The notes under the pieces were generated by a model that ran no database searches, was not told the DNA's origin, and saw only the letters and a list, made by a program, of their open reading frames with translations. DNA of 64,000 nucleotides. Origin: Isoetes taiwanensis (taxonomy: Eukaryota; Streptophyta; Lycopodiopsida; Isoetales; Isoetaceae). Positions 1-64,000 of this stretch are shown here, in pieces. Where the stretch lies: the NCBI GenBank assembly GCA_021234155.1, contig JAJEKV010000083.1, positions 3,002,241-3,066,240 on the forward strand, in the 5' to 3' direction. Both the position numbers and the translations under genes were made by a program. Numbering within the stretch: the stretch's first letter is position 1; each line of letters opens with the position of its first letter.

Positions 1-2660
1 CTCCACCTCCAGACAACTTCACTAGGACAACAATTAGCCAAACCTAAGAAAGAGTGGACTTGGAAAAATGGATGGATTAGCCTAGTAGCCAACACCAAGA
101 TATATAGGAACTTTAGGAACTTGTTTTAAGTATGAAGTTGAAGTAGGAACTTCTTATTTCAAGTATGAAGTTGAATTATCAGAGGGAGGATGCCATCTAG
201 AAGGAACACTGCACTTTTTCTTTGAGCTTTGAACATGTGTGAATATGTTTATGTCTTTGTTTTATTTTATATTAAGGAAGCTATAACAATGATTATAATT
301 GCACTATTTATGCTACATTATACGCCATTTATTTTTCTATATTAAATTTCATCGTAATAACAATAAGTTCAATGCAAGGGGGCGTCACCTTGTGGAACCT
401 GTCAAAACCACGTGCATCAATGGGAGGGGGCGATTCTTTACCCTTTTTCGTATGTATACTAGGGGTCATAGGGATTTTGGGATGTTCTTCTATTTGTAAA
501 ACCATACAAAAAGGGGCCAAATTTGCCTATCAGAAACACGTATACTAGGGGTTTTTCAGCTACCTTATGCACGCAGGTGGCATATCCCTTATAAAGAAGG
601 TGGATCCCCCGGGGTTCAATGTCTTTAAAGGCTTTTAAAATAAGGATAGTGTGATGGCTAATATTTGACTCTACATTTTGTGAAAGTTTAGCCAAAGACA
701 AGAAACCATGATGGAGAAAAACCATTTAGCTTAGCCAAGTGTTATAAACTTCTAGCTCCAATTCGAAGGTAGTTTAGCTAAACCTATTTGGCTATACTAA
801 AAATATAGGATTAGTAATTTATTCCATGGTTGTGCTTTTCGTCAATGCCTTTGCTTTTTTCTCACAATAATAAAATAAAGAATGTCTAATGTAAAAGTAG
901 GTGCATGCATGCAAAGCCTTCTTTCAAAAGCAACCTTTGGCACCCATGCCATGTCTAAACATTAAGATATAAATTTCCATATAAAAATTACATGCACCAT
1001 AGCTATGTTGCCAATGGTGACATTTTTATTGTATCTTTATGGCGTTACGTTCAAGTTTTATTCCCTGCCATTGATCTAGCGGATATTCCTAGTATTGTCA
1101 TGCTGGAAATAACAATTTTCATTCTTGCTTGACCAGTGCTTCCTTTTGTAGTTCAGACCTGGAAACAAGTCAAGTGATTGTGAATGGATCAAAGGAGATC
1201 GTGAATAAAAAGTGTTTAAAATCCTGCAAAGCCCCTAACAGTCTAGGTGAGCTCATTGTTGGAGTTCATGAGCTCATTGTTGGAGTTCATGCTCAAAAGA
1301 ATAGTTCTCATTCTTACTTGACCACCAGTGATCTCTTTTATATTTCAGACCTGGAAGCAAGAAACATGTGATCTAAATTATGAAGAACAGTCTATAGTTG
1401 CACGCAGAGTCCTCCACATATTTGTGTTCCTAACATGTCATCTCTTATGGACCTATGACTTGTCCATGGCAATACATGTGGTTGGCATTGTCAACACTCA
1501 TTTATATAAGTTATTTGCATCTTTCTAATTCATCACCACTTATATAAGCTGTTTGCATCTTTCTAATTCATCGCCCATTTGTATTTGATAAATTAGGCTT
1601 CAGAATATGCATTTCCATCCTCAAATTTTTAATATGGCTGACCTTAAAATTGGCCCAACATTTATCACTATTGTTGGATGGAACCATGTATATTTATTGT
1701 GTCATTGATATCAGGTATATAACAATTTTGAGCAGTCTTCATAACATAATAAATTAATTTTTTCTAATATTTGGCAAGTAACTTAGTTATTTTAGAGCTT
1801 TCTCAGGACCCCCTAACTTAATGAGAAGCATCTAACAACGTAATACCTTAGAAGTTAGAAGCCCATGTTTCATTTGTTTCTTATGATTGTCCAATAAAAT
1901 AGATTGCATGCAAGGTACATTAATCATCACAGACCAATAAAATAGATTGCATGCAAGGTACATTAATCATCACAGACCAATCCGGATCGTATATTGTGAC
2001 CATATTACTAATATGAACTCTGGTGGTAAGTATTGGGGCACAAAACTTTTGTCCTTTTTTCTAGCATATGTGCATAGCTACTTTCTCATGTGGTGCAAGC
2101 TAGAATTTTGCGTGGTAGATTAACTTTATAGCTTAGTATTTTCAATACACATTCCCACACGTTTGCACGAATTCATCTACAAAAAGAATGGGGAAGACAA
2201 CTAACTTGAAAGACCTCATATTGTGTCTTCATTCAATAAAGTGTCTCTCATAGCAGGAGATTGCACCTAATGATATCTTTTACATAGGGCTAATTTTCAT
2301 ATACAATAGAGACACTTTTTGTCAAGTACTTTAAAATTATTGTACCACCAAAATACATTTCCTCTAAAACCATGACATTATTGCAAAAATCACAGCATAC
2401 AAATTTGCAAAACATGAATAGTTTTCGTGTTGTTTTACACTCGATGTAGCAAGCCATTTGGTCATAGCTCTGTAGGACTACTTTGTTATAGAGGTCGTGC
2501 CAAAAGAATGTCAACCTGGTTCACTATACAAAGCCAAATCTTCTCTCTAATAGGTATTAGGTCGTATTATCGGGCAACTTCCTACTTCAACCACATCATA
2601 TACTCTTCATTGTCTAATTTGTTCATTTTCTCTAAAATCACCATTCAACTTATATTTGTA
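1..2660. other. AT-rich intergenic DNA with short tandem duplications
   Basis: I see no supportable gene here. The stretch carries several short direct duplications: a 21-bp unit repeated head to tail at 1249-1290, a longer degenerate pair at about 1122-1163 and 1311-1354, a 38-40-bp pair at about 1503-1575, and a nearly exact 43-bp pair at 1891-1976. Open frames are short and show no family resemblance. Confidence 0.6.
1891..1976. repeat. 43-bp unit tandemly duplicated
   Basis: Two head-to-tail copies, both beginning ccaataaaatagattgcatg. They are virtually identical, so the duplication is recent compared with the surrounding degenerate repeats. Confidence 0.85.
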
Positions 2661-2664
2661 CCTA

Positions 2665-2702
2665 TGCCCGGCAACGCCGTGTTGCCGGGCACCTGTTGCT
2701 AG
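2665..2702 (+). mobile_element. Helitron 3' terminus (hairpin plus CTAG)
   Basis: A perfect GC-rich hairpin has arms TGCCCGGCAAC (2665-2675) and GTTGCCGGGCA (2681-2691) around a 5-base loop. Seven bases later comes CTAG (2699-2702), followed by T. This is the textbook 3' end of a plant Helitron: a hairpin roughly 10 bases before CTRR, inserted between A and T. It stands out against AT-rich surroundings. I could not place the 5' TC end, so the element's length is unknown; no Rep/helicase coding is seen upstream, so it is probably non-autonomous. Confidence 0.7.
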
Positions 2703-3489
2703 TTACATACTATAGTAGTATTAATTTTTACATGGTATTAATTTTACATGATTTATGAATGTGTAATTTGGTGGCATCTTCAAGAACTTGTATTATACGT
2801 GTTAGAAAAGCTCACTTGGAACATTGTAACATATAGCACTCTAGATTCTTTACCGGATTGTCAATACATTTTTCATTTCCTTGCATTCTAAATGGTGACA
2901 ATAACTTAATGGAGCTCTAATCTAACATACCTCCATCCATCCATCCACTCGATTAGCTTACGGCACAATTAGAAAGCTGCCCTTAAGATGCAATCCTCTA
3001 TAAGCAATTCAACTATTGGATTGCTTACTCCATCCTTTATATCCTCCAGTTAGTGGCAACTATTGATGAGCAGCAATAGTAGTTGTATCCTCTTTAACTC
3101 CATCCGTATAATCTAGTCCAGTTTGTTGCACATGTTGGTAAGCAACAATAGCATATATAGTAGATCTTGCACATATTTGACGAAAGCATGGCGCATTAAA
3201 AGTTTAGAACATTGATCACATGCGTGACTTCTAAATGTTCCTGTGTATCAAACCATGCCATGTCGCATGGTTTTCACACCTAGAATGTCCCATAAATAGA
3301 CATTCCTGTATATGAAATTGCTGTGAAGTATGCATCTGTTGGATGTTTTCGACATATCATGGTGATGCAAATAGTTACAAAAATTTACACTTCCTTCAAA
3401 ATAGAGAAAGGCATTTCTTGTATCAGCCGCCAGCTTGTGATGAATGCCCTATGTCGTATGGATCAGGTTGCTTTCCCTTTCTTCCAAAG
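2703..3489. other. 3' flank of the SPAG17 gene, non-coding
   Basis: AT-rich sequence between the Helitron end and the stop codon of the minus-strand gene. It must hold the 3' UTR and polyadenylation signals of that gene. I could not single out a convincing signal. Confidence 0.4.
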
Positions 3490-4189
3490 CTATGAGAGTT
3501 TATGTTTATCAACAACCTCAGCAACCACATGAAGCAAGAAGACATCAAACTCTGTCTCGACTTGCACCTGAAAAAAATAGAAAGACGTTGAGAATTACAA
3601 ATAAGATGAGATTATCAATATCTTTTCATTAAACCTATTAATAATATTCAACTATTTTCCAGTTGATGCAATATTACCATCCCGCCAAACTTCCCAATTT
3701 TTGAGGGATAAAACCATATATTGAGTTTTCTGGACATTCCTGCAGCAACCTGTAAATTTACCAAGTTAATTAACATGGCAAAGAAATTGAAATAATAGAA
3801 CAGATAAGTTTGCTAACAGACGTATTACCAGTCCATGTTCATAAGTAATCTTGAGGCTGTTTTCAAGACTTTTTATTCGTATCCGGCTTGCTTCATAATT
3901 TATATTTGAGATTGTAGCAGCCTTTAAAAATAAAGAAAACCTTTAATATATAGATAGGATTACTCAGTCAAATTTGAGAATCCCATTCAGAAGACAAACC
4001 TGCATGGCCTCCTTGCCAATCTCAATTTTCTTAAAGTCAATAAGAGATGGGTTGATGGCAAACTGAGGCCTCTCTATTGCTGGGCGTCTTTGCCGAATTA
4101 ATGCCATTGAGGCCGTCCTTAAACAAAGACTAGTTGCAGCTTTGTCTAAAATATAGCTTTTGTTTGCATCCCATCTTAGGTTTTCCATA
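3490..4189 (-). CDS. SPAG17: SPAG17 exons 20-23: ASH-like C-terminal domain
   Basis: Exons 20-23 encode the beta-sandwich, ASH/MSP-like tail of SPAG17: FAINPSLIDFKKIEIGKEA (exon 20), LKITYEHGL (21), VAAGMSRKLNIWFYPSKIG (22) and VQVETEFDVFLLHVVAEVV (23), followed by TAG. The animal protein has the same order, including an almost identical VAAGM..LNI segment across the exon 21/22 join. Exon 20 is 190 bp, one base too long: the frame entering from exon 19 (YGKP) and the frame leaving (RWDANKSYILDK) differ by one base near 4178. Confidence 0.75.
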
Positions 4190-7100
4190 CTGCGCACGGT
4201 AAACATACCAATTAGTATCAGAAGAATGTAAATAATGGAGTCAGATTAAATACCATGTCATATTGTTCTCTGTATAGTGTAGCTACATGCTCAGCCTTCA
4301 TCAATGGTTGCGATGCTGCATAGACAAATGTAAAACACAAAGAAGTTGGTATTTATTTCAAACATGGCGAAAGATTTGGCCTTACAGTCTTTGTGCCTTC
4401 AGTTTCTGCACGAGTAGCTTTTGCCAGTTGTCGCGGACGTGATGAAGCAGCAGATGTGCTCACTCTTCTCGCTTTTACTCTATCTCCGGACTACACACAA
4501 TAACAACCAGTTAGTAAAGAACAAGATAAAAATGCTTCTTATGATAACGTTCTTATAATACCTGATATTTTGTGAGGATTGCACGGAGGCCTTCCTCACA
4601 TTTAAAGTACTGAAGCAACATGTTACTGATTGGTTTAAAAGGACCTTCAGTTTGCAATCGATCTCTTGGCTTGTGCATGCATGTTATGTGTTTCTTACTG
4701 AGAAAGTATTTAAGCCATTCTTCTTGCTTAGTAGCACGCTCCTCACATTCTTTCCTTGCAATTTCTTCAACCCTTTGAGCCTCTTTCTCTGCTACACTGA
4801 CAATAACCTTCTCTACATATTGTTGCTCCATCCTGAACCACATTCTCGCATCTTCAAGTTTTTTTTCTGCCAGATCCTACACCAATTTCAGGTTTGCAAA
4901 TATTCTAGAAACAATTAATTTTATACCCTGGCACTTAGAAAGAAATTCCGATTTGAAAGTTGGAACACATATTTTTGTTATTACAGTTTTAGATTCTCAT
5001 ATGTAAAGGGAAGGGAAGGGAATCATGGCTTTGACTTTTACCCCATGACAAGATATCGTACCATTTGTATACGATCTGTGACTTCTTGATTCTCAGAAAA
5101 CTCTTTTTCTTGTGTTTCAGAAAACTCTTGAAAATGTGCATTTTCTGTGGACTTTATGGCCTGCAACATGGCTTCATGGATTCCTTCATATCGTTGAAGG
5201 TCCCACAGCTTGTACTGCATCCAATGGTAATGGGTACTCATAGATTTCTCTATACATGAGAGTAGCAACTGTACAATCTTGTAGGGCAGATGGTGCCTTG
5301 GGTGGGACAACAACTCTAGGTAAGCTTGGATCAACAACATCATCTCCAATATCATTCGTAGAAAAAAAAGGAGATCGTGCAGTTCTACTGCTTCTCTGAC
5401 AACTGGAGTACACATGATCTTGATGCTTTTCATTCAACGTAATGAACACATGGAAGGTAACATCTTCTTGCCCCTGAAATCTGTCAGAGACTTGATGGCA
5501 CTCGATAACATCTTCAATACCATCAAATATATCAGAAGCATCATGGCAGTTCTTGGCATTCCTTTTACTTGAAGCATACCTAGAGAACATGGCCTCATCC
5601 AGAATTTCAAACCCACAGCCACCTTCAAACATCACAAAGAGCCGTGGTGAAGGAGACCGCGGCAAAGTCGAAAAAAATGAATCCAGATGGGAATAAGTGG
5701 CAGTTTCTGTAGAAGTTTCATTACAGGTCTTCAAAACTTTTCCAAAAGATATAAAATCAACATAAGATCCACCAGACGCAATAAAGCCATTACCGATGCT
5801 GTCAGTATAACAAAAGCTCTCATTTCTCTGCGACAATATCGAAAACATTGTGAACATCAAAATGAAAAACATCGCGTAAAGTACACAAATGTATATTTTA
5901 TGCAAACCCTTGCTGGTGCATTTATGTATCCAGCTGGATAGAAAGCTTCTAAAAAAGTTGTTACATGGTAATTTGAATACATCAAAATTCAAAATACAAC
6001 TAAATAGGCTCCCAAAAGACATGGTATACCCTCAAACTTGAAGTGCCCTCGTTATTGTCCTTATGGCCACATGACATAAATGAAAACCAATTTTCTACTT
6101 TTATGCATATCTTATAGCCTCCAGCACTATATCTTTTTCCTGTTCCCTTCCATTAAATTGGCATGTCCAAAAATGCTGCATTCAATTTAGGCCCCTGTTT
6201 GGTTAGATGACTTACCAGGTTAAAAATATATTGACCATTAGTATTCAACAATGTATTTGCGTCGTAATCCTCATCTCCCAAATGAAAATGTTTCGATTCC
6301 CAGCTGTCTAAAGCATCCAAATCTTTAGCATGAGTAGCATCTTGGTCTCCTCCATTGTTTTCGTCTACGTCAGGTGATGGCTTAAATATTATTCGATCAC
6401 CATCAGAATAGAGAATACTACCACAGGGCATTGATAATCTTAACATTGCAGATTCAGATATCCATTTAGCAGAATAATCTCCCAAAGATGAGGAGAATTT
6501 AACTTCCAACCATTGTCCTTCCAGCCCACTTACACTTGGAAACCCCTTTTTTGTAACTTGCCACATAGAGTTCTTTAAACATGGTTGAGAGGGTTCAACA
6601 CTACACGTTCCAGGCTCTTGCGACCAATTCCCATCTGGTCTTTTGCTGTCGCCCAAACCTTGCTTCTCCACCTTCTCTATATCATTTCCTGTACTTGCAT
6701 CAGCACTTTCATGCACCTCCACTTCGTTATCATTGCCCCTGATAGCTGTATCGACAGAAACCAAATCATTAAAGATCTCTGTGCCATCGGCATGATGGAC
6801 TAGAGATGAAGATTTGTCAGGGGATGTGACAATCACTACCAAATCTTCCCGGGTGCATATTGTAGATCCTGACTCGGGGTCAGAGAACATGGCGAGCTTT
6901 TTATTTGGCAATGGAAGAAAAGTGGGTAAAGTTGCTTGCTCTGCAGGTGGATTAACTTCAGGAAGTTCACTAACAGAGCCTTGCTTTTTGGATGATACTT
7001 TTGATTCATTGGAGGTTTCACTTTTCTTGCCTCCCTTCTCGGGTTTCTTTTTAACATCGGCTTTCTTGCTTCCTTTTTCTGAGACAGACTTCTCTTCAAC

Positions 7101-8703
7101 AGGCACTTCAAGTTGCTTTGCCAGAAAAACCTGTTCAAATTTGCACAGGACTCATATCAGACTGTTATTGCATATGACCTGGGTCAAAGACTCCATATAA
7201 CTATTTTATGCATTGTGAAACTAATTGAATTTCGCCAAGGTTCCAAACATCTCATTTCCACTTTTGAAATGATTCCCAATTTGCATAAAGCAGAACCTGA
7301 GACTGTCCACTCACTTTCGGCATAAAATATATATCTCCACAATATTGCCTTCAGGCAAAGATATACAAAAGTCGATAACCAGAAATAGTATCCCATGTCG
7401 ACACAGAGGTATAATTGTAATAAAAAGGTAATGTTTAGACATTATCAGACTCATCCAACCAATTAGGTGCAATAGGAGGGACTTAGGCTAAAGCATGTGC
7501 CCAATCATCACATAATGATGTCTTCCTACAAAAAAGTCTTTGAAACTTTACTTAATCATATACTTGGTTATAAGAGACGTAACTGATGATAGTAAGAAAC
7601 AGGGATATGATAACAAAATGCTTCATTGTGACATAATATTTAATACCTGAGCAAGACATTCTCCCTTATTATTTGTTGTGATCCAACTTTGGTTTCCTTT
7701 GCAATCCCTTTTGAACTCACTGACATTACCATTCCGAAAGAGAATCTGCACAAAAATTACATTTCTTCAGACAAGGCCAGCAACAAAAGTCCAAGTGACT
7801 GTTCCTTACAGGTAAAACAAAAGAAAAGAAAAAAGTTAAACAAAAAGACTCTCATTGACAGCAAACAGGCATGCACTTTGCTCCAAGTGAAATGGAGCAA
7901 ACCTTGTGTTCCCCATTTTCTTTTTGACATAAAATGGTCCCTGAAGAAAGTAGGCATCTATAACGTTCAGCCTCTCCATGCTCACTTTTCAGTATAGTCG
8001 CAATGCTGCTTGAGCAGTTGGAGAATACTGCTTCTGTTCCTGCAGGTGGCATTGATTCTGCTTCTATAATGCTTTCTACATGTGGTAGTCCTTGACTCCT
8101 ACTGCCACCTGAACATTTCTCAGTTTGCACATCTGATGGAGACATCCATGCAACACCAGAAGACGTAAGCTCAAAACTTCTGCCAGAGGTATCTCTAATT
8201 TGAAGGGTAGCTTTCCCATTCTTTTCAGTCGAAAAATAAACTACAAGACCATCCTTAAGGCATGCTAAAACATGATTTGGGGTCTTCTTGTCCTCAGCTG
8301 CACGAAGCAAAATTGCATTTCCATCCTAAGAAGAAAACAAATAACACAACGTTAAGACCTTCGAAAAGGGAGGAGGACTAAGAAGTATTTTCTACTCTTT
8401 ATGTCATGGTGAAGGCATTTGGCCAAAAATGTTATTATCCTAGAACATGACCAGCTGTTAGTGCAATATTTGGTGCATATATCTATAAGGAAATGGATAT
8501 GATGCATAGATCCAGCTCGATGAAAATAAGAAAGACTTCAGTAGATCCTCTCATTATCCTACGTTGATCAAATTTCAATAAACATGATATTTGCAGACAG
8601 TATATTAAGACGGTGGACTCACACCGTAACTTATTGCTCCAGATCGGATGTTAACATGTACTGAGCGCTCCATGGCCTTTTAGGGCCCAAGAGAGCTAGA
8701 TCA

Positions 8704-8749
<46 letters not shown>

Positions 8750-11700
8750 TCAAATCCAGATCAAGCAAATAAGAAAATATATATTTCCTTGCCTGCATCG
8801 TGAAAATATGTCTTCCACATCACATAGTTTTGGTTAGGAAGACTCTGATACTCCCACGGGCCTGACCTAGATGATACAGAGGTGAACCAAGCAAACCTAG
8901 CAATGGGCATGGGACGTTTCATAGAGCTTTATTAAGAATAAGATTTCCAATCTGGCCAGTTGGTTTAGGCAGAAATGGTTAAGGAATGTCACAGAAGAGT
9001 TAAAGCACCCCACTCTCCTATAGGATTTAAGCCTTTGAACAGTACCTTATACAGACTTATCTGAGGTTTCGTCCGCAATTTTTTGACAGATGGAAGACCA
9101 CAGCATACAAGTGCGTTCTTTGTTGGCAATACCCACTTTCTTTCCACAATAATGCTTTTACTTCTTTCCAGGTCATATGCAAAGTGCGGTGTCCTTGGTA
9201 ATCTATCAGCGTCAACATAACCACAGAAATCTCCAAAAGGTACCTGAAAAAAATAGAAAACACCATAAGACTGGAAAGTATAATGCTCCAATATGCTAGA
9301 CAAGGGCATGATTTGAAATGTGTATTCGAACATGTAAAAGATGGTAATTAACTTATACTTCTATTTTTGCCCATCAATAAAGGATAGCTGCTGAATGTGC
9401 TGTTCTGACAGCACTTTATAGATGAAGCAGCTCATATCCTCCATGATCGGACTACCAGATCTAATACAATGAGAACTTATATTATCGAGTACTAAGGCTT
9501 ACACTGTGAATCCATGAATGCATTATTAGATCCAAGCGTATGCAACTGCAAAAAATTTGCCGAGATAAGCATATATTACAGCTCATTCTAACTCCTCTAC
9601 CAGGCAGCATGATTAAAAATTGGTGGGCAGATAAAGGCATGAAAGTTTACCCTTATGATCACTTTATGGCTGCCATGTATCAGATTGGATTTTGGCCCTT
9701 CCACAAATTAATCTTGTGCTTTGGACGAGGAAACAATCGTTCTTTCAAATACCATTGTTTACACCATAGATTGGACATGGAACAGGCTAGAACAAGATAT
9801 CAATTGAAACAACGGGCATGGCGGTATCGACACTCAAGGTATAACAGCTTTGCTTGGTATTGTTATTATCATCCATCTATTGATCCGAAGTGGAACTACC
9901 TGATAGGAGCATTTTATTAGATTATATAGCTTGGGTTCCAAACAGGTAAAACATGTTAATAACATTGTAAAGTTACCTCTATGTGGATGTTGTAAAGTCA
10001 CATGGGTCCAAGGAATCCAAGGTCTGATGTGGCCAAACAGTCAAATGGTAAAGGTCACATTTTACACCAGTTAGGTAGAGGTCATATCAGAGTTACGTAA
10101 AGGTTATTTTATGACTGCCACATAGGCAGCCTTTATTACCTATACGTACGTATATGTTACCTGAACATGCATATAAGAAAAAGCTTACTTTCATTCTCTC
10201 CTCCTGATCCTCCAACAGAACAAACATTAAACGTGATAATAAACGGCAAGGGCCTGAAAGGCCATAACTAATGAAATGGAGAATGCCCAGTTTCAAGCCC
10301 GCTAGTTTTTCTAACAACATGCAAGGGACCGCTTAGTCTATCAGGCCAAGGTATTTGCCAAACATTCACAGACATTATTGGAAAAAGGCAAGAAGATATT
10401 AAATTGGAGGCATACAACAGAGCACATACAATACCACTTGTAATTGGCATCTTCAGCAACACGTATAATGGTAACAAAAAAAGTTAAGCCAGTATTAAGC
10501 CAGTATTAACATTACCTGAGTAGGAACATTGCCTTCCCAGAGGCGCAAGCCTTTGGGAGCAAAAACAGCAGCCAAAACACAGTCTTCATCTGCATCATAC
10601 ATTGTCTTTTCATATGGAAGAAAAAGTTTGGCCTTGGAATAAATATCCGCCAACAATCCATCTGGAAAATACTCTAAATGATGCCGGCAAATGACAGAAT
10701 CCGATTTAGATATTGCCTCTTCCACACACACGCTAACCACCTTTTCTATACATCCAAGGTCATCATTCCTACAACCCTCTTCATTGACTTGCATAAGCAT
10801 ATCCGCAAAATTTCTCTATACATTGGATGAGCGAATGTCAGGAAAACCCGTTCATGTTTAGTGCTTATATAATTAGCTTTCATCTAATGGCATGGCCAGG
10901 AAATATGTGGACATAAAAACCTTTGACTTTGTAAAAAGCTTTATCATATCATCTCCCTATCCAAAACATCTTTATGGGCAGTATTAAGCATGATCGAGAT
11001 CATAATACAAAGCTTTGTCAAATTATCTTCCCTATCTTCTTAGATAGTAATCATATTCCTTGTCTTCCCTAATTCAAACCCTAACATAAAGTTTTATGTT
11101 ACCTTCCCTTGGTTCGTGTGGGCTATTATGAGAGAAATGCTTAAGTTGAGTGCAGAAAATTACCAGCTTCCGATACCTTTGAATGGCTGAGAAGGAACTA
11201 CCACCAAGTCTTTCCAATGCTGTGAGAAGTGCTTTTCTCTTCGAATAAGGCAATGCTGCATCTTTAGGCATTCCTCGGCGTCCAGAACCTGAATTCTATA
11301 GGATTTAGGAATATAGCAAGCTTTCAATATTAAGAGAGTTAAGTACAAGAAGTAATGCACTTCTATAAGCTTTGATCCCTGGGAAACTCATCTGCCATTG
11401 TCATTATCGTTATAGACACTAAGACAAAACAGCACGTCTGCACATCTAGTAGAGTGTGATTACTGAGCCGTCTACTGTGAGAACATGATTCATTTTTTTC
11501 CCGCTTTTTTTAAGGGGGAGGGGGGTTTGTTTTCCAATGCTGTGAGAAGTGCTTTTCTCTTCGAATAAGGCAATGCTGCATATCTTTAGGCATTCCTCGG
11601 CGTCCAGAACCTGAATTCTATAGGATTTAGGAATATAGCAAGCTTTCAAAATTAAGGAGTTAAGTACAAAAAGTAATGCACTTCTATGAGCTTTGATTCC

Positions 11701-14700
11701 TGAGAAACTCATCTGGCATTGTCAATATCATTTATAGATACTAAGACAAAACAGAAGATCTGCACATCTAGTAGAGTGTGGTTACTGAGTTGTCTACTGT
11801 GAGAACATGATTCACCCCCTTTTTTTTAAGGGGGAGGGGTGTTTGTTTTGCACAAAAATTATTTATAAAGTTCCATAGAAGATGTAGACAATGATCTCCA
11901 TGGACAATATCATGTAAATGGGGATACTAAACCATTTCAAGACAACATGCATACCACTGGACTACTTTGATAAGAGAACATGCCTGGAACAGGAAGCAGT
12001 TGAAGCATCCGCTTTTCTGCTGCAATCACATCCACTGCTTTTTCAAATAAAGCACTGGCCCTCGTTTCAAGCTTTTCCTTCAAGATCGTTGCTGCCAGCT
12101 TACCCAGAGTATCATACTCATGTACTACAATTAATCTATTATCTCCTGATGGAGTTGAAAATGCATCTAATGTTGGACAGTGACCCACTACTGCAGCTTC
12201 TGAATAATCACCCGAAAGGGTGGAAGTTGCAGCTGAACCAGAACCTGAAATGCCACTTCTACTGCATCCCAGCCTGCCAAGAGCCTTCTGCAAAAAGTCG
12301 TTTATGCACTTTCTAGTTGTGTCTCTGTCATCTAATATCTGTCTAGATTCTGGCAATATATAGTTTGTCACTTGCTCCACCATGCAGTATAAGACCACCG
12401 GAACAGTTGTCAGGACCGGGGAAATGCTGCCCAAGAGCTGTGAATAGTATCTCATATCCACATCCTGGAATGACAGAATAGAAAGAAAGCATGAGTTTTC
12501 TCTGATAATTGAAAGAAATCCTTTACCTATTAAATTAGCCATAGGAATCAAAGGTCATGTACTTCAGCTGATAATATTTAGTCAACCATTTGCAGCATGG
12601 TACACTCATCTGCGTAGACCTAGCTGTGCAGTCCAACATCTACAATGGCACATTTACCCTGTCCAACATACTATAACGAGAACCATTCTTGTGTTTCTCC
12701 TATTCTGATATTGGAATATCCAGTACATGAGCAGAGATCCATTTAACCTCATGGAGTTTCTTGTTTAGTCCATAACTACATCAATTAAATTCCATGATAT
12801 TATCTAGATTTGTGTATTTAATGAGCGAAAGAACTGAATAGCAAATTGGTCTTTTTATAGAGCCACTCTTCCACGAGCAAAAACAAGAGCAAGGAGCATT
12901 GTGTCCATCCCCATGTTTGATATAAATGAGTTTGACAAGATGTACTCACAATTGGAAGTAATACATTAGAAAAATCTGTGCTCTTAACAGATAGTTGTAT
13001 TTAGATTGTACAGGTACGTCTAAAGTTCAAATGCTACATTAGAAAAAACTGTGTTCTTAATGGATGCTAAGATGTACTAACGACAATTGGAAGTAATATA
13101 ATAGAAAAAAACTGTGCTCTTAATGGATAATTGTAGTTGGATTGTACAGGTACATCTAAGGTTCACATGCTACATGAGAAATAACTGCACTCTTAATAAA
13201 TAGTTGTATTTAGATTGTACAGGTACATCTAAAGTTCATATGCTGATTGAAAGCATTCAATAAGTCCACAGCTAACCACCAAGGTTTTGGGGCTGCCACA
13301 ATCTAGGATCAGATAAATTATGAGTGACAAAAGGAATACTTGTGCGGACTGAGAATACACTGGCTCCGGTAGCAAATTTTACAGTACCACATGTTTAACG
13401 CTCAAGACTTAAGGCACTTGAGCTGCCTAAGTATAAGCTTTTGGCCAAAGATCATATGAGATCTAAAATGCACTTGTGAATTCAAGTTCTGAATTCAAGT
13501 TCTGGTCCCATGTAGGTAGACTTCATCGTATTGCAAGCTCCATTAAAAATCTTCTCTGCAATGCTGTAGGTTTTTTCTAGCAGTGTCTCTGAGTCCAGAA
13601 TGCCCATCTATTCTCCCCAACTACCTTGCGGGGGTTAAGGGGCTCAAACTCGTATGCTCCTTAGGAAATCCCTCGAGCATAGTATGTCCTTTACCAGTCA
13701 TGATACAAAATAAGAGCCAAAATGCAAATTATAGACTGCCGGAAATGGTGTATCTGATCACAAATCCATATCTCTAATTCTATAAAAAAGGGCATACTAT
13801 AGACCCCCAACAGATTGCGCCATTTACGTATATGCTGCATATTAATAACTTATATTTTGTATTCACACTAATCAAGTACATATAATGTGGAAGGTTATCG
13901 AGAACTAACCTTCTCAGAAACAGCAAGAGGAACACTGACAGGTTGAGAATTTTTATCCATGATATCATACTCTTTCACTTGTGCAAAAAGTGTTCTGCAT
14001 GCCTCTGAAAAAGGCTTAACAATGTCATCATACGGGACAGAACCCTGCTCCTCCACCTTGTTGCCTTTCTTCTCAACTTTTTTATCTTTTGGCTTCTTCA
14101 CATCAGCTTGTTTCTGTTCATTATCATTTGTTTGTCCAAAAACTTTATTATAATATACATCAACAACAGCAACTCTCCTAGCTGGTTCATTTAATTTTGA
14201 TGCATATGCAAGTGCCCTCAATTCAGAAACTAATATTGGAGTCTGCACGGCAGGAAATTCAATGATGGAATCATTTGATTGCAATGACTGATCATTTGGT
14301 GCATCGATTGGATAATCTGGAGGTCTAACATATTTAACTACAATGTTAAGAACTGCACGAAAAATGCTTGTGCCCTCAGCAAGCCTGCTAATATATAATG
14401 AATTGCATCCAAGTCCAAGGCACCAGTACAGCCGACCAGTCACATAGGGTCTTTCCAATGTTGACTCCATGCTTCCTACATTTGCCGCCATTGTTATAAC
14501 CTGGACAAGGGAAAACTAATAGCAAGTTATCCCCATTGCACAGTAACACTTACAGTTTGTTCCTATAAACATCACAGATCAAAATTACTTAATCCATAAA
14601 GGCTTTTTGCAATGGTCCATTTTTGTCTCGTCTTGATTTCACTAGATTAACAGTTCCCAAAATATGTGATTAAATTACACAAGCTGAAACCAATTATTAT

Positions 14701-17700
14701 GCTAGAAACCTAAGAATCTAAATGGATACAGAATCATGCTTATTACAAACACGTGCTCGAACCCTTAAACCTTCTATTTCAACAGACTGCTTCTTGTACT
14801 ATACCTGCTTCCTTTACTGCATTGGCATTTCTAATTAGAAAAATGTTTGCTCATTCTTCTCCCCATCGATGGCATGTGATCAAGAGTAAATCAGTTACCA
14901 ACTTTGCTCTTTACAAGAACAATGCAAGTATCTATATCTGAGCAATCCAATTACAATTTCATCTTTACTTTCCCCAAGCAGATTTAAGATGGAACCTAAA
15001 GTGTAACATAAATGATAATCCGTCTGGTTTTGAACAGTCGAATAATCAGGTTCACGTAGCCTTTTCTCAAAAAATAAAGAGGACAGGTTCTTTAATCACT
15101 CAGACCTTGTGTTACTTTATTCATCTCCAAGTAAAAATTTCCTGCCATTCAACATGGTATTGTAGCTGTTCTGGTAATCCCATGTAAGAAAAACAAGAAA
15201 AAACAGATGGGAAAAAAAAAAAATGGAACCTCCCAATGGACTATGAGACTATTGGTAGTCAACTGCATATGTAGTTAGCTTACATTGTTAAGAACACTTT
15301 GTAGGTTGTCATTCTGGTTAGCCCAATATTTGAGCAGCTGAGTCAACATAAGCAGAAATGCTATTTCAGATACAGATGTCGGCAAGGTAGGCATCAATTA
15401 TCGATGCTTCCACCACCTTAAAAGACGCACACCAAAAGGAATGTAGTAAGGTGCCATCGCAGAAGAGAGGTGTTTCCTGTCCAGAACTAGAGCAGCAAGT
15501 TTTGCATGCTCTTCTCATGGAGTTCTTATTGTCATCAGTCCTATAAATGTTCTTGGAATTTGTTCTAAAGTCCATCTAGAATGCTCTCCTATTGAATCGC
15601 AGCTCTAATCCTAATAAGATGCAGCCACATCATAGATACCTTCATAAATGCATATAACACACTGAATAAAATCATAACCATCCATATTTTATATCCTTCC
15701 CAGAAAATGGTGCAAACCTAATAGCACTCGGTTACCTTATTCTCACAGTTCTTGAGATTTTGCTCTGCCTCAGCAACTGACGACTTTAACCTTTGAAGCT
15801 CCTGCTTGAAATCTAACACAGGCACCTCTTTGTTTACAGATGCCTTTTTTTTGCTACTAGCTGCAGCTGTTGCCTTATCTTTGTTTCCTTTTCCTAGAAA
15901 AAAAAAAACCAAATGTATTAATATTTGCGGTGGAATGTACTGAAGTAGAAGAAATTATCTGAATTCATAATTCCATAAACCGCCACCTGCTGCAGCACCC
16001 TTTTGGTCTTTTGAGGTTGACTTAGAAGATACTGCTGGTCCTGGCATAGGATTCTCTGTTTCTTTCTTGACGTTTTCTTTCTCAAACCTCAAGCGTTCTC
16101 TTTCTTTGTTAATAGCTGATTTGACAGCATCTTTTGCAGCAACAATTTGTTCTTGCGCAGTGTTCACAGATTGTTTCGCATCCTGCCATCAATCAGCAGC
16201 ATCAGAATTTAGGTTCCAAATTGATTGTCTGATAGTTTTGTACTATTCATACTTGTTAAACTCCTCAAAATATTACTGCTAGAATAACTAAATGGAAGTC
16301 CTCACAATATTAGTCCTAGAGATGTAGTGTCATATACCTAGGGAACTAGGTTGAGATTTATAAAACTACTTTAACAGAGATATCCAGAAGTCAGGACACC
16401 ACTTTCTAGACCATATCCCTTAACCCTCCCATATGTAATGCTTAGTTAGTAAACAGTTTTTGTCAATATATGAAGGTGAAAAATTTATATTCTTCATTAC
16501 TCGTCCATTTAGTTCTGTTCAGGCTCTTACTTCTAACTCTTTTCTAGTTGCTTCTAGTAAAGACGCCCTCCTCGATTCTTCTTGCCTATGCTCAAAGTCT
16601 TGGTCCAATCTTGACCTAACTTTACCAAATAATCTCCCCAGTATTAAATGGACCAGATAAGATTAAACTAAAAAATGATCTGAGGCAATCAGAGAATGTA
16701 TTCAGCACAAGAGTGATGCCTTTTCATGAAAATGAGCGTACACCTTAGTACAAGATGTTTATTTATCAAACTGATCTTGTTAAAGTACTTTATGTTACTT
16801 CTGAAATACCTACCGCAGCACCTATTGCCCATAGCTATACATGAATCAGTTGCCTCATCCATAATGAAGTGACAATCCCTCCAAATCATTTCTATTACCT
16901 ACCATAAATAAGCTGAATAAAAAGGTCTGGGGTGAGCCAGTCTTCAACAGCCACATCTTTCTTTTTATCAACCTTTTCCTAAAGAATTCAAAAAACAAAT
17001 TTATCAATACCCTATATTACAGGCTGCATCACATGCCATAAAATTTCCACAGTAAAATGCCGCACAGTGCTATGTTGAATTCACAATATAATGCCACCGC
17101 ATACTTGCTATCTTACTTGGTATTTTCCTATTCTGCTTTGATTTTACTCCGTTAATAGGTAAACATTGAACCATAATACGCTTGGGCTTATTCGGGAGTT
17201 TCCCAAATAACCCTTAGAAATTACACTCCTATAGGTGTACCTTTGCTGCCTTTAAGGAGATTCCTAGCTCCGAACCATCAATAAACATCTCCTGCACGCC
17301 GCACAAATAATATGTTTAGCAAGATGTAGCATCAAGCCCATAAGGAGACTCATTGTCTGCAGATGTAGTTTTCCGCGTGCATTTTCTTGATCATTGCCCA
17401 GCTGGGACTAGGGAGTTAGACAATGCTGCCACATTACCTCATCAGCCATTTCTTGAGCATCAACAACAGTAATTGTAAAATCTGTAGATGATGCATTAAC
17501 CAACTCCGCAGCCTTACTGGCGTTAAGATTTCCGTCCATAGTTTCTACACATGCAGCAATTGGAGTCCATGTGATAGGAAAATGTGGTAAAGGTGGTTCC
17601 TGCACATCAATTTTCCAACCATAAACCAATCGAAATGTCCGATAATGCAGCTGGGAGAGAGGATTTAATTAAGGTTCCATTTAGAAGCCTACCTCCCCTT

Positions 17701-17806
17701 CCTTGTATCGTGGTGGAGCTGGAGTTCCTTTTGATATGACAGGAGCACCCTTTTTGGAGGCTGCTTTTGCAGGAGCTTTCGCCGGAGGAGCTTTTGCAGG
17801 AGGCAT
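3490..17806 (-). CDS. SPAG17: SPAG17/PF6-like axonemal central-pair apparatus protein, about 23 exons
   Basis: Ortholog of animal SPAG17 and Chlamydomonas PF6, the scaffold of the C1a projection of the 9+2 axoneme needed for flagellar beating. Exons read on the minus strand: 17806-17693, 17599-17438 (or from 17650), 17291-17241, 16978-16903, 16182-15987, 15893-15736, 15476-15417, 14500-13910, 12464-11966, 11288-11164, 10815-10516, 9243-9046, 8325-7903, 7745-7647, 7130-6216, 5827-5062, 4876-4562, 4490-4386, 4315-4254, 4189-4000, 3921-3829, 3749-3678, 3567-3490. All use GT-AG ends. Phases agree except at exons 4/5, 16 and 18-20. The ATG at 17806 has an in-frame TGA seven codons upstream; the stop is TAG at 3490-3492. 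The total is about 1,880 codons, somewhat shorter than the roughly 2,200 of animals. Either a functional gene with consensus errors or an early pseudogene. Confidence 0.85.
4254..4876 (-). CDS. SPAG17: SPAG17 exons 17-19
   Basis: Exon 17 (4876-4562) encodes a charged coiled-coil-like helix (VSVAEKEAQRVEEIARKECE) and ends TKYQ. Exon 18 (4490-4386) is a basic Ser/Arg linker (SGDRVKARRVSTS). Exon 19 (4315-4254) encodes LMKAEHVATLYREQYDM. Exon 18 ends in phase 0 at ACT/GTAAGG while exon 19 needs phase 1, so one base is unaccounted for. A weaker in-phase donor (CTC/GTGCAG at about 4407) would resolve it by dropping 22 bases. Confidence 0.65.
5062..5827 (-). CDS. SPAG17: SPAG17 exon 16, with a likely 1-base frameshift
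   Basis: The exon starts RNESFCYTDSIGNGF and includes SPRLFVMFEGGCGFEIL, matching the family's PRFFVMYADGSGMELL-type block. The reading frame runs well to YREIYEYPLPLDA (about 5220) and would then stop at 5186. The next frame carries the obvious continuation, YKLWDLQRYEGIHEA through DRIQM, up to a good donor at 5062. The exon is 766 bp, one base too many for its phase-0 borders. No intron of sensible size can bridge the shift. Confidence 0.75.
6216..7130 (-). CDS. SPAG17: SPAG17 exon 15: Lys-rich linker and TRED/HADGT block
   Basis: One 305-codon exon. It opens with a long Lys/Glu/Ser-rich linker, then TICTREDLVVIV and LVHHADGTEI, which align with the paired TREDKVVI and VDHADGTRI signatures of animal SPAG17. 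The second half includes the repeated beta-type motif SILYSDGDRIIFKP. It ends at a strong CTG/GTAAGT donor. Confidence 0.85.
7647..11288 (-). CDS. SPAG17: SPAG17 exons 10-14
   Basis: Exon 10 (11288-11164) encodes GMPKDAALPYSKRKALL in the frame fixed by the phase-1 junction. Exon 11 (10815-10516) is a 100-codon mixed domain ending GNVPTQ. Exon 12 (9243-9046) starts VPFGDFCGYVDADRLP. Exon 13 (8325-7903) starts DGNAILLRAAEDKK and has the repeating strand pattern typical of the middle of SPAG17. Exon 14 (7745-7647) carries ILFRNGNVSEF, matching the family's ILFADGAVS-type motif. All junctions in this block keep phase. An extra decoy copy of exon 10 lies upstream in the intron (11531-11848). Confidence 0.8.
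8704..8749. repeat. (AAT)n microsatellite in SPAG17 intron 12
   Basis: About 15 uninterrupted AAT triplets inside the 0.8-kb intron between exons 12 and 13. The rest of this intron (8326-9045) shows nothing I recognise. Confidence 0.9.
9244..10515. other. SPAG17 intron 11, no recognised content
   Basis: A 1.27-kb intron bounded by good donor and acceptor sites. It contains a 126-codon plus-strand open frame (9540-9920) with no family resemblance and unusual Trp/His/Tyr richness, which I treat as chance. Several near-repeats of a gtaaagtta-type string lie around 9950-10110. Confidence 0.5.
11211..11848. repeat. 320-bp tandem duplication containing part of SPAG17 exon 10
   Basis: Two head-to-tail units, 11211-11530 and 11531-11848, about 95% alike by eye and both ending in a T-rich/G-rich aagggggaggggg-type tract. 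The first unit contains the 5' portion of functional exon 10 with its acceptor. The second repeats the acceptor and about 78 bases of exon but lacks the 3' end of the exon and its donor, and has an extra AT dinucleotide (tgcatatcttt versus tgcatcttt). Confidence 0.9.
11538..11611 (-). pseudogene. decoy partial copy of SPAG17 exon 10
   Basis: Lies in the intron between exons 9 and 10, so it is met by the spliceosome before the true exon 10. It keeps the attcag/GTTCTGG acceptor but has a 2-base insertion and no donor at the duplicated edge. Use of this acceptor would shift the frame. Confidence 0.7.
11966..14500 (-). CDS. SPAG17: SPAG17 exons 8-9: conserved central region
   Basis: Exon 8 (14500-13910, 197 codons) contains a globular stretch (RPYVTGRLYWCLGLG) and a Lys-rich linker, and ends at an AAG/GTTAGT donor. 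Exon 9 (12464-11966) opens with DVDMRYYSQLLGSI and continues VPVVLYCMVEQV, the most recognisable SPAG17 block: animals have a closely similar MRYY motif followed by a hydrophobic segment and an MLEQV-type ending. The exon ends in phase 1 at CAAA/GTAGTC, which fits exon 10. The 1.45-kb intron between them contains a diverged tandem repeat. Confidence 0.85.
12939..13245. repeat. diverged tandem repeat in SPAG17 intron 8
   Basis: Three imperfect units share the strings ttagattgtacaggtac and ctgtgctcttaa, at spacings of roughly 130 and 80 bases. The rest of the 12465-13909 intron shows no recognisable feature. Confidence 0.7.
14501..15416. other. SPAG17 intron 7, no recognised content
   Basis: AT-rich intron between the uncertain exon 7 and exon 8. 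I see no conserved coding or repeat structure apart from a 13-base A run near 15210. Confidence 0.5.
15417..17806 (-). CDS. SPAG17: SPAG17 exons 1-7: N-terminal part
   Basis: Exon 1 encodes a Pro/Ala/Lys-rich start (MPPAKAPPAKAPAKA), like the basic N termini of the family. Exon 2 has two in-phase acceptors (17650 or 17599), adding or omitting 17 codons. Exon 4 contains VEDWLTPDLFIQLIYG and ends in phase 1, while exon 5 begins in phase 0 (DAKQSVNTAQEQ), so two bases (mod 3) are missing between them. An 8-base candidate microexon at 16814-16821 would fix this. Exons 5-6 encode a charged Lys/Glu-rich helix that continues cleanly across the splice (KGAAAG/KGNKDK). Exon 7 (60 bp, 15476-15417) is supported only by splice sites and phase, so it is the least certain. 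Confidence 0.65.
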
Positions 17807-18060
17807 AATGGCAGCTTTAGCTACTCAATTCCCAACGAGAAGAGTGCAAAATAGATAACACAGTTCCGATTCTGGTCCCATATTTAAGAGCTGCCGGAAG
17901 TTTTGTTTGATGAATAGAGATTTTGAGACGAGCAGAAGATGCGAGGAGACATGCTTACGTAGCCTCTTATTGTGCGGCACGTGGATAAACAAATTACACA
18001 AATTATAATCCTAACGTTATGGGTGGTGGAGGTTAACCTAATCTCGAATTCCATTTCTTA
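17807..18060 (-). promoter_or_regulatory. presumed SPAG17 5' UTR and promoter
   Basis: Region directly upstream of the chosen ATG. It includes the in-frame stop that supports the start. The string taacgttatgggtggtggag near 18013 recurs at about 18443 and 18570, tying this region to the tandem repeat farther upstream. No TATA box is convincing. Confidence 0.3.
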
Positions 18061-18117
18061 CCTAATCATTCTTGAATTTTGATCTTCATTGAGAGAACTA
18101 GCGATTGCGAGAGGACT

Positions 18118-18366
18118 TCATTGAACCGCTCCGCTCTCCGCTGAGTACATTTGCTTCTTTTCAATCAACCTGAGCCTAAATTGATGGCGAGACGACGCCG
18201 ACAAAGACGCAGACCACTGAGGCACATCAATGTAGGCCTCCTGCTCGATTCTTTCCGCCTTATTGCGCAGAGGCCAAGAAATGCGGCTCTGCTCCTCCTC
18301 CGCCTCCGCCTCTGATTCCAGCTCCAATTGCTCCCGCTCTAATTCTTGCTCCAGCTCCACAACCAA
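18118..18366 (-). CDS. short Glu-rich open frame, unknown
   Basis: About 82 codons in a block noticeably richer in G+C than its flanks. Residues 3-26 are almost entirely Glu, Leu, Gln and Ala (VELEQELEREQLELESEAEA), predicting a charged helix; the second half is Arg/Ser/Gln-rich. There is no ATG at the start of the open frame and no donor site that I trust. It may be an exon of an unannotated gene, an upstream exon of SPAG17, or a chance frame across a purine-rich tract. I do not recognise a family. Confidence 0.25.
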   Translation of the reverse strand: MVVELEQELEREQLELESEAEAEEEQSRISWPLRNKAERIEQEAYIDVPQWSASLSASSRHQFRLRLIEKKQMYSAESGAVQ

Positions 18367-18432
18367 ATTTATTGTTAAAGTATATATTAGTAATCCTAAA
18401 TAAACAAATTACACAAATAATACATACACTGC

Positions 18433-18686
18433 AAGTGCATCGTAACGTTATGGGTGGTGGAGGTTATCCGTGGTAAACTCATCGGCGCTGCCATGAGTGA
18501 AGTGTGCGACGAATGGCATTGCCAACTGCGGGTTTATACACGGGTGACCTCATACACCCAAGTGCATCGTAACGTTATGGGTGGTGGAGGTTATCCGTGG
18601 TAAACTCATCGGCGCTGCCATGAGTGAAGTGTGCGACGAATGGCATTGCCAACTGCGGGTTTATACACGGGTGACCTCATACACCC
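18433..18686. repeat. 127-bp tandem duplication
   Basis: Two head-to-tail copies, both starting aagtgcatcgtaacgttatg and essentially identical. A third partial copy of the first 25 bases or so lies at about 18013, next to the SPAG17 5' end, together with a shared aaacaaattacacaaat string. A plus-strand open frame crosses the second copy (18581-18787), but without conservation I do not call it a gene. Confidence 0.85.
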
Positions 18687-19200
18687 AAGAGGCTGCAATG
18701 CGTGATTCACGGGACCTGAAATTTCGGAATAGCTTGAAGAACTGTCGAAGCAAGTCCTTGTGGAGCTTGTGTAGGAGGAAGAACTGATTTTATTTATGTT
18801 TAATAAAAAAATTAATAGCTAGTTATTCATTAATTGTCAATATATTTTATTTCATCAATAATAAATTATTCAATAATTATTATGAAACCAGTAACTTAAT
18901 ATCATTTAATTCATTTCAATCTAATAATTATTATGAAACCAGTAACTTAATATCATTTAATTCATTTTAATCTAAAACTTTTGTTAAAGTATTTTTAAAA
19001 GTGTAAAATTTTGTAAATTGTGAAAATCGCTTATCAAACCATCAGATTTTATTCGAAATTATCACGATTGCCAAATTTTGAATCTGTTTGAAATTGTTAT
19101 GTCTTTGAAATGTCTAATTTTAGATAGATTCAAATGAAAATTAGTTTAAAAATCAATTTTATTCTTTTAACCATTATAGTTTTAATTTAAAGATAAACTT

Positions 19201-19225
19201 AGGGTCCATTGAGACCCGTGGTTAA
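19201..19225 (+). mobile_element. possible left terminal inverted repeat of a PIF/Harbinger element
   Basis: The string gggtccattgagacccgtgg follows tta, resembling the GG-starting termini and TWA target sites of plant PIF/Harbinger elements. It lies 0.6 kb beyond the transposase 3' end and immediately outside the hairpin array. I could not find its inverted partner in the window. Confidence 0.35.
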
Positions 19226-19570
19226 GTTAAGTTAAGTTAAAAAAAATTAACTAGCTAGTTTAACTTAACTATAACAATTGTATTCGCACCCAAAAGGGTT
19301 AACTTCCTATTAAATACTAAACTTAACTAGGACAAGCAAAATATGTTCACACCCACCATAGTTAAGTTAATAATTTTAACCTAACTAAACAACATGGGTT
19401 GTTGTTCAGACATTGTCCTATTAGGTTAGTAGTAACCGAAATGCCTTCGCACACGCCATTAGTTAAGTTACAACTTTAACTTAACTAGAATGCCTTCAGA
19501 CCATTCTAGTTAAGTTTATTGTTTTAAACTTAACCAATTGCCTTCACACATGTTCTAGTTAAGTTATCTA
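19221..19570. repeat. array of TTAAGTTA hairpins (subterminal repeat)
   Basis: About a dozen copies of gttaagtta or its complement, often paired as inverted repeats with 4-10-base loops (for example at 19459-19486 and 19507-19535). They are separated by related spacers such as gccttcgcacacgcc and gccttcacacatgttc. The period is roughly 60 bases. Arrays like this beside a transposase gene are typical of subterminal transposase-binding sites. Confidence 0.7.
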
Positions 19571-19806
19571 CATGTTCAATGATTTTGCTTTATTTACCTA
19601 CCTTTAGATATAAAATTACAATAGTATAAAGTCTATATGCCAAACAAAATACACCATACTATGTTTTGAGCATACTAAAGAAATATAGATATCTTTTTAT
19701 GGCATAATGTTATGATCATATGAGTTACCATACAATTACAATGAGTTCGTATGACGAAAACGTATACCATACATTATAAACTTACGAGTAAAAGCAGTTT
19801 CTAGAT

Positions 19807-21340
19807 TCATGTAAATACCAAGTACTCTTTCAAGGATTCTCGAATATTAAGACCCTCTTGAATCTCAAGACTCTCTAATGTGCCGCTCTCAACTTCATTA
19901 TTAACTTCAAGGCCCTCTACCATAGAAGTTCCACTCTCAACTTCATTGTCATCATCATTATTCTCAACTTCATGATCATTATCATTCCCTTCAAGTTGTC
20001 GAAGTCTTAATTGTTCCAACTCCTCATCCACATTAGCTTCACCAATATCAATTAGCGTTTGTGAAGGATGCAACATGCATGTGCAACTGTTGGAACATAC
20101 ATGGGCTTCATCCGCAACCTTGTGTCAAGACATTTGAACTTGCCTTTTAAGAGCCCAAATCCTTGCTCGATGTATAAGCGTCCATGTTTCAACTTCTTGT
20201 TAAATATAGCCTCTACAAATACAACAATGTTATTTAAATATTCAAAAAGACAATAGAAAGAACTAACTTCTTACCCGCAATAGTTAATTGCCTAGGATCC
20301 TTTGATATGGTACCATCAACCATGAAGAACATTTATAACCATTATCTCCCAACAAGTATGGTTTTAGCTCCCTCCTAAAGACAATATCCACAAGAGGGTG
20401 CTTGCAATAGTTGGCATTCTTCAATCCTTTTCTTGAGACATGAATTTCTCAAGATTTCTAACATCATGTACGTGGATCCAGGATATCCACGAAATATGTC
20501 CAGGAATCTTCGCTTTGTATCACAAACTGCTTGCATAATGATGCTAAATCTGCATTTTCATCGTAGTAATCAAACCCAGCTGGACCTGCAGGTTGTATGA
20601 TTTGAAAGTGGGTACAATCGATTGCACCAGCTGCAAAAGCAAAAGTGTTAGTCATGAGTTGTTTTGCTGGTTCATCCTTCACACAAGATCATCATATCTA
20701 TAAGTTATCCTAATTCCATTCAAGCTCATCTCATTCTTGAATTCTATAACTGAAGAATCAACAACAAATTTGACAAAATTGAAATCAACAACAAAATTGA
20801 CAAAAGCATAGATCATGAGACTGAAACTCACCAACATTTGGCAATTTCGAAACTTGTTGAAATCCAAAGATCGATCTCCTCTAAGTCTCGCACCGATGGG
20901 AATTTTATTTCATGTCCAAACACTTCCACAATAGCTTTGCAAACTTCCATCACTATCATATGTGCACTACTCTCCCCTATACCAAATTTCTCCGATAGGA
21001 TAAAATAATCCGACCCTCTAAACAATTTTAGCAGGCAACATCCTACTCTAACATCCACAGGGATAGCCTTTCTATAATGCGTGTCTTGCTTTTCAATCTC
21101 ATCACTCAAACTGTTGCATAAAAACTCAAAGCAATCCTTTGACATCCTAAAGGTCCTCTTCCACCTTGCATCATCGTAATATCCCTTTACGAAGCGATCA
21201 AACCAAGTAAAGCTTCTTGGCTTCACCCACCACTCGCCTAAACGATGTCCACAAATGTTCTCATACCCTAAAACTTGCAATGTGGTAACCTCATCTTGTA
21301 CTAGCTTGCCGATGGAGTTATCTTCATTTTGTTGTAGCAA
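19807..21340 (-). pseudogene. PIF/Harbinger (HARBI1-like) DDE transposase, decayed
   Basis: Reading the minus strand: an N-terminal helical region (WFDRFVKGYYDDARWKRTF), a conserved helix-turn-helix-like block, then LPNV joined over an intron (about 20830 to 20632, GT-AG) to AGAIDCTHFQI, which holds the first catalytic Asp. LGDNGYKC near 20340 holds the second Asp, and YIEQGFGLLKGKFKC near 20160 the catalytic Glu. The C terminus is acidic and repeats NEVESGT. Single-base shifts near 20873 and 20553 and stops near 20392 and 20285 break the frame, and no ATG begins the open N-terminal frame. The family cuts and pastes DNA into TWA targets with the help of a Myb-like partner; a broken Myb/SANT gene lies 4 kb away on the same strand. 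Confidence 0.8.
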
Positions 21341-22810
21341 AGCAATAAGTTAAGATTGTGATATATCGAGCCATTACTATCATCATTCCTTGTACTAGTT
21401 GATCTTGGTCCTCATTATAGAGCTGCATAAAAATCTCATTAGACGTCAAGTTATTTTATCAAATTCCAAATTATAGGATAATAAAAAATATTCTAAATTA
21501 TAGGATAATAAAAATATTCTAAATCAAATTAATTTGGATATGACCAGGTTAATCTGATCACATATGAGTCTATATGGCTAGTTTCAAGGAAATGACATGA
21601 AGCTGTATGGGCAGGGAAAAAACCAATGGGCATCTCAAGGTATGAATGGAGGATATGAACAAGATGGACCTTAGATAATATAATGGTGTATCAAATTAAC
21701 GCCGAAATGACCAAAATAGATGGATTATATTAGTGCCTACAGAACAAGTCTTTAGAAAGGGGCAAAGATACATGTGAGAACAAGGCTTTATGGATTGGGG
21801 GAACCATGGGGCTTCAAAGATACATGTGAGAACAAGGCTTTATGGAGTTGTTGAACCATGGGGCTTCTTACTATATGTATGGCATTAAAAACTACAAACA
21901 AAGGTTACTAAGAGTACAGGTCATAAAGAAAAATAAAAATCGATGAAGGATGTCACATATTGCCTAAAGGGGGTGCATGCTCAATGGCAAGACCATATGG
22001 TAAGTCTGGAACTGTTTGTCAACATATGGGTAAAGATAGTTTTAAGTAAGGTTGTAATTTATGTGTAAGAATGGAGGCTACTGGATCAAATATGTACCTA
22101 CAAGAATGGCAATGGTATAATCGAGAACGAAGCTTTACATATTGAAGAAGCCAATTAGCAGCTAACTGTACAAAGTGAAGGATATGAGCAAGATAGATTT
22201 CAGACAGTATATGTTGGGTATTATTATAAGGAGAGACACAACATAGGAAACAAATACTAACAAATAGAGAGCTTGGAGGTAAGATTTTAAATACTAACAA
22301 AACAAACTATAGTATGTCACATCTTAGAAGATGGCAATGGCATGAAGCAAATAATGCATAAAGGAGCAACCTGTAATGGTGACGAGCGGCATATTCTCCA
22401 ATATGATTCACCTCATAGAGGATAAGTATGTTGAACACAACTAGAGGAGCTCCTATAAATAAATGTATGCCATTTATTGCAGGGCAGCAGTGCATAATAG
22501 CTTTCTGCCATTTATTGCAGGGCAAATAGCTTTCAGTATAATCTAGTAGAAGCAGACCAAAGCCGATGTGCACATTTTCATCGGGCTCTATTTAGCAGAA
22601 TTAATGAGACAACTAAAAGTAGACTGATTATCTAGCATAAATCCCAGCTGGCCATACTCTGATGTTTTCCTCAGCTTACCTATGGTTACAACTGATGCAC
22701 CACACTAAGGAAGTCTCTAAATCTATTTCTCTATGCTATTTTAGCTTATTTTCTGTTCTCTTGATTCCAAAGTTAAACAAGTTATGAACTGCAAAACAAA
22801 CTGCAAATAC
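21341..22810. other. no recognised gene; local tandem duplications
   Basis: Holds a roughly 50-bp tandem duplication at about 21767-21868 (shared agatacatgtgagaacaagg) and a short one around 22467-22527 (gccatttattgcagggca twice). Otherwise AT-rich and without coding signal. Confidence 0.5.
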
Positions 22811-22903
22811 CTATTCATCTCCAACTGCATGGTCATTCAATCCATGTCCTCCACATTCAACATGCCCTCCATGTCCGGAAAGATCTCCACGCCCTCCATG
22901 TTC
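22811..22903 (-). pseudogene. second copy of a Gly/His-rich exon, with stop
   Basis: 93 bases between a ttgcag acceptor and a GTATTTGC donor, encoding EHGGRGDLSGHGGHVE and so on. It matches the exon at 25680-25793 apart from small deletions, and its last codon is TAG where the other copy has CAG. Probably a duplicated and degraded exon of the gene at 25.7-28.6 kb. Confidence 0.6.
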
Positions 22904-23254
22904 CTGCAAGTATATGATATACATGAACAATGAAATATGAGCTCAGAAATATTTGCTAAATATTTGACTAGAATTCTTTGAGAACAGCAAGGAGAGGAGA
23001 TTCGAATTTGATAACTTTTAACACCAACACATATTTCAAGGATGTTTCAAAGTTTGAAAAGGTAATGGTTGGTTAGTACAAACTAGCAAATCTCGTTGGG
23101 GCATAATATGGGACATAAAGCCCATATACCATTGGTAGAGATCACCATGTTGAAGGACTAATGCCCACCAAGATCCGCTTAGGTGCCACTCCTTCATACA
23201 ATCATGAAGGGGATTCAGATGCACATTATACAACACTATGAGCAGCAGGTCTCT

Positions 23255-24010
23255 TTAGCTTACAAAGGTTAGCCTAAGGCCTTAACCTACATAGTTTTGA
23301 GTAGACTGAAGCTTCAGGCTACTGCTATAGGGCACTAAGGGCCATGTTATTGAAAGGCAAAGGCACCCATCCTCCTACTCCCTGCCCACCGGTTCAAGTG
23401 GTGTATCAGTCCATTTTATCTTTACGTAAAGTCCTGGTTATGAAGAATTAAAAGGCCAAACCACACTCCTTGACATATATCACCTCCACCTTGTACCACA
23501 TTGTACTCCAGGGTGCCTAGCTTTCCAGCATAACTCTAGGGGCAACACCTCTGAAGTCCTACCATTTTATCAGATATATGAAGTCCTACCATTTTATCAG
23601 ATATATAAAGCAGAGAGAAGTTTATGGCTATTGTTGAAGGCCATTCACGTAATCAACATAGAAATCTGTATACACTGGTGTGTATGTCCACCCGGCCAAC
23701 TATAGACCCATTGTTCATTATATATTATTTGAGACAAAATTGCAAGTGTCATTTGCTTTCAAAGGTAGCTTAAGGCCTTACCCTACACAGTTATGAGTAG
23801 ATTGAAGCTTACGGCTACTGCTATGGAGCACTAAGGGCCATGTTAATTGAAAGGCAGAAGCACCAATCCTCCTACCCCCTCTGAAAATTTGGGAACAGCG
23901 CGCCCTTTTGCTTCCAAAGGATATCCTACCATTTTAACCTTCAAATATATGAAACAGAGAGAAGCTTATGGCTATTGCTAAAGGCCATTCACGAAACCAA
24001 CCAAGAAACA
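23255..24010. repeat. two diverged copies of a long direct repeat
   Basis: The 120-bp stretch at about 23261-23385 recurs at 23757-23885, and the segment at 23565-23655 recurs at about 23925-24005. Shared strings include gggcactaagggccatgtta-like text and gagagaagtttatggctatt. Non-coding. Confidence 0.7.
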
Positions 24011-24400
24011 TGTATATGCCTTTTCCTGAAGGGCCAAGGGTCCATGTATAGCCTGCTACCTTGATAAATTGTTGCTCATTCCTGGAACATTTTGTGAAAC
24101 ATGCAGAATGTATATAAGAATGCCCATTTACTGGACATTGATGGGCATTCCTGTAAACAAGAAACTCACCTTCCTGTTACTGGAGCATGGTCATAGAAGT
24201 GAAGGCAGAAGGGAAAGACAATTAAAGAAACTAGCATCTGCCAGCCTTTAATAAATATAACGCTTGCACTCATATCTATTTTGACACTTTGCTTGTGAGA
24301 TTATCTATGCTATAAAATGTATTTAGAGCCTTTCTACCCATGTGCATTCCTTGGCTGGAATGTCCAGTATTCACATTGATGCTCTAATACATAAGCATAA

Positions 24401-24510
24401 ATGTAATGAACACAATGTGCACAACAGAAATGTAATGAACACAAATGTGCACAGCAGAAATATAATGAACAGCAGAAATGTAATGAACACAATGTGCACA
24501 ACACATATAA
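24401..24510. repeat. minisatellite with unit near 32 bp
   Basis: Three to four imperfect units of the form gtaatgaacacaatgtgcac followed by aacagaaat. Open frames through this block are artefacts of the repeat. Confidence 0.8.
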
Positions 24511-24889
24511 GAACAGCAGTTTAAGTTTTTATTTAACAATGAGGAACCAAAAAACATGATTGATGATGAGACCAATTGAGTAAAGTAAAGCCCCTCAAAC
24601 CTATATGTGTTAATCATTGTGTTGTCACAAAATATATAATGGCATATCATATTGTCGATTGATTATCAAACAAAAAGGATTTTTTGCCACTGAAGGTTTG
24701 CATCCATACTCTCCCTACAAATCGAGTACACATGATGTTCTTCCCAGGTCTAACGATCATTGTCATCACCTAAAATTACGATCTATAAAATTAGTGATTA
24801 AAATTCAAAATATTCTTGAATGTATTGGCTAAGGACTTTTAGAAAATAGACCTGAGCGTTGTGGAGCTTGAGGGGCAGCCTTGCTTCCA

Positions 24890-25560
24890 AAATAATTTCC
24901 CATTTTTTCAAACGCCCCGCCATCCGATTGACCCAACCAAAGTTTGTTGCAATTGGAGTTTCGCTCTTTCTACTTCTAAACTCTTAGAAAAATGGTCATC
25001 CATCATTGCAACAAGTTTGTTATTGTTATCTTCCATTGTTTTTGTTAATGAAGTGCTGCCACGAGCTCATCTTTTTCCTGACGACCCTACTTCTCCCACT
25101 CCAATATCATGATGACTTCCCTGATTTGCTGAGGTATCGGCAATATATTCTGGATCCACGGCAGGCCTAGAGGACTGAAATGAATCTAGCAGCTTATAGA
25201 TTGTTTCATCTATGACCGGAAGATTATGTACCTTTTTAATCTCATGTTTGGATAATGAAAAATACTCAGGCATACCGATCCTTTTGCTGAAATCATGAAC
25301 TTGTTTGTACTCTCCAATAAGGTTCTCGTATTTCAGCTTGCATCCATCTGCATCCCTATCATCAAAACCTATACCTGCCATCTTTTCAGAAATTTTTTTC
25401 CATCTCAATGCCGCTGATTCCATCCTATCCCTAGCTGAAGACCCCTCTAAAGCTAGCCATTCTTCCTTTTAAACTCAACTAGCATCCCGGGTTTCCCTCA
25501 AGTATCGAGTTCCTTGATCTTTTACGTTTTTGTGAGACATCGGATGGAATTGAGGAATCA
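24890..25560 (-). pseudogene. Myb/SANT-like (trihelix-type) DNA-binding protein, broken
   Basis: One frame gives a basic lead (SQKRKRSR), then KEEWLALEGSSARDRME, LRWKKISEKMAG, CKLKYENLIGEYKQVHD and MPEYFSLSKHEIKKVHN. This is the order of a Myb/SANT-like fold: spaced Trp, Arg, Cys-x-x-Lys and Phe. After SSGKR a TGA interrupts the frame, which then runs on through MEDNNNKLVAMMDDHFSKSL, a helical segment usual at the C terminus of such proteins. Two further stops (TGA, TAA) lie just before KEEW. PIF/Pong elements encode a protein of this kind beside their transposase, so it may belong to the element at 19.2-21.3 kb, but plant trihelix genes are also possible. Confidence 0.6.
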
Positions 25561-25679
25561 GAATCCAAATTGACACATAATTGCTATGCAAACAAGTGAT
25601 CTACTTTAGTATTTTTCGAGTTTACTTTGCTAATTTTTTATCTTGGACCTATGAGCAAAGAAGGGCCAGTATGAAATAC

Positions 25680-28629
25680 CTGTTCATCTCCATCTCCATG
25701 TCCATCTGCAAAGTGGTCATTCAATCCATGTCCTTCTCCGAATTCAGCATGCCCTCCATGTCCAGGAAGATCCCCTCCACGCCCTCCACGTTCCTGCAAG
25801 TAATTATAAGACACATGAGCCACAATTATCATTTAATTAATAACAAAAAAGTAATAATGATTATCAATCCAAGCCTATTCTGTGAACTTCAAAGTTCCAC
25901 TTACCATACATAAGATGTAAAGCATTTCCTATAACACACAATAAAAAATGTATGGATTTAAAAGGATGTATTGAGTATAATGACAAAGGTGCATCTTTAA
26001 TAGATGCAGCAAAGATGTTTCTGTTCACTCCACTGCTGCCTATATGGCTGCATGCAGGAACCAAGCTACCCCATGATGTCATGCGATGTTTGTTCCATTA
26101 TTTAGTTTCCGTATTTTATCGTAATGCCAATCTCCAAACTGTCATACTAGTCATATATCCATAGAAATGAGGGCATTCTCTGCAGAGAAATATACACAAT
26201 CTCATTCACTTCCACATACCCCTCTGTCTCCAAATCCTGCACTGATTGCTTATGAGTTGTTGCAATTCTCAAAGGTGATGTAGATGTGGATGGACTTCCA
26301 ACATCGATAGCAGCATCATCTTTTGTGCCAGGTTCAGCAATTGGGATGTCTGAGAATGGTAAATGCAACCCCTTCCCAATAACATTCTTCTTTTCACCTA
26401 CAACATGAGATTTTGCTATATTCAGAACTTAAGCATAGTGCACGAAACATGAATTGTTTAGTTTACTGCGCAGTTTTACTTCTTCCTTTCTTGATACTAC
26501 CCATGTCTGCATTGACACAATTGGGTGTCAATAAGAATGTAAACACTTGATTCGTAATCAAGGGGAGATGTAGAGTAGATAGAAGCAAAATCAAGAAAAA
26601 CAATCGATGCAAATCAAAAATGTAACAAATGTTAATTACATGCAAGTAGGTTTTTACTACAAGCAAACTTTCTGCTGATAATGTAACGACAAAATAGAAG
26701 TACATAAGTGTACATAGCTAACACAATGTAAAGGAAAACCAAATACTAAATTCAAATGTATTTCAGAACAAAATATTTTATCAATACACCCTATCAAATA
26801 CATCATTCAAAGATTGAATGTAAAGGAAAGTCAAATACCAAATTCATATGCATTTCTGATCACATGCATGTAAATGCAAAGTACAATATCAATGCAATAC
26901 ACCCTATTAATACACCCAGTAAAAGGAATTCCAAAAAAAACACTTCATAGTACAATCAATGCAATACACCCTATTAATACACCCCTCAGAAAGGAATTCC
27001 GAAAAAGCACTTCATGGCACATGTAAATGTAAAGTACAGAAGCAAATACATTTCCTCTTTACAGTAAAGACAAAACCACGCCAAATCAAATGTTAATACA
27101 GTTATGTACATGATGGAAACTAACTACATCTAAGTACACTCAAACTAATTATGTAATCAAAATAGAAATAGATGTACCTTCTAAGGGATTCCTAAAGCGA
27201 TCGCGGTCCTCTGACCATGAACAATCATGTACACATGTATTCGCTGTTGAAACCCCAATACAAGACAAAATAGACAATATGTATGACCACAAAGTGGAGA
27301 TATTACCATGGTCGAAGTCAAGGCAATCATTGTACTTTGCCAAGTATTGCTTATATGTGAGAATGAAGCGCCCGTCTTGTTTAGCGAGTATGGGAGCTGG
27401 CTGCAGCTCTATCGGTCTGATCTTTCCAAATGCTCGACCATCTCCTTTATTCTATTCTCACAGTTGGAATTAACTTCCAAATCCTTGCTGATTTTTTCAA
27501 TGGCAGCTTCTAATTCTTGCAAATCAGCCTTTAAACAATCAATGGGAATCATTAGAGCATCTAAGTCAGCAATATAAGGGTGAAAGCATGTTAGGGTGTA
27601 CCATCTAAAGTTCTTTTTAGGGAGTGTAAAACTACCCAGAAAAGTACCCAGCACTGGGTACTGGGAACTTGCATAAATGTCTCAATAAACAATAAGTTTG
27701 AGAGTTGATTCATTCATTTTAATCTCTAATAGTTTTGTGATCCTCTAATACTATAGATTAACATGTTATTGATCTTCAATTCAAAATTTTTGTATTGATT
27801 TTAATGGAAAGAAAAAACAGAAAGTACCAGTTTTAAAAGTACCCACTGTAGGTACTTTTGAGGGTTCCAAAAGTGGTACACCGTAGCATGCTTTCGCCCA
27901 TAACTTGATTTCTCCTCCTCTAAATGGAATGCCAAAGCCATTTGCACATCAGTTGGCTTCCCGCTTGCTTTTAAACCTGCCATAATGCTGAACTGCTCAC
28001 ATATTTTTGCATCTTTACTCTGCACAAGTCTTGTCAAGAAGCTCTTATCACTCTCATGCTTCAACAGTTCAATTTCCATTGTTTTCCTTTTCTCTTTTAA
28101 AGTCTGTATTTCATCAAGCATGGAGGCAGAATCTAATGCTCTTGTCTCCCTCCACCTTTTCATCATTTCCAACTGCTGCCCCAATTCTACCTGAGGCATA
28201 CATTTAATAGTTTGTAACATTGGAAGACTTTCTCAGTAGCTAATTGCTGTCCCGTCGATTCTTTTGAGAGCCTTTTGAATGAAGACTTGCACTTGCTTTC
28301 ACCTCATCCCAATCAATGCTTACTCCTTTGTAATGAAGTGCATATGCTTGGGCAAAATACAATGGAATGTGATGATTTGCAATGTCCTTCCTACAAAAAA
28401 CGTGCTCATACACAGAAAAAAAATCTGCCATCCAACCAGGCTTAATCCTGCACTCTTGATAACCCCTAACAGCAGGGGCTTCAGAACCCCAAACATCCTG
28501 CACTATTTGCACTAGCCCTGGAAACATGCTATCAAAATTGTTGCTCCTAAGCTGCCTGATGCTTACCTTGTCAAACTCGGGCGGCAAGACCTCCCGATCA
28601 AGAAGACCCACTCTTGAGTTTTTATTTGG
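25680..28629 (-). CDS. multi-exon gene of unknown function (coiled coil, Gly/His-rich exon)
   Basis: Exons joined in compatible phase on the minus strand: 28629-28303 (109 codons, REVLPPEFDKVSIRQLR to VSIDWDE), 28190-27307 (coiled coil, LEMMKRWRETRALDS, interrupted by the MITE at 27578-27899), 27243-27178 (CVHDCSWSEDRDRFRNP), 26397-26198 (GKGLHLPFSDIPIAEPG) and 25793-25680 (Gly/His/Asp-rich, ERGGRGGDLPGHGGHAEF). An alternative last exon, 26506-26463, ends in a basic KKGRSK tail and TAA. No true start is visible; an earlier exon must lie above 28629. The first exon has a folded, aromatic-rich look (PGWMADFFSVYEHVFC). I do not recognise the family. Neighbouring transposon genes suggest it may be element-borne. 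Confidence 0.45.
26463..26506 (-). other. alternative terminal exon of the unknown gene
   Basis: Preceded by a tgcag acceptor and in phase with the exon ending at 27178. It encodes DMGSIKKGRSKTAQ and a stop, a possible nuclear-localisation tail. It competes with the exon starting at 26397. Confidence 0.3.
26880..27020. repeat. 66-bp tandem repeat
   Basis: Two units sharing caatgcaatacaccctatta and aaaggaattcc-type strings, in the intron between 27178 and 26506. Confidence 0.75.
27578..27899. mobile_element. 322-bp MITE inserted in a coding exon
   Basis: Terminal inverted repeats of about 26 bp (gggtgaaagcatgttagggt at the left; complementary text ending gctttcgccc at the right) flanked by the 4-bp duplication ATAA (27574-27577 and 27900-27903). 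Removing the insert and one ATAA joins EEEKSSY to IADLDAL without any frame change. Short, no coding capacity, superfamily uncertain. Confidence 0.8.
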
Positions 28630-28758
28630 CTAATTCTAGTGGGAGACCTTGGCATGGGCTTTACTGAGGTTTGTTCGCGAGGAGATTTCCTTGAGATGTC
28701 TTTGTTCCAAGCTGCTTCGTCATGATCTCTTCCCTGGTGCTTCAGCTCTCTGAAAATG

Positions 28759-28910
28759 CAAGCTTTTGGCTATGGAGGTCCTGATCTTGGCTATGGAGGT
28801 TCGAATATGGATGTCAAGCTTTCGGCTATGGAGGTTCGAATATGGATGTCAAGCTTTTAGCCTATGGAGGTTCAATATGGATGTCAAGCTTTTAACTATG
28901 GAGGTTCGAG
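28759..28910. repeat. minisatellite, unit about 38 bp
   Basis: Four to five units of ggctatggaggttcgaatat followed by ggatgtcaagctttt, with small differences. All plus-strand open frames here come from this repeat. Confidence 0.85.
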
Positions 28911-29850
28911 CGGGAGGAAGGTTGAACAGAGCCGAGGAGAGTTCAAAATTATTTGCCCATTAATGATTCATTCCAAGAATAATAATTTCTGGGGGGGAGG
29001 GATTTCCTTACATTTTGAATTTGTAAATGTAAAATACGGGCACTTTTTTTGCCCACCCTTTCATGCTTCTACCCAGTTACTTGAATAAAGGCATATGACA
29101 AGTGGGCATGAAACAGGGCATGCATGCTATTTGATCACAGCATTAAATAGAATCTGACTAAGTGCAAGAATGTTTCAAGTTAAACTGACGTATTATTCCC
29201 TAAAATATTATTGTTAACCTATAGGGTTATGTAATAGCAATGTAATATATGTTGCCTTGATTAGATGCACTATGTGGTTGATTAAGCAGAGGAACATGCC
29301 TATCTGCTAATTATGCTTACTCCAGAGGTCCAAAGTAACGTTGCTTATGCTGGTTTATGAGTTGTCACAAGGATAAATTCTCGAAAATAATACTGCTGCT
29401 ACTGCATAGGGTTTTGCAATAGCGATATTCGCACAATATGCTCTTTAAGTTACTATTCTGGCAGAGTTAGCATAGCTAGAGGTTTGTTTAGCATGCATGT
29501 GTAAAGTAGAGGATGCTGGCTGGTTATTTAACTAGGGCGAGCTCCTTGGTATTTTTTAGCGATAATTTCAATTGCATGAATGCTCGCTCTATTGTGGTTT
29601 GGATTGCAAATGAGGTGAAGGGCGTTAAGCTCAAGAAACCTATAGCATACCTGCTAGTAGCTTAGGCTCTTACCCTGATTAAGGCTAACTGTCCTTTGGT
29701 TCTACTGCAGGTAACCAGGTTTCTTGCTCCTTGGTTTGTTTTCCCATTTATTCAAGTTGGAAAGCTATAAGACATGATGACATTGAAGATACATTTAGGC
29801 ATTGAAGATATGAAGATATCAAGTCTGGCGAGAGTTCTATGGGATTGATC
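28911..29850. other. no recognised feature
   Basis: AT-rich DNA without long open frames, repeats or RNA genes that I can support. Confidence 0.4.
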
Positions 29851-32130
29851 CCAAAATTTATGTAATCTTAAGGTGTTCGAAAGTCAATTCTGAACGTTCG
29901 TGAAGGTAAACATGATGTATGGACCAAAGTTTTAATATGATTGACAAAACGAAATTGTTATTGGACGAAAATGTTATTAGCTATAGATTCTGGTAAATTC
30001 TTGTGATTTAATAAATGTTAACCATTCTTAGGGCTTAAGTCAAATTTACACATGTTTTGGCTTAAGGCTGCAAATTGGCCTGAAGTGGTCTTTGCAAAAG
30101 TCCATGAAAGGTAAAAGTCTGTTTAAACATATTTAAAAGATATATTTTTTTTTATTTTATTTTATTTTATGGTCAACGGTCAAAATCGGCGGACTTGGGG
30201 ATTTTTGAGTTTAAAATCGAAAAAGAAAACCGTTTTTCCCTAAGTGCACCGGTTTTGAGTTTTCTCTCCTGTTTTCACCATTTTTGGTCGGCCAAAGGGT
30301 GTTCTAAGCTAATTAGGGTGTTCCGGACGCAATGGAACAAAAATCGCCGCAACCGAAGCTTCCTAGAGAAAGTTATGGTCCATCTAAACTTGGGTCCTCC
30401 AAATACCCCTTTTCCCTCCAAAGTCGCCCCTAACTTCCTAAATCTCAACAATTTCTTACATCAACCTAGCACAAGACTAAATCACCGAAAATTTAGGCAA
30501 AATCCAACTAGCTTAACTTCCACTTAACTACCGAACTAATCTGTTAGAGATTTGCTGTGCTATGATTCCCACCAACCGAATCATGGCTCATACCACTGCG
30601 GACGCCCCCCAATATATATATCTTGGCCCGGAGGTATACATATAGGGACTTCCCCCTCCCATGGCAATCAGCTCACCATGAGCAGGGCCCTCCGTCTAAC
30701 TCGGACCATCCGTAGAGAGATGCCCGGGTGAAGGACACGGAGGTGTCATTCGGCCCACGCCTTCAATGGGACTCCTAAGTTGCGGAAGCATGAATACATG
30801 TTAGCACACAGCATAAATCATATATAAATAACCACCACGAAGGGTGGCACATCCATCCAAGTACTAACGGCAAAGAATATGCATCTAATCCTAAGGAAAA
30901 CACCCCAAACCCATGGTTCTACCCCGGCTCAGACTCCAGTGAGGATCGACTGAAGCTAAGTCTCAAGAGATCAGCAGACCGAATCTTGGCATGGCGTTGG
31001 TATCGGCATAGAACATCTGGGCTAGGGTTGTCCACTCCATCCGCCCCTCACACCCACACTTTGCAGATGAGTCGAATCATGCTATGGCATCACTATAGCC
31101 TTTCGGAGACGCAGACTCAAGGTATCACCCTTCGAGCCTACTCCAGGGTTCATGAAGTCCTGGTCCGATGAGGCAGGTCAGGGAAGTGTCCCCTTCCAGG
31201 ATCACAGCGGTTCCATGGGTGAGCTAGAGAATACGTGCGCATCGGCCCCTCGCATCCGTGCAGACCTACTCCCCTAACTTTATCTTCAAAGTGCAGGATG
31301 CCCCATACGGGTCACACCTCTGCACCCAGGGAGTGTCAGACCCATACCCGGCCCTCTACGTGACCGGCTATCAGGCCTAGCCCACTGTAGGAGTCCCACG
31401 AGCCTTTTATGCTCGTGCAAGACCCCACCTCCACTTCACCACTGCGTCCCTTCTCTGGTGCTGAGCAATTCCATAGCATCCACGGCTCGGTGGTCTCTTG
31501 TGCACAGGCCGCATTTTTTGGGTTTTAAGGGTTCTATCTAGGAACATCTCTACTTCTAGAGGGCCTTTAGGTCTCTACCCCCCTAACACAGGAGGAACAT
31601 AAAGAAAGCTATCCCTATGCATCCATCCATCCATAGCTTTGAATAGAACATAAAATAGAGATTAACCATACATCTATTCATACAAGGGTTAACCCTAGCT
31701 ACCTTCTGAGCATACAAGGGTCAGTCCTATGACTATCTAGGAATTTAAGCTATCTACGTACTAACCGGGATCATAGCTAGGTCCACTATCGCTCGGGTGC
31801 TCCATCCTCCCGGCTGGAACATGGTGGAACAACAGCTCTTCCTCCACCAACCTCCCCCAATTCGAATTGGGGCAAATGGGGGTACAAAACCCCAATTTGG
31901 GTCCCAAGTTATTAACTCTCCTTGCCCAATCGATTTGGGCCAGGTGGCAGCTCCGGGTTGGCTAATATTAACTAATTTGATATTTTAGCCCTTTTAATAT
32001 TAGGTTAAGCCCTAAATTCGAATTAGGGTTTTAGGTTAGGCTCCACTTTAATAATGAATTATTAACATAGCTAACCATAGCTTATGAATAATTAGTGTGC
32101 CATTAATTATTCATAATGACGTCATGTATT
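29850..32130 (-). mobile_element. LTR-like non-coding block, possibly a solo LTR
   Basis: A G+C-richer, non-coding stretch (especially 30540-31560) with the texture of a long plant LTR. It cuts the LINE endonuclease at about 32130. On the minus strand a possible LTR start, TGACGTCATTATG, lies at 32124. I found neither a matching end nor a target-site duplication, so the borders and identity are tentative. Confidence 0.3.
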
Positions 32131-32134
32131 TATA

Positions 32135-33432
32135 CTCAAAGAGGCGATAAAATATATGGAACGTCACATTATCCACAAAGTGTGCTGCTGCAATAAAATA
32201 GTCCACCACATTTTTTCCTCTACATGTACACTTAGAGCTTTCTGGAAAATTTCTAGTGCCATTATACAATACTAAATTCAGGCCACTGCACATGTTCAAC
32301 AGAGCGGTACCCATGGGTGTAGGCCACGGATCCATATCCATTGACACACGATTCCATCCAATATCACACATTTCGTCTAACTGCTCCATCCACACTGGGT
32401 CCCCAGGTGCACTTGCTATTGCTGCCTGTTTTTTGCTGTTCTACCATTAAAATCTCCCATAAGCACCACTTCCCCCCTGGACAAAAAACCAGTTATGTCT
32501 TGCTCAAGTATTTGAAAAGGATCCTCCATGTCCAAGTTGTACATACTATAAGTCTGTTGTTTTAAAGGCGGGAAATAGCACCCTGCAATCATTAGGGTTT
32601 TTTTGAGATTAAAAAAGGGCCTTCAAAACATGCCAACTAAGCCAAATGAAGATAAATAAAATCTCCCGATCAGAAATCCTGACGGTCCAGTCAGCAAAAC
32701 TGTTATAACTAACTCACTGGATCACATTTTCTAGCATAACTATTGATAGAAAAGTCCAAATGAGCTCTCGTTTAGTGCAATAGATAGATCTCATTGAGAT
32801 CTTTCCAATCTTAGGTGCTTTGCACATATTTCAACCACTTATGATTGTCAAAACTCCAAAAAATATGATTTTTACCATTTTTTACTATCTTACGGAGCTA
32901 AAAGATATGCAAACCACCCAAGGTTGCAAAGATCTCAATGAGATCTATCTATTGCACCAAACAAGAGCTCATTTGGACTTTTCTATCGACACTTATGCTA
33001 GAAAATGTGATCCAGTGAGTTAGTTATAACTGTTTTGCTGACTGGATTACCAGTTCTGTTTTCTGATTGGTAGTTCATATAGCTTAGTCAGCAGTTCTTA
33101 GAAGGCCCTTTTATGATCTCAAAAAATCCCTAATAGAACATCTTACGGTTCTTTTCCCCCAGCTCCACCCATATATATTGTTTTGAGTCCTTAACTATGC
33201 TCACCGCATGTTTTAATTCCCTTCGGATATAACAGGCAACCCCTCCATATCCTCTTCTCCTCCACCCCTTCCTATTCCATACTGAGTGTAACAAACAGAA
33301 ACCTGGAATGTCTGGCAAACCAAATTCCTCATGTTCCCATGTCTCTAGAAAAAAGACCAAGTCTACTGATGCTAGAACATCATCCATTGAGTGCACTTTT
33401 TCCGCGCTCAACTGGCTTATGTTCCATGCCAT
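32135..33432 (-). pseudogene. LINE ORF2 fragment: apurinic-type endonuclease, split by a MITE
   Basis: Begins 21 bases after ORF1 with MAWNISQL (Asn of the active site) and has FFLETW (catalytic Glu) and GGVACYIRREL. After the MITE the frame resumes with CYFPPLKQQTYSM, MGDFNGR (catalytic Asp and Asn) and VVDYFIA. A TAG lies shortly after GDFNGR. The SDH motif and all reverse transcriptase are missing. The endonuclease would nick target DNA for target-primed reverse transcription; this copy cannot act. Confidence 0.7.
32595..33130. mobile_element. 536-bp foldback MITE inside the LINE
   Basis: Ends begin GGG and are inverted copies (gggtttttttgagat at the left, atctcaaaaaatccc at the right), flanked by TA on both sides (32593-32594 and 33131-33132). 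The inverted repeats extend about 240 bp inward with roughly 90% identity (shared ctaactcactggatcacatt), so the element is almost one large hairpin. A TA target fits the Tc1/mariner (Stowaway-like) type; TTA/TAA context leaves a Harbinger origin open. Confidence 0.8.
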
Positions 33433-33453
33433 AATCCTAATGGTCTCTATTCC

Positions 33454-37240
<3,787 letters not shown>

Positions 37241-37249
37241 CCCTAAACA

Positions 37250-40200
37250 CTGGTGCTATTGCATCTCCTAATTGTCGACATTACTCTCACCCTCAATCAC
37301 TGCATCACACTCTGGTGCATCAGACTCCTCACTATTTTCAAATGCCGAAAAGTACTTATATTCATATTCCCTCTGGGCAAGCACTGTTGCCTCCGCAACC
37401 GTCTCCCCACAACATGGTATAGGCTTCACTCGGGTTTCTTTTGGTCCCAACCATGTCCAGGAATTTCAGTCCTCATCATCTTTACAACCTCCTGCCAATG
37501 TATACAATATTGGTGATCTCAAATTGAACGAGGATGGGCCACAGTGTATATTGCCCAATGACGCCCAAATTTCTGGACCTCCCGGGTTCACTATTCCCAC
37601 GTAGATGCCTTCTTCACAGCCCTCTGTTGTGCCTCAAGGACCTGCCTATTCTTATGCATCACCTCTTTGCACCCAGATCTCTGTGTCTCTGACTCATTAT
37701 ATTTATGGCAACCCTGCCAACACTCAAGTGCTCACAACCTCAAACTTCCCTATCCTATTTTTGGGACAAAGCTCGCGTACTCCTTTTGATCCTTCGGAAA
37801 GTTCAATGTTATCACGCCGGGAATGGGGCCACACCACCATGACATGTCCACAACTCCACCAAGTTCAAGTACAAATCCTGGCACTAACCAAATTGCCCTC
37901 GGTGTGCCTCAATCCTATCAACTTTGGGTGGCAAATGGGTAACAAGGCCCACGCTCCACTCTAAGAAAACCTACTCGTGCTCCTCAATAGCAGTATAACC
38001 AACAAGCTCCTCTGCCTACTGTATTGCCAAGAAGCCCAAGAAGAGATCTATCAAGCTCTTAATCCTTCTGTGCAATAATCCAAATTTTGGTTGGTGCGGT
38101 ATCACACACCGAGAATTTGGCACTTCGACCACGGGACATGCGGCTGCTTTTGGTGTGGAAGTTGTCTCTCCTGAGCAACACAAGACGGTGCATTTTGCTC
38201 CAGATCTTGAAAAACTCACGCCTCATGTTATGCAAAACTCACGCCTCATGATATGCCCAAGGTCCGTCAAAGTATCCTCAAGCTCATGCAAGCAGCGGAA
38301 GGATGTACGCGTGCCAATGTTCACGCTATAACACACGCCCAACAATGTAAGGAGGCGCCCTCCATGTCCACGCCTACTTCACGTGTTCAACCACATTCAA
38401 ACATAGTCGTTGAATTAGAACTCCTCAATAAAGTTTCTGGCTCGATGCCCAAGCAACCGGTGCCATTGGATCCTGCATATCCTTTAGCCCATGTTCCATT
38501 GGATCTGCAAGAAGAGTTCGCTAAGATCAAAATCCCCCTCAGTCTCCCCACCATTCCGAAGCTATGTCCTACCCTACAGGAACATTTGCCCTTATCCACT
38601 ATTCTTGTTGGTGATGTCACCACTTCCACGCCCACGGTTCACGCAACTGTCAGGAATCAACAGCTTAATCGTGTATAGATTGATGGGGGCAGCACTATCA
38701 ATCTCATCATGGACAAACTCAAGAAACAACTCGGCATCATTCAACTGTATCGTGCCCCTTATGATATCAAGCTGGTAATGGTCACATCACACGCCCTTAA
38801 GGCGTCACCCCTATTCTCCAAATCAGCATTGATGATCTCGAATTTCCGTTGGAATGTGGTGTTTGGAAAACCGGGGAAGATCTTGGTGATTATGAAATGC
38901 TGGTTGGTCGACTTTCCTCCGCTAAGCTAAAAGCACCCATTATTGGGTCACTGATCAATTTGCCATTACTGATGGACAATTGAATGCCACCATGGATATT
39001 GAAACTGGGAAACTCATTTATGTTAGAAATGCGGAACCTTCACTCTCTGATAGCGACTCTAATGACCTCCAAAATACTTATCAAGTCCAAGCTCCGGAAG
39101 CTGGTTTGCCATTATTTGCCTATCCTGAATATGCCGATCCCTGGAGAGATATGAGTCTAGATAAAGACCATGCTGTTGCTGCCTTGCTTGATCATTATCT
39201 TGCGCCTTGCAATCGAATTCAGCATGTTGACATCTTCAGGATGTTATCCCTCACGACACTGTTGATGTTGCTGCTATCATGAAGCAACCCTTGCTTGAAA
39301 AACATCAACATCCCTTATTTTTTTTCCACTCAGAGTGCTGAACCACCGGTTCTGCTATAACCACCTGCTCATACTATCATATCTACGGATGTTATTCCGC
39401 ACATTCAAACTCTGAAAGTCGAAATCATTGATTAGAAGACAACCAACCTATTCTGTTGGCTGCCAATCTTCCTAAGCCATATAAAGCTCTCGCACTCAGT
39501 CTCTTTAAAAAATTCAAACCTATCTTTGCATGGAGCTATAAAGATTTACGAGGCATAAAAAAAGAGTTGGGAGAACTCACCATTCCCTCTGAAAACCCGA
39601 TGCAGCCCTATCTAGCAATGACAAAGATGTGCTCAACTCCAACTATCATGACCGCATCAAAGCAGAAATTGATAAATTCTTGGCTGCTGGACTTATTTAT
39701 GAGGTCAAACATTCTGAGTGGGTGAGCCCCATTGTTATTGCCCTTAAGCAAAATGGGAAAATTCATGTTCACGTGAATTATCGAAAACGCAATATGGCCA
39801 CGAAACATGATCATTTCCCACTACCCTTCATAGATCAAGTCCTTGAAGAAGTAGTAGGCCATGAAATGTACTCCTTCATGGATGGCTTTTCTGGCTACAA
39901 TCAAATTTCCTTTCGCTCTAAAGATCAGTTGAAAACAACTTTCACTACGTCGTGCGGTATTTTTGCCTACAAAGTGGTGCCCTTTGGTTTGTCAAACTCA
40001 TCTTCCACTTTTCATCGCATTATGCTTTCTGTTCTTCTGGATTACTTGAAAGATAATGCTTTTCTACAAGTCTTTCAAGATGACTTTTCCGCTTATAGCA
40101 CCATAGATGATCACCTCACCAAACTCGAACTCGTTTTTCAAAAATGTGATGATTGGACATCAGTTTGAATCCCAAGGAAGTGTACTTTCTGTGTCACTTC

Positions 40201-41022
40201 AGGTGTTCTTCTGGGCCACGTTTAACGAGGGCATTACCACGGATCCTGCCAAGATCAGTTGCGTTCTCAAGGCTCAGGTGCCTATCAACATTAAGGAGAC
40301 ACGCTCCTTTCTTGGGAAAGTCAATTATTATGCTACTTTCATTCTTGAACTAGCTTCCATTGCTGATCCCATCTATAAACTCAGGGATAATGAATCCACT
40401 TGAGCTTAGAATCCCCAAGCAAATGCGGCCTTTCAATACACAGGCCACTGTTCTTGTTCCACCTCAATGGGACAACTATTTCACGTCCATGTAGATGTTT
40501 CAGCTTTTGCTATTGATGTTGTTCTCTCCCAAGAATACGACTCTCAACTCGACAAACCAATTCGATATGCGAGCCGGAAACTCAACCCTGCATAGAAGAA
40601 TTATTCTGCCACAGAATGGGAAGTGCTCGGCCTCATTTTTTGTCTGCAACGGTTTTGCCACTATCTACTGAGTAGCAAAATCAAGTTCTTTGTAGATCAT
40701 CAAGCTCTTCTTTATTCATTCATAAGACAGGAAAGTCTCATGTGGTGCCTGATTATCTTTCGTGCATCCATACTGATGATTCGTCCTCAGGAGTCTCAGA
40801 CACTTTTCCAGATGCTCAAGTCTTTTTGCTCACGGCCATGCCTCACTAGTTCCATGACTACCATCAATATCTTCTCTCGGGTGCCTGACCCTCAGAGGAT
40901 CCCACGCTTTCTCCCCACAAGTTATGCTCCTGCCATCAAGAATTCCTTCAATAAGTCCGTGACTATATTATGGTTGCAGGACATCTCTACAAACGTGGCA
41001 AGGATATTGCGCAGATGTGTAC
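37250..41022 (+). mobile_element. older Ty3/gypsy retrotransposon, left part (gag region, protease, RT, RNase H)
   Basis: Decayed pol reads left to right with stops and shifts. A Pro-rich gag-like region spans 37600-38640, protease carries IDGGSTINLI at about 38680, reverse transcriptase lies at 39629-40168, and RNase H follows with HVHVDVSAFAID and RYASRKLNP at 40470-40720. A spacer leads to HLYKRGKDIAQMC, just before integrase. At 41028 the younger array interrupts it, and the integrase resumes at 60525. Confidence 0.8.
39629..40168 (+). pseudogene. reverse transcriptase domain of the older gypsy element
   Basis: Clear RT motifs in order: IDKFLAAGLIYEVKHSEWVS, VHVNYRKRNMATKHDHFPLP, FMDGFSGYNQI (first catalytic Asp), VVPFGLSNSSSTFHRIM and VFQDDFSAYS (the Asp-Asp pair, normally YxDD). 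The frame is open for 179 codons, then stops and resumes in another frame at FLGKVNYYATFI. It copies element RNA into cDNA in the family. Confidence 0.8.
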
Positions 41023-41027
41023 ATTCT

Positions 41028-43512
41028 TGCTGCCATGCTATGGCAGCATGTAAGAGCCAAGCATATATTAGCACTAATCCTATCAGGTTGGTTCAATTTG
41101 CAAGATATTAGGAGAATGCTTCACTAGCATACACTCAAGTTTGAAGAGCAAAGGAAGGACAATTGACTCAAGTCACTCAAGAGATGCAAAAGGTCAAACA
41201 AGCATAGGAAGTGTAGAGAAGAAGAGAAAGAAGAGCCCTTGAAGAGCATTCCATGGTATGTGATCATTTATGAGCTTGGCATCTTTGGCATTTTTTTTTA
41301 TTTCCATCCTCATCCACTCCACCATCCCAAATAGCATTGAACCTTGACTCCTTCCTCATACACCTCCCAAAGTCAAACTTGACCTTGAAAGTTCTTTCTA
41401 GTCAAAATACACCTTCATAAAACACCCACTTGCTTCATCATCCACTAGTTCAAGAGAGACTTGACTTAGTCATAACTTTGCTTATGAAGTCAACATTCCA
41501 TGCAACTTGAGCAAAATGTAGAGAGGCTTGCAAAATCCCTAAGGAAATGCTAAAAATTCAAATATGCCTCAAAGATGCCTCAAAGATGCTCCACAAAATT
41601 TTTGGCTTCCTAATGAGCACTAGATGTGCCAAGTCCCCCTACACCTTACTACACACATCACACCCATCACCATTTCATCCTTTTCATCTCAAACTCTCAT
41701 TCAAATCAAAATTCATTTCAAAATATCATTGTTGCCACATCACTTTTGACACCTCATCATTCACACACATCATCTCCACATCATTCTAAAAATTTTGACT
41801 AGAGAGAATTTTCAAATTCAAGTGGGGTGACACGTCATCATTCCCATTGGCCATGTCATACTACCTAGCCATGCCATGTTTTTCAAATGCCACTTCATCC
41901 ACTCCCCAAATTTTTCCAAACTCCAAAGAGCTCTATGGTGAAAAAGACCCCGAGAATATTATAGGGCACAAAAAAAGGTTCCCCTAGAAAAAAAAAGAAT
42001 TTTGAGAAAAGGCCTTATTTTAGGCATGGTATATGTGTTCTAGGGAATCGTGCCATAGGGTGTAAGGGGTGCAAAAATTTTCCTATCTACCCCCTTAGCC
42101 TAATTTCTCTTCCAAGCCAATCCCCTGCCAAGGAGCATCCCGTGTGGGGCGGTGGAGGTATCGAATCCCACGTGGACACTGCACGCAATAATCAGAAGAA
42201 ATCAATTTTTTGAGCCTTATATACTTTGTCTGCTAAATTGAATTGGGCCTGTGGAATATTTCTCTTCGAACTGCCAGAAACCTAAACCTGAAAAATGCCA
42301 AGATCCGTTCAAAGCGACCTAACAAACCATTAATTCAGCACCTAAACCGGCCGAATCATTATGTTTAATGCCATGAATGCTTAGTGCGGGCTAAAAGACA
42401 GAAGATTTGAAGGAAATGATGAAGATTTCAACGGAACAGTACATTCTACAAAAGGGGATTTTTCGCACAGAGGATTTTGGAGGGCTTGAAGGCAAAGAAG
42501 ATTTTTTGGCTTTGAAGAAGGACCGGCTTGACAACCTTGAGCTTGATCCTGACCTCCTATGTTTACCTTTGATCCGGATTATTGACTTAATTCTCCGGAT
42601 TTTTTATGTGCACCTATTTGATCCTGTGCCCAAGACCCCGAGCTTGGGATGTTATATTGTATCTTCTGAGTGACTGATTCAATTGAAAATCCGACCTTTG
42701 CAGCAGTTTGTTTGAGTTGCTTTGTGATCTTTTCAAAAAAGCAAAAATTATCATAGCTTTATTGTCATAGCGTGAGTATCTAGTGCCCGTGCACATTGTT
42801 AGTGTGTTTTGTCTACGTATCACAAACCCTTAGAAAGTGCAAAAGCCAAATCCATTGCATTGCAATGGAAAGTTGGCATTGTTAGAACATGAGGTATTGC
42901 ACAACAAGTGTGGAGCATGGGAGAGCCACTTTGTTTGAACTTCAAATCTGTCAAACAAAGTATGTGGAAGTAGACAGCATTAGATACACGTGCAGTTGAC
43001 CCTTACAAAACATTATCTTTCAAGAACATTTTCTTCTTACAGTCTTAGGCTAAGAATTATCAAAAGAAAAAATTGGATCCTTTCTGGTCAAAAAGAATAG
43101 TTGGCCCTTGGTGTGCAGACAAATCTGAGAGAGATAGAGTTGATAGTCCCAAAAAATTCATCACCAATATCGAGTTCCAAATATCAGCTCTCTGTCAGGG
43201 ATATTGACCAAAAATTGACTGGGTCAGTGATTTGAATCTCGCCCATCTAGCCTACTCTGACCTTGCTGAGCTTTTGCAGTCTGTTAGTGACAAGTGTTGA
43301 GAACATCAAGGAGTGATATCCACACCCATAGCCCCATAGATCACATTCTGCAAGAGATTTTGTGAGGCAGACTTTTTTCTCTTCAGGGAAACACAATCCT
43401 AGTAATCTTTTGTGATTCTTTCTGGAATTTTTGCACTCAGAGTGGTTGCCTTAAGCAACCTGGAGGTTCTAAACCACTGAGGTTGAAGGTTTTGCCAGGA
43501 ATACCTTCAACA
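41028..43512 (+). repeat. LTR 1 of the younger gypsy family (2,485 bp)
   Basis: Starts TGCTGCCATG and ends CCTTCAACA (TG...CA). The first 21 bases form a hairpin with arms TGCTGCCAT and ATGGCAGCA. A TATA-type box (cttatatac) near 42218 probably marks the promoter. An 88-codon open frame (42407-42673) starting MKEMMKIS follows it. Left flank is ATTCT. Confidence 0.9.
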
Positions 43513-43515
43513 TTT

Positions 43516-43533
43516 TGGAGGTTCTACCGAGAT
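43516..43533 (+). promoter_or_regulatory. primer-binding site, tRNA-Gln-like
   Basis: TGGAGGTTCTACCGAGAT, three bases after the LTR. Its complement matches the 3' end of plant tRNA-Gln (…TCGGTGGAACCTCCA) with one mismatch. In copy 2 (about 52006) the same site carries a small insertion. Confidence 0.6.
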
Positions 43534-43555
43534 CATCTTCCTGGAATCTGGACTC

Positions 43556-44760
43556 ATGGCACCAAGAAGAGTTAATGAGACATCTGAGCCTACTGAGACA
43601 CAGGATAATCAGGAAGCTACTGCTACACCTACTGTCACCATACAAGCAACTGCAGGCATGCCTTATCAATACTTCGAGTTAAATGTGCCTACTCCAGTCC
43701 CTGTTTTTGATCCGAGCATGAATGCCAACAATTTCCTCAAGACCTTTGAAGAATACTATCAAGAATATGGTCACAAAAAAGGCTGTAAGTTTTCTGAGTT
43801 TAAGAAATGTTTCAAGAATGATGAGGTAAGGGCTTGGTTAGAATATGTTATAGGTTTAGGCACCAATTCTTGGGAAGAACTGGTAAAAAAGTTTCTAGCA
43901 AGGTTTGGAAGAGTCTTGGACCCTCAAGATTTAATATTTGAGTTGCAAACTTTTCGCATCAAACATGGTGAAAGTGTGCAGCAGTATGTCGAAAGATTCA
44001 ATCACTATCTTGTCAAATGCCAAATCAATCATGTTCCTAACCATACATTGCATTTAGTGGCTTTTTTATCGTGGGATTGAGCAGCAGACCAAGAATACGT
44101 AGAAAGCTTTTGAAGATCCAAAAACAGGAGGGATTTGATACAATACACAAGGCTTTCACCAAAGCTACTGAAATTGCTGATATGATATCATACTTACCAG
44201 ATGAAATGCACTCACCAAGTGATCCTTTTTTTCCAGATTATGAGCAGGAGTGTATGGGATCAAAGACTGCACTGCCTATGCTATCCAAAAGGAAAAGAAA
44301 AAGGGTTAAGGTGGAAGAGGATGAGGCTCCTGCAGTAGATGTAAGAGCAGAGATCACCAAGGTATCTGAGGCATTGGTTGAGGTAACTAAACAACTGCAA
44401 GAGTTGAAGAACTCAAAATTTGAAAAGAAAACTTACCCCCCATGTGTGCATTGCTTTAGAGATACTCATTCTTCTGATTATTGCTGGTATAGGCCATGCA
44501 CTAAGTGTGGAAAAAAGAGGTCATTTTGGTAAAGAATGCCCTTTGTGTGAATTTTGTAAGGTCAGGACATTACGAGGATAGATGCGTGTCAAAAGAATAT
44601 TTTGCCGCATAAGAAAAAATCTAAAATTGGTGAACCAAGTGCATCTATAAGGTTTGTGCGTGAAGTTGAAGAGCAAGAGGAGATTATGGTCGCCCACACC
44701 GTAAGGATGAATAATGCCAAAGAGAAAGAACCAAAGAATCAAGAAGTTGAGATTTTGAAA
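43556..44760 (+). pseudogene. gag, copy 1: capsid region and zinc knuckles
   Basis: Starts at ATG 43556 (MAPRRVNETSEP). The capsid part includes NNFLKTFEEYYQEYG, WLEYVIGLGTNSWEELVKKF and FELQTFRIKHGESVQQYV, the usual retrotransposon gag helices. Downstream are CX2CX4HX4C knuckles: CVHCFRDTHSSDYC, then CTKCGK…HFGKEC with a frame slip, and a third, CEFCKVMGHYEDR, clearer in copy 2. Gag packages element RNA into virus-like particles in the cytoplasm. A frame break at about 44075 separates capsid from nucleocapsid. Confidence 0.75.
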
Positions 44761-44946
44761 CATAAAGATGTTTGAAAAAGCAAGCGTTATCGTGGGCTCT
44801 TCCTCCCGCTCAAAAATTTGTCAAGAAGGAAAAAACCGTGAGGATTTTGAATATTTATTGAAGAATTCTAAAATCTGTAGATTTGTCGACCCCGCCAAGA
44901 TAGCCCCTCTTCTACGTAAGAAAGGTGCTCAATCTTACTAAGGAAG

Positions 44947-45910
44947 ATGAGTTTGCCCCCGACAAATCACATTGATGAGCACATGCTCACCCAGGAAGAT
45001 AATGATCCTGGAGCTTTCACCTGTGTTGCTAAAATGGAAGGGAAAATATTAACCAAAGTTCTGCTAGATGGAGGATCACCCTTGAACGTGATGCCACACC
45101 ATGTCATGAGACTGTGTGGTCTAGAAATAGACAAGAAGGCTCCAATGATCTTGAAATCTTTCTCTAATTCTAAAATCAATCCAGTGGGAATAGTTAGCAA
45201 TGTGCCTATTGATGTTGAAGGAATAATGGTTGCAAACTAACTTTGTGGTGGTTGCTTTTGAAGGAATAGGGGACAAATCAGATATTTATGACTTACTTTT
45301 GGGCAGAAGGTGGCTTTCTACAGTAGATGCTAGGCCTGTGTGGTCAAAAGGAGAATGTACCATCTCAAATGGCAAGAAAAAGGTAACATTGTATAATAAG
45401 TTAGGAGAGTTTGAAAGCATGAATTTCATTGAAGAAGAAATGTTGATATCACATCCATGTGGAGAATTTGAACTGGATACAGTAGAGTTGGAGTCTAGCA
45501 TAAAAATCTCAAAGGAGTTGGCTTCAACCAGGTTGAGCAATTTTGCTTATTTATGGTTTGATGGTGGTGTTTCCAAAAGGCTTAATGTGGCATCTTCTCG
45601 CCGCTATTCTCAAGGATGCCTCAAACAAAGTTCTTCAAGCAAAGTAGGAAGAATTTATCCTAATGTCACTTCTAATATGGCGTAATATAAGGCATTGATT
45701 GCAGGGTCTTCAAGAGGCAAAAAAATCTAAACATCGGAATGTGATCATCTTTGGAGACTCTCACTTCGTCTCTGGGGCAAATATCGTGGAGAATATCGTG
45801 CCAAGAATGAGGACATGTTGCAGCTCAAAAGTCAAGCCATCTTTGAACTGAAGGATTTTGATACACGAACTCGCCATGTTCCAAGGGAGCGAAATGATGA
45901 AGCGCACTCG
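44947..45910 (+). pseudogene. protease plus second RNase H domain, copy 1
   Basis: Protease signature VLLDGGSPLNVMPHHV (catalytic Asp) and DLLLGRRWL, followed directly by an RNase H fold: AYLWFDGGVSKRLNVA (first Asp), FGDSHFV (Asp) and RHVPRERNDEAHSL (terminal motif). One base after the VAN at 45238 and several later bases break the frame. The same segment is intact in copy 2. Confidence 0.75.
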
Positions 45911-46007
45911 TTGTGTATGTGCTACCGGAACATTTGGTGAGGGAGCAATTCAAGAGGAGGAACTTGAGAGAAGAGATCTCAATAGCTATACCCCATCCCG
46001 GTAATCA

Positions 46008-47410
46008 ATGCAAGTGAAGACAAGGGTAAGGGAAGTCAAGGTCAATAAGAAGGGTCTAGATAGGGTGTTATATGTTGGAGATTTGTTCGAGAAGAGGATA
46101 ATGCTTTGGTTACCAAATTGTTTGATGATTGGAAGGATGTCTTTGCTTGGGATTATGATGAGCTGGTGGGAATTGACAAAAAGCATTTGTGAATTTGAAA
46201 TTAAAATAAAGGGAGGTATGAAACCCGTCATACAAAAGCTAAGAAGAATCAATGCTTCTCTATTAGGTCTAATCAAGGAAGAATTATACAAAATGAAAGA
46301 TGCAGTGTGTGATTACTCAAAATTGTGAACCCCCGAAAGTGGCTATCTTGCATTGTTCCCGTTGAAAAGAAAAACAAGGCCATTAGGATCTGCATAGACT
46401 ATAGAGATTTAAACAAAGCTACCACCAAAGATTGTTACCCTTTGCCATTTCGAAGAGGTGTTGCATGCTGAAAGGTGCAAAGAAATTTACTCATTCTTAT
46501 ATGGCTTTTTCGTGTTTTAATCGGATAAGCATCAAGGAAGGTGATCAGCCAAAAACTTCATTTATCACACCTTGGGGAACATTTGCCATGAAAAGAATGC
46601 CATTTGGATTGATGAATGCTTCGCAACATTCCAAAGAGCCATGGATGCAATTTTTAAAGAAATGCCATTAACATTTTTCGTGTATTTTTGGATGATCTTT
46701 GTTTGGGAACTTCTCCGAAAGACATTTTGATATGCTAACCATGTTGTTTGACTTGTGTAGAAAGGGGGGAGTGAGTTTGAACCCCAAAAAGTGTGTTTTT
46801 TTATCATCAAAAGGGGAATTGCTTGGGCATGTAGTATCTACAGCAGGAATTCAAATATCTGACAGTAAGATTGAAGCCCTAAGAAAATTGACACCTCCAA
46901 AAACCCTCAAACAGGTTAAGAGCTTCATAGGGATGACCAGCTTCTTGAGAATGTATGTCCCTCATTTTTCCCACACCATAAGCCCAATCTCCAGCCTCAC
47001 AAAGGTTGGGAAGTTCTCCAAAAGTGAAAGCAAACACATCCTAGTAGATTGGGATGAGCAATGCCAAAATTCTTTTGACAAAATCATTGATGCCATTTGC
47101 AAATCTATCCTGCTAAAGCCTCCTGATCTAGAGAAGCCCTTCAAAGCTTACATCAGTGTGACAAAGAAAGCAATTGGTGTGGCACTGTTACAAGGGGATC
47201 ATGTGATTACTTTTGCAAGCAAGATGTGGTCCGATCTCGAGATTAGATATCCCAGGTTGGAGAAGAGTGCAGGCAGCCCCGATGTTTTTGATAGAAAGGC
47301 AAGGACATCTTCTCGCAAACAATCAGGTGCAAGTGCTCATGAGGCAAAATCCTTTTCACCCTATTTGCAAAAAGCGCGCCAAAGGCCAAATTGTGCGGTG
47401 GTGGGCTTGT
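46008..47410 (+). pseudogene. reverse transcriptase and degenerate RNase H, copy 1
   Basis: RT motifs: KPVIQKLRRINASLLGLIKE, IRICIDYRDLNKAT, KTSFITPWGTFAMKRMPFGL and the catalytic VFLDDLCLG at about 46690, followed by the connection LLGHVVSTAGIQIS and FIGMTSFLRMYVPHF. The RNase H that follows (YISVTKKAIGVALLQ, FASKMW, EIRYPRLEKS) lacks the usual catalytic Asp in its first strand, as in plant Tat/Athila-type elements. Frames are broken. Confidence 0.75.
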
Positions 47411-47589
47411 AAGATCCAAGCTTATGATATTACTCAGAAGGTGGTAAAGTTGATCGAGAATCCCAGCTCCTACCTTCCACTTGTGTTGTTTGAGCATGAA
47501 GATCAAGATGGTTTGTGTGTTGATGACAATCTAACAAACTTGATCTCCGTTGATGCGAGAAAACATTGATTGGCAATTTGACATCAAAC

Positions 47590-48840
47590 TATTTGGAAAG
47601 CAATGAGTTACCTAAGAACTTGAGTGGCAAATAAGAAAGGAGATTTAGGGACAAATGCAAGAAGTTCAGTCTAATTGAAGGGATCCTATGCAAAGTTGAC
47701 AAGGAAGGAGTCTTATTGAGATGTGTGGATAAGGAAGAGGCTAGAATGATAATTGAGGCGTGTCATGAGGGAGTTTGTGGAGGACACTTTGCGGCGTAAC
47801 AACAAAGAAAAAAAGATTTTAAGGTCGAGGATACTTTTGGCCTACTCTCTTTAAGGATTGTTATGAAGCTATAAAATGCTGCCACAAATGCCGATTTTTG
47901 GCAAAAGAACCTTGCAACCAAATATACCTGACCGCCATAATTTCCCTGGACCTTTTCAAATGTGGGACTGGATTTTATAGGCCCCATAGACCCACCTTCC
48001 TCAGCAAAGACCCGCTTTATATTAGTTGCCACTGATTACTTTTACCAAATGGGCAGAGGCAATTCCTTTGAGAGAAGCCAATGCCCAAGCTACTTCGCAA
48101 GTTTCTACATGAAAATATCTCGTGCGGTTTTGTATCCCTTTCAAAATTGTTTTACGATAGAGGCAGCCAATTCATCAACCATACAATTGCATTACTTCTA
48201 GCCACCTTGAAAGTCAAACACACCAAGAGTTCATCCTATTACCCTCGGAAATGGCCAGCAGAGTCAACCAATAAGACTCTCAAGTCAATCTGAAGAAGAC
48301 CATCGGTGTTTCAAGAAAGGATTGGCATTTGAAACTTCATGATGCACTTTGGGCATACGGAACTACCATCAAAGTGGCTACAAAGCACACCCCTTTCAGT
48401 TTGGTGTATGGGATAGAATCAAGATTGCCTATAGAATTAGAGCTTCCATCACTCGACCGCCTATCGATAAATTTGGAAATGGATAATGCTCTAAAAGATG
48501 ATTTGTGAGATTGATGCGGCTTGAGGAGCATAGATATGAGGCTGAGAATGCAATAATAAGGAAAAAGGCCAAGGATATTGCAGCCTTCAAAGCAGCACAT
48601 AAATTACAGGGAGTCTTGAAAGAAGGAGAGTTAGTGTTAAAATGGAACAAAGCAAGGGAAGATATGGCAACAAAATTCGAAAATCTTTGGGAGGGACCAT
48701 TTGAAGTAATAGGGACAGCTGGCAAGGATTCATATTGGCTGAAGGATATTGCTGATGGCAGAGAATTGATGAACCCTATCAACATTGTGCACCTAAAAAG
48801 GTATTGGCAACAACATGTTGCCCTTGCTCTGTTCAACTGA
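47590..48840 (+). pseudogene. integrase, copy 1
   Basis: Zinc-binding HHCC part: IIEACHEGVCGGHF and CCHKCRF. Core: GLDFIGPIDPPSSAK (first Asp), FYDRGSQFINHT (second Asp area, reading DRGSQF) and ESTNKTLKSI (Glu). The C-terminal GPY/F box WEGPFEVIG and KRYWQQHVALALFN precede the TGA at 48838. It would insert the cDNA into the genome. Confidence 0.75.
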
Positions 48841-49503
48841 AATCTCTGTTGTAAGATGTAGCTAGGTATAGTTAATACATATGGTTAAAACTAGATCAGT
48901 TAGGCCTGTCTTAGTAAATGTAGTTCTGCTTTAGGGTTATTATTTGTGTGTTAATGAATTTATAAGTGTTGCTATGCAGATTGTGATCAACTGAAGGAGT
49001 GAATTGATACTAATGATCATAGTTCCATGCAGGTGCATCTGAGCATGTCTGTCACACATCTCTTCCATTGCAGTACATTGATCTCCATCATCCGGAGTTG
49101 TCGACATTGCCTCCACACCAAAGAACTCACTCATACTAACAAGCTTTATCTTCACATGCAGGTGCATTCCTATGTCTATCTCCATCTGTCATCTGATCAA
49201 GAGTTGACCTCATTGCATCAGAAAGTCCTCCTGCATTGCCAATAAATTTCCCAAGCTGCAGTCACACCACCATCCTGCAGCTTCTCATAACTAAAGAGAT
49301 TTATTTTCCATGCAGGTTCATCTGAAAGTAGCATCATATGCACGTTCATAATATCAAATCTATCACCTTCCAATCCATATGCAGGTCATTGAGTTGCCAA
49401 CCATATTCTCATATTGGCAACTGGCTGGAGAACATGTCAAGAGTCATCAAGCAGCTAGTCAAAAGGGGCTGGAAGATCAGCCTTCTCTTTTTGTTTGGCA
49501 TAA
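48841..49503 (+). other. 3' non-coding tail of internal region, copy 1
   Basis: Lies between the integrase stop and LTR 2. Four atgcaggt-containing strings recur at about 49026, 49154, 49312 and 49378, each followed by cat- or tcatc-like text. No open frame of note. Confidence 0.6.
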
Positions 49504-52002
49504 TGCTGCCATGCTATGGCAGCATGTAAGAGCCAAGCATATATTAGCACTAATCCTATCAGGTTGGTTCAATTTGCAAGATATTAGGAGAATGCTTCAC
49601 TAGCATACACTCAAGTTTGAAGAGCAAAGGAAGGACAATTGACTCAAGTCACTCAAGAGATGCAAAAGGTCAAACAAGCATAGGAAGTGTAGAGAAGAAG
49701 AGAAAGAAGAGCCCTTGAAGAGCATTCCATGGTATGTGATCATTTATGAGCTTGGCATCTTTGGCATTTTTTTTTATTTCCATCCTCATCCACTCCACCA
49801 TCCCAAATAGCATTGAACCTTGACTCCTTCCTCATACACCTCCCAAAGTCAAACTTGACCTTGAAAGTTCTTTCTAGTCAAAATACACCTTCATAAAACA
49901 CCCACTTGCTTCATCATCCACTAGTTCAAGAGAGACTTGACTTAGTCATAACTTTGCTTATGAAGTCAACATTCCATGCAACTTGAGCAAAATGTAGAGA
50001 GGCTTGCAAAATCCCTAAGGGAAATGCTAAAAATTCAAATATGCCTCAAAGATGCCTCAAAGATGCTCCACAAAATTTTTGGCTTCCTAATGAGCACTAG
50101 ATGTGCCAAGTCCCCCTACACCTTACTACACACATCACACCCATCACCATTTCATCCTTTTCATCTCAAACTCTCATTCAAATCAAAATTCATTTCAAAA
50201 TATCATTGTTGCCACATCACTTTTGACACCTCATCATTCACACACATCATCTCCACATCATTCTAAAATTTTTGACTAGAGAGAATTTTCAAATTCAAGT
50301 TGGGACACCGTCATCATTCCCATTGGCCATGTCATACTACCTAGCCATGCCATGTTTTTCAAATGCCACTTCATCCACTCCCCAAATTTTTCCAAACTCC
50401 AAAGAGCTCTATGGTGAAAAAAAAGACCCCGAGAATATTATAGGGCACAAAAAAGATTCCCCTAGAAAAAAGAATTTTGAGAAAAGGCCTTATTTTAGGC
50501 ATGGTATATGTGTTCTAGGGAATCGTGCCATAGGGTGTAAGGGGTGCAAAAATTTTCCTATCTACCCCCCCCTTAGCCTAATTTCTCTTCCAAGCCAATC
50601 CCCCCCTGCCGCGTGGAGCATCCGGGCGTGTGGGGCGATGGAGGTACCGAATCCCACGGACACTTGCATTTAATAATCAAAGAAATCAATTTTTTTGAGC
50701 CTTATATACTTTGTCTCTTCTAAATTGAATTGGGCACATGGGATATTTCTCTTGAACCGCGAAACCTAAACACGGAAAATGCCAAGATCCGTTCAAAGCG
50801 ACCTAACAAACCATTAATTCAGCACCCTAAACCGGCCGAATCATTATGTTTAATGCCATGAATGCTTAGTGCGGGCTAAAAAGACGAAGATTTGAAAGAA
50901 ATGATGAAGATTTCAACGGACGAGTACATTCTACAAAAGGGATTTTTTCGCACAGAGGATTTGGGAGGGCTTGAAGGCAAAGAAGATTTTTTGGCTTTGA
51001 AGAAGGACCGGCTTGACAACCTTGAGCTTGATCCTGACCTCCTATGTTTACCTTTGATCCGGATTATTGACTTAATTCTCCGGATTTTTTATGTGCACCT
51101 ATTTGATCCTGTGCCCAAGACCCCGAGCTTGGGATGTTATATTGTATCTTAAAAATGGCCGATTCAATTGAAAATCCGACCTTTGCGCGGCCGGTTTGTT
51201 TGAGTTGCTTTGTGATCTTTTCAAAAAAGCAAAAATTATCATAGCTTTATTGTCATAGCGTGAGTATCTAGTGCCCGTGCACATTGTTAGCTGTGTTTTG
51301 TCTACCTGTATCACAAACCCTTAGAAAGTGCAAAAGCCAAATCCCTGCATTGCAATGGAAAGTTGGCATTGTTAGAACATGAGGTATTGCACAACAAGTG
51401 TGGAGCATGGGAGAGCCACTGTTTGAACTTCAAATCCTGTCAAACAAAGTATGTGGAAGTAGACAGCATTAGATACACGTGCAGTTGACCCTTACAAAAC
51501 ATTATCTTTCAAGAACATTTTCTTCTTACAGTCTTAGGCTAAGAATTATCAAAAGAAAAAATTGGATCCTTTCTGGTCAAAAAGAATAGTTGGCCCTTGG
51601 TGTGCAGACAAATCTGAGAGAGATAGAGTTGATAGTCCCAAAAAATTCATCACCAATATCGAGTTCCAAATATCAGCTCTCTGTCAGGGATATTGACCAA
51701 AAATTGACTGGGTCAGTGATTTGAATCTCGCCCATCTAGCCTACTCTGACCTTGCTAAGCTTTTGCAGTCTGTTAGTGACAAGTGTTGAGAACATCAAGG
51801 AGTGATATCCACACCCATAGCCCCATAGATCACATTCTGCAAGAGATTTTGTGAGGCAGACTTTTTTCTCTTCAGGGAAACACACTCCTAGTGATCTTTT
51901 GTGATTCTTTTAAGAATTTTTGCACTTTCGAGTGGTTGCCTTAAGCAACCTGGAGGTTCTAAACCACCGAGGTTGAAGGTTTTGCCGGGAATACCTTCAA
52001 CA
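49504..52002 (+). repeat. LTR 2 (shared middle LTR, 2,499 bp)
   Basis: Same ends as LTR 1 (TGCTGCC…TTCAACA). It serves as 3' LTR of copy 1 and 5' LTR of copy 2. It differs from LTRs 1 and 3 mostly at CTG/CAG: tctgctaaa becomes tctcttctaaa, and cagcagtt becomes cgcggccggtt. Confidence 0.9.
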
Positions 52003-52050
52003 TTTTGGAGGAGGAGTTCTACCGAGATCATCTTCACGGAATCTGGACTC

Positions 52051-53300
52051 ATGGCACCAAGAAGAGTTAATGAGACATCGAGCCCTCTTGAGACCACGGG
52101 ATAATCCAGGGAAGCTCTTGCTACACCCTCTTGTCACCATACAAGCAAGCTGCAGGCATGCCTTATCAATACTTCGAGTTAAATGTGCCTACTCAGGTCC
52201 ACTGTTTTTGATCCGAGCATGAATGCCAACAATTTCCTCAAGACCTTTGAAGAATACTATCAAGAATATGGTCACAAAAAAAGGTTTGTAAGTTTTACGA
52301 GTTTAAGAAATGTTTCAAGAATGATGAGGTAAGGGCTTGGTTAGAATATGTTATAGGTTTAGGCACCAATTCTTGGGAAGAACTGGTAAAAAGTTTCTAG
52401 CAAGGTTTGGAAGAGTCTTGGACCCTCAAGATTTAATATTTGAGTTGCAAACTTTTAGCATCAAACATGGTGAAAGTGTGCAGCGGTATGTCGAAAAGAT
52501 TCAATCACTATCTTGTCAAATGCCAAATCAATCATGTTCCTAACCATACATTGCATCTAGTGGCTTCTTTTATCGAGGGGATTGAGCAGCGGACCAAGAA
52601 TACACAAAAGCTTTTGAAGATTCAAAAGCAGGGAGGGATTTGATACAATACACAAGGCTTTCACCAAAGCTACTGAAATTGCTGATATGATATCATACTT
52701 ACCCGGATGAAATGCACTCACCAAGTGATCCTTTTTTCCAGTTATGGCGCGGGGGTGTATGGGATCAAAGACACATACTGTCTATGCTATCCAAAAGGAA
52801 AAGAAAAAGGTTAAGGTGGAAGATGATGAGGCTCCTGCGGCAGATGTAAGAGCGAGAGATCACCAAGGTATCCCGAGGCATTGGTTGAGGTAACTAAACA
52901 AGCTGCAAGAGTTGAAGAACTCAAAATTTGAAAAGAAAAACTTACCCCATGTGTGTGCCTTTGCTTTAGAGATACTCATTCTTCTGATTATTGCTGGTAT
53001 AGGCCATGCACTAAGTGTGGAAAAAAGAGGTCATTTTGGTAAAGAATGCCCTTTATGTGAATTTTGTAAGGTCATGGGACATTACGAGGATAGATCTGCG
53101 GTGTCAAAGAATATTTTGCCGGACACAAGAAAAATCTAAAATTGGTGAACCAAGTGCATCTATAAGGTTTGTGCGAGGAAGTTGAAGAGCAAGAGGAGAT
53201 TATGGCTGTCCACACCGAGGAAGGATGAATAATGCCAAAGAGAAAGAACCACAAGCTGAAGAAGTTGAGATTTTGAAACATAAAGATCTTTGAGCAAGCG
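52051..53300 (+). pseudogene. gag, copy 2
   Basis: Same ATG context as copy 1. The capsid helices are fragmented by many 1-2-base changes at CTG and CAG (for example at 52078-52160). The nucleocapsid retains KRGHFGKECPLCEFCKVMGHYE, showing the second and third zinc knuckles. Confidence 0.7.
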
Positions 53301-53438
53301 GTTAATGCCTCCTCCTCCTGCTCAAAAATTTGTCAAGAAGGAAAAAAAGCGTGAGGATTTTGAATATTTATTGAAGAATTCTAAAATGCGTGTGGATTTG
53401 CGACCACGCTCAAGATAGCCCCTTCTTACAGAAGAAAG

Positions 53439-54362
53439 GTGCTCAATCTTACTAAGGAAGATGAGTTTGCCCTGACAAATCACATTGATGAGCACATGCT
53501 CACCCAGGAAGATAATGATCCTGGAGCTTTCACCTGTGTTGCTAAAATGGAAGGGAAAATATTAACCAAAGTTCTGCTAGATGGAGGATCACCCTTGAAC
53601 GTGATGCCACACCATGTCATGAGACTGTGTGGTCTAGAAATAGACAAGAAGGCTCCAATGATCTTGAAATCTTTCTCTAATTCTAAAATCAATCCAGTGG
53701 GAATAGTTAGCAATGTGCCTATTGATGTTGAAGGAATAATGGTTGCAGCTAACTTTGTGGTGGTTGCTTTTGAAGGAATAGGGGACAAATCAGATATTTA
53801 TGACTTACTTTTGGGCAGAAGGTGGCTTTCTACAGTAGATGCTAGGCCTGTGTGGTCAAAAGGAGAATGTACCATCTCAAATGGCAAGAAAAAGGTAACA
53901 TTGTATAATAAGTTAGGAGAGTTTGAAAGCATGAATTTCATTGAAGAAGAAATGTTGATATCACATCCATGTGGAGAATTTGAACTGGATACAGTAGAGT
54001 TGGAGTCTAGCATAAAAATCTCAAAGGAGTTGGCTTCAACCAGGTTGAGCAATTTTGCTTATTTATGGTTTGATGGTGGTGTTTCCAAAAGGCTTAATGT
54101 GGCATCTTCTGCTGCTATTCTCAAGGATGCCTCAAACAGGTTGCTGGCTAAAGTAGGAAGAATTTATCCTAATGTCACTTCTAATATGGCAGAATATAAG
54201 GCATTGATTGCAGGTCTTCAAGAGGCAAAAAATCTAAACATCAGGAATGTGATCATCTTTGGAGACTCTCAGCTCGTCTGTGAGGCAAATATCGAGGAGA
54301 ATATCGAGGGCAAGAATGAGGACATGTTGCAGCTCAAAAGTCAAGCCATCTTTGGGCCCTGA
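53439..54362 (+). CDS. protease and archaeal-type-like RNase H, open frame, copy 2
   Basis: A 307-codon open frame. Residues 1-25 form a short lead. The aspartic protease lies at about 45-140 (VLLDGGSPLNVM, flap-like PVGIVSNVPIDVEG, DLLLGRRWL). An RNase H domain occupies about 205-300, with YLWFDGGVSKRL (Asp), TSNMAEYKALIAGLQEA (Glu) and VIIFGDSQLVCEAN (Asp). The three catalytic acids are all present, unlike in the RNase H after RT. The frame breaks at 54360, just before the last conserved motif. Confidence 0.8.
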   Translation: MLNLTKEDEFALTNHIDEHMLTQEDNDPGAFTCVAKMEGKILTKVLLDGGSPLNVMPHHVMRLCGLEIDKKAPMILKSFSNSKINPVGIVSNVPIDVEGIMVAANFVVVAFEGIGDKSDIYDLLLGRRWLSTVDARPVWSKGECTISNGKKKVTLYNKLGEFESMNFIEEEMLISHPCGEFELDTVELESSIKISKELASTRLSNFAYLWFDGGVSKRLNVASSAAILKDASNRLLAKVGRIYPNVTSNMAEYKALIAGLQEAKNLNIRNVIIFGDSQLVCEANIEENIEGKNEDMLQLKSQAIFGP

Positions 54363-54539
54363 AGGATTTTGATACACAGGAACTCGCCATGTTCAAAGGG
54401 AGCCCGAGAATGGTGAAAGCCGGACTTCGTTGTCAGAAGTGTGCTCTTGGAACATTTGGTGAGGGAGCAATTCAAGAGGAGGAACTTGAGAGAAGAGATG
54501 CACAATAGCTATACCCCATCCTGGTAATCAATGCAAGTG

Positions 54540-55960
54540 AAGACAAGCAGGTAAGGGAAGTCAAGGTCAATAAGAAGGGTCTAGATAGGGTGTTATATGT
54601 TGGAGATTTGTTCAGAGAAGAGGATAATGCTTTGGTTACCAAATTTTTTGATGATTGGAAGGATGTCTTTGCTTGGGATTATGATGAGCTGGTGGGAATT
54701 GACAAAAGCATTTGTGAATTTGAAATTAAAATAAAGGGAGGTATGAAACCTGTCATACAAAAGCTAAGAAGAATCAATGCTTCTCTATTAGGTCTAATCA
54801 AGGAAGAATTATACAAAATGAAAGATCACGAGGTGTGATTCTTGAAATTGTGAACCACGAGTGGCTATCTTGCATTGTTCTGTTGAAAAGAAAAACAAGG
54901 CCATTAGGATCTGCATAGACTATAGAGATTTAAACAAAGCTACTTGTCAAAGATTGTTACCCTTTGCCATTTTGGAAGAGGTGTTGCATCTTTGTAGCGA
55001 GGCAAAGAAATTTACTCATTCTTAGATGGCTTTTTCGGGTTTTAATCGGATAAGCATCAAGGAAGGTGATCAGCCAAAAACTTCATTTATCACACCTTGG
55101 GGAACATTTGCCATGAAAAGAATGCCATTTGGATTGATGAATGCTTACGCAACATTCAAAGAGCCATGGATGCAATTTTAAAGAAATGCCCGACTAACAT
55201 TTTTTCGTGTATTTTTGGATGATCTTTGTTTGGGAACTTCTCTGGAAAGACATTTTGATATGCTAACCATGTTGTTTGACTTGTGTAGAAAGGGGGAGTG
55301 AGTTTGAACCCCAAAAAAGTGTGTTTTTTTTATCATCAAAAGGGGAATTGCTTGGGCATGTAGTATCTGGCGAGAATTCAAATATCGTGATGGGATTGAA
55401 GCCCTAAGAAAATTGACACCTCCAAAACCCTCAAACAGGTTAAGAGCTTCATAGGGATGACCAGCTTCTTGAGAATGTATGTCCCTCATTTTTCCCACAC
55501 CATAAGCCCAATCTCCAGCCTCACAAAGGTTGGGAAGTTCTCAAAAGTGAAAGCAAACACATCCTAGTAGATTGGGATGAGCAATGCCAAAATTCTTTTG
55601 ACAAAATCATTGATGCCATTTGCAAATCTATCCTGCTAAAACCTCACGATCTAGAAGCCCTTCAAAGCTTACATCAGTGTGACAAAGAAAGCAATTGGTG
55701 TGGCACTGTTACAAGGGGATCATGTGATTACTTTTGCAAGCAAGATGTGGTTACGATCTTTGAGATTAGATATCCCGGGTTGGAGAAGAGTCGCGGCAGC
55801 CACGATGTTTTTGATAGAAAGGCAAGGACATCTTCACGCAAAACAATCAGGTGCAAGTGCTCATGAGGCAAAATCCTTTTCACTCCTATTTGCAAAAAAA
55901 AGCAGCCAAAGGCCAAATTGTGCGGTGGGCTTGTAAGATCAAGCTTATGATATTCTTTGT
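54540..55960 (+). pseudogene. reverse transcriptase and degenerate RNase H, copy 2
   Basis: Contains GDLFREEDNALVTKFF, DWKDVFAWDYDELVGIDK, IRICIDYRDLNKAT, TPWGTFAMKRMPFGLMNA and the catalytic VFLDDLCLG near 55210, then FIGMTSFLRMYVPHFSHTI. RNase H again shows SVTKKAIGVALLQGDH in place of an Asp-containing first strand. Several frame breaks. Confidence 0.75.
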
Positions 55961-56099
55961 AAAAAGGTGGTAAAGTTGATCGAGAATCCCAGCTCCTACC
56001 TTCCACTTGTGTTGTTTGAGCATGAAGATCAAGATGGTTTGTGTGTTGATGACAATCTAACAAACTTGATCTCTGTTGATCTGAAAAAACATTGATTGG

Positions 56100-57376
56100 C
56101 AATTTGACATCAGAAACTATTTGGAAAGCAATGAGTTACCTAAGAACTTGAGTGGCGGTCAAGAAAGGAGATTTAGGGACAAATGCAAGAAGTTCAGTCT
56201 AATTGAAGGGATCCTATGCAAAGTTGACAAGGAAGGAGTCTTCTTGAGATGTGTGGATAAGGAAGAGGCTAGAATGATAATTGAGGCGTGTCATGAGGGA
56301 GTTTGTGGAGGACACTTTGCAGCGCCAACCTAACACAAAAAGATTTTAAGGTCGGGATACTTTTGGCCTACTCTCTTTAAGGATTGTTATGAAGCTATAA
56401 AATGCTGCCACAAATGCAGTTTTTGGCAAAAGAACCTTGCAACAACCAGCTGCCACGACGCCATAATTTCCCTGGACCTTTTCAAATGTGGGGACTTGGA
56501 TTTTATAGGCCCCATAGACCCACCTTCCTCATTCGGCACCGGTTTATATTAGTTGCCACTGATTACTTTACCAAATGGGCGAGAGCAATTCCTTTGAGAG
56601 AAAGCCAATGCCCAAGCTACTTTTGCAAAGGTTTCTACATGAAAATATCATTGCGGTTGGTATCCCTTTCAAAATTGTTTTACGATAGAGGCAGCCAATT
56701 CATCAACCATACAATTGCATTACTTCTAGCCACCTTGAAAGTCAAACACACCAAGAGTTCATCCTATTACCCTCGGGGAAATGGCGGGCGAGAGTCAACC
56801 AATAAGACTCTCAAGTCAATCACGAAGAAGACCATCGGTGTTTCAAAGAAAGGATTGGCATTTGAAACTTCATGATGCACTTTGGGCATACAGAACTACC
56901 ATCAAAGTGGCTACAAAGCACACCCCTTTCAGTTTGGTGTATGGGATAGAATCTATATTGCCTATAAATTAGAGCTTCCATCACTCGGGGCCCTGCCTAT
57001 CGGATAAATTTGGAAATGGATAATGCTCTAAAAACAGTTGTGAGATTGATGCGGCTTGAGGAGCATAGATATGAAAATGCAATGCAATAATAAGGAAAAA
57101 GGCCAAGGATATTGCAGCCTTCAAAGCGACACATAAATTACGAGGGGAGTCTTGAAAGAAGGAGAGTTAGTGTTAAAATGGAACAAAGCAAGGGAAGATA
57201 TGGCAACAAAATTCGAAAATCTTTGGGAGGGACCATTTGAAGTAATAGGGGACGGTGGCAAGGATTCATATTGGCTGAAGGATATTGGCGATGGCGAGAG
57301 AATTGATGAACCCTATCAACATTGTGCACCTAAAAGGTATTGGCAACAACATGTTGCCCTTGCTCTATTCAACTGA
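56100..57376 (+). pseudogene. integrase, copy 2
   Basis: Starts after NELPKNLSGG; zinc-binding segment ACHEGVCGGHFAA and CCHKC; core with ATDYFTKWARAIPLRESQ, FYDRGSQFINHTIALL and SSYYPRGNG…ESTNKTL; C-terminal WEGPFEVIG (GPY/F) and the TGA at 57374. Frame breaks at CAG/CTG sites. Confidence 0.75.
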
Positions 57377-58035
57377 AATCTCTGTGGTAAAGATGTAGCT
57401 AGGTATAGTTAATACATATGGTTAAAACTAGATCAGTTAGGCTGTCTTAGTAAATGTAGTTACGCTTTAGGGTTATTATTTGTGTGTTAATGAATTTATA
57501 AGTGTTGCTATCGTTGTGATCAAGCTGAAGGAGTGAATTGATACTAATGATCATAGTTCCATGCGAGGTGCATCGAGCATGTGCATCACACATCTCTTCC
57601 ATTGCACTACATTGATCTCCATCATCACGGAGTTCTTGACATTGCCTCCACACCAGCAACTCACTCATACTAACAAGCTTTATCTTCACATGCGGGTGCA
57701 TTCCCATGTTTATCTCCATCGTCATCGATCAAGAGTTGACCTCATTGCATCGAAACTCCTCCTACATTGCCAATAAATTTCCCAAGGCTGTTTGTCATAC
57801 CACCATCCTGCAGACTTCTCATAACTAAAAGAGATTTATTTTCCATGCGGGTTCATCTGAAAGTAGCATCATATGCCGCGTTCATAATATCAAATCTATC
57901 ACCTTCCAATCCATATGCGGGTCATTGAGTTGCCAACCATATTCTCATATTGGCAAGCTGGAGAACATGTCAAGAGTCATCAAGCAGCTAGTCAAAGGGG
58001 CTGGAAGACCAGCCTTCTCTTTTTGTTTGGCATAA

Positions 58036-60519
58036 TCTTTTGCCATGCTATGGCGGCATGTAAGAACCAAGCATATATTAGCACTAATCCTATCAGTTTG
58101 GTTCAATTTGCAAGATATTAGGAGAATGCTTCACTAGCATACACTCAAGTTTGAAGAGCAAAGGAAGGACAATTGACTCAAGTCACTCAAAGAGATGCAA
58201 AAGGTCAAACAAGCATAGGAAGTGTAGAAAGAAGAGAAGAAGACCCTTGAAGAGCATTCCATGGTATGTGATCATTTATGAGCTTGGCATCTTTGGCATT
58301 TTTTTTTATTTCCATCCTCATCCACTCCACCATCCCAAATAGCATTGAACCTTGACTCCTTCCTCATACACCTCCCAAAGTCAAACTTGACCTTGAAAGT
58401 TCTTTCTAGTCAAAATACACCTTCATAAAACACCCACTTGCTTCATCATCCACTAGTTCAAGAGACTTGACTTAGTCATAACTTTGCTTATGAAGTCAAC
58501 ATTCCATGCAACTTGAGCAAAATGTAGAGGGCTTGCAAAATCCCTAAAGGAAATGCTAAAAATTCAAATATGCCTCAAAGATGCCTCAAAGATGCTCCAC
58601 AAAATTTTTGGCTTCCTAATGAGCACTAGATGTGCCAAGTCCCCCTACACCTTACTACACACATCACCCATCACCATTTCATCCTTTTCATCTCAAACTC
58701 TCATTCAAATCTAAATTCATTTCAAAATATCATTGTTGCCACATCACTTTTGACACCTCATCATTCACACACATCATCTCCACATCATTCTAAAAATTTT
58801 GACTAGAGAATTTTCAAATTCAAGTGGGCTGACCGTCATCATTCCCATTGGCCATGTCATACTACCTAGCCATGCCATGTTTTTCAAATGCCACTTCATC
58901 CACTCCCCAAATTTTTTTCCAAACTCCAAAGAGCTCTATGGTGAAAAAAGACCCCAGAATATTATAGGGCACAAAAAAAGATTCCCCTAGAAAAAAAGAA
59001 TTTTGAGAAAAGGCCTTATTTTAGGCATGGTATATGTGTTCTAGGGAATCGTGCCATAGGGTGTAAGGGGTGCAAAAATTTTCCTATCTACCCCTTAGCC
59101 TAATTTCTCTTCCAAGCCAATCCCCCCACACTTGGAGCATCAGTGTGGGGAGTGATGGAGAATACCGAATCCCACGTGGACACTGCACGCAATAATCAGA
59201 AGAAATCAATTTTTTGAGCCTTATATACTTTGTCTGCTAAATTGAATTGGGCCTGTGGGATATTTCTCTTCGAACTGCCAGAAACCTAAACCTGGAAAAT
59301 GCCAAGATCCGTTCAAAGCGACCTAACAAACCATTAATTCAGCACCTAAACCTGCCGAATCATTATGTTTAATGCCATGAATGCTTAGTGCGGGCTAAAA
59401 GACAGAAGATTTGAAGGAAATGATGAAGATTTCAACGGAACAGTACATTCTACAAAAGGGGATTTTTCGCACAGAGGATTTGGGAGGGCTTGAAGGCAAA
59501 GAAGATTTTTTGGCTTTGAAGAAGGACCAGCTTGACAACCTTGAGCTTGATCCTGACCTCCTATGTTTACCTTTGATCCGGATTATTGACTTAATTCTCC
59601 GGATTTTTTATGTGCACCTATTTGATCCTGTGCCCAAGACCCCGAGCTTGGGATGTTATATTGTATCTTCTGAGTGACTGATTCAATTGAAAATCCGACC
59701 TTTGCAGCAGTTTGTTTGAGTTGCTTTGTGATCTTTTCAAAAAAGCAAAAATTATCATAGCTTTATTGTCATAGCGTGAGTATCTAGTGCCCGTGCACAT
59801 TGTTAGCTGTGTTTTGTCTACCTGTATCACAAACCCTTAGAAAGTGCAAAAGCCAAATCCCTGCATTGCAATGGAAAGTTGGCATTGTTAGAACATGAGG
59901 TATTGCACAACAAGTGTGGAGCATGGGAGAGCCACTGTTTGAACTTCAAATCCTGTCAAACAAAGTATGTGGAAGTAAACGGACGTTAGATACCGCGTCT
60001 TGGTTGACCCTTACAAAACATTATCTTTCAAGAACATTTTCTTCTTACAGTCTTAGGCTAAGAATTATCAAAAGAAAAAATTGGATCCTTTCTGGTCAAA
60101 AAGAATAGTTGGCCCTTGGTGTGCAGACAAATCTGAGAGAGATAGAGTTGATAGTCCCAAAAAATTCATCACCAATATCGAGTTCCAAATATCAGCTCTC
60201 TGTCAGGGATATTGACCAAAAATTGACTGGGTCAGTGATTTGAATCTCGCCCATCTAGCCTACTCTGACCTTGCTAAGCTTTTGCAGTCTGTTAGTGACA
60301 AGTGTTGAGAACATCAAGGAGTGATATCCACACCCATAGCCCCATAGATCACATTCTGCAAGAGATTTTGTGAGGCAGACTTTTTTCTCTTCAGGAAACA
60401 CAATCCTAGTAATCTTTTGTGATTCTTTCTGGAATTTTTGCACTCAGAGTGGTTGCCTTAAGCAACCTGGAGGTTCTAAACCACTGAGGTTGAAGGTTTT
60501 GCCAGGAATACCTTCAACA
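58036..60519 (+). repeat. LTR 3 (2,484 bp)
   Basis: Begins at the same point as the other LTRs, though TGCTGCC reads TCTTTTGCC here. Ends CCTTCAACA followed by the ATTCT target duplication. It carries the same 88-codon frame (59411-59677). Confidence 0.9.
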
Positions 60520-61060
60520 ATTCTCATGAGGTCCCGGAGATTGTTCTCCAAGCACATGAAGGATTTGATGGAGGGCATTTTAGTGGCGATAACACGACAT
60601 GGAAAATCCTTTTGGCTGGCTATTTTTGGCCCACGCTGTTCAAAGACGCCACGCTCATGCGCACCAATGTGATATCTGCCGGTGGCGAGAGAAGGCCCGC
60701 GGCTGGTGGCGCTCTACCTTTTAACTCCAGGTTGCCACACCTCTACCCTCCAAAGAAATGGGAGATGGATTTTGTTGGGCCCATTGATCCATCTCGCTTG
60801 TAACTCCGTGCTTCGATATATTCTTGTTCTCACAATTTATGCCACTAAGTGGGCTAAAACTTGTCGTTACATTACGATAACACCAAGAAGCAACATGGCA
60901 CGAGTGCTCTACACACAAGTCATTACATGCTTAGACTGCCCCACGGAACTAGTGAGTGACAGGAGTGTTCATTTTTTCAATCACACAATTAAGGAACTCA
61001 TGGACTATTTGCACATCCATCATTGGAAGAGCACTCCATATTATCTACAAAGGAAATTTT
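60520..61060 (+). mobile_element. older Ty3/gypsy element, right part (integrase)
   Basis: Resumes the element cut at 41028. Reads EVPEIVLQAHEGFDGGHFSG (zinc-binding His residues), GYFWPTLFKDA, KKWEMDFVGPID (core Asp), WAKTCRYITITPRS, ELVSDRSVHFFNHTIKELM (second Asp) and HHWKSTPYYLQ, then breaks off before the catalytic Glu. The 3' LTR is not seen. Confidence 0.75.
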
Positions 61061-61525
61061 TTAATATAATAATCAACACACAACTACAATTAACATTATT
61101 AACATAAACCATTGCATTTAACACATTTAAATTAAAATCCCCCCTTAAACCCCTTTTGGTTTGGGTGCATATTCCATCGGGGTTACTCCGGGCAATGAGA
61201 GCTGTCGGATTGGCATATTTGCCCTTTATTCCAAGATCTGGACCATAGATAGCGATCCTCGTTTGTGGGGTATGCATGTACAAGTTTTTGTATACTGTAT
61301 ATTAAGGTTTTCAAAATACTATAAGGTTTGAGAGAATGTACTTAATGGTGTTAATTTTGTACATGTATTGTAAATATATTTTGGGGCTCTCGCCTCCCTC
61401 ACGTAACCCGTGTGAATATGCACCCAAGCCAAAGGGGTTTTAAGGGGATTTTAATTTAAATGTGTTAAATGCAATGGTTTATGTTAATAATGTTAATTGT
61501 AGTTGTGTGTTGATTGTTATATTAA
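61061..61525. mobile_element. 465-bp MITE with inverted repeats over 100 bp
   Basis: Ends ttaatataataatcaacaca at the left and complementary text ending gttgattgttatattaa at the right. The inverted match extends through aaccattgcatttaacac and the G/C runs near 61140 and 61440. It truncates the older integrase. An A/T-rich target makes the flanking duplication ambiguous. The minus-strand frame within it is not a gene. Confidence 0.75.
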
Positions 61526-62270
61526 AAAAAAAAATTTGGGCCCTCCGGGCCCTAACTAAAGCAAACATAGGTAAACTTTATGGGTCTAAACATTAATTTC
61601 TAAAAAGCACAATAACATCAAGACAAACAAATTATTTCCATTGCATACCAAGAGCTGCCCAAATATACGCAAACACACTGTTATAAAATGGGCAAGTAGA
61701 ATCAAAGGCAACTTCATAATAACTACCAGCGGATACAATAGTGTCATCAGTGGAGCAAGAAGCTGTAAGAGTTTTGGATTGCATGGTAATCATTAGTTAA
61801 AAAGGGAGAAGATATACAGTAGAGTCCAAGTATTTAAATCCCTCATTGGGTGTTACCACATGAAAATCCACAACTTCAGAGCATTGATGCATTCCTGCAT
61901 TGCATTACATACATTGGAGAAGGCACGAAATAGATGCACTGACCTTTTGACCTTTTGACCTTTTGTAAATTAAAGAAAATTGCATTGTTGTTTTGTAAAG
62001 AATTGCTGCTTGCTCCTATAATGTGAGCTGTGATATAGGCTGAAACCTGATTGCCATCATTATTACCATCATTATTTAAGGCATTGCTCTTCTATGGGAT
62101 GGTGATGGTTAAGCTTTATCAAGCTACCAGTATCTAGAGGAACAAGTTGATGGAACATGTTGGCTTAGTGGTGATTACATTCGATTACATTAAGATTGCA
62201 TCTGTTGTAGTTAGAGTTCACTAATGTTCAATATTTTGCAGCGGATGTTGTTTTCAAAAAGAGATCCCAC
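61526..62270. other. no recognised gene
   Basis: Starts with an A run and a palindromic gggccctccgggccc (61539-61553). A 9-base unit, gaccttttg, is repeated three times at about 61942-61966. No coding signal. Confidence 0.5.
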
Positions 62271-62279
62271 ACGGTGAAG

Positions 62280-63680
62280 CCGGTAATATTATTGGAGCAA
62301 CTAGTCGGAAGCCCGTAATTCTCTCTCCTTTTCGGGGTTTCTATTTTTTTTTTGTATTTTGAAACTTACGTTGGCGTGTTCTGGATAAAATTATCAAGAT
62401 GTTGGTGACGACATTGAAAAACAGTCCCTCAGTTTCCGCTGTTGAAGTTCAAGTTGAGGAAAAGGCTTGTTCTTTGGCAGTGCGTGTTTCTTTTTTTGTC
62501 TTGCTTTCAAAACATTAGAATGAAGCACTTTCTTGTCTTGAGAGACTTGCGGCGATTCAAAGGAGCTAGATGATGTTGAAGAAGCCTTTGGAGATTGTAG
62601 CCAAGGCAACGACTAAATTTGTGGTCAAAGCCGATGCCAAAACAACCGGAAAAAAGAGAGTGCAAACCGGCGAGGGACATCCTACTGCAAAACGGTAATT
62701 GCTAGCTTACATTGACTTACTTATACTTCAAGGCTTATTATATTTTACTCGTTTTGCGTGTCTAAACCATCGGAAACGAGATTGAAGGTATCAATTTATG
62801 CTTTATTGTCATGGATCAATTGTTAATATGACACTAACATCTTGGATCGACAAATGTAAATGATGACAAGGATAAACTTATGGAATTTACACCATTCACG
62901 CCATTCAAGAACCGTCCGTCATTGAAATGAAAGTGGTTGCATCCGACATAGCAATTTTATGTGCAACTAACTCTAAAATGAGTAGCCGCTTAGTGGATCT
63001 TTATGGCGGGTAATAACCGTTGTGTGGTATTTGTTGCTATTCCTTGTCTCTAATGTTAATCTTAATCTAATCCTCGTGCTTGTATGAGACATTGCCTTTC
63101 AGTGGAAGAGCAAAAAATCTTTTTTATCCCCTTACAACTATATAAGGTTTAGAGAAGCTACCAAAGAACAAAAGAAAGGGTGAATCAGTGAAGGATCACC
63201 AATGTCATTGAAATAGTGAAATCGAGGATGAAGGGGATTGTGGTAGCTAAATGCCATCATATCCTTGCACCTATCCTTGAGAATGACCATTTTGTGTCAT
63301 TTTGTTTTACATTTCGCACCATCGATTCAAAGATCCCTACCGCACCCGAGAATTCAAGTCTTCAATCCTCTTACGTGTTATGCGAATGAACGAGAAAGCA
63401 ATCAAAGGGTATGTAATACTTTAAGTTGTTGCTTTGCTTTTCTTTCGCTAATTTGGCCTCCTAAATTTTGATATGTAGGTCGCACACACACAAATGTTAA
63501 CCACATCGATCGGTCAAGTATCTAGAGGCATCGATTTCATGAAGAGAAATAATGTTAATCGGATTAAAAGAGTAGAGGTGCCCACATCCGATTTAACATC
63601 ATGTGGGTTGTTATGCGTGATGGGATTTTATGCACAAATATGTTGAAGCTCTTGTCTCTCGTAGAGATATGGAAGTAAGT
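62280..63680 (+). pseudogene. Ulp1/C48-like cysteine protease, fragmentary exons
   Basis: Candidate exons on the plus strand. At 62572-62694 there is a Lys-rich stretch (LEIVAKATTKFVVKA) ending at a GTAATTG donor. At about 62900-63010 there is EPSVIEMKVVASDIAILC. At about 63190-63360 there is VIEIVKSRMKGIVVAKCHHI and PILENDHFVSFCFTF (putative catalytic His). At 63480-63670 an exon after a gatatgtag acceptor contains TTSIGQVSRGIDFMKRNNV and VPTSDLTSCGLLCVMGF (putative catalytic Cys), then, after a one-base shift, HKYVEALVSRRDME at a GTAAGT donor. His…Cys spacing and the SCG motif suggest the SUMO-protease fold, often carried by plant transposons. Not certain. Confidence 0.4.
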
Positions 63681-63689
63681 TGTATGCCT

Positions 63690-64000
63690 TCCCTTGTATG
63701 TACTGCATCTCATGTTCCTTTAAATATTTCTAACCTTATTTATGGATGTCACAAAATTACATCTAAATGGTTCTCTCATGAATCACATTCATCCCACGAC
63801 GACAATTTCTAATAGATGCTTTGGTCATGCATTGTGATGCCAATCGAGAAAGAACGTATCGGCCCAGCCCCTCCTCGATTTACGAGCTGATCATGAGTCC
63901 GAAAGTATATCGATTTTGCAAGATGAACTATGTAACAGGCTTATATATATCTTTTGTTCAATATTTGTGTTCACATTTCCCGCCATAAGGAATGTGTAAA
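63690..64000. other. no recognised feature
   Basis: Downstream of the Ulp1-like exons. May contain the next intron or exon of that locus, but nothing here is conserved enough to call. Confidence 0.4.

Follow-up and report, generated by a model that had tools for sequence, protein, structure and literature searches.

CAG/CTG differences between copies of a young Ty3/gypsy element of Isoetes taiwanensis as probable nanopore consensus errors at putatively methylated CHG sites

Results

The CAG/CTG differences between copies of a young Ty3/gypsy element in Isoetes taiwanensis are very probably for the most part consensus errors, in which methylated CHG would have been misread by a general nanopore model and left unpolished in young repeats. 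In the window (the whole 64-kb stretch of DNA that was analyzed), self-BLAST and alignment resolve an LTR-INT-LTR-INT-LTR array spanning 41028-60519 as one element (Table 1). The three LTRs, the two internal regions and the individual differences quoted in an earlier note on this DNA are all present in the sequence; the element does not begin at 43000, as given there, but at 41028. Its TG...CA LTRs and 5-bp target duplication are as in Ty3/gypsy, RVT_3 lies upstream of the RVT_1 pieces, and the protease was recognised by eye, without a Pfam match. The start of LTR3 is good to about 3 bases because its first bases are an altered CTG site. Two minus-strand frames (6153-7148 and 13895-14512), considered as parts of a flagellar gene, were dropped from that reading, having no match in Pfam (E 0.01) or PDB (0.001).

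Table 1. Parts of the young element and of the older element that it interrupts (positions in the window).
Feature	Position	Strand	Basis
Older Ty3 element, interrupted by the young one; served as control family	39593..41027	+	
Older element, reverse transcriptase (RVT_1 E 3.5e-15)	39593-40168		Pfam
Older element, RNase H (RT_RNaseH E 2.2e-8)	from 40596		Pfam
Left target-site duplication, 5 bp, ATTCT	41023..41027	.	Read directly
LTR1 (5' LTR), TG...CA; left edge adjoins flank outside the element	41028..43512	+	Self-BLAST, alignment, junction read-out
INT1 (internal region 1), gag-pol frame broken at many points	43513..49503	+	Sequence and Pfam
INT1 Retrotrans_gag	in frame 43487-44080	+	Pfam
INT1 RT_RNaseH_2	in frame 46696-47412	+	Pfam
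LTR2 (middle LTR)	49504..52002	+	Self-BLAST, alignment, junction read-out
INT2 (internal region 2); 193 difference clusters relative to INT1	52003..58037	+	Alignment
RVT_3 (extra RNase H type), INT2 frame 53385-54362, 5' of the reverse transcriptase pieces	54069..54302	+	Pfam E 2.7e-12, residues 229-306
Reverse transcriptase pieces, two frames (54846-55025, 55026-55181)	54846..55181	+	Pfam RVT_1 E 0.0037 and 0.0035, both below gathering score
Integrase core (rve) piece	56393..56875	+	Pfam E 3.1e-5, below gathering score
LTR3 (3' LTR)	58038..60519	+	Alignment, junction read-out
Right target-site duplication, 5 bp, ATTCT	60520..60524	.	Read directly

When the LTR and internal alignments were tabulated by trinucleotide, as the earlier note had proposed, CAG/CTG were enriched after polarisation. 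Among the three LTRs, 26 of 89 CAG/CTG were altered compared with 241 of 6775 other triplets (Fisher p 1.5e-16, the triplets not being independent). The majority form holds CAG/CTG in 22 of 54 polarised clusters (5000 random placements gave a mean of 4.05 and at most 12) and the minority form in 5; the other 9 of the 63 LTR clusters were set aside from polarisation, all three LTRs being different there. Before polarisation, triplets with CG come ahead of CAG/CTG in the counts, a ranking that suggested CpG decay; this reading was set aside once three-LTR polarisation ranked CAG/CTG first. CG-containing triplets are still raised in the polarised LTR counts (17/116), and the differences at CG sites are partly products of altered CAG/CTG.

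Between INT1 and INT2, CAG/CTG is found in one copy only in 80 of the 193 clusters and in both copies in 9. INT1 has CAG/CTG in 59 clusters (16.6 expected, maximum 33) and INT2 in 39 (14.8 expected, maximum 30), while homopolymer-length changes make up 25 of the 193. The claim that the copies differ "almost only" at these triplets therefore holds as a strong enrichment and goes too far as worded, since 104 of the 193 clusters have CAG/CTG in neither copy. Nor do long identical stretches lack CAG/CTG, as had been asserted: the two longest contain 6 (273 columns) and 7 (362 columns), and across the seven internal stretches of at least 100 columns there are 19 in a total of 1192 columns (1.6 per 100; INT1 overall 2.1). 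CAG/CTG sites are unchanged at 62 of 166 internal positions, and the side on which the triplet is kept is blocky (27 runs, 49.6 expected).

Across 32 LTR copies, with LTR1 as the ruler, 343 of 1023 CAG/CTG were altered compared with 5339 of 71041 other triplets; CCG/CGG, which are also CHG, are hit less (69/403 = 0.17). In 12 pairs of mate LTRs, belonging to one element each, 1012 of 1640 differing columns lie at most 3 columns from CAG/CTG (329.5 expected), the remainder being homopolymer lengths elsewhere (156/1640) or neither class (472/1640). With CAG/CTG and gap neighbourhoods masked, LTR1 and LTR3 differ in 16 of 1708 columns as against 3.67% raw, which bears out the view that the element is recent. 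The same masking takes the mate pairs from a raw divergence of 3.3-7.9% to 0.4-2.2%, and the raw values overstate LTR divergence 3.6- to 11-fold.

The assembly comprises 1,658,258,908 bases in 1110 contigs and is presumably Isoetes taiwanensis v1, reported as 1658.30 Mb in 204 scaffolds and 909 contigs and as made with ONT R9.4.1, Guppy 3.1 flip-flop and Pilon with 2x150 reads (PMC8566536). Native DNA would have passed through R9.4.1 pores and been basecalled with a general model. 5-methylcytosine at CAG/CTG, a product of the CHG methylation that is dense in young transposons of plants, would then cause the signal to be misread, often yielding a string that contains CG or has the wrong length. 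Racon, which reuses the same reads, would leave this systematic error standing, and Pilon would remove it only where 150-base Illumina reads can be placed, that is, in unique sequence, in diverged old repeats and in the outermost read length of young elements. Inside a young near-identical family read placement would be arbitrary, and each copy would keep its own patchwork of right and wrong sites. We regard 5mC as the likely physical cause; the patchwork itself is probably due to the way in which short reads were placed.

Loss of CAG/CTG varies with the neighboring sequence. At the left LTR edge, losses number 0 of 48 where unique flank adjoins and 20 of 48 where the repeated interior does (label-shuffling p 0.0001). 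At the right edge, seven sites within 145 bp were lost in 15 of 119 cases beside flank and 43 of 105 beside interior (label-shuffling p 0.009), whereas six sites at 165-294 bp showed no difference (45/102 vs 43/90, label-shuffling p 0.42); the right-edge effect is limited to about 150 bp, and single sites in mid-range vary in both directions. Methylation can drop at element borders, and its fading there, rather than short-read polishing, could underlie the edge effect; non-CHG errors and indels near the edges are too few to discriminate between the two. The presence of a difference at the seven nearer sites and its absence at the six farther ones, together with the reported Illumina read length of 150 bases (PMC8566536), make border fading unlikely, and it would in any case be compatible with consensus error at methylated CHG.

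The specificity for CAG/CTG is by itself no proof of methylation, our tests being sequence-based, and a basecalling error might be tied to CAG/CTG strings irrespective of methylation. We consider this improbable. In H3 genes CAG/CTG were altered in 592 of 2310 cases and other triplets in 12070 of 48538, a ratio of 1.03 with no excess, and all 592 were single substitutions; this control consists of the best-scoring 15 matches (all 378 bp, 265 CAG/CTG triplets), which were selected as intact and are possibly polished, so that broken-frame copies would escape it. Consensus errors at bacterial Dcm sites nearly disappear when methylated DNA has been used to train the model (PMC6591954). Finally, in the older element C-to-T changes are more frequent at CG and CHG than at CHH, which makes CHG methylation plausible.

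The CAG/CTG effect does not appear uniform across retrotransposon families, because the one further family examined, carrying a histone ORF, showed little or no CAG/CTG enrichment (ratios 0.61-1.39 in 8 copies and 0.93-1.65 in 3 pairs). Its raw identity (83-96%, one copy 61%) is not much lower than that of the LTR family (86-97%). Six pairs of other repeats from the window, taken as controls and mostly more diverged, showed no enrichment (CAG/CTG 9/45, others 441/1857).

We also asked how the variants are inherited. Among the 32 LTRs, mates share 236 of 319 ordinary (non-CHG) minor alleles and 37 of 127 CAG/CTG losses, the latter being common to non-mates in 1345 of 6272 comparisons. Four-gamete conflicts affect 233 of 253 CHG pairs as against 2361 of 19110 SNP pairs. 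CAG/CTG variants hardly follow element ancestry, unlike ordinary SNPs. This weighs heavily against genuine mutation in an old tandem whose elements have decayed, a reading that a raw copy identity of only 94.4%, reading frames broken in both copies and the presence of homopolymer and simple changes might otherwise invite. Mates differ by only 0.4-2.2% substitutions outside masked sites, loss varies with neighboring sequence, and the older element has a different, C-to-T-rich spectrum (34 of its 63 altered CAG/CTG cells are of C-to-T type); real decay is accordingly very unlikely. The apparent mutations of the young element, and the age that they imply, are very probably artefacts for the most part.

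Of the 343 altered CAG/CTG in the 32 LTRs, 208 are multi-base or length changes and 43 are of one-step C-to-T type, in agreement with the earlier statement that the products are not those of simple deamination. CG is gained within three bases at 216 of the 343, and in the one-sided internal clusters it is gained in 56 of 80 and lost in none. Gain of CG is not specific to the young LTRs, occurring in 252 of 592 altered cells in H3 genes and 19 of 63 in the older element. Methylation-dependent hypermutation or error-prone repair that really rewrote CHG sites after insertion would also be CHG-specific and largely unshared by mates, but it is scarcely credible: it needs about one third of CAG/CTG sites to change against about 1% elsewhere, C-to-T products are few, and the older element, which should be at least as advanced, has single substitutions at 58 of its 63 changes. 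Non-inheritance between mates, dependence on neighboring sequence, product types, the older element and, with its selection caveat, the H3 control thus all favor the consensus error at CHG sites that had been proposed. As a marker of CHG methylation the errors would be a loose one, since a site left intact may lack methylation or may simply have been polished.

Discussion

A comparable failure is documented in bacteria. Default ONT models fail at the Dcm sites CCAGG/CCTGG, which in a single K. pneumoniae genome account for about 70% of the consensus errors; as we propose for Isoetes, 5mC unfamiliar to the default model leads to systematic consensus errors, of which signal-level polishing removes only part (PMC6591954). 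That case concerns a bacterial 5-base motif read with Guppy 2.2.3 and older tools, in contrast to CAG/CTG generally in a plant, where errors appear to be kept mainly at places in which short reads lack unique placement. In plants, general models were reported to read native DNA less accurately, and methylation was suspected by the authors (PMC9749173); the main text of that report is without CHG or CTG, whereas the motif, its products and within-assembly tests are given here. Among the matches listed in a search of open-licence papers (titles and starts of abstracts), we found no account of CHG errors in the I. taiwanensis assembly.

Transposon bursts are usually dated by LTR divergence. Given the gap between masked and raw divergence, such assemblies would mislead over element ages, over reading frames that seem "broken" and over the repeat libraries built from them. 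We tentatively suggest, with slightly less than even confidence, that in R9-era nanopore plant assemblies young multi-copy transposons hold a legible record of CHG methylation, in which different strings, often with CG, replace CAG/CTG unless unique sequence lies no more than an Illumina read length away, that raw signal would not be needed to mine this record, and that LTR insertion ages are inflated several-fold. Mate sharing, edge distance and product spectrum can be obtained from the assembly alone and are applicable to other nanopore plant genomes.

With RVT_3, a putative additional RNase H, placed ahead of its reverse transcriptase pieces, the young element resembles the TatI lineage of Ty3/gypsy, reported from club-mosses (PMC6317226). 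The likeness is one of domain order, and, unlike the TatI elements of that report, the young I. taiwanensis copy is a three-LTR tandem.

Enrichment of copy differences at CAG and CTG

The differences between copies of the young Ty3/gypsy element quoted in the earlier note are present in the sequence, and tabulating the aligned LTRs (LTR1-LTR3) and internal regions (INT1, INT2) by trinucleotide revealed strong CAG/CTG enrichment. Three LTRs allow the deviating copy to be singled out; after this polarisation, 26/89 CAG/CTG triplets were altered as compared to 241/6775 of all other triplets, with CG-containing triplets ranking second (17/116). CAG/CTG occurred in the majority form of 22 of 54 polarised LTR clusters, as against a mean of 4.05 and a maximum of 12 in 5000 random placements, and in the minority form of 5, excluding 9/63 clusters where all three LTRs disagree. 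Among 193 INT1/INT2 difference clusters, CAG/CTG was one-sided in 80, two-sided in 9 and in neither copy in 104, so the claim that copies differ "almost only" at these triplets holds for the enrichment and not for the exclusivity. Clusters containing CAG/CTG numbered 59 in INT1 (16.6 expected) and 39 in INT2 (14.8 expected). Identical INT stretches of at least 100 columns do hold CAG/CTG (1.6 per 100 columns vs 2.1 overall); 62/166 INT sites were unchanged, and one-sided sites were blocky (27 runs, 49.6 expected).

A genome search gave at least 48 LTR matches (40 of 2501 candidates scored), an incomplete list that omits the window's own LTR1 and LTR3; all 29 additional LTRs of complete or almost complete length among the matches listed were retained and shorter ones excluded. 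With LTR1 as ruler and 33 sites that half or more of the remaining 31 copies have, 343/1023 CAG/CTG cells were altered vs 5339/71041 for other triplets, and the rulers LTR3 and L005, L008 and L014 (copies elsewhere in the genome) were concordant (0.31-0.33). Simple deamination, already doubted in the earlier note, explains little of this, as just 43/343 altered cells were of C-to-T type and 208/343 were multi-base or length changes. CG was gained within three bases in 216/343; of the one-sided INT clusters, 56/80 gained CG (lost in 0/80). CG gain also occurred among altered cells of controls (H3 genes, 252/592; old host element, 19/63) and is not a specific signature alone.

CAG/CTG variants are not inherited

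When an element inserts, its LTRs are identical, so that older variants are expected in both. Ten neighbouring pairs of mates were compared, 6 of them ordinary and 4 belonging to two three-LTR tandems. Mates had ordinary minor alleles in common in 236/319 cases (other pairs, 1274/20770) and CAG/CTG losses in 37/127 (other pairs, 1345/6272). Of 24 CHG sites whose span in LTR1 is ungapped, 23 were variable; among these and 196 SNP columns, four-gamete conflicts affected 233/253 CHG pairs and 2361/19110 SNP pairs; the respective values were 13/15 vs 199/406 at minor counts of 5-8 and 119/120 vs 9/45 at 9-16.

Raw divergence of 12 LTR pairs, gaps included, was 3.27-7.88%, and 0.40-2.19% (3.6- to 11-fold lower) after masking 5 columns at CAG/CTG and 4 at gaps; medians for 484 other pairs were 8.11% and 2.79%. 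LTR1 and LTR3 diverge by 3.67% raw and 0.94% masked; the element is recent. Of the INT differences, coding or not, 109/193 altered the length by a number not divisible by three, among which 44 held CAG/CTG and 24 concerned homopolymer length.

Control families

The old host element was represented by 12 further copies, with 82-97% identity to the query, chosen from the 39 additional matches listed. Its CAG/CTG triplets were altered 1.8-1.9 times as often as others, and with the window copy as ruler 58/63 alterations were single substitutions and 34/63 of C-to-T type; its sole 97% pair had 8 difference clusters, some complex. C-to-T per cytosine was 0.221 at CG, 0.159 at CCG, 0.122 at CWG and 0.079 at CHH, an excess that is what would be left by CG and CHG methylation. 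Young LTRs showed raised C-to-T at CWG too (79/1094 vs 415/23305 at CHH; cells are non-independent).

For histone H3 (best 15 of 150 scored matches) the ratio was 1.03 (592/2310 vs 12070/48538), and all altered CAG/CTG cells were single substitutions, equal copy length being partly due to selection. Repeat pairs in the window showed no enrichment (9/45 vs 441/1857). A second retrotransposon family, in which a histone H3-like domain ends an extra ORF of 484-485 aa, gave ratios of 0.61-1.39 with 8 rulers (1 of 8 copies aligns at just 61%) and 0.93-1.65 in three pairs, which speaks against generality of the effect.

Three loci of this family were viewed together with their flanks, and another 6 as pieces of the ORF. 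Downstream of the ORF, L078 has Ty3_capsid/Retrotrans_gag and RVP_2 protease ORFs (Pfam), and L079 and L080 have reverse-transcriptase or protease frames (by eye). The other 135 Histone matches score lower than the 15 ordinary H3 genes and presumably belong to this family, which would have a high copy number. Among the papers listed by a literature search, none dealt with such a family by title or abstract start.

Sequencing platform and neighbouring sequence

The cytosine methylated by Dcm sits in the same C-A/T-G string as CAG/CTG. Default ONT models err at Dcm-methylated CCAGG/CCTGG (~70% of consensus errors in one genome), and a model trained on Dcm-methylated DNA removed nearly all such errors (PMC6591954), a precedent for the ONT error proposed here. 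Methylation is likewise the suspected cause of poor plant basecalling in PMC9749173. If basecalling models mostly met 5mC in CG, they might write CG when meeting it elsewhere. The genome searched (1,658,258,908 bases, 1110 contigs) we infer, by size, sequence counts and lineage of the element, to be Isoetes taiwanensis v1 (1658.30 Mb, 204 scaffolds and 909 contigs), which PMC8566536 describes as assembled from ONT R9.4.1 reads with Guppy 3.1 flip-flop, miniasm and racon and polished by pilon on 2x150 Illumina reads.

An LTR edge adjoins outside flank in some copies and repeated internal region in others, and sides were assigned to 14 copies by flank BLAST and to the remainder from their strand and spacing. 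Considering CAG/CTG sites found in at least 14/32 copies, losses beside flank vs internal region were 0/48 vs 20/48 at the 3 sites in the outermost 60 bp on the left, 15/119 vs 43/105 at the 7 sites in the outermost 145 bp on the right and 45/102 vs 43/90 at 6 right-hand sites further in (165-294 bp). Shuffling labels among copies gave p = 0.0001, 0.009 and 0.42 respectively (0.00025, 0.0105 and 0.28 without the three window LTRs). Mid-LTR sites showed no overall flank-vs-internal difference, individual sites varying in both directions. The reach of ~150 bp corresponds to the length of a single Illumina read in that project (PMC8566536). Methylation fading at element borders could give a similar edge pattern; non-CHG indels near LTR edges are too few to separate it from polishing.

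Element structure

Self-BLAST detected an 11 kb direct repeat (41028-52005 vs 49504-60522, 94.4% identity) and an additional match (41031-43515 vs 58041-60522), and the layout is LTR1 - INT1 - LTR2 - INT2 - LTR3, nested within an older Ty3 element. LTRs have CA at their 3' ends; LTR1 and LTR2 start with TG, and the LTR3 start is itself an altered site. Separate stop-free pieces matched gag, RVT_3 and RT_RNaseH_2, with RVT_1 pieces and rve weak (Pfam). RVT_3 upstream of reverse transcriptase would fit the TatI elements of club-mosses, by likeness of domain order (PMC6317226).

Features and their coordinates (window positions, except histone-ORF loci)
Feature	Position	Strand	Remark
Old Ty3 element, reverse transcriptase frame	39593-40168		Pfam
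Old Ty3 element, RNase H frame	40596 onward, continuing into LTR1		Pfam
5-bp target duplication ATTCT	41023-41027 and 60520-60524		single duplication around whole element
LTR2	49504-52002		
Inverted repeat	61057-61529		arms 99 nt, 93% complementary, gap 275 nt
Histone-ORF locus L078	4441-5895	-	
Histone-ORF locus L079	479-1936	+	
Histone-ORF locus L080	5906-7363	-	

LTR2 has in common with LTR1 a rare base near the left end, beside a CAG, and with LTR3 a base at alignment column 1553 missing in the 29 other copies. At these two sites only, the pattern is the opposite of the hybrid expected from simple unequal crossing-over; gene conversion or the assembly path is possible. A second three-LTR site of the family (G000:C923 1109580-1129080; LTR copies L026, L031 and L032, spacing ~8.5 kb) indicates that the window's tandem is not unique.
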